DNA from: Pseudisothecium myosuroides
Taxonomy: Eukaryota > Streptophyta > Bryopsida > Hypnales > Lembophyllaceae
Direction: 5' to 3'
NCBI GenBank assembly: GCA_951799445.1
Contig: OX637287.1
Coordinates: forward strand, 54,527,724-54,591,723
Length of the DNA: 64,000 nucleotides
Shown here: piece after piece, positions 1 to 64,000 of the stretch
Position numbering within the stretch: position 1 is the first letter of the stretch
How the letters are laid out: each line of letters begins with the position of its first letter
The notes under the pieces: model-generated
What the model was told of the DNA's origin: nothing
The model's database searches: none
What the model saw: only the letters and a program-made list of their open reading frames with translations
Made by a program: the position numbers and the translations under genes

Positions 1-3000
1 CCAAAAGGTCTTAAAATATTATAATTAACAAATAATTAGCTATATTGATATGTTAATAATATGTGCTTTGAACATTTTCCCCTAAAGATCCGATCAAGTA
101 TATTATGGTCATTTGTTCAATTTTGGGCAACATTTTTAAGTAGAATTTTTTTAATTTATACTTTGTGTGCAAACTAGATTGAGTTGTCTATCCATTTATA
201 CATTCAAAACTATTGCTATGGTCAAACAAAAATTATAAGGAAAATAGCACAAAGTATTTAGAATTTCCCTATAGTTGGAATGTTTACTATTTGGAAAAAG
301 TATTGATGTTTCAGTTACTAAATCTTACTCCTTTTCAACAAAAACTTCATTTAACAATCAAGTAAAAGAGGCAAACAGGAGTTTGTGTTTCACTTCTCTT
401 CCTTTGGGAAAATCCAAAGTCGTTGATTTGAAATCAAACATAACATTTAGTCACCCAAAGAGAGATTGACTTTTCTTCTCTTCAAGCATCATCCAAGTAA
501 CTCATCCAAATTTGAATGCATGTGATCTGACAACATGATATTAATAACATTCCAGATTTTGAGGCCAATCTAGACTCTGAGGCAAGTTAATGCTGAAGAA
601 TTGCTTTAGTATGTTCATCAACAATTTTATTTGGGAGAGATAGTGATGAATACCTCACAACAATTGTATTCCCCAATCACTTGAAATAAATCACATCAAG
701 CCCCAAATTAGTATTGTGACCCCTCTTGACACCTGTACTTGTAGTTACTAATATGGCAGATGAAATGGTATCAAATATTCTACACCATTTCGTTTGGGCG
801 AAGGCAGCCCACTTTGACTGCTACATACTGAATGTTATGAAAAAAATTCCCCTCCACAAATGTCGTTGATCTTTTAATAAAACCAAAATTGTTGATGTTT
901 GTCAAATAGACGGTCTTGGCTGTTCAAACATGGATGTAGAATACGGATATGGATATGATTACAAAATACGGATATGGATATGATTATAAAATATGGATAC
1001 GATTATAGGATTCAAAATACAAAAGACAGATATGGTTATGGTTATAGAATTTGAAATACATACGTATTTACATGAATTCATACGGATATATCCCATATCG
1101 ATTGTTGTTCACACAAGTTTCATAAGAATACAAATATGGATTTGGAGTGGGTCTAAAAGCACAATTCATGAATTCATTTTAAAAGGAGTTTGTCACAATG
1201 TGCTCAAATTTTTGGATGTACCCCTTTTGTTTATTTCAAGTTTAACAACCAGTAGAAAAATTACATGTGTATCCCTTTTAGAATTTTTGTAAAAACTTAA
1301 CAACCAATGGGAGGATGACATGTGTACCCTTTTGTTTTTTATGTGTGAATTGGAAGAAAAGCATGAGTGTTTTTCTTGGAAATTGACATTTTGTCACAAT
1401 GACAATGAGCTCAAAAAGGCAATAATTGCCTTTTTTACAAAAGTTTTAATAATGATCAGTATCAAAAGCTGTGTTCTTGAAAATATGGCAAATAGAGCTT
1501 TGAGAGCCTGGAGTTTACAATCTAACTTAAGTCAAGTTTAACCAACCCCTATACCTAGCTATTAGGGTCAGCATTAATTACATAAAAAATCAAGAGTTTG
1601 GAGTTTTAATTTTTTTGGAAATTATTCATGGAGGAGTTGGAAAACAAAATGAACTAACTTTGCAAATGCCTAAATATCATAAAAATGGGTCAAATGGTAA
1701 ATTTGAACCTCCTAATGTTGAAAACTTAATAGGTTGATTTTTTTTAAAGTTTCACATGTACCACCAAATATCAAGATATTTTAGTTTTAAGACTAGCATC
1801 ATTGACATTTTGTAAGTAAGAGTCATCAAGGGGCTCTTCTTATAGTAAAGTTCATTTTTCTTCATCAATCTCTAAAAATTATAGGATATTTGAAGCAAAG
1901 TGGGAGCTCAAAGAAAAAACAAAGTAAATATGTTCGCACCAGAACTTTAAACCTCATTTAAGCATTATAAATTTAACTTTTTTTCAAAATTAAGCCAACT
2001 GTAAAAACGTGGTAAATCAAGTTAAGTTTCGTCTCCAAAAATCCGTTTGTGATTTGGATTCTGTAAAAAAAGTTACGGAGGTTTGAAGTTCCGGTGTGGA
2101 AATAATTATTGCATTATTTTGACTTGAGTATGAGTAATTGAGCTCTTTCATGTCTTAATTTACATACCGGTATTCCACATGGATTGTTGTACCTCCTACC
2201 TCATGATTTTTATAAACCACTTACCTTCTCTTCTCAAACCAAATTTTAAATGGCTTGTAAATATATTTAGGATGGACAAATTGACCACATATACGGTGTC
2301 AATATTTTGAAGTTTTTTGAAGTTTTTAGTTAATTTTGAAATTGCATGCCAAACCACTTTTTCCAACTTTAACTCATTATTATGTATAAAATGCATGCCG
2401 ACCCAGATAGCCCAATATCATATGACAATATGGCACTACCATTCCGATGATTCTTCAAGCCTGTGAAAATTGCTTGGACGGTTACGTAGTGGAGAACGCG
2501 CCCAAGGGGCACATTTTGCCTTGCAAGCGAGCTCTAGGTAAGCCCGGCAAGGCGAGCTTTGACCCGCGAGCAAGGCAGAATGCGCCCTCCAGGGTGTCAT
2601 TGGCGTTAAAACCCGTTTCTGTGGTAGAATTGGTCGTTCCCGTGGCAAAATTGGCCCAATGTAGAAGCAACCGCTTATTGTTTAATTTTGCATTGAAATT
2701 TGTCCTAGAAATTGTCTGAACCGACAAGGATTGCTCTAAACAAACTGAATGATGCAAATTAGAGGATATTCTTGGAGGACGAGCCTGCTTTGGTAGTAAT
2801 CAAAAGCCCTATTGTTGAAACTTTGGCAGATACTCACAAACCTAAATCATGTTACTTGGTTGTCCAGAGAAGGTTTTGGAGTGGCCCGTGGAGGGTTGTG
2901 TTGTCTTAGAAGAGGAAATAATTTGGTAACAAACCTCATAGCAAGCGGTTAATTCCCATAGACATGTAAGCATTTACTATTGCAGATATCAAGTATCACT

Positions 3001-4096
3001 TGTCATTCCCTGAAATAGCGACAAAACGTGGGGTGAGTGAAAAAAGTCACAAACGATAAAACATTGGGCCAACTTGGCTACTAACATTAGATCATTTTTA
3101 GCCTCTGATGAGTGAGAAACAATAGAAGTTTGGATCTCCGAAATGAGAAACGATAAGATTCGCAGTAGTGATTGAAGTGTGTGAAATTCCTTCATTTGAA
3201 CTTGTTTGAAGTTGATCAGTTGTAGGTATGTGATTGTTCAAGTTTTGGTATAGTGTCGAGCACAATTTTTATATGAAATAAATGAAAAACAATCACAATA
3301 TCATGGAATTGAACCATCTCCTCCAAAATATATTGTATTTCAAACTACAAATGATTGCAGTTTTTGTCCAAAGAGAGAAATCAAAGGATTGAAATATCTT
3401 ATATTAACAATTCTTCTTCCTTTTTATTAATGACCAAATGTATAATTACAATGTTGTGTGACATGAAGACAAATTAAAGTTACACCTCTATATGTGGAAC
3501 CTATTCTTAAAGACAACTTACGTGAGAGAATTTGATGTGTTGCATTAGGCAATGAGTATGTTGTTCTTTTAATTTGGACTTTTCTTAAATATGGGAGTAT
3601 GGGCTCTTGGATCAAATTACCTACAACATTTGCTTAGAAATGATTAAAAAATATTATTTTTGAGAGCTTGAAGAGACCATATCGAAGAGGATCCAACGAT
3701 TTGAAAGGATTAATTACATATTCCATTAGGGTTGAGAAGTTGATTTAAGGATTGTTTTTTATTTGAAGTTCATGGATGTTATTTAATTTTTGATTACGGA
3801 GATGTTGCCCTTCAGCAACCAACAATATTGGAACATTTAACTTCAAATTAATATATTTGACCATCACTTCAAGATTGAAAATAAAGATTTGTAGAAGTAT
3901 TAGTGGTGTGTAACAAATATCAAATGGTGAGAATATACACTCAACCAAAAGTCTCAATGATGTATGTGAAATTAATTTTACTTTCAAGACATCTAGTTGG
4001 TTTATCAAACTTCTATTTGAAATTTTCACGTAGATAAATATTTTGGAAGGCCTTGAATTTGGATTGAGGTTTAAATTTTAAAGCATTTTTTTGTAG
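1..4096. other. AT-rich stretch without a recognised gene
   Basis: No open frame here has recognisable domains or consistent splice context. A short 25-bp tandem repeat sits near 941-1010. A GC-richer patch at about 2440-2760 holds overlapping short frames on both strands, none of which I recognise. Around 2770-2910 a frame of about 48 codons reads like a decayed coding fragment but ends in stops and matches nothing I know. Confidence 0.5.
941..1010. repeat. 25-bp tandem repeat, about 2.7 copies
   Basis: Two near-identical 25-base units (941-965 and 966-990) built on ATACGGATATGGATATGATT are followed by a degraded third copy. Nothing suggests a function. Confidence 0.75.
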
Positions 4097-4922
4097 GAAT
4101 TGAATGAAGACCTTGATGATAGAGAAAAAGGAATTGATGAAGAAAAAATAATTGATGAAAAGAATGGGAGTGGGCCTTTTGATGAACTTTTGGATCAAGC
4201 AAAATATATCACAAAATCATTAGACAACACTATTACAACATTGTTGCAATTAAAGGTTGATGGACATAATACCATGATCTAGTCTTGTTAGGAATATGTT
4301 TATAAACTTTGTACACTAGAAAGTACATGGACCTTGTCATGAAATGTGAACAAAAGTTGTACGTTTAAAAACACAACATTCTTTAGCAATTGCCGAAATT
4401 CTCCGTTCTCCGTTCCCCCTTATAGATGACAATTCCAAAAGACTCAAATGTTTGACAAACATTGTGTATAGTATACATGGCACTCAATGATTGTTTGATG
4501 CATGCATTTTTTTGCACCTCCTAACTTAAGTTCAAACCAAATTTGAATTAATTTTAAGGAATTTGGATGTAGCTACTCAAGTTAGGATGTCTTGAAGAAT
4601 TACGATGAATTTGAACATGATTGTGTTGGTGTAAACTAAAGAAACAAACTTATACTTGATGTTGTAATTTTAGGAGGGTATACAAGATACAAGTGTAAAG
4701 ATCAAACAAAATCAAGAGACATTAGCAAAGTCAATTGAAACTCTCAAAGATAAAGTGAGCAGTGTTGTTGCATGCAATGCTACAATTGTAAATAGCAAAG
4801 GAGCATCTAAAGACTTAGTCAATGACAAAGTTTATAGTCTAAATGAAAGGGTAGAAGGCTCTAGAATTAGTCAGGTTGAAGATGGAAATGTCAAAGGCAA
4901 AGACTCCTTTAGAGCAACATGA
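4097..4922 (+). CDS. orphan coiled-coil protein, 3' part of a candidate gene
   Basis: Two open exons join in phase. Exon 4097-4255 follows a T-rich tract ending in TTTTTTTGTAG and holds 53 codons rich in Asp, Glu and Lys. It ends LLQLK at a GTTGATGG donor. Exon 4674-4922 follows ATTTTAG and holds 82 codons and a TGA stop, with heptad-like spacing (KQNQETLAKSIETLKDKV). The joined peptide is acidic and helical, probably a coiled coil. No start codon or upstream exon could be identified, so the gene is 5' incomplete. I recognise no family. It could be a lineage-specific gene, a transposon-borne gene or a decaying copy; the weak donor is the main doubt. Confidence 0.4.
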
Positions 4923-6653
4923 TTGTTTGCTACCATCTAACATATTATTTTTTCTTATCATAATTCAAGACAACCAAACTTGCACTTAGAATAGCATTGA
5001 AGACAATATAAAGATACAAACAAGTTGTTTTGAAACAAATTGTTATTTTGGCTAGATTGAAAATTAAACCCTAGAAATTGTAGCAAATATTTCTATCGTA
5101 GCATCCTCATGACTCATGTTTGGAGATGCCTTGGTTTTAGTGCATATAGTATTTTTTGAGGTGGTAGTCAACAAACCAAATTATTTACTATAGCTCAAAG
5201 CTTTGAAAGCCAGACAAACTATAGAATAAAATAAGCGATATATGATTAATTACAATTGTTTAATATACAAATTGTGGATCTCAAATATGGGAATTGATAG
5301 CTTCAACATAATTTAGAGTACTTTCATGTATAGAATAGTTGATCTACTCACTTCCCTGGTTGTTGAAGTAATTTCATATATCAAGCTTGGATTTGAAGTT
5401 CAAAAGAGATTGTATGATTTGCATCTTGGGAAGTAGTAAAATTAGGATTTAGGGAGAGGTACCTCAAGAAAGTGGATATTGCCATTGAAAATGAGAACTT
5501 TGCACATGGAAAGTTGCATGGTAGCTTAGACAATGCACTTTGTTAATTTTATATACATTTAATTTTCCAACAAAATGCAGTTACCAATTCAAAATTGCTC
5601 GATTATGTGTTACACATATTCCATTAGCACTACTTTATTCCCTCTTTAAGGTAGATGGATTTCTCCCATAGGCTACTTTCAACAAGACCATCTTGAATAC
5701 ACTTGTTTGTTTTAATTACTTTTGTACAATCTCCAAGTTATGCACCAATGAACCAAATTATTGCACATAACCCAACTAGATGACACCATAATAAAAAAGA
5801 AGTAAATGCCAATAATGAAAAATTCACAACCAAAGATGAAAAGAAAAAAGAGAGATCCAAAATCCTAGAAACTAATTAAATAGAGTCATTGACAATTGAG
5901 AATATTGCACAAATCTTCTAGTAAAACTAGTTTAGAAAGTTACATAAATGAACATAGAATTAATTTTAACATCCACTTTAATCACACCATTCCTTGCTCT
6001 TTATAACATCCACAATATATTAGAGATAAGAGTATGTGAAAAGAATGATCAATTCATATAAGCCATCTACAAAGAACAATTCATAGAAAGAGGTAACCAA
6101 CGATATCAACTTGGTTCTCGTTCTTTAGGATCAATGTAGTTGTATGAGTCGACTAAGCCAAAGTCCTCCCAAATGGAAATTACACTTAGCATCCACCATG
6201 ACATTGGTGCTACTACAATTACATTTAGATGGTATATTCCTTATAGTTCTACACACTATGTATAGAATTGTAGATACATCAATTTTACAAATACATAATT
6301 CACAATCACTTGAACATGGATATAAATGTCAAATTTCAAGTATATCTAATAAATGGCAAATATGTATTTATGGCAAACAACATGAATTAGCTATCAATTG
6401 TAAACATATGCTTAACATATTCTAATTTACCAAGGCTGAAACAACGGTGTCTATAATCTATTCCTTAAGTATCTCTTTTGCTCTTGTAAAAATCTTGGTA
6501 CATCAAGATGGAAATCAATGCTAAGAACTTAAGAACTTCATTCACTCACACCAATTTCTAGCATTAAATTACATTGACCATTTACATTTAAAAAGATGGA
6601 CCAATTCTAATTTTAAAACTCTAAATCTAAACTTCTTTTCTTCTAATTATTAC
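4923..6653. other. AT-rich stretch without a recognised gene
   Basis: Only short frames are present. The longest, near 6144-6425, has no recognisable motif. Nothing else is seen. Confidence 0.5.
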
Positions 6654-7048
6654 TAAGGTAGACCCCCCTATTCCCAACCATTGACCCATTCCCAACCTAT
6701 AGGTGCACGTATTTTTGACCAAGCTTAGAATTTTTTTTCCTTTTCAAAGTTGGAAATAATAAATGCATGACACATGTCCTAAGTTGTTAAAAAAAAGTAA
6801 GAAATAATGATTAGGTAAAAGTTCTTGAATGATCAGAATTGGAAGAGTCTAGATATTGGCCATGGATCCGGAGCACTTTTTACCTTCCAAAATTCATAGT
6901 AATTTCAATTCAAGCAATAAAATTTCCAATTTTTTTGCAATCCATGTCATTTCTATCGATGTACCTTTGAAAAATATTTGTTTTGCCTTCACTACTCTAG
7001 ATCATGTCGGAATTCCTTATTCAGTCGGTTATGGGGGGCTCTACCTTA
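6654..7048. mobile_element. MITE with TAAGGTAGA(C/G)CCCCCC inverted ends
   Basis: The left end reads TAAGGTAGACCCCCCTA. The right end, reverse-complemented, reads TAAGGTAGAGCCCCCCATA, so the two ends match over about 17 bases with one mismatch. The element is about 395 bp with no coding capacity. A TA at each outer edge fits a TA target duplication. A segment before its right end (CACTACTCTAGATCATGTC) recurs diverged at about 12135-12200, where a related right end GGTGGTTCTACCTTA is visible; that second copy's left end was not found. Confidence 0.65.
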
Positions 7049-7942
7049 AATATTGACAAACACAAAATAATTCAAGAAATGAAAAAATAACATTATTAGT
7101 CTATAGAGGTCAAAAATCAAGTTGCATTAAATAATCCAATGAAACTTGCATATTAAGCAAGAGTGTCTGCTTAGCATTTGGATTGAATTAAGGAGACATT
7201 GAGATTTGAGAGAATGCCATAGGATGAATGACTCTGTGATAACTCTCTTAGGCTCTTTAGAGTTGCTTCTTTTAATGTTAATCCTATAGTGCCAAAGACA
7301 CCACTGTCTTGTCATTAGGTGGACGGAAATTGCCTTAGTAACATATCACTTTGGAAAATGAGATGTGAAGTATGAAGTTCAAATGTACGCACATTATTTG
7401 GATTTATAGAACTTCTCTAAATCCATGCACGTACCTAGGCACTGTTATATTTCTTTGATCATGCCCCTTGGAAATATAGGATGACCCCTACTTTACTTGC
7501 ATCCATTCCCTCAATTCATCCAACAAGAGAAGGTTGGAGTGAACTGACCTCTTTGCTTGGCCTCCCCTAAGTCATTCCATGGGCGCATGTAAAAAAAAAG
7601 CTTCCTATTTTGAGCTTGATTAAATTTACCTTGTGCACCTTTCCTAGCTAATTTGAGGCCTTTGATTGCAAATATGAGTTCAAAATTTCCAAATTTTATC
7701 ATGCGTGTAAAATTTTAAAAAAATAGCGTCTTTCCCGAGGCCAAGTGAAGGATCAATTTACCCCGGCCCAAGAGAAGATGTGATATAAGAAAGTGATCTT
7801 CTAAGGTAGGTTCATATAGGCACATGTACTAGTCCAATACCATCACCCTTCTCAATTTAGTCCTCATATATCTGAGGTGTACATTTATCCTTTGAAATGT
7901 ATCCGACGGGTACAATGCAACGGAGTTGAGAAGGGGTGGTGA
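7049..7942. other. stretch without a recognised gene
   Basis: No supported gene. TAAGGTAGGTTCATATAGG near 7804 resembles the ends of the AGGTAG-type elements, but no partner end was found. Confidence 0.4.
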
Positions 7943-8235
7943 CAAGGGTTTTTTTAGGCGATTTGGTGCAAAATTGCACCAAATTTTATGGCCTGGCACC
8001 ACGCCTATAGAAAAAAATAGTACTTAAAAGGTAGAAAATCACCAGAAAACTTCAAATAAAAAAAATCATGGATGAAATCGCCAAATTCTGGATGAAAACT
8101 GAATAATGGATATGTGATATGTGCTAATATGGTATTTTCTATCTAATATGTGGATGAATGTTGAAATTTGGAGCACCACTATGACATTCAATATGGCCAC
8201 TATGGCACTTCACTGAAAATGAAAAAAACAAACTG
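7943..8235. mobile_element. hAT-type MITE, diverged copy
   Basis: The element starts CAAGGGTTTTTTTAGGCG and ends AAAAAAACAAACTG. It is flanked by an 8-bp near-perfect duplication (GGTGGTGA at 7935-7942, GGTGGTGG at 8236-8243). Its interior, including GGCGATTTGGTGCAAAATTG, matches the element at 35255-35541 in opposite orientation. Eight-base duplications and CA(G/A)-type ends are typical of hAT elements. It is 293 bp and non-coding. Confidence 0.75.
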
Positions 8236-9353
8236 GGTGGTGGTAATAGGTTGGTCACCATATTTAGGGGTCAGCTTTGGCCTTGGTGCAGTACTGGTAC
8301 CTATTGTTCATGCCTGCAGATTGACCCAGCTGCTAATCAATTGCAGTCAGTCTGGACCGAAAGCCTGATGAATTAATTACTGTTTGTACGATCGTAATAA
8401 GCTGGACTCCTTCAGGTTCCAGCTGGAACGTAAGCTCAGTTGTCTGAAAGGAAGGAAAGTTTCCAACTCCCAAGCCCACCCATGTGGTCACCTAACCGAA
8501 GGCTGCTCATGGAGCGGACACAAAACATGTTTCACATAGTTACCAGTCCTTAGCAATGTTTTCAGAGATGCAGGTTAGTTCACTGTTAGCTGGTGGAATT
8601 GCAAAAGAACTCGTTTGCAATTTGAAAACAATAGAAAAAAATTTGTTGAAAAAATCTACAAAATTCCTACTTAGAGTACAAAATATAGAATAAAACTGGA
8701 CTCGGTACCAATTGGAAAACCGGTTCATTAGGAGAAAATTGAACCCCAAAAGAGGCCGCTTCGTAATGCAAAAAGTTGGGTGGGAAGAGCCTTCTCAACT
8801 CACTAATTGGGCCAAGAATTACACGATGAATTCAAAAATTTGTCATCATTATCCAATCCATCTCCACGATCTCATGAATTTCATGATGAGTCCATCACGA
8901 AGGATGGAGCACATGCTACGTGGTGGTTGTAATGAGGATATGGCCACCCTTACACTCATTCAGTTAGTATTCAAATTAGTAAGAAACGTCAAAGCCTCTT
9001 TGTGGGTTCAAATTCCTCCTAACCAATATGGGAATTGGAGGCAACTAGTTGGTAAATCTAAAAAAATATCCCCAAGGCTTGTCCGTCCTTGGCATAAAAC
9101 TGAAATCTTGGGGATCTAATTTAAAACGAGAGTATTAGTAATAATAATAACAATAATAATAATTTCTAAAGCAACTCTATGAACTCAACTAGTACCCACA
9201 AAAAAAAAAGATCAAATTAGAGTTAATCAAAAAGTGTGTGCAAGGCGGGACCGGCAGCCGGAGTTTGAGAAAAAAAGAGGATCAAACTTCTTGGAGCACC
9301 CAAACTCAGGCCGTCTAATTGAGTTTGGTACCGTGTTTGTTTTATTATATTCT
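8236..9353. other. stretch without a recognised gene
   Basis: A long open frame at 8712-9119 (135 codons, opening with TTG rather than ATG) shows no known domain or splice context, and I regard it as chance. A TAA-type microsatellite lies near 9134-9163. Confidence 0.45.
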
Positions 9354-9675
9354 TAAGGTAGGAGGCTCGAACTCCAATAGGGCATTTTGAACCGAACAGG
9401 ACACATAGGTACATTTTGCTTTTTTCAATTAACCAAAATGTACAAACGATGTACATTCTAGGAGGTGGTCGCTTTTAGAGTCCTATGGCTTTTCAACTTC
9501 AAAATTTCGTAACTAATTCCACAAAGCTCCAAAAAATATGAAACAACTTGGGCCACATGCCATTTCTTCTTGTCTTTCAAGGAAAATTGACTGAAAGATA
9601 TTTCAAGATGTTTTACCTCCCCAAAATTCAGGTTCAGCGCTTAGATGGTCGTCGCTTTATGGACCTCCTACCTTA
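9354..9675. mobile_element. AGGTAGGAGG-ended MITE, copy 1
   Basis: It starts TAAGGTAGGAGGCTC and ends GGACCTCCTACCTTA. The interior includes GGAGGTGGTCGCTTTTAGAG and a segment about gaps in ATGAAACAACTTGGGCC that is shared, often in inverse orientation, with the copies at 18977-19293 and 26129-26445. The TA at each end suggests a TA target duplication, as in Tc1/mariner-type elements, but the superfamily is not proven. Confidence 0.7.
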
Positions 9676-11148
9676 GTTAAACCTTCCTCTCACAGGTTCA
9701 CAACCACAGCACAACTTTTTTTTATTAACTCTATTGTATTGCCTTCAGCAAGCATTAGGCAACCACAGTCAAGCACCAGAGTAACTTCAGTTTTTCAGTG
9801 CCAATGAAAGGTGCTCCCCAGAGTACAAAAAAAGTCACAAGATCCCTGCCACTCAAACAAATTCAGTGGACTTATTCTCGAGATCCACGCAAGATCTCTT
9901 GAATGTGATGCATACAAGTCTGAATGAACAATTTTCACATGTCCAGTTGTGCCAAATGCATTTAACCCTTCATCGTCGAAGGTCCAAACATGCTTAAAAG
10001 CATCCTGCCTTTGCAAGCGTGAAAAGTCTAAATTTCAGTAAGGTATGAAAATCTCAACCATACAATCTTGTTGTGTGCATGTTGTAGATGGTGTGGAACA
10101 AATTTGGGGTCATTTGACCGTATAGATTGAAAGATTATAATGTTTTAGTGTTGGAAAAAGGTGCTGAAATTTTCTTAAAAACACATTTGGAGGTGAAATT
10201 CGATTTCTAAACCTACTCAAATGAAAAAACATCAAATTTCCAAGTGATTAAAAAACAAAATGTAAACTCTTTCAATTGGTGAAAAAAAATATCATTCAAA
10301 TGACTCATTGTGTTTGCAAAATGGATTTGAAATGTTAAAAAACAGTGAAAAAAGTAGCAAAAAATCACATCTATAGCTGAACCTCCTTCTACTAAAATGC
10401 TTCTCAGTCACTCATAACTTCTTGTATCAATGTGAAATTTTAACCACAAAAACTAAACTAGTATGCGCAACTTTTACAACAAAAATTATTGAAAACGGAC
10501 CATGTATGAAGAAATTATGAGCTGCCAAAGTTCACTATAATACAAAAATGTCTGGATTTTGAACTTCGAATTGCTCTCAAACATTCAAAATAGCTTGGAT
10601 TGACATGAAAATTTTACCTCAATAACTAGAGCTTAAGGGAAACAAAACCCAACAAATTTTATTGAAAATGAACATTTGATGAGAAAGATACAAGCTCCCA
10701 AAGTTGCACTCATGACAATGCAGTGTGCTGAACTCAAATTGAACCTGTGAACTTCGAATGGCTTTCACAAACTCAATTCGTCTTGGATTGATCTGAAAAT
10801 CTTACCACACAAACTAGACTAGTATGCGCAACTTTTACAAGAAGTTTTATTAAATTTGGACATCAGATGCAAAAGTTAGAGCACTTTGAATTGGACTGTT
10901 ACGGTGTGTGAGGACACTTTTTGTCCCCTTCGGCGATGAAGGGTTAACCCTTGAACGACGTGGTGGACGTTTGGCGTCTGATGAATGACAGAGCATCCTT
11001 GCATGTGGACAGAAGTGCAACTATTCATCCTCGGAATTTTGTTGTGAAAAGGGAAGGTCTTCTACAGTAGGTCAATTTTCAATGAGTGCTTTTCTATTTT
11101 GTTAAGGCAATGATTCACACGGTAATGGAAAGGGAGGATTTCGAGGGT
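9676..11148. other. repeat-rich stretch without a recognised gene
   Basis: It contains diverged ~180-bp tandem repeats (about 10400-10870) and, at about 10970-11100, a block that recurs at about 61185-61340. No gene is supported. Confidence 0.5.
10400..10870. repeat. diverged tandem repeat, ~180-bp period, about 2.6 copies
   Basis: The landmark AAACTA(A/G)ACTAGTATGCGC appears at about 10453 and 10812, and an intermediate degraded copy (CAATAACTAGAGCTTAAGG) lies near 10620. Each unit also carries GAACTTCGAATTGCT- or GAACTTCGAATGGCT-like and TTGGATTGA words. There is no open frame across the units. Confidence 0.6.
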
Positions 11149-11546
11149 TAAGGTAGGAGGCTCAGAAATGGAGCATCTAAGGGCTGGTCCACCTTTTCAA
11201 TAATGTATTTCTTTGGATGGGAGTATTTTTAGCTCATTTTTCAAACATAGAGAAATTGATGAGGAGTATTTTTCCGAGCATTTTTGAATTACTTATGAAT
11301 TTTCAAATGAATTGGGTCGTAGGTCCCTATTTGTGACCCTAAGTCTCTCATAAACGGTCCACTTGCAATTCTAAATAAAAATGGAGGAAGTAAAGAGAAT
11401 GATTGGCTCTTGCAATTAATAAGTCTTTTTTCCTTGATTTATTCAATGACTATACTAGTCAATTTTAGAACCAACTCATGTCCATTTCATAGCCATTTAT
11501 AGGGTCCATTCTTAATGCCCGCTCTGTTTTACAACCTCCTACCTTA
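11149..11546. mobile_element. AGGTAGGAGG-ended MITE, copy 2
   Basis: Left end TAAGGTAGGAGGCTCAGAAA, right end ACCTCCTACCTTA. The 5' segment GAAATGGAGCATCTAAG is shared with the copy at 18977. The middle has diverged or been replaced, giving 398 bp instead of about 320. Confidence 0.6.
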
Positions 11547-13194
11547 CAATTTAGATTGAAGCTCATTTATCTTGTTGAACAGAATTTCTTAATCTCCAAA
11601 GGAACCAAGGTATGTTTCAAGCTTACATCATCAAAAAAACAGCCACTTTGTAATGCATACATGTGGCCAAAATTGAATTGTTTATACAAAATTTTACTAG
11701 ACTACTATGGGAATGTGTGAAAACATTTTAGAAACTTGGGCAATGTTGATGGCAACATGATTATAGCTTTTGAAATAAGAGTAAAAAAAAATTCCAGCTT
11801 TGCAAAACAAGGCTTAGAAACTTTGATGCCTAATGTAGTTAGATTAATTTTTGCACCAAATACAATTTTGTATTTGCGCAATTTCATAGTTGCCAAATTT
11901 GAAAAGCAAAATCCAATGGATTTTGCTTGAAGTGACTAAAATTGTTAGCCCTTGTTGGAATTTTTGGGGTAGCATAACTTTTTATTCTAGCACTTGATCT
12001 TCTTCAATTCAATCTTTAAAAAAAATTCCACATTCAAGAGTGATTGTATGTGTCCATGCCTTGGAGGTTAATTGTGGTGTGTTGCTGAGGGGTTGTTCTC
12101 ATTGTGGAAAGCCGATGCATTAGATGTTTTGCCTTGCACTACTCCAGATCATGTCATAATTGCTTATTCGGTCATTTATAGGTGGTTCTACCTTACATGT
12201 TCTACACCATTGATCTTCTATGATAAAAGAATGTCCTCCATTGATTTGCTTGAGCGTGTTGCTGTGTTGCTGTGGGGCTGCTCTGAGGGAATCGGCCTGA
12301 TTATCATGTAGGTTCAGACCAATTAATATTTCTTGTACCTTGGGTGGTGTCAGTTAATAATTGTTGTAGCTTGCCAGTTTTAAGAAATAAAGAAAAACAA
12401 AACAATGCAATGTTAACTGAAACATCTCTAATTTGATTGGTGTTTTTCATGTGTCTGTGTGTGTGGGGGGCAGATTCGAGAAAGTTCAGTTTCTTGGAAT
12501 CCCTCAGCAATGAGATGGCGATGAGAGTGTTACTGCGACACATGCACATTTGCAGTACCAGCGTGTTGCCCAACAGTGGCCTCTTCGTCTTCGCAGCGAC
12601 GGCGACGGCGATGGCGATGGTACAGCTAACTGCGTCGTCCAGCTGTGTCCAGCTGATCTGGACGCATTGCACCCCCTGCTGCACTGCAAGCCGAGGGGCT
12701 TTTTCTTCTTCTTCTTGCTCTACATACAGTATACGCTCTGTGGCATTCGATCTATCTTGTAGCAGATCTCTCTTGCAGCAACGATATTCATAAACAGTAT
12801 TTAGTAGGGGAGCAGCTGCAAGACTGGACGATGGATTAATAAATTAATGTCCTTGATTCTCTTGCAAGCTTCAATCGGTAGTTAATCGTTTCCTCGTTGA
12901 GAAGTGTCAGGAGTAGAAGGACTTCGGACTTGTATGTACCTTCCAAGTGATTTGAGTGGTGTGGCGTAAGCTTGACTCGTGATTGTAGCAATCATGAGGT
13001 ACTGCAGCATTGGTGGTTGATTTCGAGGAATAGCTAGCGAGCAGAAGCGGCAGTTGAAAATGAGGGTGACGAGCAGGTCCATTTTGGAATTGATGGTTTG
13101 CACGAGAATCTGAAGCAAGTGCGAGGTCATTGATGATGGGCTTCCTGCGACGATAGCTTGGAGATCGAAATTGTGGCGAGCTTGGAGCCGTGAG
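11547..13194. other. upstream region of the peroxidase gene, no other gene recognised
   Basis: A GC-richer segment at about 12440-12800 has overlapping open frames in several phases on both strands. None has a recognised domain. It may be promoter or 5' leader of the peroxidase gene. Nothing else is supported. Confidence 0.4.
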
Positions 13195-14951
13195 ATGGGG
13201 TTGATACAGATATGGGCTTCGACCGCGCTTCGCTGCTGTGTGGTGCTCTGTTGGTTTGCGGTGACAAATGAAGCGCAAGTGGGGCAGTTGAAGCTGAGCA
13301 CTCAGTTCTATGGCCATAGCTGTCCGGGACTCGACCAGGTGGTGTCTTCCACGATGGCCCGGCACTTGCAACAAGACATCACCTCTGGAGCTCCTCTTCT
13401 TCGCATGTTTTTCCACGATTGTGCTGTCAATGTACGCCATTCTCATCCGCACTCTCAATTAGCTGCATTGTTCACCGAAAAATCGTCCCATCGAAAAAAA
13501 CAGTGAGGGCTTCCAATTCTATACTGGAAATGATTTTCATGCTGCAATGAGGTCAATTACCGGTAATTTGAAGTAATGGTAATCTTTACGAAGTTTGCAA
13601 ACCCGCGAGTGCGATACCAGTCGTTGTAGAGATAGTCGAGGAATCATGACCAAATCCCCTGTTTCGACATAATTCGCTTGCACCACCACGCAATCAGTGA
13701 AGCTTCGATTGAGTGAGTGAGTGGCGAAGAGATTAATGTCAGGACATAACTTACGTGGTGCTCTGTCTGTCTGTCTGTCTGTGCAGGGCTGTGATGGGTC
13801 AGTGCTGATTGCTTCCACCCCTGACAACGTTGCGGAACGTGATGCGGTGCCCAACTTGACAGTGCGAGGGTACGACATTGTCGACGAAATAAAGGGCCAG
13901 GTGGAGGCAACGTGTCCGGGCGTTGTGTCCTGTGCCGACATCATCGCCCTTGCAAGTCGTGACGCAGTCGTGCAGGTAAACAATTCCTATCGCACAGAGC
14001 AGCATTGAACTTCATTTCCGCACTCATCTGTTGCAAACTTGCAAAACATCAAAACGCATTTGAAGAACTTATGAATTTCATGATCAACGGACATTCACCC
14101 AATTCTATGCGTATATTTCTTCTTTTCCCAGGCTGGAGGGCCAACGTGGACAGTGGAGCTTGGCCGAAGAGATGGCCGTGCCTCCTTAGCGTCTCAAGCT
14201 ACGAGCTTGCTGCCGTCTTCGCAATCCACGGCCGAGTCTCTGATCACCCAATTTGCCGCGCTTGGGCTGACTCCTCGCGACATGGCCACTTTGTCAGGTA
14301 ATCAATGACGCTCCCATTTCCAGTTTCAAGACACAGAATGGGTCGATAAGTCTAAAATTGGTGGCATTCACACTGGCCAGTTTAACGAACAATTAAGTTT
14401 GTTGAAATGAAAACTCAACACTAGAAATAGAGTTTTGAGTTCAATGACATCCTTGACCTGACAAATATTGAACTCACGATTTGTCACTCATACAACTACA
14501 CGTCGCTGATTCGTTTGTTTGCAATGCATTGGAATGAATGGCAGGTGCACACACATTCGGCAGAGTGCATTGCGCACAAGTGGCCAGGCGATTCTTCGGA
14601 TTCAACAACACGACAGGATTCGACCCTCTGCTGTCAGCCACTTACGCCAACAGGCTGCGCACCATGTGCCCGCAACCAGTGGACGGCACGTCCCGCATCC
14701 CCACGGAGCCCATCACGCCGGACCGATTCGACGAGAATTATTACACGGCGGTGCTGCAGAACCAGGGCATTCTCACCTCCGACTCGTCCTTGCTCGTCAA
14801 TGTGAAAACGGGACGCTATGTGTCGGAGTACGCCGGTAACCGCGCCGTCTTCTTCGAGCGCTTCACTGCCGCCATGCTCAAAATGGGCCGGGTAGGCGTG
14901 AAGTTGGGATCCGACGGGGAGATCCGTAGAGTGTGCTCTGCTGTAAACTGA
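13195..14951 (+). CDS. class III secretory peroxidase
   Basis: Haem peroxidase of the plant secretory pathway (EC 1.11.1.7). It oxidises phenolics with H2O2 in wall or vacuole, for example in lignin cross-linking and ROS control. Four exons (13195-13431, 13787-13975, 14132-14297, 14545-14951) join in phase to 332 aa, normal for the family. The first ATG ([10 protein letters not shown]) begins a hydrophobic signal peptide ending near NEAQ, residue 28. Distal haem site LLRMFFHDC has the catalytic Arg and His at about residue 74, followed by GCDGSVL (calcium site) and [19 protein letters not shown] and the proximal-His motif [12 protein letters not shown] (His about 200) follow. Conserved disulfide cysteines are present. 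Three introns at usual positions support a functional gene. Substrate and member number cannot be told. Confidence 0.95.
13761..13784 (+). repeat. TCTG microsatellite forming an intron 3' splice tract
   Basis: About five TCTG units end directly at the CAG acceptor of peroxidase exon 2 (13787). The microsatellite therefore serves as the pyrimidine-rich tract of intron 1. Confidence 0.8.
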
Positions 14952-16375
14952 TCGACATTCACAATAAGTTACCACTCTCAAAAGACATTATACACTCTGA
15001 CCTCCTTAATCTGATTGCCTAGGGGATTGTCGTAACAACAGTCAAATATATAGTTTGAATGTGTGATAAGATCGAGTGCTACACTCAATGATAGTGTGGT
15101 AATTGTGCAGGATATTCAGGAAGTCACATTAGAGAAGGTCAGAATATAGAGGTCTGGGTGTATTTTGAGTACAAAGTATATATGTATTATCTGATTTAGG
15201 TCGAAATTAATACTCACAGAATGTGGACCACGATCTTAACACTGAATTAAGAAGTTCGAGTTTTGTAAAGATTGGAGCTCGCCCTCAAGATTTTTTTTGC
15301 TCTGGCGGGTTGCGCGCCTTCAACCACATGGCATTTGAAAAGTCTTTCAACGTCGATTCATTCAACTACAAGTAAATTAGCTCCCAGTTTATTAGTGAAT
15401 CTGGCTTCTGGCTAGCTTCTGACTCCCCAACTGAAGTATAACGGGCAGTGGGACCTGGATTGTATCGAAGGACTGACTGCAGTCTAAGGGAAAAAAGAAA
15501 GGAAGAGACTTGCGAGCAGGTATTGCAAGCAGAAGAAAAATTCCAGTCCCTGTCTAGGGAAGCGTGAAACCAGTCAGAGTCGGTTCGTTTCATCAGACCC
15601 CACACCAACGTCCACAGTCCTCAAACCAGTGGGACTGTGGGGAGAGAGCACTGTAGAGTACAGGAATTGCAGGACGGACAGACACTCCTGAAGAATACCA
15701 GCGGTTTGGAAATTGTTCTTCAAAGGTGACGAAAGAGGTTGGTTCATCAGTAATGTACCTGCAACTTGACTGGTGTGCTTGTCGCAATTAAACTGTACAT
15801 TTAAGTATTTTCCAAGCCGCTGTGAAGCTGCATTTCATGTGGAACATATATTGTACCAACCACCTACCCCCTGAGCTTTTTCTGAGCAGTCTGACTGATC
15901 TCGTTGAATTGGAATGTGCGTGATTTCTCATGCGGTGATGAGTTTCTGCAACACGATTCTCCTCACTTGCAGCGGAACTTGCGTGAAGGAGTTCAAATGC
16001 AATAGAAAAGTATCAAGAAACTTGCATGTTGCAAGCACCAGACTGAATTATAGTCGTATTAGCGAAGAAGGGGAGATAAGTTAGCATCATCACCTAGGAA
16101 ATTAGTGTAACTACAATTTTTTTTTTTTTTTTTTTTTTGTGGGAGTTGGTACAATCCAGTAATCTTTCAATCTGCACTAATTTAATATAGTGTGATTTTT
16201 GGTTAATTGGTGTCACAACACTATTACAACAAATCACTTTAGAGTTACCGGCCAAAGACTATGTGGTGAACTGAAGGTGAAGATTCAAAAAGCAACCACA
16301 ACAAGCAAAATCAAGTTATATTGTAACTTTTTTTTAAATCACTTGCCAATAAGATCCAATAAAAATATTTTTTAT
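14952..16375. other. downstream of the peroxidase, no recognised gene
   Basis: Short frames only. A T homopolymer of about 22 bases lies near 16117-16138. Nothing else is recognised. Confidence 0.45.
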
Positions 16376-16393
16376 TTAACCCCTAAAGTTTTT
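16376..16393 (+). mobile_element. solitary TTAA-CCCCTAAAG terminus
   Basis: TTAACCCCTAAAG matches the left ends of the TTAA-flanked elements elsewhere in the window. It lies about 0.5 kb from a piggyBac transposase relic, on the side of that gene's C-terminus, so it may be one end of the parent element. A matching right end was not found; AGATAGGGGTAACA near 18934 is too weak to claim. Confidence 0.45.
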
Positions 16394-16879
16394 GGACTAT
16401 GTTTTCTCTTGAAGTCACAAAATTGCTATTTACTTCTTTTATGAGAGAATTTTGGAATTTTTTTTTCCAACTTTATACAAAGTTTGAAGCTGAAAAGTTT
16501 GATTGAAGTAGGATACAAAAATCTTTCAATCACTAATAGTCTACTAGGGTGGAAATACATTAGCTAATATTTGTTCATTATTTTTAACTCAATTTTTTTT
16601 CTTAGACACTCTATACAATAGAACTGAAGGTGAAGATTAAATGCTTACATGGATACAAAATCATAGTGTCCATCATTTAGCAATGAAAATTCTCACATCA
16701 ACATGCTCATTTACTGTCTCATGTCAAGGTAGAAGATTGATATGATACCCAATTGAAAAAAAAACTTCCTAAAACATATGTTGTACTTTCGGCAAAATGT
16801 ATGGGTCTTGGTTTTTCCATGATTGCACATTACACATGCCATGCACAAGGTGGAAACAAGTGAGTAGCAATAGCCATTG

Positions 16880-17495
16880 GTAGGAGGTGGTAGAAATTAT
16901 TTTTTCTTCTCCCAATTCAAAGAAGCTATACACATAATGTCATCCCAAATTGTTGATGTGTCATGGGCTTTATAGGAACTTTACCGTGTTTGTAGTCATC
17001 CAAATATATTATGAATATGTTTACAATGGTCATGTCCAAAAGAAAATTAAGACACAGTGCCACTACTTGTAAGATTGGTTTTGGCAACAATAACAAGTTT
17101 AGAGTTGGTTTGCAATGTCAAAGTCATGCCTGTATTTTGTATATCACAAGCGAAATGGGAGAAAAATAAAGTTATTATTTCGGGTTGCTCTATTTTGCCT
17201 CGATACTTTTGCAATGGGATATTCACAAGGAAATTGCAAAGGCTTTGTAGTCTTCAAAAGAGGTAGTACCATATGCTTTTTTTTCCCCATAATACAACCC
17301 ATTCTCCTTGACTATTTATACATTGTCTACTCTAATGTCCATTGAGTGCTTCTACTAAAAGAATGGGTGTCTTTCAATGACAAGGAAATTTCTACGCATT
17401 TGTCCTTTAAAGTGCCAGTGGCATAAATTCCCTTCTCTAATAAATCCTTGAAAAGACGGATGGATGCAAAATAGTCGTTCATGGCCACGGCATTA
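16880..17495 (-). pseudogene. decayed piggyBac-type transposase (C-terminal half)
   Basis: Minus-strand reading gives pieces of a piggyBac transposase (DDE_Tnp_1_7 type) in shifting frames. From about 17492 down to 17340 a frame reads MNDYFASIRLFKDLLEKG then IYATGT, the family's DN(Y/F)F-S-LF-LL-GIYATGT block after the catalytic core. Near 17130-17060 another frame reads YTKY..FDIANQL, then CQ.QSYKWWH, equivalent to the family's EYNKYMGGVD..DQ and KWW-motifs. From about 17055 to 16930 a third frame reads LLDMTIVNIFIIYLDDYKHG and then MTHQQF, equivalent to the C-terminal LLD..IVNAYI and MTHL.FR blocks. Stops and at least two frame changes show it is dead. The N-terminal half was not found. The related terminus at 16376 supports a common element. 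Confidence 0.7.
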
Positions 17496-18849
17496 ATTTA
17501 TTTTTGGATTTTGATACAATGTGGAAGTCCATCCTAAAGTAGATAGGCCCAAAAAAATTTCCAACTCAATTGCACCCCCTACTCTGATGTCTACTTTTGC
17601 TCTATTGCATTCCAATGTAGAATAAATTACATTCAAGTTTACATTATGACAAATCAAGTTTGAAATTGGAGATGAAAGGGTTGGAATTCCCCAGCCTTCG
17701 TGGCTTGGCTGCTTTGTAATGTGATTTTTTTGTAATGCAATGATTCGCGCCATTTGTTCAAAAAAAAAGGAGGGTTGGAATTGGGTTGAAAAGTGTCAAT
17801 AATTTTACAAATTCTATAAATACAACCATGTGGTTTATACACATGACAATAATTTCATTTATTATTCTACAATCTTAAGGAACCTTGGGTACGTAGGGTC
17901 TTCGACATTGAAATGGCTCAGAGGACGTTTTTTTATTATATCAAATTAAAAAGACCAAAAAGTTGGGCGAAGACCAAATAAAATAAAAAAAAGATGTAGA
18001 AAATGTTGGATTGTATATTTATTATGAAAAAACTTCATAGTATATATGAAAAAATGAATCACCTATGCATAGTTTTCAAAATCCATTCAAGAAGTTCCCT
18101 CCTTGAATAAAACTAAAAGTCATTTGCAATGCTTTATTCTTAATAAAAAAATTATTATTTTTATTAAAAATCCCAAAAAATTGTGTAGCTTGGCCTATAA
18201 TACATGTATAATTTGAAAATATATATAATTAGTTTTTTAATGTTGTTATTGTCCTCAAAGAATATTCATTTCGTGTATATAATTGCATTTTTGGATTCCT
18301 TGTTAAAAGGACTACAAGAATTTTCTACTTTAAAGCAAATTATAATCCTTGAGATTGGACTAAAATGCATTATAAGTGATTATAATCAAGGCCATATAAT
18401 ACAAGAGTTGCGTAGCCAAGGAGGGAATGTTTTTGGATTGTCATTGCAACCATGTAAAAAATCAACGGAGCTATATTAGTTTCCAAATCATTGAGAATTG
18501 TGTCATTAAGGATGACAATTGGAAGCCATATCTTTTTGCTTTGACCACCTATATTTTTTCTTTCAAAAAGAAGTTGGCCAAAACATAAAGAATATTTTAC
18601 ACTTGTGCTACTTTTTTTACCAAAAATTTGCTCATTGCACAATGCTCATCACAAGCACATTGAAATTATTGCATTTGATTAAATTTTTTTACCCATTTTC
18701 ATAACTTTTCATTCATTTGATCCCATTTTCATCCACTTGAATATCATTTGCTTACATCATAAGTAAATTGTTTTTGTTCTTTGAAACTTCCACAATTTCT
18801 AATCCTCAAACCATTCAACATTCTCATTCAATTTAATTCAACTAAGGTA
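17496..18849. other. AT-rich stretch without a recognised gene
   Basis: Could hold the N-terminal half of the transposase relic, but no frame is recognisable. Frames at 17493-17753 and 18370-18642 on the minus strand have no domain I can name. Confidence 0.35.
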
Positions 18850-18976
18850 GTCTGCTCCTAAAGGGACCACTGAAGCCTACCTAACTCATCATTGACAGTA
18901 ATAGATATTTCAAACAACATGTCACTTGTTCCTAGATAGGGGTAACATTTAGAATACGGTCGCTTTTAGAGCAGAC
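18850..18976. mobile_element. 127-bp foldback element with GTCTGCTC ends
   Basis: Left end GTCTGCTCCTAAAGGGACC pairs with right end CGGTCGCTTTTAGAGCAGAC. A TA flanks each side (18848-18849 and 18977-18978). It is immediately followed by the AGGTAGGAGG element at 18977, and preceded by a partial TAAGG-TAG, suggesting insertion at a TA within that element's border. It is non-coding. Confidence 0.5.
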
Positions 18977-19293
18977 TAAGGTAGGAGGTCCAGAAATGGA
19001 GCATCTAAGCGCTGAAGCTGAATTTTGGGGAGGTAAAACATCTTGAAATATTTTTCAGTAAATTTTCCTTGAAAGACAATTGGTATTGAAATCTAACCCA
19101 AGTCGTTTCATATTTTTTGGACCTTTGTGGAATTAGTTACAAATTTTTGAAGTTGGAAAAAAGTGGTCATTTGTGGTCATCAAAATGGACCACCTCCAAA
19201 AATGTGCATAGGTGGTACATTGGAGAAAGTAAAATGTACCTCTGAGTCATGTTCCATTTTAATGCTCGCTCCGTTTTACAGCCTCCTACCTTA
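18977..19293. mobile_element. AGGTAGGAGG-ended MITE, copy 3
   Basis: Left end TAAGGTAGGAGGTCCAG, right end CAGCCTCCTACCTTA, 317 bp. The interior matches copy 1 (9354-9675) in inverse orientation through AAAACATCTTGAAATATTTT and GTCGTTTCATATTTTTTGG. There is no coding potential. Confidence 0.75.
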
Positions 19294-20527
19294 CTTACCT
19301 TATGTCAAAGCCGACCTTGATGGGAGTTAGGATATCTACCCTTTTGTATTCTGCTCACATGTAAGATAAGCATTAGGACTTGGTGTCAACGTGGGGCACG
19401 GTCCAGAATAGGAAATCAGCCCAAGCAACAGCCCATAATTGTGACACTGGAGTGAGTCATCAGTAAGCTGAAATCTACCCATGGGAACTTTCATGGTAAT
19501 TAATTAATTAATTAATTAATTAATTTTTGGAACTTTCATGGTAAATTTTGTTAGTTGATGGACTTGCATGGCACACACTCCATACTATCCCGGTCTCTTT
19601 GATGGATTTTGTATTGTGGGTATGCTAACCACACACAAAGGGAACCAATGGGAACAAGAATTTGAGAAAGTGCACCCCCCTTTTTATTCAATCCAGGGCC
19701 CAAATGATTGGGACCCAGCCCAAACTGGGCCACATACTGTAACGTTTCAACGGTGAGGGTCGAGCCCGGAACCAGCCTCGGGTGCCACCTTATCGTCAAA
19801 GACGGCGACGGACCTCCCCCCGAGCCGAAAAATCGTCAAACCTGACTCCGAAGCAAAATCGGGGAAAGGCTCGGCACCGAGGGTGGAGGCTCGGCAGTCG
19901 CCTCCTTCCCTCCCTCCCTCCCTCCCTCCCGCTGTGTTTGCTTGAGTTCTGATCGGAGGCTGCTGCTCCTCACGCTGCTGTTTAAAACTGGCTTGCGGGG
20001 GCTAAGAATTGCCGTGTTCCTTGTTCGTGTCAAAATTGAGGTACTCTGGCGTTTTGCTTTTCTCTGTTTTTCCTGTGTCGCGCGCTCCGGAGTGGAGAAT
20101 TTTGGAAGGTTCTTTGCATTTTGAGGACGGCTGTGTTGTTTTTCCTGTGAATGTGCATTCGTTTTTTGCTGTCTGCGCGCTGAGGTTGCGATCGGCTGTT
20201 GCGCCTCGGGGAGGTAAATTTTAGGAGCGGTGTTGAGCGATAGGAGGATTTTTTTGTCTCGTATTGACTCCTTTTGGTCAGGACGAACTTCGTTGTAGAT
20301 TGTTGTTGTTCGTTTAGTTATTGTTTTGTGTGACAATTAGGAGCTTGTTTTTGAACTCTGACTGAAATTGATTTCGAAAGAGTAAATATAACATGAAGCC
20401 TAAAAAAACGATCGGTCGGAACCTTTAATTGTTTTCATTATGTGACTTATTTTTCTGGATGTATCTCGCATAATGTGCACAGGTGAGAACGAGATCTGAG
20501 AAAGGGAATATTGGTAAGCTCGCAGCC
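19294..20527 (+). promoter_or_regulatory. upstream region and 5' leader of the FBPase gene
   Basis: No gene is recognised. The segment from about 19750 is GC-richer and has a (CCCT)n tract at 19901-19930, of the kind often seen in plant core promoters and leaders. CACAG at about 20482 just before the coding exon could be the acceptor of a 5'-UTR intron, but the donor was not identified. Confidence 0.4.
19497..19525. repeat. TTAA/TAAT microsatellite between 16-bp direct repeats
   Basis: About seven TAAT units lie between two copies of GGAACTTTCATGGTAA (19484-19499 and 19529-19544). Confidence 0.85.
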
Positions 20528-23500
20528 ATGGATCACGCTGCCGATGCCATGAGGACGGACTTGATGACTATCACGCGATTCGTGCTCAATGAACAGAGCA
20601 GGTTCCCAGAGGCTCGTGGTGATCTCACAATTCTCCTCAACAATATCGTACTTGGCTGCAAGTTCGTATGTTCATCAGTTAGCAAGGTACACTCATCTAT
20701 TTTGGAGACTTTGATTCCCAATTTCTGGGTATCCGCTAAGAATTTTGAGGCCTTTTCGGTTAAATTATACTGCATGGACAACAGAAGGAAAATAGTTGTA
20801 AAGAATTTTCTGCATTCTTGGCGAAATGGATGTAATCTGCTAAATTATTTTGAAGTTGAGGTCTTGTGCTGTTGTCGTCATGATTGCATTGTCTTCACGA
20901 AATAGGTTTGGAAGTTGTCATACGCTCACCGCAGAGCGTAGAGATACGTCGACTGCCGTGACGACTTTGTAATTGAAGCATGATACAATCATGCCTCACT
21001 TCAGCCGACGTCACGTCCGTTTTGTGAATTTCCAAATGCTCGATCTTTGATACTCTGGCAATTCATGCCTCTTTCCCTGAAGTCTAACAAGTCGTGTGGT
21101 GGTGCGCAGGCTGGATTGGCAAAACTGATTGGATTGGCAGGAGAGACAAATGTGCAGGTAATTTCTGTGCAAAATCGGTCCTTTGTGGTCATTATTAAAC
21201 TGTTCTGACGAAGAATCTGAACTTGATCCTGGTCTGGATGGAGGGAAGGCACATTTAGTGTTCTGACCAAGGCCTTCAATTATTCTGGCTTGTTCCATTA
21301 CTTGAAGCCAGAATAGCTGTCTAAGGCTCTCGTCAGAATACTAAATGTGCCTTTTGAATAGCTTCTTCCATTACATGAAATGAATTTTGGGAAGTTTTTC
21401 TGACGACAGCCCTAGACACTCTCAACTGCTGAGGCGGGGCGTGTGCAACAATTGATAGTGGATATTCCCAAAGGCCTCGTCGATGTGTGAGGAACTGCTT
21501 TGGGTTTTTTGGTGATTAAAAAAGAGAATTGACGGTGAAATCCTGACAAAGCGCTTTGTCGCATGAAGGTTTCGGTGGCATTCTGGATACCGCATAGGGT
21601 TATGCTGACCCTGTCATATTGACCTCGAAGATTGTTAATCTTGAGAGCCAGAAAAAGCAAGATGAATTTGACTTGGAGTTGTGAAATTGCAGGGGGAGGA
21701 GCAGAAAAAGCTTGATGTCTTGTCAAATGACGTCTTCATCAATGCTCTTGTGAGCAGTGGACGCACCGTAAGACTTCAAACTACACTAATTCCACCAGTG
21801 GTTCACCCATTGTCCTATCAGTGTGTTAGGTTACATTAATCTCTTAGAGCTCTTGACAAGGTATCTGTAGGTAGCGGGTTAGGTGGTAGTCAATGCTGCC
21901 CGAGGCGTCAGCAAGGTCTCTCAAAGTGATCCGTAATACCACATTTTCTTGATAATGGGATGTTCTCAATTCGTCCTTACTATCAGGCGTTACATACACG
22001 CATTGGGGTTTAGTCACATTCCATTGATTTTCGTTGCCTTAAAAAACTTCATCAGAACATATAGGTAGCTCATTTTGGAGAAGAATTTTATCATTTGGTT
22101 ATCATTTTCTGATTTTAATTGGTTATCATTTTTCATCTTTTTCTGTTGCAATTTCCTTATGATCGCTTTGTTGCAGAATGTCCTTGTATCTGAAGAGAAT
22201 GAAGAGGCAATTATTGTAGAGAAATCCAAGAGGGGAAGGTACTGCGTTGTGTTCGATCCACTGGATGGATCCTCCAACATCGATTGCGGCGTCTCCATCG
22301 GAACGGTAAATTGTCATTAAAAGTTCTCAGAATTTATTTCATTCATATATTTTCATGCATATAGATTCAGGCAGTGAAGAAAGTACCTTAGACATGCACC
22401 CCTATCTCTCGTCTCTAATATTTGTGTGTTTCATTCTGAGGTTTATTAATGGGATATAATTCCACTTAGCCGTTGCAGTACACTAGAACTCTTTAGACTG
22501 TTGGCTCATGGATGATTAATAAGTTTAAACATGGCAGAAGGTTAAGAAGACACGCACACCAGGTGCAGCTAACAGAGCTCTGAGTAATTTTGCGTATGCT
22601 CATTTATTACTTTTTACACTTGCGATTCAGATTTTTGGAATCTACATGCTCAAGGAGGGAGCCTCTGGCAAGGTTGAGGATGTTTTGCAGCCCGGCACTG
22701 CCATGCTTGCTGCAGGCTATTGTATGTATGGAAGCTCATGCACAGTAAGGATTTTACCTTCTGTCTTGTAAAAGGATTTAATTTTTGTCCATGTGTCTAG
22801 GGTCCTCGAAGTCACTTGAGGAATGAATTTCCAGAGGATTGTTCAGTGTGTAGTTCTATATGTTTTTAATTCTCAACCAAGCATGCGAATTAAGTAGCTG
22901 TATATTTTCTTCCTTAATTGTGAATGTCGGATTTGCACCGCTTGTATAACTGAATTCATTGTCACCCACGGTCCCGCTTAACAAAGTTTTTCTGTAGTTG
23001 GTCTTGAGTACAGGTGCAGGTGTCAATGGGTTTACCCTTGACCCTTCACTCGGAGAGTTCATTTTGACGCACCCGGACATCAAGGTATTGACTCTTGCAT
23101 GATACCCTACTTGCTACCTTGCATAAAGAGATTTTTCCATATCAGGTAGTCTTTAATGATGAAGCGAATGATCTTCTGTAATCCCTTGTCCCTTTTCTAT
23201 AGCCCAATATGAAAGAGCTGATCTCCTCTTCTCACGGATATGAAGATAATTTTATACTAATTATGTCCATAAATTCCTTGGAATTCGAGGGCAGCTACAT
23301 CACTATCCTGCGCTTCATTTCAGCAGCTTCCTAAATTTGATGGGTTTTTTCTACTTTGGCAGATTCCTAAGAAGGGAAAAATTTACTCCGTAAATGAAGG
23401 AAATGCCAAACATTGGGATCGACCTACAACTAAGTACGTTGAGAATGCTAAGTTCCCGAAGGATGGGGCATCACCCAAGTCTCTGCGATACATTGGAAGG

Positions 23501-24357
23501 TACTCTTTAACTCTCTGATAGTGATAAATTTCACGACCAGCAAATGCAATGAAGAATGCAAACCCGTACCTATCAAGGGATTGAAAAATTGAAGATTCTT
23601 TTTATTACATTGAGTTGTCGGGTGTAATGATAAGTTACCGCATTCCTGTTTTGATTCTTTGGTTGTGGGTGCATTTTCCCAGTATGGTAGCAGACGTCCA
23701 CAGAACTCTTCTATATGGTGGTATCTTTTTGTACCCTGGTGACCAGAAGAGTCCCAAGGGCAAGCTCAGGTACTAAACTCTCTTTCAGCTCTATTGCTGG
23801 TCTCCTGTTTACTTTCTCAAGTTAGACATTTTTACCAGTCATTGGATTGTGGCCATACTGCTTGCGCTTTTCACTTTCTAAAGATAATCGTGTTCAATCT
23901 TTCTCAGCAATGCAATCAAACAGCGTATTGATATTGTAATACAGGGTTCTATACGAGGTTTTCCCCATGTCTTTTTTGATGGAACAAGCTGGAGGTCAAG
24001 CTTTCACTGGCAAGAAACGAGTAAGTGCTTGACTTTTTAGGAGTTCATGCCTCGAGCGTATCTCAATTTTTGGAGTTATTTATTCCTGATATTATCTATA
24101 AAAACAAGGATTTTGTATAAGTTAACAAAGGCCCATTCTACAGGATAATTTTCCAGAGATGCATAGTCCTGTTGAAAGATGTCATCATTCATATGTGAAA
24201 TTGCATAAATGAGGCGTACTTCGAACTGATTACTCCGGTGCTTCTTCAGGCTCTTGAACTGGTCCCAGAGCACATCCACGACAGATCTCCCATTTTCTTG
24301 GGAAGCTATGACGATGTTGAGGAGATCAAGGCTTTGTATGCCGCTGAATCGGCCTAG
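20528..24357 (+). CDS. cFBP: cytosolic fructose-1,6-bisphosphatase
   Basis: Hydrolyses fructose-1,6-bisphosphate to fructose-6-phosphate and Pi (EC 3.1.3.11), the committed cytosolic step towards sucrose. Ten exons rebuild exactly: 20528-20686, 21110-21157, 21693-21767, 22177-22305, 22631-22744, 22998-23084, 23363-23499, 23683-23769, 23945-24020, 24250-24357. They give 339 aa, the usual length. The start [18 protein letters not shown] is the canonical cytosolic N-terminus; the frame is open further upstream but that is leader. The metal/phosphate site [13 protein letters not shown] lies at about 118-130, [11 protein letters not shown] and [11 protein letters not shown] follow, and the C-terminal domain has [18 protein letters not shown]. 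There is no transit peptide or plastid-type redox cysteine insertion, so it is not the chloroplast isoform. Inhibition by fructose-2,6-bisphosphate and AMP is expected from the family. Conservation is very high. Confidence 0.97.
21246..21353 (+). repeat. long imperfect hairpin in FBPase intron 2
   Basis: The left arm (21246-21291) starts AAGGCACATTTAGTGTTCTG and ends TATTCTGGCTT. The right arm (21304-21353) is its near complement, GAAGCCAGAATA through CAGAATACTAAATGTGCCTT. Arms are about 46-50 nt with few mismatches and a bulge, and the loop is about 12 nt. This is pre-miRNA-like geometry, but a foldback transposon is equally possible. It lies wholly in the intron (21158-21692). Confidence 0.6.
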
Positions 24358-24592
24358 TTGAATTGGAAGATGGCATGGCAGTATACCACCCAGCCGAGAG
24401 ATAGCTCTCCACTTTTCTAAACCGTGTAGAAATTTGGCTCTAAAGAGTAGGTTTCTCCCTCTTCGAGAGAACTTGTCAGGCTTGGTAATTTTTGTAAATC
24501 TATTTGTTCATGTGCGGGTATTTTGCCTATCATGAATGTGGGCGTGTAAACTCTCCCTCTGCACGCGCCTGTTTTCAAACGTAAAAACTTTG

Positions 24593-24598
24593 AATAAA
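24593..24598 (+). other. candidate polyadenylation signal of the FBPase gene
   Basis: AATAAA lies 236 bases after the stop codon in a T-rich 3' region, a plausible plant near-upstream element. Confidence 0.45.
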
Positions 24599-25426
24599 TG
24601 ATTTACTGCTGCACAGGAAGTAACGCTATGAGACTTTGATGCCTGGTACCTCAAGGGTACGAAGTCGCTCAAATGCTTGCAACTTAAGAGTTGCCCAAAT
24701 CGTGACAGACGGGGTCCAACTTACGTCCGATTCTTCAAATGGTACTTGTACTGTCCTATACACAAGCGGCTCAATCGGGCGTTACGTGAATTCAATCAAA
24801 ACCCTGAACCCAATATCTAATTTTTATGTGTGCTCTTTGTTAAAAACTCATTAAAATATAAATTAAAATATGGGAACTTGCAGTAGATGGTATGATTCTG
24901 ATTCAATGTCTTTTTTTTCCATATTGGTTTGGTAAGTTGCTCAAGACCAATCCTATTTCTCGGCCTCCACCTGTCTACTACCTGGTTTGTGTCGTATTTG
25001 TAAATGAGGAAGCTTACACTACAAACAGTGAGGCCAAAATTTAGCTCAAACAAAGAGCTAGAAGTTGTCAAGAAGTACAGTACAAGGTGATTCATGACAC
25101 AGCTTGTTCAAAAAATGCAAGTCACCTCCAATGCCTTCTTCAATTTTGAGTATGCAATTTTGAGTATGTAATTTTTGTATGCAATTTTTGCATGTGTTGG
25201 CTTTGCATGATGGATGAAATGAGGTTTTGGAAACATTGTGGCAACAATGTGCAAGGCCATCATAATAGTCTGGTATTTTTTAACACATTTATCCTCTTTT
25301 TTTCTATAGGCTTGAAGTTGCCCATTTTTTTTGGAGGAAATTGGGCATTTAATTGCCTAAAAAAACACACAATCTAGGAGGCTTCTATTGTCATCCAAAT
25401 GTGAGGGGATTTGGGGTTTAGGCACT
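24599..25426. other. stretch without a recognised gene
   Basis: No supported coding frame. TATGCAATTTTTG-type short repeats lie near 25150-25195. Confidence 0.45.
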
Positions 25427-26092
25427 TTAACCCCTAAATGCCCAAGGCCTTTTTTGAGCTTCTAGGAATTTGCTCTAAATTGAATAAAAAGACAACATCT
25501 TGATAGGTTGTGTCAATTTTTTTTGAATTGTAACCATACAAATTCAAACTAGACATGCTAGAGATTACATAGAAAAAGAAAACACAACAATATTGCTTAC
25601 GGATTGAAAGATTATAATATTTGTTCATGAGGGTGTTAAAATTATGAAAATGATTCAAAGCCTTTCAATCCTCTTTTCACATGTCAAATAAAAAAAAAGG
25701 TCACCAAAAAAGTATAAGGTTAAAGAGAACAACATGCATAACCCCAATCAATTTACAGCTTCTCAAAATCTATTGTACAATTTTTTTAAATGAATTTCTA
25801 ATGTGATTTTTTCTCCAAGATCTAGTGCCTCTTTGAGCGGTTCATTTCCAAGAGCCTTCAACACTATGGAAACTCATGATTGCAATGGACACCCTTGCAC
25901 AAAATCTTGAATAGAAAAAACTTAATCATTCATTTTCAAAATTGGATTTTTGATGTTAAAACTAGACTTCAAAAAGAATTTTTTGAAAAATATAAAAATT
26001 GATCAACTAAAAATAGCAACTTGGTTAGGTTTTATTTAACTTCAAAGTACTATCGACACTAGAATTTGGTGCCTCAGGCATTTAGGGATTAA
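25427..26092. mobile_element. TTAA-flanked piggyBac-like MITE, copy 1
   Basis: The left end TTAACCCCTAAATGCC (from 25427) and the right end, reverse-complemented TTAATCCCTAAATGCC (to 26092), match at 15 of 16 bases. The outer TTAA is present on both sides, as for piggyBac target sites. The subterminal CCAAGGCCTTTTTT is shared with the 39415 copy. The element is 666 bp, AT-rich and non-coding. Confidence 0.75.
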
Positions 26093-26128
26093 TTAGGGTC
26101 CATTAAAGCAAAATTGAATGTTGGATGG

Positions 26129-26445
26129 TAAGGTAAGATGTTCTAAAATTGACCAAGCTCTAAAATTGTCATGTACAAGGTACATTTTGCTTTCTTCAAC
26201 GCATCATCAGTGTATCAATAATGTACATTTGAGGAGGTACTAGACACTTTTAATGACCATTGTGCTTCATCTTCAAAAACTTGTAATTAATTCTCTAAAG
26301 GTTCAAAGAATATGAAACGACTTGGATCAGATGCTAATTCCATTTTTCTTTCTATGAAAATTTACTGAAAAATATTATAAGGATTTTAGCTTCCCCCCAA
26401 ATGCAATGAGCTCTTAAAGGCATGTTTTTAGGACCTCCTACCTTA
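26129..26445. mobile_element. AGGTAGGAGG-ended MITE, copy 4
   Basis: The left end is degraded (TAAGGTAAGATG); the right end is GGACCTCCTACCTTA. The interior shares AAGGTACATTTTGCTTT, GAGGAGGT and the ATGAAACGACTTGGATC segment with copy 1. Length 317 bp. Confidence 0.65.
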
Positions 26446-26951
26446 ACTTGTAAGGATGCTACAAATTAAAAAGGTTTGATGGATGACTTAACTATTAAAT
26501 GTAGAAACAATGAATGCACCTATTGGTCCAATAATTAGAATATTTTGATGACTATAAGAAGGTAAAATTTGACATGAATTATTTTGTTTCTTTAAAAAAA
26601 GTGCCACATGGCATCTAGTGATTAGTCCAAGGTGACTTGTAGACTTGTCAAAATCTAGTGCAGAAGTTCTATTTTGGCACCTCTTTGCCGAATTTGACCT
26701 TTACGTACGGTACCTTGGTTATAGGGGGCCATGTCCTTCTAGGGTTAATATTAATCATGTAAAGATGCCCCAGGCCATTTGGGTTTGATGGATGGTTAAA
26801 TAGTTTTTTTTCATAGTAAAGAACAAATGATTTTCATCCTATTTGTTGTGTGAAAATTTATTAATATTATATCTACATCATTGAATTAAGTTTAAGTGAT
26901 ATGATCACTTATTTTTAAATTTTATATGACGTAGTTTGTTAAAAAAATGGT

Positions 26952-27233
26952 CATTACAAAAAATTTCAGCCCTTGAAGAGGCTACGAGTTTTGTACCCCT
27001 GTGATGCAATTATGAAAAAATAAAAAAATAAAAAAATAAAAAAATAATTTAATAAAAAAAATGGGTGCTGATGTGGCACCATTGGTGCTATATCAGCACC
27101 ACGTCAAATTTTTAATATTTTTAATAATTTTTTTTCCAAAAAAATAATTTTTTATTCTTTCTGTAATTGCACCGCGGGGGTGCCAAAAATGAAAAGTTAG
27201 CGGCCCCTTTGAGGGCTGAATTTTTTTGTAATG
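26952..27233. mobile_element. CATTAC-ended foldback MITE
   Basis: The left end CATTACAAAAAATTTCAGCC and the right end, reverse-complemented CATTACAAAAAAATTCAGCC, continue in imperfect complement for about 70 bases. The core holds an AAAAAAT microsatellite (27014-27048) and a GTGCTGATGTGGCACC-type inner palindrome. It is 282 bp and non-coding. The ends resemble the element at 40171-40463. Confidence 0.75.
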
Positions 27234-27539
27234 TATACCTATATTAATAGTGTATTTCATACTTTGGGCTTTTTTTTCCTTAAAACTTGATTTTCACATT
27301 GAAAATGATTCCTTTAGCTGTAAAAAAATCTATAAAAATGAAGCTTTTGAAGTGCAGTTTCTCCTTAGCTTGAAAATTTTGAAAAAATCCATATAAATCT
27401 ATTTTATTGAAGTTTGAAGTTGAAGATCTACAACCATGTTTTTAAATATAGAATATCATAGAATCCATTTATTTACACTATTATTATCTATAATATAATG
27501 TACTTCTATTTTGAATTTTTTTTAGCATGCTTGTATCAA

Positions 27540-27665
27540 TATTTTAAATAAGGCTATTTGTTTTGATTTGTTTGTTATGGTGAGATCTTCAGAAGTATGT
27601 GTCCCTTGGTCGTGTTTATGGTATCTTTTGAAAGCCCTTAGAGCATTGTCACCAGTTCCACAAAA
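27540..27665 (+). mobile_element. Helitron-like remnant (5' part)
   Basis: GCTATTTGTTTTGATTTGTT, then a GTGAGATCT...GTGTCCCTTGG...GGTATCTTTTGAAAGCCCT succession, aligns with the head segment of the Helitron-like units at 40037-41871. No terminus is preserved. Confidence 0.55.
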
Positions 27666-29089
27666 TTGGACCACGGCATGTAGAAGTGACGAGACACTTG
27701 CCGCCTTGTGAGCTGTGGCAGTGCACTCAAGACTTGATGCTCTGCACCAACAACCCTTCAAAATTCTTACTAAAGTTCTCCCCTTTTGTCTTACACCTCT
27801 TACTAGCCTCCAAGTCCTCCACTAAGGCCATAGTCAAAGTTTGATTAAGTTGACGTGAATGTAATATTGCCTGCAACAAAGGCCTTCAATTGCTGAGCAA
27901 ATGTAGAAGTAGAGGGAAGACTGACACAACTTATAACATGGTGTGGTGTTGATATGGAGCCATTTTTGCTTGTACATGCACAACAAGCCTAGGATGGTGT
28001 CATTGAGGCCTGGTAGTGAAATTGGTGGTGATGCTCTCAATAAGGAAGGATGCATGAACTTTGTTTTGTGGCGTTCCAATTCACGGAAGAAAAAATATTG
28101 AATTTTGAAGTTTTTTATGAATTAAAAAATTAGAATTTTATTTTATTTTTCGTTTTATTTTACTGTAACAACGGCATAGGACACAATAGTTTGACATGAA
28201 TTTTGTTCATTTTTTCTTCAAAAATTCATAATAATTTGAAATTTTTCTCCAAAAAATCTGAATTTTTTATAGAATATACCAGACATGTGATTTTGTCTCT
28301 GGAAAATAAAAATAAAATATTTCACTTATAAAAAGCAACAAAATAGAGGATACCTAGTAGAAGGTTTTAAGGTTTGATTACATGGTCATGGGCTCTTTCA
28401 AGGTTAATGCATTAGGTAAAAGCATCCCAAACTGTCCTTGTATACATTCATGTCCCCTAGATTTCTATTAAAGTGTCATGTCAAGTGGCTCATTGTCATG
28501 ACAAACAGACACTCTATTCACGCCGGCCTTCTTCAAAAATTGGAGTTTCTATCTACCTATTAAAGTGTTCTTCAATAGCATCATTAAACAGTCCCCATAC
28601 TTAACTGTGATTGGTTGACTGCTGATTTTGCTACATTTTGATTTCAGATCTAGCTATATGACGGTTGAGTGGTTTAGGGAACTTTTATTTTGAAAATTTA
28701 TAGAAATTCCAGGCCATATCCAATTTTATTTTATTTTTTAAAATTCATGATTTTCAATTGCTAATGCTACACAAATATTACTTTTAAGAAAAGGTGCCTC
28801 CAACTCGGCTGAATTTCTTATTTTGACGGTTTTAGGTGTTTCCACCTAATTGCCACTTCAGGGCGATTAGGGGCCCGTGTGTGACGAAGCTGCCAACTAG
28901 GATCAATATCCGAAACGCAGCCTGCGAGGCTCAGCTGCTGCGATGATGAGCCTCCAGGCGAGAGACCATCACCTCCCTTTCTCACTCATCTGGCGTCTGT
29001 GTGAGTTGCATTGGATTACGTTGTTGCGCATTGCTTGGCTTGGCTTTGCCAATTGAAGAGTTCTTTCATTGCAGCTGCGCTTGCACGCC
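27666..29089. other. stretch without a recognised gene, promoter side of the next gene
   Basis: No supported coding frame. A terminus-like block at about 28780-28852 (AAGGTGCCTCCAACT...TTTTAGGTGTTTCCACCT) recurs at about 63540-63603. The segment from about 28900 becomes GC-richer and is likely promoter or leader. Confidence 0.4.
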
Positions 29090-32000
29090 ATGGAGTCTCT
29101 TCTCTGCCACAGCCCCAAGCTGCTCCCGCTCCCCCCTGCCCAGCAGCCATGGCGCACGCGCACTCCCCGGGCTTCTCCAGCGTCTGCTCGCTCACAAGCG
29201 CCCCTTCTCGCCCCCTCCGCCACCACCTCCACGTCCCCTGTAAGCCAAGCGCTCATGGTTGCACGCCTTGTGGTCACGTTTTGGGTGGTTCAGTGCTGGG
29301 GCGTCCTTGGATTCGGTTGCTTGCTTTTCTCTTACTATGGCAGCTTGTGTGGGTAGTTGTGGCGTTTTGGAGATTTCAGGTGGGAATTGGGAGGAATTGT
29401 GGACATTGTGGGTAGGGTTTCGGGGGTTGGCACAGATGGTTGGAATGGTGGTAATGCCCAGTCACTGTGTCGCTTGTTTCAGCACTCGTTGTGTGGGAAG
29501 GGTAGTCCGAAGGGAACCACGCCTAATTATCCGCTGGGCGTGGTTTCTACCATTAGAATAGTAAGATTTTTAAATACTCTCGGTACCAAAGGAACGTGGA
29601 TTCCACTGCACGAAAGACTGCGTTAGACTGTGGATACCATATGCAGAATTAGCAGGGATAAAGCTTATTTTTTTGACGATCTAAACCTGATCTGAAAATT
29701 TGAGGTGTGGGGCTCATTCTCAAAACTCAATGTGCTAGATTTTGGAATGTCAGATTTCAGTAGAAGTTGCAATTAGGTGTGGTAACCTAAATAGACCCAT
29801 AAGTATTCATATTCAAAGATCTTTTGGGTGTTTGGTTAACCCCTAAAGGACCAAGAAAGCCCAAATTTTACAGTTTTGAGTATGTTATATGCGTACTTTA
29901 TGTTGTTCATTTTTTCACCAACACATGCATTTCTTTGCTGATTCATTGATACAAAGTTTGACCTCATTTTCGCAGTATGATCAATCGAATGGGTCATTTT
30001 AGAACCATGAATCCTTAGTCTTTTAGGTGTTAATAAACCGTAAATGTCATTGAAGGGACGAATGTGGAATGTGCAGATGCTAGGTTCGCTTGTTGATAGA
30101 GTAACAACTCCTGCTTCTGCCCATATGAGTGAGTCCTGTACTTCTGTACCATTCTAGGAATCTTAGAAATTATGCTGTGCACTTGTATGCTTAGTTCGAA
30201 ATTTCAAAGTGATACACTGATGCGGGCAGTGCCGGTGAATTTTCAGATATGGACTAGCAGGATGCGCTGCTGGAACTTGGCAAGAAGGGCCCCTTTGCCG
30301 AGCGGAACACGCTGTCAAGCGGCAGCGGATCAATCAGAAGAGCCTTTGACCGTGGACAATTCAACAGGTTCTGTATCTTCATTTGCGGGAAAGCAGTCTT
30401 TGAATTCATTTGAGGATCGTCAAAACTCGTTTTTGACGCTTTGTTGTTTGAACATAATCCTCGTTGATTGTTAAACCCTAAAGGAGAAAGGATTCATGGT
30501 TAAGAACTGTTGATCATATTGTGGAAAGTATAATTCAGATGGGGCAATATTGTATACCACCAGAATCAGCGAAGAACATTGCGTGTGATGGTCAAAGAAA
30601 GAACAAAATTGAACAAAAGAATGTTCAATATGAGTTTTGAGTACTCAACATCAGGCCCGATTTGGGCTTCTTAGACTTTTGGGGTTTGCTTGTGTGTTCT
30701 GTTTCGTCTCTTTGAAGCTTTTTAGAGAATTTATTCGCTATAATTCTCAGCTCAAATTTATATGTGTGTCTAACTGTAATGAATTTCGTGTTTCTCTCCA
30801 GATCACAGAAAAATGTTCTATCACGGCTCATTCACGACTGGGTTGTTTGATTTTCGCAGTTTTGGTTGTTGGAGGCGGAGGCGTAGGAATGGAGACTGTG
30901 CGTGCATTGGCAAAGGCAGGGTCGTGGGTTACAGCCTACCAAAGAGGAGAAAAATTTCGCAAAGAGATTGAGGGGCTCGGATCTATGCTTGCCCTGGGCG
31001 ACGTCCTAGATGTTGAGACCATAGAGAAGGTGTTGCGGTCGAATTCTTTTGATGCTATAGTCTGTACTGTTGGTAAGCTTCTTGCTTGGTTCTCGTTTGC
31101 TTGTAATTTAATCAAAGAGACGTGTCTTTCCTCATACCTTGCAGAATAGCCAAGATTAGGAACGCAATAGTCTAGCTTTGAGTATTGAAGCAACCATTAA
31201 TCTCATCTTTGATTCTGGCAATTGAATTTCATTGCCACATGGCTATCGTGACGACCATGTTCTCCATGTTTTTTCCCGAGTTCAGGCTTTCTGTTCTTTT
31301 TTTCCTAATTGGCGCTTGTAAATTTTAAGGCGGTATTTCTTTTCATGTGTTCACAGGGGGAGGAACAACCCAACCAAATGTTGACAAGGTGAAGTCGATG
31401 TTCTAGTTACATACTACAGTAGTTTCCTTCAAATATAATCATTGAGCTGCGACACTGTGTTCCATTATGTCAGTTCAGATTACCAAATTTTGATGTATTT
31501 TGAATGTTTTCTATGAAATTTGCAGGATGGTCCCATCAACTTGGTAAATGCGGCTAAAAAGGCAGGCGTGAAAAGGATCATAATGGTACGTTGACCATGG
31601 TAGATCCTGGTTGTTACACCGATTATGCTGAAACTCTAGTAAACTGAGCACGGATCCTTGTCACCCATAATACCTTAAAATAACATCATCATTTTTTGAC
31701 TGCATCTTTGTTAGCCAAGACGCAGTGTGCATTTTATGACCTGGAAACATGGATGTCGTAAGGTGATGTTGCTGGTAATTTGCGCTGTTTGCAGATTTCC
31801 AGTATTGGAGCTGGAGACAGTGTGAAGGCTGTTGATGACAAGGTATGTACAGCTGGCTTCAATTACACCAAAAAGTAATGTATTGTTAATGAACTTTCTG
31901 TTTTGAAATATGACGCTAAAGAAGTTTTTGGCTATGTCTAGACACTGGCAGTTTTGAAGACCGTGCTAGAAGCGAAGGAGGTAGCTGAAGAGGCTGTGAA

Positions 32001-33369
32001 ATCAAGTGGCCTCGACTACACTATCATTCGCCCTGGGGGTCTATTAGCAGCTGTATGCCATATTTCTGCCCCTGTTTATATTTTAACATACAATTTGCCA
32101 TTGAGTTGTTTTTCCATCTCCTTGAATCTTTTTACAGGGCCTCGTGTGGCGTTTCTCACATTTTGTGGTTTTGGCAGCCTCCTTCTGGGAATGGGATCTT
32201 AACAGAAAATTCTGGTATTGCTGGGCTCATCAGCCGTGGTGACGTTGCTACCCTTGTAAGCAAATTTTTCCTCGTCTTGTAGTTGACTCTACCTGTAGCT
32301 TGTAAATTATGAATGGTGGTGTCTGAGCTTGAATATTTTATGCACCTTGGATCGCTCAATTGGCAGCGATTTTAGCGTACCGATGTTAACCCCTAAAGGA
32401 CACGGGGTCTCTCCTTTTTTTTTAAAATTTGCAAAGATTCACTGAAAAATACAATATCGAGGAATAATTTGGAAGGACGTTATGAATAAAAGTTGTAGAT
32501 TTTGAATTTTAGATTGTATCTGTACAGTTAATCCACCATATTTATTGCTGCTAGTTTAGTATACTATTTGAAACTTAAATTCTTAAATTCCTTCTAAATT
32601 ATATTCGAAAGATTAGTGTTGATAATTAAAGTGAAATTTGTTGGAATGGATTAGAAATGTGATGATTTCATTGTAATAATTCTTAAAAATTCTCTTGTTG
32701 TTTAAATCTGCAAACTCATGTTTTCAATGCTACTTTAGAACTGGAAGTCCGCTCAAGCAAAGTTCCACATACTTCTATTTCCACAATTCTCTTGAAATAT
32801 GCATTCTAGTAATTTCAAATCTAACTGTTGCATAATTACTTATTGTGATTGAGTTCCTTCCCAAAAAATGCTTTCGATTATGAGGATTTGAGGTTTGAAA
32901 TCAACCATCAACCCAAATTGGTTTGATGCATCTTTAGGCGTTTAATTATGCCATCACTTCACGAGAGATCTGTTTATACTGAGAAATGTATTTAAAGTTC
33001 TGTGATCTTTGGATTTGGAATATTCATTCTATGGCATGATTCATTCATGCGGCTGAATTTGAACTATGCTTCAGATCATGAAAGTTTTGTTCAACAAGAA
33101 GTCGTATCGAAAGATTTTGTCAGCAATCGATCAAGACAAGGTACCCTCACGTGATTGACTCCACTTAGGCTACTTTGTCATTCTAGCTCTCTCAACAATT
33201 GGCTTCAGGGTCTAGGCTCAAATTGTGTTCTAAGTAAAACATAATCAGATCATTTATTGCAGTTTGTTTGATTGAGATGGAATTAAAGCTTATCTTGGTG
33301 AGATGTGTCATTGTGCAGTTGCTTCCTCCTGCGGCCTCACTTGACGGCGTGGAGCTCTTGACCCTTTGA
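29090..33369 (+). CDS. atypical SDR, NAD(P)-binding Rossmann protein, probably plastid
   Basis: Probable NAD(P)-dependent epimerase/dehydratase-like or isomerase-like protein; substrate unknown. Ten exons join in phase: 29090-29239, 30247-30367, 30860-31072, 31357-31388, 31526-31585, 31795-31842, 31942-32052, 32178-32255, 33075-33140, 33319-33369, giving 309 aa. Residues 1 to about 85 are rich in Ser, Pro, Ala and Arg (MESLLCHSPK...), as in plastid transit peptides. A glycine-rich nucleotide loop VLVVGGGGVGMETVRALAKA follows (about 91-110), then a strand-turn DAIVCTVGGGTTQPN, then RIIMISSIGAG, and TIIRPGGLLAA as in atypical SDRs; the classical YxxxK is not clear. The first-exon ATG is inferred; an alternative lies at 29149 in another frame. 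Introns 1 and 8 hold TTAA elements. Family call firm, function open. Confidence 0.85.
29836..30033. mobile_element. TTAA-flanked piggyBac-like MITE, copy 2, in an intron
   Basis: The left end TTAACCCCTAAAGGAC and the right end, reverse-complemented TTAACACCTAAAAGAC, match at 14 of 16 bases. TTAA is on both sides. It is 198 bp and lies in intron 1 of the Rossmann-protein gene. Confidence 0.75.
32386..32945. mobile_element. probable TTAA-flanked piggyBac-like MITE, copy 3, in an intron
   Basis: The left end TTAACCCCTAAAGGACAC is perfect for the family. The best right end, reverse-complemented TTAAACGCCTAAAGATGC, has an extra base and two or three changes. It is 560 bp, AT-rich, inside intron 8 (32256-33074) of the Rossmann-protein gene. 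Confidence 0.5.
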
Positions 33370-34073
33370 TGAGCAATGGATTAGAACCTTTGCACTACTC
33401 CGCCAGCATTTGATTGAAGCTATTAGCTTGGCTTGCTATTTCAGCGTCTTACAAAACGTGCACAGAGCTCCACGGAGGCATCGGGAATGCTGCCACTCAC
33501 TCCTTTGTAAACTTGAGAGGTTATTGTTTAGGTGTGTTTGAAGGTCTTGTAGCTTATTGTTTAGTCAGGTCTTGGTGAATGTTTCATTGTACATGGCATT
33601 ACTCATGGGTGAGTCTGCAGCTTTCAACGGTTTGTCAAGCTGACATTTTAGTAGCAGGACTCTGGAACACAGTTTGGTTTCTACTCTCCAAATGGAAGGG
33701 CAAGACTGAGTGGAATTAATGTACTCTTTATCATTGTTCATTGTTGTGGTGGGTCTGTTGAGAATTGACTACGAATTCAAAGCACTTTTGAGTTTCGAAA
33801 GTATTGTGAAGACCTGTGAGGAAATATCTTGACCTTTTCTCAGAATGTAAGCTTAGAATCTCGAATACTGAGCCCCATGTGCCTTATGTGGAGAAAATCA
33901 TGCTTGGTTTTTTTAAATCATCTGCTCAAATCTTTAGAGAGACAGAATGATTCTGTGAAAACTTCCCATTGTTGAAAGGGACGTGATAAAGAGTCTCATT
34001 GACTCCAGGGGTAAAATTAACCCCACCACTGCACTCACTGGAATTTGGATGAAGGAATGATGTTTTCTTTTAG
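33370..34073. other. 3' region of the Rossmann-protein gene
   Basis: No gene seen. It presumably contains the 3' UTR. Confidence 0.4.
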
Positions 34074-34271
34074 CAATTGCAAGAGAAGATCGGTGGTGAA
34101 GTGAAAGTAGAGAACTTCAACCCCAAATGGAGACATTCACTTTTGAAGTTCATCTTAGTAGATCACCAATTCTTAATACAAGGATATTTTGAGGTTGAGG
34201 ATTATCCTACTATTGTGCGGACATTGAAAGTAGTTCATGAAAGTGACTTTCAAGAAAACAATAGCGATTAA
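34074..34271 (+). pseudogene. isolated exon-like frame, unrecognised
   Basis: After TTTTCTTTTAG a frame opens QLQEKIGGEVKVENFNPKW and runs 65 codons to TAA with protein-like composition. A further frame fragment lies downstream (about 34509-34660, ending PPALKMME) but does not join clearly. No family is recognised. It may be leftovers of a transposon-borne or duplicated host gene. Downstream, GTAGAAATGAAGAATG at about 34376 belongs to a dispersed repeat also seen near 26503 and 46980. Confidence 0.3.
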
Positions 34272-34812
34272 GAATGCATAACTACTTTTGGTGATAGGGT
34301 TGCATCTTTTTAGAATTAACCCTATAGGGATGTTGAGGTCAAAAAGTAGCTAATGGGTGACTTTCCATATCATTGTAGAAATGAAGAATGTACCTATTAG
34401 TCCAAAAATCAAATCATTTTTAGCAAAGTACCTTGGTGATATCAAAGTAACGTCTTGTCCTTTTAGGTTTAAAGAAGCAATGCTGAAAATTCTAGAGTAT
34501 ATCTAGTCTAAGGCAATGCCCACGGAGGAGGGAATTGTGCAACCAAATGTGTCGATGAGGAGAGCAGAACTTGATGAAGAGGCACATTTTGCTACGCAAT
34601 TCTTTGATGACAAGGGAATTGCCCGCCCAAAACCGCCTGCCCTAAAAATGATGGAATGAAGAAGATGATAAAGATACCTTAGATGAACCAAAAACTATTT
34701 GGTTGAAAAATCCATAATGCCCCATTACACAGGTGGACCTACCTTGATTATGCAAAATAACTACCCAAAAAATGAATGGAAAATTTTCTGGCGGTGGTTT
34801 ACGATCCCCTAA

Positions 34813-35215
34813 GGGCCTGTTCGCATGGGTCAGCCCGACCCGCTCTGGAGGTCAGGCCCCTGGCTCCTCCTACTTCCGTATGCTCCTCCTGCTCTTGCAT
34901 CGAGCTCGGATTTCTTTCTGAGTTAAAGCTTTAATTTAGATGTGCTTTTACTGTAGAGCACTATAGCTTGGATTACTGTAGAGCACTGTAGCTTGGATTT
35001 TAGTGATGGGAACCGACAAGTGGCGGATAATTGCGAATTGAAATAGAAGGTCGGGTTGAAGTTCGGGAGAGCGGGCTTGAAATTCCTTTTTTCAAGGACG
35101 GAGGAACATTGCAAGGACCCGATCTCCATATCAGGTTCGGGAGACCAACTCCCACCATGGGAACTACCGGAGACCGAGCTGGAGCTCTAGGTCGGGCCAC
35201 CATGCGAACAGCCCC
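34813..35215. mobile_element. PIF/Harbinger-type MITE with TAA duplications
   Basis: The left end GGGCCTGTTCGCATGG and the right end, reverse-complemented GGGGCTGTTCGCATGG, differ at one position. TAA stands directly outside each end (34810-34812 and 35216-35218). GG(G/C)-CTGTT ends with a TWA duplication are the signature of PIF/Harbinger (Tourist-like) elements. It is 403 bp and GC-richer than its surroundings, with an inner CACTGTAGAGCACTATAGCTT-like duplication (about 34952-34998). Confidence 0.85.
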
Positions 35216-35254
35216 TAAATGAGATCGTTGGAAGTCACTCAACTTAGTTCTACC

Positions 35255-35541
35255 CAGTGTTTTTTTTTCATTTTCCATGAAGTGGCGAAGTGGCGATATT
35301 AAATGTTACGGTGGTGCTCCAAGTTTCAACATTCATCCACGTACTGGATAGAAAATGTGATACTACGTATCTATAATTCTATTTTCATTCACAATGTGGC
35401 GATTTCATCCAAGATTTTTCTTGAACTTGAAATTTTTTGACGATTTCATCCAAAATTTTACTAAAAATTTCCTGTAGGCTTGGTGCTAGGTCAAAAATTT
35501 TGGTGCAATTTTGCACCAAATCGCCAGGAAAAAAAACACTG
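35255..35541. mobile_element. hAT-type MITE with perfect 8-bp target duplication
   Basis: The element runs from CAGTGTTTTTTTTC to GAAAAAAAACACTG (a perfect 14-bp inverted repeat). GTTCTACC lies outside each end (35247-35254 and 35542-35549). Eight-base duplications and CAGTG ends identify a hAT-type element. It is 287 bp and non-coding. A diverged sister is at 7943-8235. Confidence 0.9.
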
Positions 35542-35580
35542 GTTCTACCTGCGTTCTCAACGACTCACCAGGCTGGTCAG

Positions 35581-35592
35581 TTGGCGCGGGAA
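35581..35592 (+). promoter_or_regulatory. E2F-type binding site upstream of ORC6
   Basis: TTGGCGCGGGAA is a textbook E2F site (complement TTCCCGCGCCAA), about 300 bases before the ORC6 start codon. Pre-replication-complex genes are known E2F targets in plants and animals. Confidence 0.7.
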
Positions 35593-35647
35593 TGGTCATT
35601 TTGAATTGGGCCACGCTGGCACTCTCTCCCGCGCTGCACCCGCGCTG

Positions 35648-35656
35648 TCCCGCCAA
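35648..35656 (+). promoter_or_regulatory. second E2F-like site upstream of ORC6
   Basis: TCCCGCCAA (complement TTGGCGGGA) fits the E2F consensus. A further CTCCCGCGCTG lies near 35627. The cluster suggests S-phase expression. Confidence 0.6.
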
Positions 35657-35893
35657 CTTCCTTCTCGCCTCGTCCCCACTCCCCAGCCCTTCTCATTCCC
35701 CTGTCATCGCGAAATGGTTCCACCCGGGATCTCTCCAGCCAAGCTCCTTCTCGCCCCTGCCTAATCTGCCAATGGTTTCTCCTGCTTACCCATCCTCATT
35801 CCTGCTCTCTGGGACTCTTGTCGTCTCCATTGCGGACCCTCTCTACCTCTGACATTCAACTGAGGAATGTTCAGTTCTTGATTCGGAGCTGAA

Positions 35894-38409
35894 ATGGATA
35901 TGAAATCACTTCAGCTGAAATTAGGGCTCTTCGATCAAGTGAAAGTCGTGAGAAAGGCGCAGGAGCTTCTGCGATTGTGCAGAGTGCACTTCGATTCGTC
36001 GTCGTTGGGTGTGGTAAGCTCTCCTTTGCGCCATTGTACCTTGTTCTCGATGATTACGCGTTCTTGGTTGGTCTGCGACTATGTATGTTGTTGTGTGTGC
36101 GAGCTTGGGTAATGGCAGTCCTGGCATTTGTAGCTGAACTCCGGAATTGTTCACCTACGGATCTTATAGCGGTGAACTTTTGACAATCTTGGGTTTAGTA
36201 GTGGCCAGTTCATTTAGGTCTACATGCATTCACGGGAGATGCCAATGTTGAACTCCACGACAGTGCATCTGAAGTATGGTCTTCTCGATTCTCATTTATT
36301 GATGCATGCTGCTTGCAGGGTGAAATATGCAAGTCTGTACTCTGTTTTGAACTCGCTTGTGCAGAGTAAGCTCCCACACATATATTACTTGCTTAGTCTT
36401 TGCCTTCTTTATGCAATGTTGGATCTACCTTTGGGATTTGTAAGACATGCGTGGCTATCTCTTCCGGGGGAACTTTTCTGACATTCGTGGTCGTTTTTCC
36501 AGGCTGCATATTTCTTTTGATAGGCAGAAAGCTACCTCTGTCTGTGGCATGTCAGAAAAAGCGTATGTCAGATCCTTGACCACGATGCAGAATGCCCTAG
36601 GATTAAGGTGATCAGCTTTCAATTGTCTGAGATCGTTCAATTCTACTTTGCCTTTGATGAATTTAAGCCTCCAAAATTTTCAGGATTAAATGTCCGGTGA
36701 ATGCAATCGTCAATTCAATTTTATTACGGCTTATGATGTAGTGGTCCATTGAGATGGTTTATCTTTAATTTTTTACTTTATCCCACCTTGGCACTTTCTG
36801 ATGTCCGCTGAAGTTCGGAATCATCGGCCTCATGCCTAGCACATGTTCGCAGCTTGGTCGTTTTCTGACATTAAGAAATGTGTGCAGGTCAAAGGTAGAT
36901 ATATTGGAGCTATCGATCAAATTTGGCTGTGTAAGGCTCACCAACACAGTACAGAGAGTCTTATCTTTGTAAGCACCAGGAGCCTTTGCGATGTCTAATT
37001 CGATCAGAACTTGATTCAACTTGGTTCATCTCGTATGTGTCAGCGATTTTTGAAATGTTGTCTTGTTGTGGTAAATGCTCTAGGTACAAGCAACGTTTTG
37101 TGGCAGCTCTACCTGAATCCAGGAGGACGAGTGCTGATTTCAGCAGACCTGCATTTACCGCTGCCGCCTTCTTTCTCTGTTCCAAGAAGAATAAGGTGGG
37201 ACTGTTCGTTTCAGTTTGTCTCATGTTCATGGCCATGTCATTGTTTCCGGCTATTGATTGCTCCAACAGCTCGTCTTGCCAGACTCTAAGATTTCAATTT
37301 GATTTCGATTACAGCTGAAAGTGGACAAGGTACTGCTCATGGAGATGTGTGGTACTTCGGATCCCGAATTTGGAAATGTAAGCTCTTAGAACCCGTCCCC
37401 TATTGCAGCATCGGTGTTTGATTTGCATTCCATGTATAGAATACCTGAATTCATCGTGGCCTGCTCTACATCTGAATTATATGCGGGTAAGTACACAGAT
37501 GGAATCGAGATTGATCTTTTGATGATCGGAATTGTCATAGATTGTAAACTCGATGATCGATCTCTGTTTTGACTTGGTGGGTGTTGCAAAGAAGAAACGG
37601 GATCCTGAGACTGTGAAATCTAATGAAGGTAAGGTCGCACATCATACCTAACTTTTGATATTGAATACACGGCAACCAAATTATTGAAGTAGGCCTCCAT
37701 GCAGTCTTCCTGAACTTTGTATCATTGCCGATTACCATAGTGCAAGTGACGATCTGATGATATTCAACCATGTAAAGATCCTGCTACCCTCCTCGGTATA
37801 TGCTTTTTGAGTCGAAGGCTATTAATACACCTGGGAGGAATCTTGCTTTTCAGTTTTATTTGTGTTTGAGAATTTCTGTATCAGGAGAAGTTAACAGTTT
37901 AGTTCGCATTTTTGAATTTCTTTTCTGTGCAGAGTTATCACCTGTGAATCTGTCGGGGAAAAGGTCTCGTGACGATGAGCAGCCATCGGACAGTGATGAC
38001 GATTTGGTAGACGATGAAGATGACTTGGTGAATCCCGTAGCCAAGAAGTCGAAGAAAGCTGTTAATACAAGGGCATACGAGGAGTGGAAGGCCTCCATAA
38101 TAGTGAAGAGGGAAGCCCTCAATCACTCCGCTGCAGGTGTGCAGTCTACTTTCCTCTACATTTGCTGCTGGCGGGGTAATTACTTTTGATCAATCTTCAC
38201 ATGTAGTTCTTATTCATACTTGTGGTTCAGCAAAGGAGCATGGTTTCCTAGAACTTCCGATAGATATGCTTGGGCTATGGTGCTGCTGTGTAATGACCCC
38301 TAATGTTGGCATTTCTCCTGCAGAAGTTGTGCGAAATTCATGTAAACAGGCAACCTCATGTTTTGAGAAGCTGGAAGCTGCACAGGCGTTGTCCATGCCG
38401 ACCTCATGA
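35894..38409 (+). CDS. ORC6: origin recognition complex subunit 6
   Basis: DNA-binding, TFIIB-like subunit of the origin recognition complex; marks replication origins in the nucleus. Nine exons join in phase: 35894-36013, 36319-36365, 36503-36607, 36888-36968, 37084-37195, 37315-37377, 37541-37628, 37933-38136, 38324-38409, giving 301 aa, close to plant ORC6. The N-terminal cyclin-like fold shows VVRKAQELLRLC and FDSSSLGVGEICKSVLCFE, then SFDRQKATSVCGMSEKAYVR, IKFGCVRL, and in the middle fold KQRFVAALPESRRTSADFSR with FFLCSKKNK. An acidic tract (SDSDDDLVDDEDDL) and a basic cluster follow at about 225-250, then RAYEEWKASIIVKREAL near the C-terminus, shared with plant ORC6. Promoter E2F sites fit its role. 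Confidence 0.95.
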
Positions 38410-39414
38410 ACGTATTCTTAGCTGAAAATTATTATCATAGATACCGCACCAGTTTTATCCAGAGTTGGGACACTCAGACAGTTGACTTCAACGCAAAAAG
38501 TTGCTGCTGAATGTATCCAGTGATTGCAGTTGTCCACTGAGGCATCGTCAGTTTGTAGCCGTGTAACATAAATTCATCCTCCACATTCATTTTTTGTATC
38601 TAATGTGACAAATTTCTGGTTACATTTACTAAAGATTGATCACAAAGTGCATGTGTATAGTTGTATGTTCTTTATTGATTTGCCACTTCATCTCCCCACT
38701 TAATTACATCCACTGTAAACATATTGAATTTCGTCGATTGAGAATGAGGAGGAAATCCTGGATTCATATTTCTCTGGTATTACTTAACTTTTGCTGTGCA
38801 TGAATTGCACACCAATGTTTAATACTTCAAAATTTCACTGTAATTAATGTAGAGAATCCTTTTGCAAAATTAGGATGAAGAATCCTACTATTATCATTAG
38901 AAAATTCTTGGCCACTGGACGCAATGTCATGGGTAATACAAAATTTGGAACCAAGTGGTGGAAGTAATAAAAAAATTTAGGCACTGTTTCATCAAAATGT
39001 AAATATCAGCTCAGAGTTTTAATGTTGAAAATTGAGACTTATGAGCAGTTCTTGAGCTGAAGGCAACACATCAATCTTGAAAGTTAAAGTGACCCTTATA
39101 GCCGAAACATTATCGAAGAATTATACTGTACTTGAGTTCAATTAGCAGATTGAATTCAGGATTCAATGAATGTCAAACTATGTAGGTGGTAACTCATTAA
39201 ATTAGAAAATATTCTTGAATTTGCTGAAAGTGGAAATGGAAGTGGAAATGAAAGTGGCCCTTTGTTATTCTATTCTAGAAAGATATAAATGTGATTCTTT
39301 TCATTTGTCCAGCCTTCCGGCTTGGCTGGTACTTTGGTTCTTTTTAATGTAATGGTTCTCCATTTGTTATAAAAAAAAAGAAAAAAAGAAAAGAAAGATA
39401 TAAATGCATTTGGA
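38410..39414. other. 3' region of ORC6, no other gene
   Basis: No coding frame supported. A short GGAAATGGAAGTGG repeat lies near 39228-39256. Confidence 0.45.
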
Positions 39415-40036
39415 TTGACCCCTAAAGGCCCAAGGCCTTTTTTCTGCCAAAAAACACTGAAAATTGCCATTTCTATAGCAAAGAGTAAAAAAATTTGAAA
39501 AGTGTTTCTTTTTCACATCTAACTATAGGATTTTACATCTAACTAGTATGAGAATGTATGGAAAAATTTCAGAATTTTTGACCACATAGATTGCAAGATA
39601 TTTGCATTTAAAGTGAAAAAAACAAATTTTTTAGCACATTGAAGGACTAGATTTTTTGACTTTTAAACATTTTTAACTTCAAATTTTTGCACTACATAGT
39701 TTTGAGCTTTAAATCTTTATAGTAGAGAATTGAATTGAGAGTCTAGGAATAAAAAAGAAATTCAAAAAAACTTAATTTTCATTCTTAAGAAAATTGTTAA
39801 GTAGAAGTAGGGACAAGATAGAAGGAAAATCTAAAATATTAATATCTTTTAGATGGAATTAAAATGCACTAATCCCAATGGTGAGATTGTTCTAGTAAAT
39901 AAAATAAACCATGCAGATTTATTTTTATTTTAAATTGCAGAAATTGCATTCAGAAATGAATCTTACAAGTTATTTTTTTAAAAAGATACTCTAATTGTCC
40001 GAGAAATAAGATTGTCCATAACTTTCTCATAACAAA

Positions 40037-41871
40037 TCCATACGTTAAGACAAGCTGTTTGTTTTGTTTTGTTTTGTTTGTCATGTTGAGATCTCCCGGA
40101 TCGTGCATCCCCTAGTGGCGTGCGTGGTACCGTTGGAAAGCCCTCGGCGGGGAGGGGTGCACGGGCTTTGCATTAGAAGAATTTTGAGGCCTGCAAAGGG
40201 CCGTTTCAGGGCTGTTCCCGCAACTGGGAACAGTTAGAATATTAAATTAATTTATATATATATATATATATATATACAATTTAAAAATTTAAAAAATATT
40301 AAAAAATTTAAAAATTTAAAAAAAAAATTTAAATTTTTTTTTTTTATTATTTTCTGACGTGGCACTCGCGTGACCACGACAGATTACTATTCCCAGGGCG
40401 TTCCCAGAGTTCCCAGGGCCAGATAACTCTCAGTCTCTTGGAGGCCTCGAAATTCTTCTAATGGTTTTGTTGTGTTTGGAGTTACGGTGCAGTAGTTATT
40501 GAATTTCAAAATATTTATGGATCTAAAAATTAGGAAATTACTTTTACTTTGATTTTGATCGCGTTCTTTGTACCGTTAGAAAGCTCTTGGCGAGGAGGGT
40601 GCATGGGCTTTGTTTCGTGGCGTTTGGACCTACCATGTGAAAATTATGGATTTTTGAGTTATAGGCCAATGGCACAGGGCTACACTAGTCCATACCTTAA
40701 CAGGCTGTTTTGTTTTGTTTGTCACGTTGGGATCTCCCGGACCATGCGTCTCTTGGGGGCGTGCTTGGTACCGTCGGAAAGCCCTTGGCGGGGAAGGGTG
40801 CACGGGCTATGTTTCATGGTGTTTGGACCGACGGTGTGAAAGTTATGGATTTTTGAGTTATTTTGGGTTCTGAAAAATTAGAAAATTATGCTAAATTATC
40901 TTTTGAATCGTGAGTCAATTGGTCAAGTTTTTGGTACCGTTTTAAAGCCCTCGGCGAGGAGGAGTTTACGGGCTTTGTTTCATGGAGTTTGGACCTACTG
41001 TATGGTGAGAAAGTTATAGATTTTTGAGTTATTTTTGGATCTTGAATCATGCTAGATTATGCTAAATTTTGTATCTTTTGAATGATGCATCAATTGGTCA
41101 TGTTCTTGGTACCGTTGGAAAGCCCTCAACGAGGAGGAATGCATGGGCTTTGTTTTGTAGCATTTGGACCTATGGTGGGAAAGTTATGGGGTTTTGAGTT
41201 ATTTTTTGTTTTTAAAATGACTTTTACTTTTTTTTTGGATGTGGCAACGGCACAGGGCTACACTAGTATCTTCTATTCAGTTTGCATGGTATATTCTTTG
41301 TTTTGTTTTGTTTTGTTTGCCATGTTGAGATCTCCCTTACTATGCGTCCCCCCAGTGGTGTGCTTGGTACCATCGGAAAGCCCTCAGTGGGGAGGGATGC
41401 ACGGGCCTAGTTTCATGGCGTTGGGACTGATGGTGGGAAAGTTATCAATTTTTGGGTTATTTTTTGTTCTTAAAAATTACTAAATCATGTTAAATTATGT
41501 ATCTTTTGAACCGGGTGTGAAATTCTCACTTTCTTGGTACCGTTGGAAAGCCCTCGGCGAGGAGGGATGCACGGGCTTTGTTTTGTGGCATTTGGACCTA
41601 CGATGGGAAAGTTATGGATTTTTGAGTTATTTTTGGTTCTTAAAAATTACTGAGTACTAAATTATGCTATACTATGTATCTTTTGAACCGTGTGTCAATT
41701 TGTCACATTCTTGGTACCGTTGGAGAGTCCTTGGCGAGGACGGATGTATGGACTTTGTTTCGTGGCGTTTGGACCTACAGTGGGAAAGTTATGGGTTGTT
41801 CAGATATTTTTGGTTTTTTAAATGACTTTTACTTTTGTTTTCAGTGTGGCAACGGCACAGGGCTACACTAG
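40037..41871 (+). mobile_element. array of three tandem Helitron-like units
   Basis: The insertion starts TC after an A and ends CTAG before a T, with no target duplication, as Helitrons do. Each unit ends GGCACAGGGCTACACTAG (40688, 41266, 41871). A weak hairpin, GTGGC-AAC-GGCAC, lies 9 bases before CTAG. Unit 2 (40689-41266) starts TC directly after the CTAG of unit 1 (40037-40688). Unit 3 (41267-41871) has a changed start. Each has a head with TTTTGTTTTGTTTG(T/C)CA then GATCTCCC. Inside are ~170-bp subrepeats around GGTACCGTTGGAAAGCCCTC, eight copies in all. No Rep/helicase gene is present, so it is non-autonomous. Confidence 0.7.
40171..40463. mobile_element. CATTAG-ended foldback MITE nested in Helitron unit 1
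   Basis: The left end CATTAGAAGAATTTTGAGGC and the right end, reverse-complemented CATTAGAAGAATTTCGAGGC, match at 19 of 20. It interrupts a Helitron subrepeat after GCACGGGCTTTG. The core includes a (TA)n run (about 40253-40276) and A/T tracts. It is 293 bp. Its ends resemble those at 26952-27233. Confidence 0.75.
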
Positions 41872-42160
41872 TCCAAATGAAATGAATCAAAGCTTTCAAG
41901 ATAGACAAAAGTATAATCTATGAGAAAAAAAAATTAATTGCAAATTGTTTTTTTGCTACTGGTCGTCCCTTGTTTTGATTCATTACTTATTTCGTCATAA
42001 CTTTTGTTCCCGGGCACCAATTGTAAGAAAAATATATATTACCACAAAGTTTATTCATTTTTCTATCTTCAAAAAGAAAATTCAAAAAAGCACGAGAAAA
42101 ATTCAACCCGTAGTTACTTGCCCGAAATCCCATTTGTCCTCCAAAGGAACAACGGTGACT

Positions 42161-43363
42161 ATTATTCTATTTCAAAACTAGATTAAATATAAAGAAGTAG
42201 GTAGCATCTAAAATTGTTATCTAACAAAAAAGAATATATTGGAATAACATTTCTAGAACCCTACACCATTTCAACTTTAAAAATTCATAATTAATCCCAC
42301 GAAGGTCCAAAATATGAAACCCCTTGAGTTAGATGCTAGACCTATATATCTTTCAAGGAAAATTTACAGAAAATTATTTCAAGGAGTATAGTTTCCCCAA
42401 AAAATGTGATCCACTAGTAAATAGTTGGTTTATGGACCCTCCACTTCAAGTGTATTTTTGGATTACAGGTAGTGAGTGTGTTAAGAAATTGAAAACCTAC
42501 ACTCTTTAATGTAGGAAATTCTAATTTAAAATTGAAATTTCAGACCAGGGCTAATTTTGTTATCACTAAATTTCATCATGCTGGGTATTTCTCAAAATTT
42601 TGTATGATAAGTTACTCCTACGATGAATCAATAGGTACAGTAGCATGCTGAATTCTCGTAGGGATCTGGGAACTGGGGACATGGGAGCGTTCCCGTCGTG
42701 GATCTTCCTCGTCACAGGAGATTTGAACCTCTTCCATCGTCGCAGAAGATTTGAGGCATTCCGACGCCATAGCCACACTGTGTTGACGACGGAGCTCCGA
42801 TTTCACTATGAGGAAGCGCAGCCTGAGCTTAGGCGGTCGGCCTGGTCCGCTTAGCCACACCTCTCGGTCTCCATTTGCTCGCATTCCAGGGTTCGCGACA
42901 TTGTCCTCAATACATTTGATCATGTTTCCAAATTTTCGATGGCAATTGAATAGCGCTTTCGATTCTCCTCATTTTGAGCTTTTATGTGCATGCGAATTTA
43001 GAGTTTGAATAGAATACTAGTTCTGATTTGAATGTCAGTGAACTCATGGAAGACGATTATACGGCGACGTTGTCCTCTCAACAGTTGATCCTATTCCCAA
43101 AATTTGCTAGCAATGGATAAGCGCTTCGATACTCCTTAGATTGATCACTTCTTTGCTTGCGATCTTAGATTTTTAATAGAATATTGTGATTTGGATTTCA
43201 GTGACCTCATGGAACAGGCTGGTGCCGGTGCTGTGAAGCGCTTAATTAATATACCTGCACTACTTAGCAGTTCAATGTATTTGCTCACGCTTGCTTTCTT
43301 ATCTATGTCTCGCGCTTGCGTACTAATGTCTGACAGGTGCCTTGTCGTTCTGGTCCCGTGAAG
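42161..43363. other. upstream region of the PRD3/PAIR1-like gene
   Basis: About 42265-42450 is a remnant of the AGGTAGGAGG family (ATGAAACCCCTTGAG, TTATGGACCCTCCAC). From about 42640 the base composition becomes gene-like; the first exon probably lies here. One candidate is the ATG at 42808 (MRKRSLSLGGRPG), another at 43211 (MEQAGAGAVK), but neither splices convincingly. Confidence 0.4.
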
Positions 43364-45847
43364 GTGTGATATTGCCGAAAGTGCAAGATCGGATGCACAC
43401 TTGGAGTACGGCTCACAGCAAGAGTCGCAGTCTAAACATCCCTTCCTTTCGCGTTCTTCCAATCCATACACCTCACAGAGTCAGCGATCTCTTTCGCAAA
43501 CATGCCTGACGCAATCTCAAAGTACGCAGCGGTTCTCACAGAATTCACAGCCAGAGGAATACGGTTGCGAGCAAGTGAGTTACTAACGACTGCAGGACTA
43601 TTCGCGTTCCACTTTCTTTGCTCATTTAGCTACTTGCGAAACACGTTCTCTTAATCTTGAGCAGTTTGGGATGTGATTATTTAGTTCATGAGCAATTTTG
43701 AATGTGATGTCTTCACTTCCTGGAGCAGCTATTGATTCAAGTTTGATCGATTTTTCACGAATGTAGTGGAAAATAGCTGTCCAAGACAAAGAGAAATCGC
43801 TCAGTCAGCCAAAGCCTCCTTCTCCTTATTTTGCTGGATTGACGTCAAGTCTTAACCGTCGAATCGTACCGGGAAATGTCGGAGGAAATTCGACACCAGG
43901 GAGTACAACTTGCACAAGTGCGGGCACAAGTGCTCCGCTTTGTTTAGTTGGACCTCAGAACGGCACACCTCGGCCATGGCCACAATGTATGAGGATTCCG
44001 GCCAATTTTCAGTTACCTGCTTGTTAAATTTATTTTCGCATTTTCGTCTGCCCGTCTCTAAGTTCTCATAACTTTTCCCCTCGTGTACATTGGAGGCTGT
44101 TGTTGAACTCAGCATTTAATTTGATTTTCATCAGGTAACGTGTCCGAGGAGCTGGATAAACGACTAGGGAACTTGGAGAAGCTGAGGGAAGAAGATACAG
44201 ATCTTCTTCGAAAAATTTCCGACGACTATCAGCAGATCAAGATATTTCTCGAAGAAACATGCTTCGAAAGTAAGAATATCGCTCCTCTTTAGCACTTCGC
44301 CTAATGCAACGTAGACATACTTCAGCCATTGTCAATCGCGGTACACACTATTTCTCACCTTTACGGCACTGTGCTGCATTTCTCACTATTCGCTCGTAGG
44401 CAAAGACAACAGGTCAAAAGTTTCGCTTCAGCAAAACGCACTCCACAAACTGGTAAGATCTCACTTCTTGAAAATGAAGCTCTCACAACCATTGTGTCAA
44501 TATTCTCTAGTTCTTGAAAATGCGACGCATTAAAATTCACACTGCGCGGAGGATTTTATTCACAGGATATAGAAAAAGGGGAATTTACTGTTCTCACTCG
44601 TCTTAGGACAGGTCCATTTCAATCTCGCTTGATATTTTCATGCCCCTATGTCAGCTCAAAGAAGAAGAGACTGCGAACAGCAGAATACTGGCCGCTATAA
44701 AAACCACAGAGGAAGCTGTTCTGCAGAATATCGGAATTCTTAAGGTAAATTTTTATTTTTTAACAGGTTCCTCCAGATGAGTCAAAACTCGATAAATGTT
44801 TTAAGGATTCAAGTTCCGGAAATGAGATCTTGGAGAATATTTCAAACACAAATTGTAAACGTTTTTTTAACCCTCATTTTAACGATGAGCTCAGTGTCTT
44901 GCCGAAGGAGACGCTGCTGATAAGGACATTGCCACAAACAGTTTCAAGCTCACGGCTGAGTCATTCCGCGAAACAGTGGCGGATTTCAAGAGAGATTTAA
45001 TAGCTGATTTTCAAGCGATGAAGCAATCAGAACAATGTAAAGACGTACACCATCAGCTCCAAGATGAACCGTCCCATATCCGGAAGGGCGCCACGGAACC
45101 TATTGCAAAGCATTCTCTGGTAAGCACGTCCCGCAGGCAACTACACAATAGCTGTCTTCAAATTGGGTACCTCAATTCATTGGACGATATTGGTAGGATA
45201 TTAAGATTCCAGAAGGCGTTGAATACAGCTAAGGCATCACTCGTTTGTCAACAGGATCTTCCAATTTCAATTATCGACGTGGTGGATCTGGATGAGATTC
45301 CTGACCCCTATCTCGACGCTGGACAAGCTTTCTTAGCGCGAGGTAAGCAAGTCGTTCGATTGCGATCGAAGTTATAAGCCTCCACTCTGCCCTCTGCTAC
45401 AACTTCACTGCATTTCATTATGACTTCATAGACTGAATTTCATTACGATGTCCGCAGATGTTGCTTATCCGGCCTGCAATTCACCTGCTAAAATACAGAA
45501 CCGACTCGCCGGTGATTCCATCTGCACAGACCAAAACATCTGCAGATCTGTTAGAAGGAAGATGTTAAGGAAGATGTTACAAGGTAATGAGCAGATGTGA
45601 TCATCTATTATTGCCTTCTCTTGGATATTGGATAGACCAAGAGATGCTGACAGAGTGAATAGATGCATCCTTTTAAATTCTCCTTAGAAAGATGCTATGG
45701 TAGTTAGCGACAGTGTTTACTGCTCAATGCATGTCCATAGTAATTTCAAATTCCCCTAAATTTGTGAATTTGTGAAGCTCACATCAGTTTCCTAACACAA
45801 CACTTCTGTTTCCAGATCAAAAGAGAGTTCGCTGCAATATGTCTTAA
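43364..45847 (+). CDS. PRD3/PAIR1-like meiotic recombination initiation protein (5' incomplete)
   Basis: In Arabidopsis and rice this family is needed for meiotic double-strand-break formation. Nine exons join in phase: 43364-43574, 43767-43986, 44135-44269, 44400-44452, 44655-44744, 44895-45119, 45255-45342, 45458-45583, 45816-45847. Evidence: an early CDIAESAR like the PAIR1 N-terminal CDIASIS; a Ser/Gln-rich stretch (SQSQRSLSQTCLTQSQ); then CNVSEELDKRLGNLEKL, equivalent to the family's C(Q)VSEELEHRIG at the start of the coiled coil. Helical segments, an acidic IIDVVDLDEIPD (compare VIDSDED) and a basic end RRKMLRKMLQDQKRVRCNMS resembling the family's RRARRRKRKYCN tail follow. The first exon is unresolved and the first acceptor (GTGAAG) is unusual. 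Sequence is strongly diverged; assignment rests on order of motifs. Confidence 0.65.
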
Positions 45848-48248
45848 GAAGCGGATTCATTGTCGAGTTCGCTGCTATGTGAAGTGAGATTTGCAAGAGG
45901 TACACGGACCAAGGATCGACAGCAATCTCGACAAACGGCCGGGTTCTCCTGAGAACCAGCTTTGGTTCTTATACAGGCATTGGCAAGGCCAAGCAATGGT
46001 TGCTTGCCTTGCATGAATTTGTTTGAATATGGATGAAAATCATCCAAGTCAACCATACAGTACGGATGTTACAACATTGAAATGATTTCATAATGAGAAA
46101 GAATCAAGAGATATGAGCTAGGTATCATGAAACTCAGTAAATTTCAAGGTTCCGTTCCACAAAAGCGTAATTTGGCGATTCCAGAATAATTGCAGCACAA
46201 ATCAGTGCTTTAAACTAGAAACAAGATTTTCACCTTTACTAGTTCTTTCTGTGCCAATGTCACCTTCTGACATGCATGACCTGAAGTGATCTGGTATCCC
46301 CTTTGATCTTTCAAGCCAGAGGAACAACAATCCAGAGGATTTGTTCCTTCCGCTCGCTCTGCCTGCCAGTGTCACGTCCACACTCCCCTGCAAATGCCTC
46401 AAGATCCCTTGACCATCAAACTGTATTGGAGACCAAGGGAGTTCAACTTTGTCGTGCTCAAACCAGTGAACAAGACATCACGCCGGCTACTCTCCTCTCT
46501 GTGTTATTTGCGAGTTTGGGCGGCATGAACAGCTTCTGGAAGTCTGGAACCAAAGATGAGGAGTCCAACAAAGTTCCTCAAGTTTATTCTCTGCTAGGGA
46601 CAGTGTGCTACAAATTACTCCTTCAAATGCATCTCGACACCCCAGCAGACGTCGTCAACTCGCCATATGGGCACAAGACGGAATGAATGGCATTCTATCC
46701 AGCTCCTACCAACTTAGAAATGCAGTGCCACAAATTGTACTAGGAAACGAAGGATCACGATCACTAGGTTGTGATCCTCCAAGTTCTAAGTGTATAGCCT
46801 TGGTAAGATCCAAATGGGTGATCCAAGCGCATTATAAGCAATAATCATTTCTTTCGTTCGAAATAGAGCACTCGTTGAAACCTAACATGATAGATTGCCC
46901 CTCATGTACTGCTTGAAGAAAACTGCTTATTTAACTCTGGAAGGACGCTGATGGCAAAAAAACTCTGCAATGGATTAGTGTAGAAATGAAAAATGCACCT
47001 ATTGGTCCAAAAATCACATCATTTTTGGAAAAGTATCTTGGTGATAGGGTTTGTGCTTTCAGAATTAATCTCAATGTAGGCAAGTTTCGTTAATGTGGCA
47101 CTTCTTCATTGGTAAAGAAGAGGCAAATTGAGATTGATAATGTTAAGTTATGACATGGGCCCTAACTATTGTATGTGCAAGGTAACATTAGGTGGCAATA
47201 GGTTTGCACAAACAAGTAGAAAGTCACAACAATAAAATTGAAGTTTTTTGTTTTTTGTGTGCGTATTTTGAAGTTTGAACATAATCAAATGATTCAAACT
47301 TGCCTACATTGAGATTATGATAGGTAATGGGAAGGCATTGTAGATTATGAAGAACAATAGCATGTTTCTACCTCCCTTACTTTAGTTAAAATCTCTAAAC
47401 TAGACGTGTATAGGGAAAAAGTTTCGTGTTCCATATAGGTGTTTGTCAAAGAAATGGTATCAATTTACATGAGTGAATTAAGTTCAAACCATAATTGTAG
47501 GTGTAAGTTTTGCAAGAAGGGTACAACTAAGTGTGATTACGTTTCATCTTCTTTGTAGTCAAGTTTTACACTCGTACAATTCAAACAAACAACTTGCAAG
47601 AAGTTTTATTCATATAGTGGCATTGGCTTGCTTTTCAAATAAAGACCTACAAAAGCATCCTTGCGTTCACTATAGATGTATTTTTTGATAGTCAATTCAC
47701 AAAACTCCTCCTTTGGATATAAGGCCAAAAAAAAAAGGAAAAAAAATGTAGATTATGATAATGTTGGATTAATCAACAACTACTTCTACCATCTTGAGCT
47801 ACCTCCACTGGCATCAATTACAAGTAGCATGCAATATAGCATGCTTGCTAGTAACTTGTCCAACATCTCCACTGGTATGCTCTCCCAAGTTGAATTTGTT
47901 GCATCCACTTTTGATCCTTATTTTTTGGTCTATTCATGATCAATTTATTGCATTTTAGATTCTATTATTGGAATTCATCCAAAACTTTCTAAAGAAATGA
48001 GTTCACAAAATTTTGGAGGCCAAGTGAGCATCTTTAATTCAATATCTTTGCTGCAAGCTTGTCACATTAGCACCATGTGTTGGTATTCCATCCAAAATAA
48101 GTACTAGTCGCTTACGGTTAGCACGATTGCAGAAATAAGGCAATTATCCTTATTCACACACAATGTTCACAAACTCTAGAAGGAAATAAGATCAAATAAC
48201 AATTCTTGATTGCAATGAAAGCACGCCAAACCATGACTGACATCCTAA
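45848..48248. other. stretch without a recognised gene
   Basis: A GC-richer frame at 46303-46686 (127 codons, opening with TTG) has no domain I know and may be 3' UTR or chance. AGGATCACGATCACTAGGTT followed by GTGATCCT near 46750 is a small hairpin. The dispersed GTAGAAATGAAAAATGCACC repeat occurs near 46980. Nothing else is supported. Confidence 0.4.
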
Positions 48249-48420
48249 CACTAGAAGAGAAAGGGGTGTTTTAAGTAGTGTCCTAGACATCATGTCTTTT
48301 AAGTAACGTCTTTTAAATAAGTTTTTAAGTAAAATTTTACTTAAAAACTTACTTAAAAGACGTTACTTAAAAGACATGATGTCTAGGACACTACTTAAAA
48401 CACCCCTTTCTCTTCTAGTG
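48249..48420. mobile_element. near-perfect 172-bp palindrome with CACTAG ends
   Basis: The left arm from CACTAGAAGAGAAAGGGGTG to TTTTTAAGTAAAA is complementary to the right arm down to CACCCCTTTCTCTTCTAGTG. Arms are 86 bases with about one mismatch and no loop. CACTA-type ends suggest a minimal CACTA-like foldback element; no clear 3-bp duplication is seen (TAA versus AAT outside). A transcript would form a long perfect hairpin. Confidence 0.8.
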
Positions 48421-49646
48421 AATGATACATTGTTTTAGTTGAAAAGCAATCAATCTATAGTTGCAAAAAACAACTACGAAACAACTAGGAAAAGATTGCA
48501 ACTGTAAAATGACCATAGTTGTTTCTTAGTTGCTTTCTAGTTATTTTTTAGTTGCTTTTAGTCATACACTAGTTGTTTCTTAGTCATTTCCTACACTACT
48601 AAAAAAATTCAGCTTTTTAGTTGATTTGGTTGCATAGATTTTATTAACTTTTTTGTTGATTTGGAAAATAATTTGTTGATTTGGATAGAAATCAATAGAA
48701 AAGTGAACCAAATGAATGCGACCAAGTCAACAAAAAAATTGAGTTTTCTCGTAGTCGTTTCCTAGTCGCTTTTAAGTTGTACATTAGTTGTTTTTTTAGT
48801 CATTTTCTAGTTGTTTCCTAGTTGCTTCCAAAGTTCATTGCCATTTGTCTTATATCAATTGTCCCATATCAATTGTAAAGGTACCATTAGGTTGGACATA
48901 TAAGACTTGTAAGTTGTTGTAGACTTGTGCAATGAATTTTGTTGATTTAATTCTAAGATTTTTATGATTTTTAGATTTCTACAACTTGTAGAAGTCAAAA
49001 AATATTTAAAATCCAAGAAATTTTAAAATCTACGAAATTGTAAGGTTTCCTAAACCAATGAAATCTATTAAATACCAATATTTGAAATTTTGAAATCTAG
49101 GAAGAAGGTAGATCTGGAATCTAGGAATCTAGGAATAAGGTAGATCTAAAATTCAAAAATCTAGAAAAAAGGTAGTTTTGAAATTTTGAAATCTACAAAT
49201 CATTGAGATTAATATTTTAAAATCTACAAATCTACAAGTCGCAAATGAGTCACACATGAGGCATGACTTTTGCAATTGCTGTACCTTTTTCCTAGATTTT
49301 AGAATGTCCACTATGACTACAGGTCTCTGAATTATCACCAGTTGCAAACTAGTCGCAAATGTCCTATGCAATTGAAAACCAATTGCATAGTGTAGTTGCA
49401 CAAACCCACATTTTCTTCTAGTGAGTGATGAAGTTATTTAATTCCACAAGAATGAATGAAACCCTGGAATATATGGATGAACTTTTATTTATTGATCTTG
49501 GAAAAGAGTGTGCATTCATCCAAAACAGAGTGATCTACCATCCCAAGGTTTGGTAGCATTTTGCAATTTCTTCCACTAAAAAAAGAAAAATATCTCGCCA
49601 AATATTCCCTATAAAAAAATTTGCATCACTTTTTAGCAAAAGTTTG
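48421..49646. other. low-complexity TAGTTG-rich stretch, possible CACTA-type element
   Basis: Words such as TAGTTGTTTC and TAGTTGCTTTCTAG recur at 48440-48840, and AAATCTA(C/G)(A/G)AA words at 48950-49230. CACTACTAAAAAAATTC at 48594 and TTTTCTTCTAGTG ending at 49423 look like CACTA-type ends, the latter also matching the palindrome's CACTAGAAGA end. No transposase was found and the pairing is unsure. Confidence 0.3.
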
Positions 49647-50180
49647 CTCAAAAAACCGTGGGCCTCCATCCCACATTTCAGGTCTGAATGTAATACTCAT
49701 AAGCTCGCTCATAAGTGAACTCCCACCGACAGTATCACCATGGGGAGAACACCATTCAAATGATCAAATGAAATTCAGCACCAGATCGATAAATTCACAC
49801 CGACACTGTATCAAATTTTGGACTCTAATACAGGTTAGACTAGGGGACGAAACTCCTGAGCCACAATTCTGCGAGGGACACTGGAAGAAATAATGGGAGT
49901 GTGAGATATCAGAAAAAAACTTTCGAACAGGACGCGGTCCACGCGGAGCGGAAGCAACTCGGCCATTTCAAGCCCTTGCTTGTTGTGATCCACAAAAACC
50001 TTGCGTGCTGGCTTTGTCGTCGCTCACAGAAGAAACATTCTTCAACTTACCAGAAAAGATTTCCGAGCGTAAAGTAACGTGGATGCTACAATTCGATAGG
50101 CTTGCGTTGCCACTCAGTCGATCCTGCAAGAATGCAAAATTCCGGCGACGCTGGAGTTTGCCTAACTATGAATTTTAAAC
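49647..50180 (+). repeat. diverged duplicate of the receptor-kinase upstream region
   Basis: ACGCGGAGCGGAAGCAAC, TGCTTGTTGTGATCCACA, GATGCTACAATTCGATAGGC and GCTGGAGTTTGCC occur here in the same order as ACGCGGAGTGGAAGCAAC, TGCTTGCTGTGAACCACA, GATGTTGCAATTCACAGGC and GCTGGAGTTTGAC at 51905-52155. The partner lies just before the receptor kinase; here no kinase coding follows. A 25-bp tandem (AGTGAATGAAGTATGAATTG) lies at 50180-50226. Confidence 0.65.
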
Positions 50181-50334
50181 AGTGAATGAAGTATGAATTG
50201 TAAACAGTGAATGAAGTATGAATTGAAAAAGTGTGTTGATTATACAAGTCATATATATTTAAAGTAATTCTACAGTAGGAAGAGATAATTCTTCCGAAAG
50301 TGCAAGTCGCAATGAAGAAGTGTGTGAAAATTAC

Positions 50335-51277
50335 TTAACCCCTAAAGGACTGTTGTCCCTTCGGGGGACAAATGCGTTTTCGGGCAGGTACCTACGGGCT
50401 GAAATTTTCTTGTGATTTTTTGAAACTTTTTTTGGAGATAGAAAAACTGATAAGCTTTGTGGGAATATAATTTTTTTCACAATCGGTGCCCGGGAAAAAA
50501 AGTTATGACCAAATAAGCTCAAAAACAGGGGACGGCGGGCAGCTCGGGCAGCAAAAAAAAATGGACAAAAATTTGAATTTTTTTTTTTAATATTTTTTTT
50601 CTCATAGATTATATTTTTTTCTATCCAGAATGCTTTGATTCATTTCATTTGGATATGTTATGAGAAAGTTATGGACATTCTTGTTTTTCGGGCAGTTAGA
50701 GCATCTTCTTGAAAAAAATAACTTGTAGGATTCATTTCTGAATGCAATCTTTCAAATTTTTCAATTTTTTTTTTTTTGCATGGTTTAGTTTAGTTGCTAG
50801 AACAATCTCACCATTGGGATTAGTGAATTTTAATTCCATCTAAGAGATATTAATATTTTAGATTTTCCTTCTATCTCGTACTTACTTCTATTTAACAATT
50901 TTTTTAAGAATAATAATTAAGTTTTTTTTAATTTTTTTTTTTTTTCTAGACTCTCAACTCGATTCTCCTCTATAAAGATTTAAAGCTCAAAACTCTGTAG
51001 TGCAAAAAAATTTAATTAAAAATGTTTAAAGTCAAAAAATCTAGTCCCGCAATGTGCTGAAAAACTTGTTTTTTTCACTTTAAACGCAGATATCTTGCAA
51101 TCTATACGGTCAAAAATTCTGAAATTTTTTCCACACATTCTCATACTAGTTAGGTGTAAGATCCTACGGTTAGATTTGAAAAAAAAACATTTTTCAATTT
51201 TTTTTACTGTTTGCTATAGAAATGGCAGGTTTCACTGTTTTTTGGCAGAAAAAAGGCCTCGGTCCTTTAGGGGTTAA
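50335..51277. mobile_element. intact TTAA-flanked piggyBac-like MITE
   Basis: It is bounded by TTAACCCCTAAAGGAC at the left and its perfect reverse complement at the right (16 of 16). TTAA occupies the outermost four bases on both sides, the insertion site of piggyBac elements. It is 943 bp including both TTAA. Subterminal GTCCCTTCGGGGGAC (left) is itself a hairpin. There is no open frame of note, so it would need a transposase from elsewhere, such as the relic at 16880-17495. It separates the two copies of the receptor-kinase upstream sequence. The broken copy at 39415-42160 is its closest relative here. Confidence 0.85.
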
Positions 51278-52463
51278 GTAAGAATTTGAGTGAGTTCGTA
51301 CAAAGTCAACTTTGAACTGATTTTTTCAAAAATTTGACGCAAGATGAAAAAGTGTACCTCCTTCATAGCAGTCTAATTTTTCTCTCCCAATACGTAGACT
51401 TGATCAAAATCTATGATGGTTGAAGTTTTTTCTAGGAAAATGTGCAACTTCACATTGTTGGTGCTTTTGAAATTTGGCATGCATATAACCAACCCAATGT
51501 AATATGTGACTCCCAAATATAACTATGTGTAGTTGCAAAAATCTGGGCCAAAGAGGATTCAGAATCTGTAAACCTTGGAAGAAGGAAAAAAAAAATTAAC
51601 TTCAAATTCTATCATCTTGCAATCTATGTGGTCAAAATTTTCAAAGTTTTTCCCATTGATTCCGGTATTAGTATATTCTTTTTCGTATAGTGGAACTTTG
51701 ATAGTGTCACAGATAGGCGTAGTTTCCCAAGCAAGTAGTTCCCCGAGCACATTTCAAGGCTCACTTAGTCCACAGGTTGGCTGGGTTGGACAACCCCAAG
51801 TTTCTCACCTTGACGGAAAAACTACTGAGGTAAAATTCGGATTCAAATATGAATTTACCACCAGATGATGATGAAACTTGGAAATTTTGGAATACAGACT
51901 GACAGAACGCGGAGTGGAAGCAACGCAACACTTTCCTTGCCCCAAATTCAATGCTTGCTTGCTGTGAACCACATATATACTAGTTGCGTGCTTGCTTGCT
52001 CGTCCCTTCATAAGGAAAGTTTCAGAGGAAAAATTAGCATTGATGTTGCAATTCACAGGCCTTGCATTTCCACTCAATCAGGAGCGGGATCGACACTTCC
52101 CGAGTGGCAGAGCTTCGAACGCAAATTGCGCACGGGCTGGAGTTTGACAAACTAGACGGTGCTTCTACAACCTGACTCTTGCTGCTCTATCTTGACATCT
52201 TCTTGTTCCATGTTACAATTTTGAGCACCGCCAGAGCAGACCATTGCAGGTGGTTTTGAGCAACTCCGCTATTTCCATTCACGGTGCTGCGATGCAAACT
52301 GTCCTAGCTCGTCGATTTGAGTGGGGCTCTGTCTGTCGTCCCATAGTTAGAGCTTGCCGGTAGGAACGAATTCAACTGCTGCTGTCTTCATTCCAAGTCA
52401 AATTCTCGTGCGAATCGAATTCTACACGAGTTTTCTGGTAGCAAGGTGTAAAAGAGATTTATC
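51278..52463 (+). promoter_or_regulatory. upstream region and leader of the lectin receptor kinase
   Basis: About 51595-51690 resembles part of the TTAA element (ATCTTGCAATCTATGTGGTC). About 51725-52160 is the downstream member of the duplicated block. The segment from 52160 to the ATG is probably promoter and 5' leader. No other gene is seen. Confidence 0.45.
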
Positions 52464-55400
52464 ATGGGGCTCCGCCTCGACCACATGAGAAGCGTGGTGC
52501 TGGTTTGTGTTGTAATGTTGCTGCGCGACAGCTTGGTTGTCGCCCTCTTCGCAAACTACCTTACCCCGCCAGAGTGCAGCTCTGAATACGGGATGGATTC
52601 TCTGACTACGGGACCGTTGCACAGATGCCTCTATCCAGATAAAGTCCTTTTGAAGGAGAACGCAACTGGTCCCATGCTCTCCTTCAGGACTAATTTCATA
52701 GCAACGATAAATCTTGGCCAGCCCCATAGTCAGGTTGGCTATGGAGGATCCGCACGGAACGGTCTGGAAGGCTTCACCTTCGCCATGCTTCCCCACCCGA
52801 ATGCATCACTAGGCGGCAATGGAAGCTACCTGGGCCTGCTCAACGCCACATCCAATGGCGACCCTAAATCGCATACTTTTGCAGTCGAGTTCGACTTCGT
52901 GAAGAGCCCCCAGTTCTCGGACCCGGATAGAGGATTTCACATCGGGATCGACATCAACAGCATGAATTCGACCCATTCGGCTTTCTTAGAGGGACCAAGT
53001 GACTTCAGTCTCCTCTGGGTGTTGCAAGTGTGGATCGATTATAATGCTTCATCGCATATATTGAATGTTAAAACGGCTGACATCAGTCTACGTTCTTATT
53101 GTCCTTTTACAGACGAACCGTCTGAGGTGCAGTATATTGATGAGACCGGTTGGATTTTTTCCAACTCCTTGAGTCAACAGGTCGATCTCTCTGATGTGAT
53201 CGATGAATACATGTATGTTGGCTTCACTTCGAATAATCTCTTTTCGCCATTTTCGCCACTTGGAGAGTTTGAACTTTTTTCGGGTCCCGGAATGTTTGTT
53301 AATAGGGTGATTATGCAGACGTACACCTCGCCTGCTCCTAACATTATCCAGTTTCCATGTTATCGAGATCCCCATCTCTCTCTCTTCCAGTTGCACCCTT
53401 TCGAAGCCAGACTGTCGGCGATTCTGGTGTCACTCACAGTCATGGCGGCCATCTACGCACTGTTGTACAAGTGCTACTCTCGGTGGGTGGAGAGGCGTGG
53501 ATGGAGGTTCAAAATTGATCCGGACGACTTGGGAGACGCGGATCCGCACAAGTTCACGTATAGGGAACTGGCCATGGCCACAAAGAACTTCGACCCCAAG
53601 CAAGCGCTCGGACGAGGAGGCTTTGGGAGTGTGTACAAAGGCTTCTTGCCGGGCAACCAACAATATGTGGCTGTTAAGCGTGTGGCGCCTGAGTCCAGTC
53701 AAGGTGAGCGTGAATTTTTGGCAGAAGTGATGATCATTGGTAAAATCCGTCATCGCAATTTGGTGCGTTTGCAAGGTTGGTGCCACGAACGAGGCGAGCT
53801 TCTTCTAGTTTATGACTACATGCCCCAAGGCAGCCTCGACAAGCATTTGTTTGGCTGTCCCTTCTCTGCAACAATAGACTTACCAAGTGTTCGAGATGAA
53901 CAAGGGGTGGACAAATTGGTCGGTGTGGATGAAGAGTTGATCGTTAGATTCCACTGGGAAAAAAGGTATGATATCCATCTAATCCAAAAATATGTTCTAA
54001 TTTAGGGAGTGGTTTACGATCAATGCACATGTTGAGCCTCACAAAATACAATGTATATATAACAATTTTGCCAAGCTTATGCTTCAAATTGAGTTTTTTA
54101 GCACAATATTTATGAGTCAGGACATGAAGATCTTTTGGGATTAAGTGATGAAGATAGAAGATGTTGGAAAACTTAATACAAGACTTTGAAATGAAAAGGA
54201 GGAGAGTGATGAGAGACTAGATAATTGGACTAAAGAATGCTTGTGATTGTGGACATCATTCATTTTAGTACACCAAAGGGTTCAAAACATGTAGCTTGAT
54301 TATGCCATGTAGTCTCCTCCAACTTGGCAAATCAAAAAATGACATCTTGTTCATAACAAGTATGTATGGCTTATTAAAGAATCCATTTTCTCAGTATAGT
54401 AGAGCTCTCACCAATTATATATTCAAAGGCTTCATTGAAATCCTTTATTGAGTAGATTGATTAGTGTTAAGTAGCTGTGCATACTAAAATAAGTCCAAGC
54501 TTGACTCAAATGCCTCACTTTATTTAGAACAATGAGATGGATTTTTCTATGTAAAAAAACTCAAGCAATTGCACCACTTGACACTTGAGCCTTGGTCTCA
54601 AATGTAGATAGTAGCTTCCCTCTCTAGTTTAAATTGTTACATTGTGTCATTCTTAGAAGTGGGATGCATGCTAAACATTACTTAAAACATATACTAGCAA
54701 AATTTACTAAGATTTATACAAGTGACAATTGAAAGAATTTTTGTGGATCAACAGGTTCAAAGTTGTAGTGGATGTAGCCACGGCATTGGTGTACCTACAC
54801 ACAGAGTGTGAAGAGCGCATCATCCATCGTGATGTAAAGGCTGCCAATGTGATGTTGGACGCCAAGTTTAATGCCCGTTTGGGGGACTTTGGCTTGGCCC
54901 GTTCTTATAACCACAGCTTGTTGTCCCCTGAGAGCACAAACGTGGCAGGCACCTTTGGTTACTTTGCTCCAGAATTGTTCCATACAGGTAACTCCTTTCC
55001 TTTCACTCTTATTTCTTTCTAGTACGACGTGGGTGTCATGAACATGTATCCCATGTGTATATTGACTATTGTTCCACAATTTTACATGTACATTTCTAGA
55101 ATGGTTTTATTAGCAAATTTGTGCAATACTATCAATTGTCATCCACTGCATAGAACGAGATTCTTTCCTTCTTGCTTCTGGTTGGAAACCCCTAACCATT
55201 GGCACTAGAATCCTTGGCATGTAAGAGAATATCACATGGTTGGGAATGGTACATTCACTATTTCAGAACCCCTCAAAACTTTGGATCTATATGATGCACA
55301 TATATGTTGCGACAAATATGCCTTATGGTAAGCACTCCATATTTTATAAATTCAAGCACTTTTTAAAATGGATGGTATGCCATTTGGGAATGGAAGGAAA

Positions 55401-55898
55401 TTCATGGATTAAGCAAATGTAGAGTTTTTTTTATGTAGGTGGCTGATTTCAAAATTTTCTTCTAATGTAGGTAAACAAACGGAACAGACAGATGTGTACA
55501 GCTTTGGGGCTTTCTTGTTGGAGGTGGCTTGCGGTAAGAAACCCATTTACCATGAAGGAGGGGAGGTGAAGTTGTTGGTGGAGCAGGTGTGGCAATTGTG
55601 GGGGAGCTCGCACATTCTAGATGCAGCAGATGCACACCTTGTAGGGATGTTCAATGTTCACGAAATGACCAAAGTGTTATGTTTGGGACTTTTGTGCTCT
55701 CATCCTAGTCCTACCATGCGACCCTCCATGCGTCAAGTGTTGCTCATCCTCAATGGCGATGTCCACCTTCCGGAAGTGCCTCTCTCCAAACCCCAATTTG
55801 ACTACATCCCCAGAAGCTTGCCAGACAACCTCTCATGGACTTCAAATGCAAGTTCCATGTACTACACAGCATCGACAACTAGAGAGGAGACCAGATGA
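52464..55898 (+). CDS. L-type lectin-domain receptor-like kinase
   Basis: Plasma-membrane receptor kinase with a legume-lectin-type ectodomain; family members sense extracellular ligands in defence and development. Three exons (52464-53965, 54755-54987, 55471-55898) join in phase to 720 aa. Residues 1-27 form a signal peptide. The lectin domain (about 30-285) has GLEGFTFAMLPHP, FAVEFDFVKSP, HIGIDINSMNS, VWIDYNASSH and YVGFTSNN; several N-glycosylation sites occur. The membrane span is at about 315-333 (AILVSLTVMAAIYALLY). The kinase starts FTYRELAMATKNF, with P-loop LGRGGFGSVYKG (about 382-393), VAVKRV lysine, then IIHRDVKAANVMLD (RD type, about 521-534), GDFGLARS and GTFGYFAPE, DVYSFGAFLLEVACG and RPSMRQVL. 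All catalytic residues seen are intact. Ligand unknown. Confidence 0.95.
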
Positions 55899-56704
55899 AT
55901 TACTCTGGGCAAGGGAGTACTTGAGAATATGATACAGGGATATTATTTTGGTGTCACCCGTTCACACCCTGTTGGCTGCAAATTGGATCCTAAGTGAACA
56001 AGCTCTTAATTTTGAAAGCATCAAAATTGGCTAGAGTTACTTCCCCCTTGGCTTGAGATTATGATGAATCTCTCATCCTGCCATTTGAGAACCATGAATC
56101 AGACATCTCATAGCTCCATGTAAATTAGCAGTGCATATGTTTTTTTCTTTGCCACAGATTGCTGCTTTAGATCTTAGACCTGTTTGGTTATCTTGGCTCA
56201 CTTACATCTTTAAGCTCTTTGTAGTAAATTCGACGGTGCAATACTCTTCTCATGTACGCTTACTTCTGAGCCATCATTGGTTAATACTGTAACCACCATC
56301 ATGGGAATAGACCGGATTTTGTACGTAATTGCGTATCAGTATTCAAGAGTCAATACTTCTAAGAGCATGCGCCTTGAACCAAAACCGGCACTGCTGGGAA
56401 TCAAGTCTTCTCCATTTCGCCCTTGTACGCAATTAATGATCAATCTAAACGCCACCAGTGCATCAAGGTGAAGTACATTTCAGCGTTTAAATTCAGCAGA
56501 GCACGTCTCCATAAGTCTGTAACCCTTAGAATCTCATTCACTGGACTAAATTAAGCCTGCTACAATGCACGAATGTATGCACACGTGTCATGTGAGCGCC
56601 GGACTATTTGTTCTCTAATTGTACACACCTGATTGTATGGTCCACTACCGTTTCAGCACAGCACTCTCAGCTTTTCAGAGGGTTACCCTGCTCTTCGAAA
56701 GAAT
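55899..56704. other. 3' region of the receptor kinase
   Basis: No gene recognised. Confidence 0.4.
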
Positions 56705-56930
56705 CTAAACAACCCTAAATAACAAAAGTCGGACACCCAGCGAGGAGCCCAAATTGAAGCCTTCCAGCGCAATAAACCCCAGGCTATCAGCCAGTCTCAA
56801 CGACAAGAATGTAGCATACAAGAACAGAAGCCCCACTCCCAGGACCTTGTTCGGCGCCATGCCACGAGCAGGCAATACCAGCAGTCCCCAGAGCAGGCTC
56901 ACAACAGGAAACCCGGGGGATCTACCAAAC
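56705..56930 (-). pseudogene. isolated last exon of a polytopic membrane protein
   Basis: On the minus strand, after TTTTTAG, a frame of 75 codons runs to a TAG stop. It has three hydrophobic segments: VVSLLWGLLVLPARG, VLGVGLLFLYATFLSLRL and LGSSLGVRLLLFRVV. The pattern, with a conserved-looking LGVGLL.LY.TFL.LRLA, recalls the C-terminal membrane helices of cation/calcium exchangers, but this is a weak guess. No upstream exons were recognised between 56931 and 59100 on the minus strand, so it may be a truncated duplicate. Base composition is GC-richer than its surroundings, like the real exons here. Confidence 0.35.
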
Positions 56931-59900
56931 CTAAAAACAACCTCACGATCTCTCCCCTAGTTGGTGCGTATAGACTTGCTGTCCGTCACATTTCTCCTCA
57001 CATACAAACCACATATTATAGGCAGGGTAAAGACAAATGGAACTCCAAAAAATCTCCAGTGAGGAGTCTTCAATTGTCCTCTAAAATTACATTTTTGAAA
57101 TTTTTACAACAAAGGTTACATATGGATATCAAACTGAAATAAATTATACTTCTTAAATTGCAATGAAAGTGATTAAAATTTAATGATATAAAAAAATAGG
57201 AGATGTGTAACTCTATGGGGGCACACCTCCGATCTCACTCCCAAAAATCCAATCCAAAATAACCCCAAAATGCAAGTACACCTACAAACTGCTACTACTC
57301 CTACCACAATAAACGAACTTCATCAACATGGATGCTATCAAATGGAACACAGGCACAACATCCTCACTCGAGAATCATCCGACACATAATCCCGAAACTG
57401 AAATAGAAACTGATGCAAATTGAGTCGTAAACGCTTGAATGTGATTGAACTTCAAGCTAACCCAGGGGATCTTTACAGCGAATGCCATCACCTTCACTGT
57501 CGGGAAACAAAAGCAAGAAATCAATTACCCTACGTGAAGGTCAGATTCAGACATAAATTAAGTATTTTTTGCCTTGTCTACATTTTTGAATATATTGCAA
57601 GTGAAATTTTTGGAAGATTATAAGTAAATTTCTGGAATATCCTAGAATATACCACCTGTTGAATCCCTTTACGCCTGGAAAAAAAACTAATTTGGCACTT
57701 CACTGCCGAATCAGACCTTCACGTACAGTAATGCACTTGACAATCACTGGAGAAATCCAAAATGTTCATCGTAGGAATCTGTGGAGGATTCTAATAATAC
57801 TGAGTGTCCAGAGATCAGATACACTAAGAATGGAATTTGAAAGCAAAAGGACTTTGCTTGTTTGTTTCCATGACGATATACTCCTTTCATGTCTGAGGTC
57901 ATTTGGGTACGCACATTTTGGATTTCTAAATCTATCAAATTTTAGTGTTTCCAATTATGAGTACGTTACGTAGTTTTCCGTTTCCAAGATCTTGTCTTTT
58001 TTGTAGATTTCGGCTCAGATAAAAATCCTACGAGTAGGTCTATTGTTTTTTCAAATACCTCAACTGCCAAAAAAACACGAGATAGAACTCGTATTGCAAC
58101 TTTAACAGATTTTTCAAATTGAGCAGAACATTTTTGAGCTCTTCCAGCACTTCTGAAGAGGCTTTGAAGTTGTTCTAGGCAAGGATACGGTGAATTTTGT
58201 CACTACTGGCACATGAGACCTGTGGCAAGAGAGGCGGGCTTCATATTACTGCGCCTCTGAAGGCCCTGAAAAAGTCTCTAGAAGCTAAGTTATGTCTGAA
58301 GCAAGCTTATAGTCCAGCAGCTGGCCATGCTCTTACTGTGGTTTTTGAAAGCACTGCATCATGCCCAATTCTCTCACTCTGAATATTTGCTGTACACATT
58401 AATAATTTCCAGCGTGCAGACATGATTTAAGTGACTTAACTATTGTCACTGGAAGTTGCTTGACATGAAGATGTCACACACTTACTCACATCCGAAGATT
58501 TTAGAAAACTCCACAATTGTGTCCAAGGGAGTATACAAGTGTTTATAAGATTGAGGATCTTCAAAGACCTGACAATAGCATCTGCACCATACAATACAGC
58601 ACTTGTCTGAGATCCAATCCGATTGACAGTCACATTTTTGAACACAAGTATAGGAAGTTGAAAACCACTGCACTGCCATGTTGACGCCACTGATTTAAAA
58701 CTGGTAGGAAATGCCACGGAGAAGCTTGTTCTGAAAATGGTGCTAATCTAAGCTTATAACTTCAATCACAATCTAATGACGGGAATTTGAATGCTTCTGT
58801 CAAATCAGACTCAAAAACAAGTTCAACACTGTGTATCTAGGTTAATGTAGGGTGAGTGGATTTGTGGTGTTGCCTTGAACTCCAAGAATGGACCTCCGTC
58901 CGCGCGGTTTGAGAGGGCGAACAATTGCAGTCCCAAGTCACAAACCCATGGAGCCACATCCCTTGCCATGTCACACTAAGGTGGCCTCGATCTTAATCAG
59001 GCACGCAGCCGCAAACCTTTGACCAGGTGGCCACACAACCAACCCGCCTTGGTGGAGCTCAACTGAATGAGATTTCAAATCACCAAAAGGCCAGAATCGC
59101 CACCGGAGATGGACAGGCTACCTTCATTTTTTAAGTGGAGATTTTTCCGGTGCACATACCTTACCTTATTGTGAAGCCATCATCATGTGATTTTATTTTT
59201 TTATTTTTTAAACACCATGTAATATTTGCTTGCACCAGTTGCTTACAGTACTATGGAAGAGCACATCACGGGGGTTAATTGGCTCTGACATGAAGAAAAG
59301 GAGACCAGGAGAAAGAAAGGCTTTGCATTGACATGAGTTACATGTGAGGAAGTTTAAATAGGAAACATGGTACTTGAAAAGGGAGCTAGTGCAATAGGCA
59401 CACAGTCTCACAAAGTACTTGCTTGTTTCGTTTATTATCTCTACCCATGAGGAGAGATATAGCAGCGGTGTGCAATGCTAGGTCAAAAGTTCAAAAGTTA
59501 TGGAGGCAAATGAAAGTGAAACATGTGTTAAAAAGCAATAGTGGCATGTTGGGCAACTTTGAATTCTTAAAAATTTATTACTTATGTATAGTAGAATTGT
59601 GACATGTAGATGTTTAGGATTTCTTCACATCCACTACTTCCCAAATCCCAAGTGCCACTGAATTCTTAAAATTTAAATGGTAGAGAGCTGAAAAATTGGG
59701 ATTCGAGGTTTTACACTACGTCCCAAGTTCCAAAGCCCACACCTCTCCAAAACACCTATAGTCATATCAACAATTTGAGGAGAGTTTTGGAGTCTGAGGA
59801 AGTAGAACTTGGAGGCCAAATTAGGTCTAGCAAAAGTGGAGGCCTAAGTCAACCTCCAAGTCCCAACTATAGTTTTGAGTATAAAATTTGGAGAAAAAAC

Positions 59901-61180
59901 ACAATATGAACTACCCTAATTGTCTAAGAATTTGCCTAGATTTGTCCAAAGCAAATTTGATGCAATAAATGCCTAAAAAATAGCTTTTGATTTTTTAATC
60001 CATTAGAGGAGCGCTTAATTGTTATAAAATATTATACAAGAGACAAATTGGGACTCAGAGTTGGGACTTTGGTCTTCACACTATGAAGTTCCAAGTCTTA
60101 CATTTGATATTTTTCATTCACTTTCTACAACCCAAAGAAGTTGGGATTTGGCTTTGAACCAAGAATTAGAAAATTGGGACTTGGGACAAAGTGTGAAGTA
60201 CCCTTTTGAAGTAGTATTATTCTACAATTATTTCCTACGGATTTTCATATAATAGCCAAATAGAAGATTGCACTAAGATCATGTGAAAAGAGATATACAA
60301 AAGTATCACATATTTATTTGGGTAGATAAACTTACAATTCGCCATAATTTGTTTTGGGTAGTGCAAAAAGTGATTTTCACTTAGTGGTGAAGCTTTTTAC
60401 ATCCATGGGCATGTTTGAAACTATATATACCTTTCTACCTTTTTTCTTTCTTTTCTTATCACAACTTTGAATTTCAAAATTTATTTACATAGCTTACATT
60501 CAACATAAATCACGTTTCAGAACATTAAAGACCTGTATAAAAATGGAGATAAGATCCATTCTAATGAGAAAAAGTACTTGAATGCTATGTGAATGGTGCT
60601 TATCTTACCTAAGTAACCTACAATATTTATCACAAATATGTGGAAATCCTATTATATAATTGATATATAACTTAGACTCTCATATTCTTAACTTGTAAAA
60701 AACGTATTTTCTATTAATGATGATTTTTTCATAAATTTTGATGGAAAACCAAAATTAGTGTCATTGTTTAAAGTAAAAGATGGAAATAAAATTATGTCAA
60801 TTATAACTCTGCATAAGAACTCTTTTAGGATATTTACCATAAATGAAGGTTAGAATGAAAAATATAATTTTATAATTTAAACTTAAGAACCATTTCAAAA
60901 GAAGGAAATACAAATGAAAAATAGACAATGTTATGTAATTTGGATTCTATACTTGGAGCTTGCAATTGCAATAATTCTTTCAATTTTTGGATTTTTTTCT
61001 TAATATTAAAAGATGGAATTGAAAAAACAACATGTAAAGCTTCATTTTCTTAGTTTAAATCAAATACCTAAAATGGATGTTTTGAAAGTTACAATCAAGG
61101 TTGATTAAATACATTATGGTTTTGGGGATGCACGAACAATGGAACTTTAGAGGTTAACCATGTAACACTAATGCGGACAC
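56931..61180. other. AT-rich stretch without a recognised gene
   Basis: GC-richer patches at about 58200-58380 and 58870-59140 contain short frames with no recognised domain. Nothing else is supported. Confidence 0.4.
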
Positions 61181-61345
61181 TAAGTGTCCGATGGATGACA
61201 AAGAATCCTTCTACATAGGACAGAAGTGCAACTATTCATCTTCAGAATTTTGTTGTAAAAAGGTAAGGTCTTCCACAATGCTTAGACTTCTAATGAGTGT
61301 TTTTCCATTTTTTTAAGCAATTGATTCCCACGGTTTCGAAAAAGA
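61181..61345. repeat. dispersed repeat shared with 10970-11120
   Basis: GACAGAAGTGCAACTATTCATC and neighbouring words up to GAGTG(T/C)TTTTC appear in the same order at about 11010-11095. The 11-kb copy is followed by an AGGTAGGAGG element, and here CCTACCTTA appears at about 61391. Confidence 0.6.
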
Positions 61346-64000
61346 TGATTTTCATGGAGACCAGTCCGTCCTCACAAGGTGAAGGTGATCCTACCTTATT
61401 AGTGAGCCTTTTTCAAGCCTTCCGTATTAATTTGCTTAAGGGAAAAAAGTAAAAATATGCTTCCTATTTTGTAATGGTTGATTTTATAATTTTCTATCTA
61501 TCCTAGCTAATTTCAGGTCTCTTATTCCAAATATGAATTCAAATATTCCAAATTTTGTCATCTATGGTAAACAATCAACAATAAGTTCTACCATTTTTCC
61601 CACCCACCCCAACAAATTGCTACCTACATATATTTGCGCTGTATCAAGTCTCTAAACACTTTAAATGAAAAGAATGCTTGACAAGGTAAAGCAACACGTT
61701 TTTGGTTTCCAAGTGTGATGGACTTGGGCTTCCAACCTTCTATAACATTGTATAATTAGGCAACGGTCCTCCCTATGTTGGGAAGGTACTATGCTTTGCT
61801 AGATACTCCCTCTGGATCGAAATAAACCTGTGGTACTTCCCCCAGTTCCCCGTAAGAAACGTGGGATTTATCTTGAAACAAAAGGAGTACTTGAGAGGGA
61901 CTTGTTATCAGTTAATTCGAGGATTGGGGTTGGATGAGGAGCCCTCCAAGACCATTTTATTCATTGTAGGGATCTCCTTTTCAAGGATGCAAAAGGGCCC
62001 CTACACTGCCTCATTGGGAACCACCGTTAATTATGTCCACAGAAAGGAGTGGTGGACAAGTGTCGTCACTGAAGAATGTGCCTTTCCCCGAACCAACCCC
62101 GAACCAACCCCACACTAGGCAGGGAATGATCTCATTGCAGCCCCGGATGATGCTCGAAGATTCCACACAACTGAACAGATAGAACAGACTTTTAATCAAA
62201 CAGCATCCAGCAAAAGACCAAAACTTAGGGCTCCCCTTCTTCTGAGGATTTGAGCTAATGGTTAATAAATCATAAAAAAATTGTCATTTTTAATGCATTG
62301 AGTGAATATTAGAAAACAAAAAAAAACAAAAAAAACATTTTCAACCACAAATTATTTCCCTACACTAATGTGAGAATGTGTAGAAAAACAAATTCATGGC
62401 CATTTGGATTTATAGATTGCATGATATAGACATTCAAAGTTATTGAAACAAAATTCACAACTTGCCTAACTGCTTGCCTTCTCTATTAGGCATCTTGTCC
62501 AAGCTATCCCTAAACTTTAGAGCACTATAGATTTTGACCTGGGCACCTAATTTGGAAAAAATTGTATTTTTAGAAAGCTTGTAGAAATATGCACCTTTGG
62601 TAAAAATTTCACTTTCATCCACTAGAAAATGTCTATGAATAAACCTCACTTGAGCATTTAGAAAGCTCCATGAGCTTATTGCCCATTAGGATTAAAAAGT
62701 GTGCAGCTAAAAAGTGATTGATGAATGAATTTCAACGAAATAGTAGAGACAAAAAATGCACCCATTCAATCAAGAATGTGATCATTTTTAGTTGATCGTT
62801 ACCATGGAAATTTGAAGAAAAAATTAGTTGTTAGTTGAAAGAAAATAAATTTCAAAGTTAGCCATGTCTAAAACTCGGTTTTGTTCAACATGATTTGGAA
62901 ATACTTTATATTTTGTCAATTTTTTCTTAGAACTCCAAAAAAACTTCTTGTGTCTTGGCATGTTGTTATACATCATTTCAGATTATTGTACGCAAAAATT
63001 GAAGGAAACTGACATTTATAGAATTTTAAATTACTAACAATTTGACAAACATGCAAATGATATTGGTTCTCACAATATTTGAATTTTTTTTGGAATCAAG
63101 AGCATGAGATAGCATTAGCCACTGTAGAAAGAGTATAGGTTGCAATATGGACCATTGTTACATCTAAATGCCCTTGCATTTGAAATATTTGTTGAATTGG
63201 ACACGGGATTGGACAATGCATTCAATTTGTATTTCACAATCATATTATAATGCATTTTTTAATTCAATTTGTTGGTCCAAAGACTAGATTTCATGATGTA
63301 CATAATTGATCTAAAAAATACTAAAAATAAATAAATTGTCATTGTCAATTTCATGAAAAAATTAGAAATTGCCAAAAATCACACAGTTAGGACCAAGGTA
63401 GGTTTATAAGAGTGTGGTTTATAGTGCCTTGAGGAATTCTATTATGAAAATTCATAGAAATTAGATGCCTTACCATTCCTTTTTGAAATTAATCATTTTC
63501 AATTGCTAATATTGAAATTTTTAATTTCATTTTTTATTCAAAAAAGGTGCCTCCAACTATGCCAAATTGCTAAAATGGATGGTTTTAGGTGGTTCCACCT
63601 TAGTCATTTTGTCCACAATGGGAAAGTTTACCTTATATCCAAATTGGGGCCCATGACACTAGGGTTGCTATTCAATGAGTGTGTGAGCGTGAGCTTGTAA
63701 GCATACAATTTTTTAGGGTGAAGACCTATGACCAAGGATAGTGGGACCTATCCTCCTCAACATCTTGATTTCTCCAAATGAAGGGGGGCTTTGAGCTATA
63801 GAACTCAGAAGTCTCAAATTAATGACAAACCTCTTGAACAAGAGTTGGCTCTCGTTGAATTTGTGAAAAGAGAAATAATCATTTAAAGTATCAAGGGTTC
63901 AATTTGTCAAACAACATTTGTTTACACCACATCATCCAAATGTTATATAAAAAAATTTGTTCAATGTATTTAGTTTCTAAGATCACTGACTTTGGGCTCA
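61346..64000. other. AT-rich stretch without a recognised gene
   Basis: A frame fragment near 61807-61935 (DRNKPVVLPPVPRKKRG) looks like decayed coding sequence of unknown kind. About 62340-62420 resembles part of the TTAA element. An element with ends AGGTAGGTTTATAAG (about 63396) and GGTGGTTCCACCTTA (to 63603) is probable and shares its right part with 28780-28852. Confidence 0.35.

Follow-up and report, generated by a model that had tools for sequence, protein, structure and literature searches.

A decayed piggyBac-type transposase in a plant genome, its intact relatives and their TTAA-CCCCT ends

The 64,000-nt stretch of Pseudisothecium myosuroides DNA analyzed here (the window) carries on its minus strand the remnant of a transposase gene, beyond its C-terminal side a transposon-type terminus, and elsewhere several small non-autonomous elements (Table 1). 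The earlier note on this DNA had claimed a piggyBac-type transposase relic made of three blocks, in order on the minus strand and in different frames. The first block, YFASIRLFKDLLEKGIYATG, belongs to the longest matching open piece, one of eight pieces submitted to Pfam, which alone matches DDE_Tnp_1_7 (PF13843) with 26.6 bits (cut-off 22.4, E 4.5e-6). The second block (17077-17057) had been written as QSYKWWH; its first W is a TAG stop, and the true reading is QSYK*WH. A second frame, open over 17117-16929, contains the third block, LLDMTIVNIFIIYLDD...MTHQQF, and a fourth, the Cys-rich C-terminus in a third frame, had been overlooked. The order and the strand of the blocks are therefore as described and the third block does change frame, but the first two share one.

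A single frame that reads through stops joins blocks 1 and 2 and yields 188 residues (X at stops) with 33 bits and an E-value of 5.1e-8 against PF13843; once the first block is removed, the 150 residues left gave no family in a Pfam scan. When the 188 residues were compared with about 5.8 billion proteins, one protein among 75 candidates reached E <= 0.01. This protein, P0001, is a 351-aa PF13843 protein with 47% identity to the relic (E 6.4e-41). P0001 has 231 relatives at E <= 1e-5; the best 120 of the 231 all contain PF13843 (120/120), and in tblastn all 120 match window positions 16753-17533 on the minus strand, while the rest of the window remains without any match to them at E 1e-3. A profile of 507 columns built from these 120 proteins, aligned with stops and frameshifts allowed, scores 276.4 bits on the relic (111 identities to the family consensus in 246 columns, within columns 246-500, with 6 stops and 5 frameshifts), compared with a mean of 19.5 and a maximum of 25.7 bits for 30 dinucleotide shuffles of the same DNA. 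The frame-aware translated search against DDE_Tnp_1_7 suggested earlier is thus significant, and together with the Pfam score, the P0001 match and the 120 concordant relatives it bears out the claimed transposase relic.

The 'LFKDLLEKGI' block could also be read as a pentatricopeptide (PPR), a kind of protein built of tandem 35-residue repeats, or a chance resemblance, with no transposase involved, since the first block alone, compared with the PDB, gives seven matches, five to PPR proteins and two to other non-transposases, the best reaching 3.9e-7 summed over repeats. In none of the seven, however, does a single stretch pass alone, Pfam reports PF13843 and no PPR family, and the similarity runs on through 246 profile columns to the Cys-rich domain. 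The P0001 match, the agreement of all 120 relatives and the profile score against shuffles refute this reading, which we regard as practically without probability, and leave the block as part of a transposase.

The relic is a defunct descendant of this protein family, not a working member, and is unable to make a working enzyme. The first catalytic Asp falls in its missing half, so that the relic lacks the full set of three Asp characteristic of the piggyBac superfamily; the second catalytic position is Asn (MNDYF, where P0001 has MDNYF), a replacement that marks the copy as dead; the third Asp is kept, and the next Asp after it is Asn. Part of the Cys-rich domain is retained. The N-terminal part of the profile, run on both strands of 15800-16740 and 17480-22000, reached only 16.8-21.3 bits, in comparison with a mean of 20.5 and a maximum of 25.0 for 15 shuffles of one of these stretches, and no left end of the relic was found. 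On the N-terminal side lies a SINE-like insert flanked by an 11-bp direct repeat, GGGTTGGAATT (17679-17689 and 17772-17782), with similar copies at window positions 39309-39381 (77%) and in the relative locus L017 (79%). Stops, frameshifts, the changed catalytic residue and this nearby insertion indicate that the relic is old and dead. Its age is also indicated by its nearest DNA in the genome, nine places besides the relic itself, all short and weak (best E 7.3e-11). A repeat at 17906-18414, with a 75% match to the relative locus L031, was considered as further relic sequence and rejected: it recurs inverted elsewhere in L031, its match lies outside the end-like sites of that locus (1960 and 7329), and it was taken as a separate dispersed repeat.

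Table 1. Features of the window that relate to the relic and to elements with similar ends.
Feature	Position	Strand	Basis
Decayed piggyBac (PF13843) transposase, C-terminal half, from second catalytic motif to Cys-rich domain	16733..17488	-	Frameshift-aware profile
Open piece with the YFASIRLFKDLLEKGIYATG block, longest of the relic's matching pieces	17330..17497	-	Alone over PF13843 curated cut-off
C-terminal Cys-rich (zinc-finger-like) domain remnant, ACVMCNHGKTKTHTFCRKYNICFRK	about 16890-16733	-	Third frame, fourth block
Probable right (C-terminal-side) element end	16376..16466	+	TTAA, CCCCTAAAGTTTTTGGACTATG tip, then subterminal AAAATTGCTATTT similar to the right ends found in intact relatives
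SINE-like insert with A-tail, N-terminal side of relic	17690..17771	+	11-bp direct repeat and similar copies
943-bp non-autonomous element	50335..51277	+	TTAA and CCCCTAAAGGAC ends; both ends match family F
198-bp non-autonomous element	29836..30033	+	TTAACCCCTAAAGGACC / TTAACACCTAAAAGACT ends
666-bp non-autonomous element	25427..26092	+	TTAACCCCTAAATGCCC / TTAATCCCTAAATGCCT ends
Long non-autonomous relative of 50335-51277, inverse orientation	39415..42170	-	Far tip eroded, end approximate
Single terminus TTAACCCCTAAAG, no recognised partner	32386..32398	+	End pattern

The earlier note had also proposed a search for intact copies in the same genome, and such copies were found. The 388-Mb assembly (222 contigs; the window lies at 54.5 Mb of contig C1) contains at least 116 PF13843 matches, all 116 that were scored, from 899 candidates, being over the cut-off. 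Many of them lack stops and have open frames of 400-1,091 codons, and the relative loci are spread over eleven large contigs (16.9 to 55.0 Mb). Twenty PF13843 loci were retrieved with flanks. Five of them (family A, L017-L021) are 99.89-99.98% identical over about 5.42 kb, and four (family D, L024-L027, out of six places with equal score and frame) are 99.96-100% identical over about 5.63 kb; the copies of both families lie on different chromosomes and stop abruptly into different flanks. In two of the five A copies the open frame is shorter, with 901 and 895 versus 1,056 codons. The three copies of family E (L028-L030) are 98.2-98.9% alike. The delimited elements are 5.1-6.6 kb long with stop-to-stop frames of 758-1,091 codons (589 in E). 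Each of the seven open frames tested contains one near-complete PF13843 domain, and all seven intact elements examined (A and D-I) have the three catalytic Asp and the Cys-rich domain.

Given the near identity of copies on different chromosomes, families A and D appear to have moved recently, in a plant, although this kind of transposon is known mainly from animals. The dispersed near-identical copies are an indirect, sequence-level hint at transposition of the relatives, and the lineage may be active at present. The A and D frames of L017 and L025 (1,056 and 1,091 codons) carry about 580-620 residues before the transposase domain; this N-terminal part has RG/GRG repeats and gave no Pfam family at E 0.01. 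Among 58 pattern matches in viral contigs there was no relative. In prokaryote genomes, 95 pattern matches included one weak piggyBac-like locus (L042:4001-4216, 33%, query residues 210-285) on a contig labelled as a Deltaproteobacteria MAG, which is probably eukaryotic contamination of the MAG.

Comparison of the retrieved loci revealed both borders at 13 of the 20, and all of these borders consist of TTAA and CCCCT. Nine border pairs (five in A, four in D) were confirmed by comparison of copies, and the four pairs of the single copies F, G, H and I by pattern including TTAA only; the seven loci without both borders comprise the three of family E and four others (L022, L023, L031 and L034) at which the exact patterns could not be paired. 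Family A is bordered by TTAA-CCCCTCAGGGCCGG...CCGGCCCTGAGGGG-TTAA and family D by TTAA-CCCCTAAATG...CGTTTAGGGG-TTAA. For the single copies the pattern-only ends are CCCCTAAAGGACCAA on both sides in F (L032), CCCCTCAAC in G (L033), CCCCTAAAGGACC on the left and CCCCTAAAGTTCCATGACTATG on the right in H (L036), and CCCCTAAAGGACC on the left and CCCCTTAAGTTCTTTGACTATG on the right in I (L035). At L031, a pair of TTAACCCCTTGAGG ends with 2 mismatches occurs at 1960 and 7329. Family E has the right end CCCCTAAAGGACCAAGG, and no left end with <=2 mismatches was present in 2.5 kb more upstream. A candidate left end at L028:1213 was rejected since the similarity of the three E copies continues past it, as far as the compared DNA extends; a left end that is defined by pattern only can thus be a nested piece. 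The TTAA that closes the D copy on C1 (L024:7081) is itself followed by a CCCCTAAAGTTCCATGACT end, so apparently one element landed in the target site of another.

CCCCTAAAGG stands on one or both ends of the elements close to the relic, namely E, F, H and I and four of the five retrieved copies of the closest subfamily. The intact copies closest to the relic thus have CCCCTAAAGG ends adjoining TTAA, as the earlier note had expected, and its refuting case, intact copies with unrelated ends, did not arise. The plant telomere unit is CCCTAAA. The core of CCCCTAAAG, the tip at the relic, equals this unit, and the ends could accordingly be pieces of interstitial telomere-type repeats. What is found instead, in the ends examined, is one unit directly after TTAA that adjoins a longer stretch of subterminal sequence in common, on either border of elements with a transposase. 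The longer patterns have thousands of copies, and their reversed controls none. The exact element borders refute the telomeric origin, whose probability we consider negligible, and the tips are treated below as transposon ends.

The TTAA terminus that had been placed at 16376, beyond the C-terminal side of the relic, is present exactly and is of the right-end type. TTAACCCCTAAAG occupies 16376-16388, and the window contains 15 matches to this 13-mer with <=2 mismatches versus 2.05 expected, a number reached by none of 100 shuffles. The relic has a short conserved tip, CCCCTAAAG, and one TTAA, the other end being lost. In six of the eight relatives tried (L040, L038, L037, H, I and F), the alignment puts the relic's tip at position 0 of the right end, with scores above all 20 shuffles for L040, H, I and F but not for L037 and L038. 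L039 and E gave no alignment at the right tip. A CTGCCATTT-like motif is located about 45-60 nt from the tip in the right ends of E, F, H, I and the small element 50335-51277; the relic has it in altered form, and the element end at window position 61157 is without it. The right-end pattern TTAACCCCTAAAGTTNNNNGACTATG was found 1,663 times (814 + 849) in the 388-Mb genome; as it was written from the relic and H, and the relic fits it exactly, its frequency and not the fit is the evidence. The end type of the small elements (MITEs), TTAACCCCTAAAGGNCNNNGG, was found 6,767 times (3,395 + 3,372). Together the two patterns have 8,430 exact copies, and the reversed control of each gave 0.

We infer that the terminus at 16376 belongs to the relic copy itself. 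The interval from the coding end to the terminus is about 357 bp in the relic versus about 1,160-1,650 bp in the eight relatives tried, a difference that calls either for a deletion or for a terminus from another insertion, namely a separate small element of the same end type beside a real piggyBac relic. The great abundance of such ends, a 3' interval that is too short by about 800 bp or more, and the fading of the likeness to the relatives beyond about 90 bp from the tip would all suit a separate element. Such an element would, however, need a partner left end, and none with <=2 mismatches lies between 16376 and the coding remnant; moreover, the end at 16376 has the right type, orientation and gene side. 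We thus hold a separate element to be unlikely, if worth keeping in mind, and prefer the terminus as the relic's own right end.

The position of the relic among its relatives was examined in a tree based on 211 columns. The alignment comprised 108 rows (100 relatives, seven intact elements and the relic); of the 120 relatives, the 20 with fewer than 240 aa had been omitted, and rows with at most 60% of the columns filled were removed before tree construction. The relic groups with P0001 and P0015 with support of 0.91 (0.33 for the relic and P0001 alone), and this group is near E and F with support of 0.87. Five copies of the P0001-like subfamily were retrieved, and four of them end on the right in an exact TTAACCCCTAAAGG, located about 1.3 kb beyond the protein match; the fifth, L041, has no right end of this type within the 2.7 kb examined. 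The signal is mixed, as the protein tree places the relic near E and F, whereas in tip sequence it comes closest to L040 and the H/I type.

The earlier note had linked the MITEs to a probable autonomous parent. The link holds for the intact cousins, family F and its relatives, and not for the relic copy. With F, the element 50335-51277 shares both of its ends, over 205 nt (73%) and 101 nt (75%); with E it shares the right end, over 219 nt (77%). Its long relative 39415-42170 has grown through internal repeats of about 170-177 bp, with tandem units at 40764-41823, and is a MITE turned minisatellite. Of eight MITE-end loci retrieved elsewhere in the genome, three had paired ends, enclosing elements of 374, 593 and 603 bp and with an additional neighbour of 929 bp, and five were without a partner end within reach.

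Several other features were observed in the window. An inverted repeat at 48249-48420 has two 86-nt arms that are 99% complementary, with no spacer, and forms an almost perfect 172-bp palindrome; it is either a fold-back element of recent origin or an artefact of the assembly. Dispersed repeats of another family, about 130-190 bp in length and with 77-87% similarity, occur at 9490-9677, 18975-19171, 26252-26445 and 42269-42402, as well as in eight of the retrieved relative loci. A 131-bp hairpin-like repeat at 18848-18978 has 21-nt arms, TAGTCTGCTCCTAAAGGGACC and GGTCGCTTTTAGAGCAGACTA, that are 86% complementary. Two of six open frames of the window gave matches over a cut-off, one for a legume-lectin receptor kinase and one for a peroxidase, a gene content that points to a plant genome. 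The RbcS plant marker PF12338 had no match in the genome and none in its control.

We conclude, with a probability of roughly 0.93, that what survives here is the degenerate right half of an autonomous DNA transposon of the piggyBac superfamily, in a plant genome that contains intact relatives. Homology, domain order, TTAA/CCCCT ends, shared end sequences and near-identical dispersed copies are seen directly. The relic retains the 3' coding part and the probable right end TTAA-CCCCTAAAG, and has lost the N-terminal half, the left end and, if the tip is its own, probably at least some 800 bp before that tip. The intact relatives encode a DDD transposase with a Cys-rich domain between TTAA-CCCCT ends. 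Binding of the transposase near the ends, cutting at the TTAA border and insertion at TTAA constitute the established piggyBac pathway. Judging from the anatomy of the elements, the transposase of this lineage would bind subterminal motifs, for which the CTGCCATTT-like sequence of the right end is a candidate site, cut the TTAA-CCCC junction and insert at TTAA, and MITEs with the same ends could be mobilised in trans.

By itself the relic is ordinary, and its value is that of a pointer to this lineage. The balance of the data tilts slightly toward a living and diversified plant piggyBac population, which would comprise several families, some with practically identical copies dispersed over four or five chromosomes (or six, going by match score), would have moved thousands of MITEs and so been a major shaper of the genome, and would stand apart from animal elements by long N-terminal extensions and CCCCT ends. 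The scale and freshness of piggyBac in this plant are unusual. With intact near-identical copies and more than 8,000 matching ends, native piggyBac activity in a plant becomes directly testable, and the lineage would permit studies of how plants silence piggyBac and how TTAA-directed MITEs spread.

PiggyBac is a genetic tool and has been described mostly from animals; the catalytic Asp residues of the Trichoplusia ni (T. ni) element are D268, D346 and D447. The elements described here share with T. ni piggyBac (IFP2; 6x67/6x68) a DDE_Tnp_1_7-type transposase with DDD-type motifs, the Cys-rich domain, an apparent TTAA target and C-rich ends. They differ in their distant sequence (intact H, 2.5e-20 over about 390 residues), in their larger size, the T. 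ni element being 2,472 bp long and encoding 594 aa (PMC10140906), and in tips that begin with CCCCT. Among solved structures, the best match of intact H is to the Myotis piggyBat (9c0f; 1.7e-28), an animal element whose low activity has been studied (PMC11707139).

In plants, piggyBac-like elements are stated to occur in passages that give no detail (PMC8086355, PMC10140906, PMC2874221), and a review counts PiggyBac among the plant superfamilies (PMC10794571). For the seed-free fern Ceratopteris richardii, a repeat table classes 1,230 fragments (122 kb) as PiggyBac, an account of counts, with element structure, ends and activity absent from the passages on it (PMC6890710). A paper devoted to native plant piggyBac elements was not among the matches listed in a literature search that mostly covered work outside subscription journals. 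The kind of element is thus already known, and the scale, freshness and ends of this lineage look undescribed within the literature searched. The coral CMITE elements are likewise small, non-autonomous and tied to piggyBac-like parents; they were defined by internal conservation in the account given (PMC2872659), whereas the link here is made by both ends and 100-200 nt of subterminal sequence. The 5' tips listed for animal piggyBac elements are CACTA, CCCTC, CCCTT and CCCAT (PMC10813416); unlike these motifs, the CCCCT tips of the present lineage, seen at 13 of 13 loci, have four C before T.
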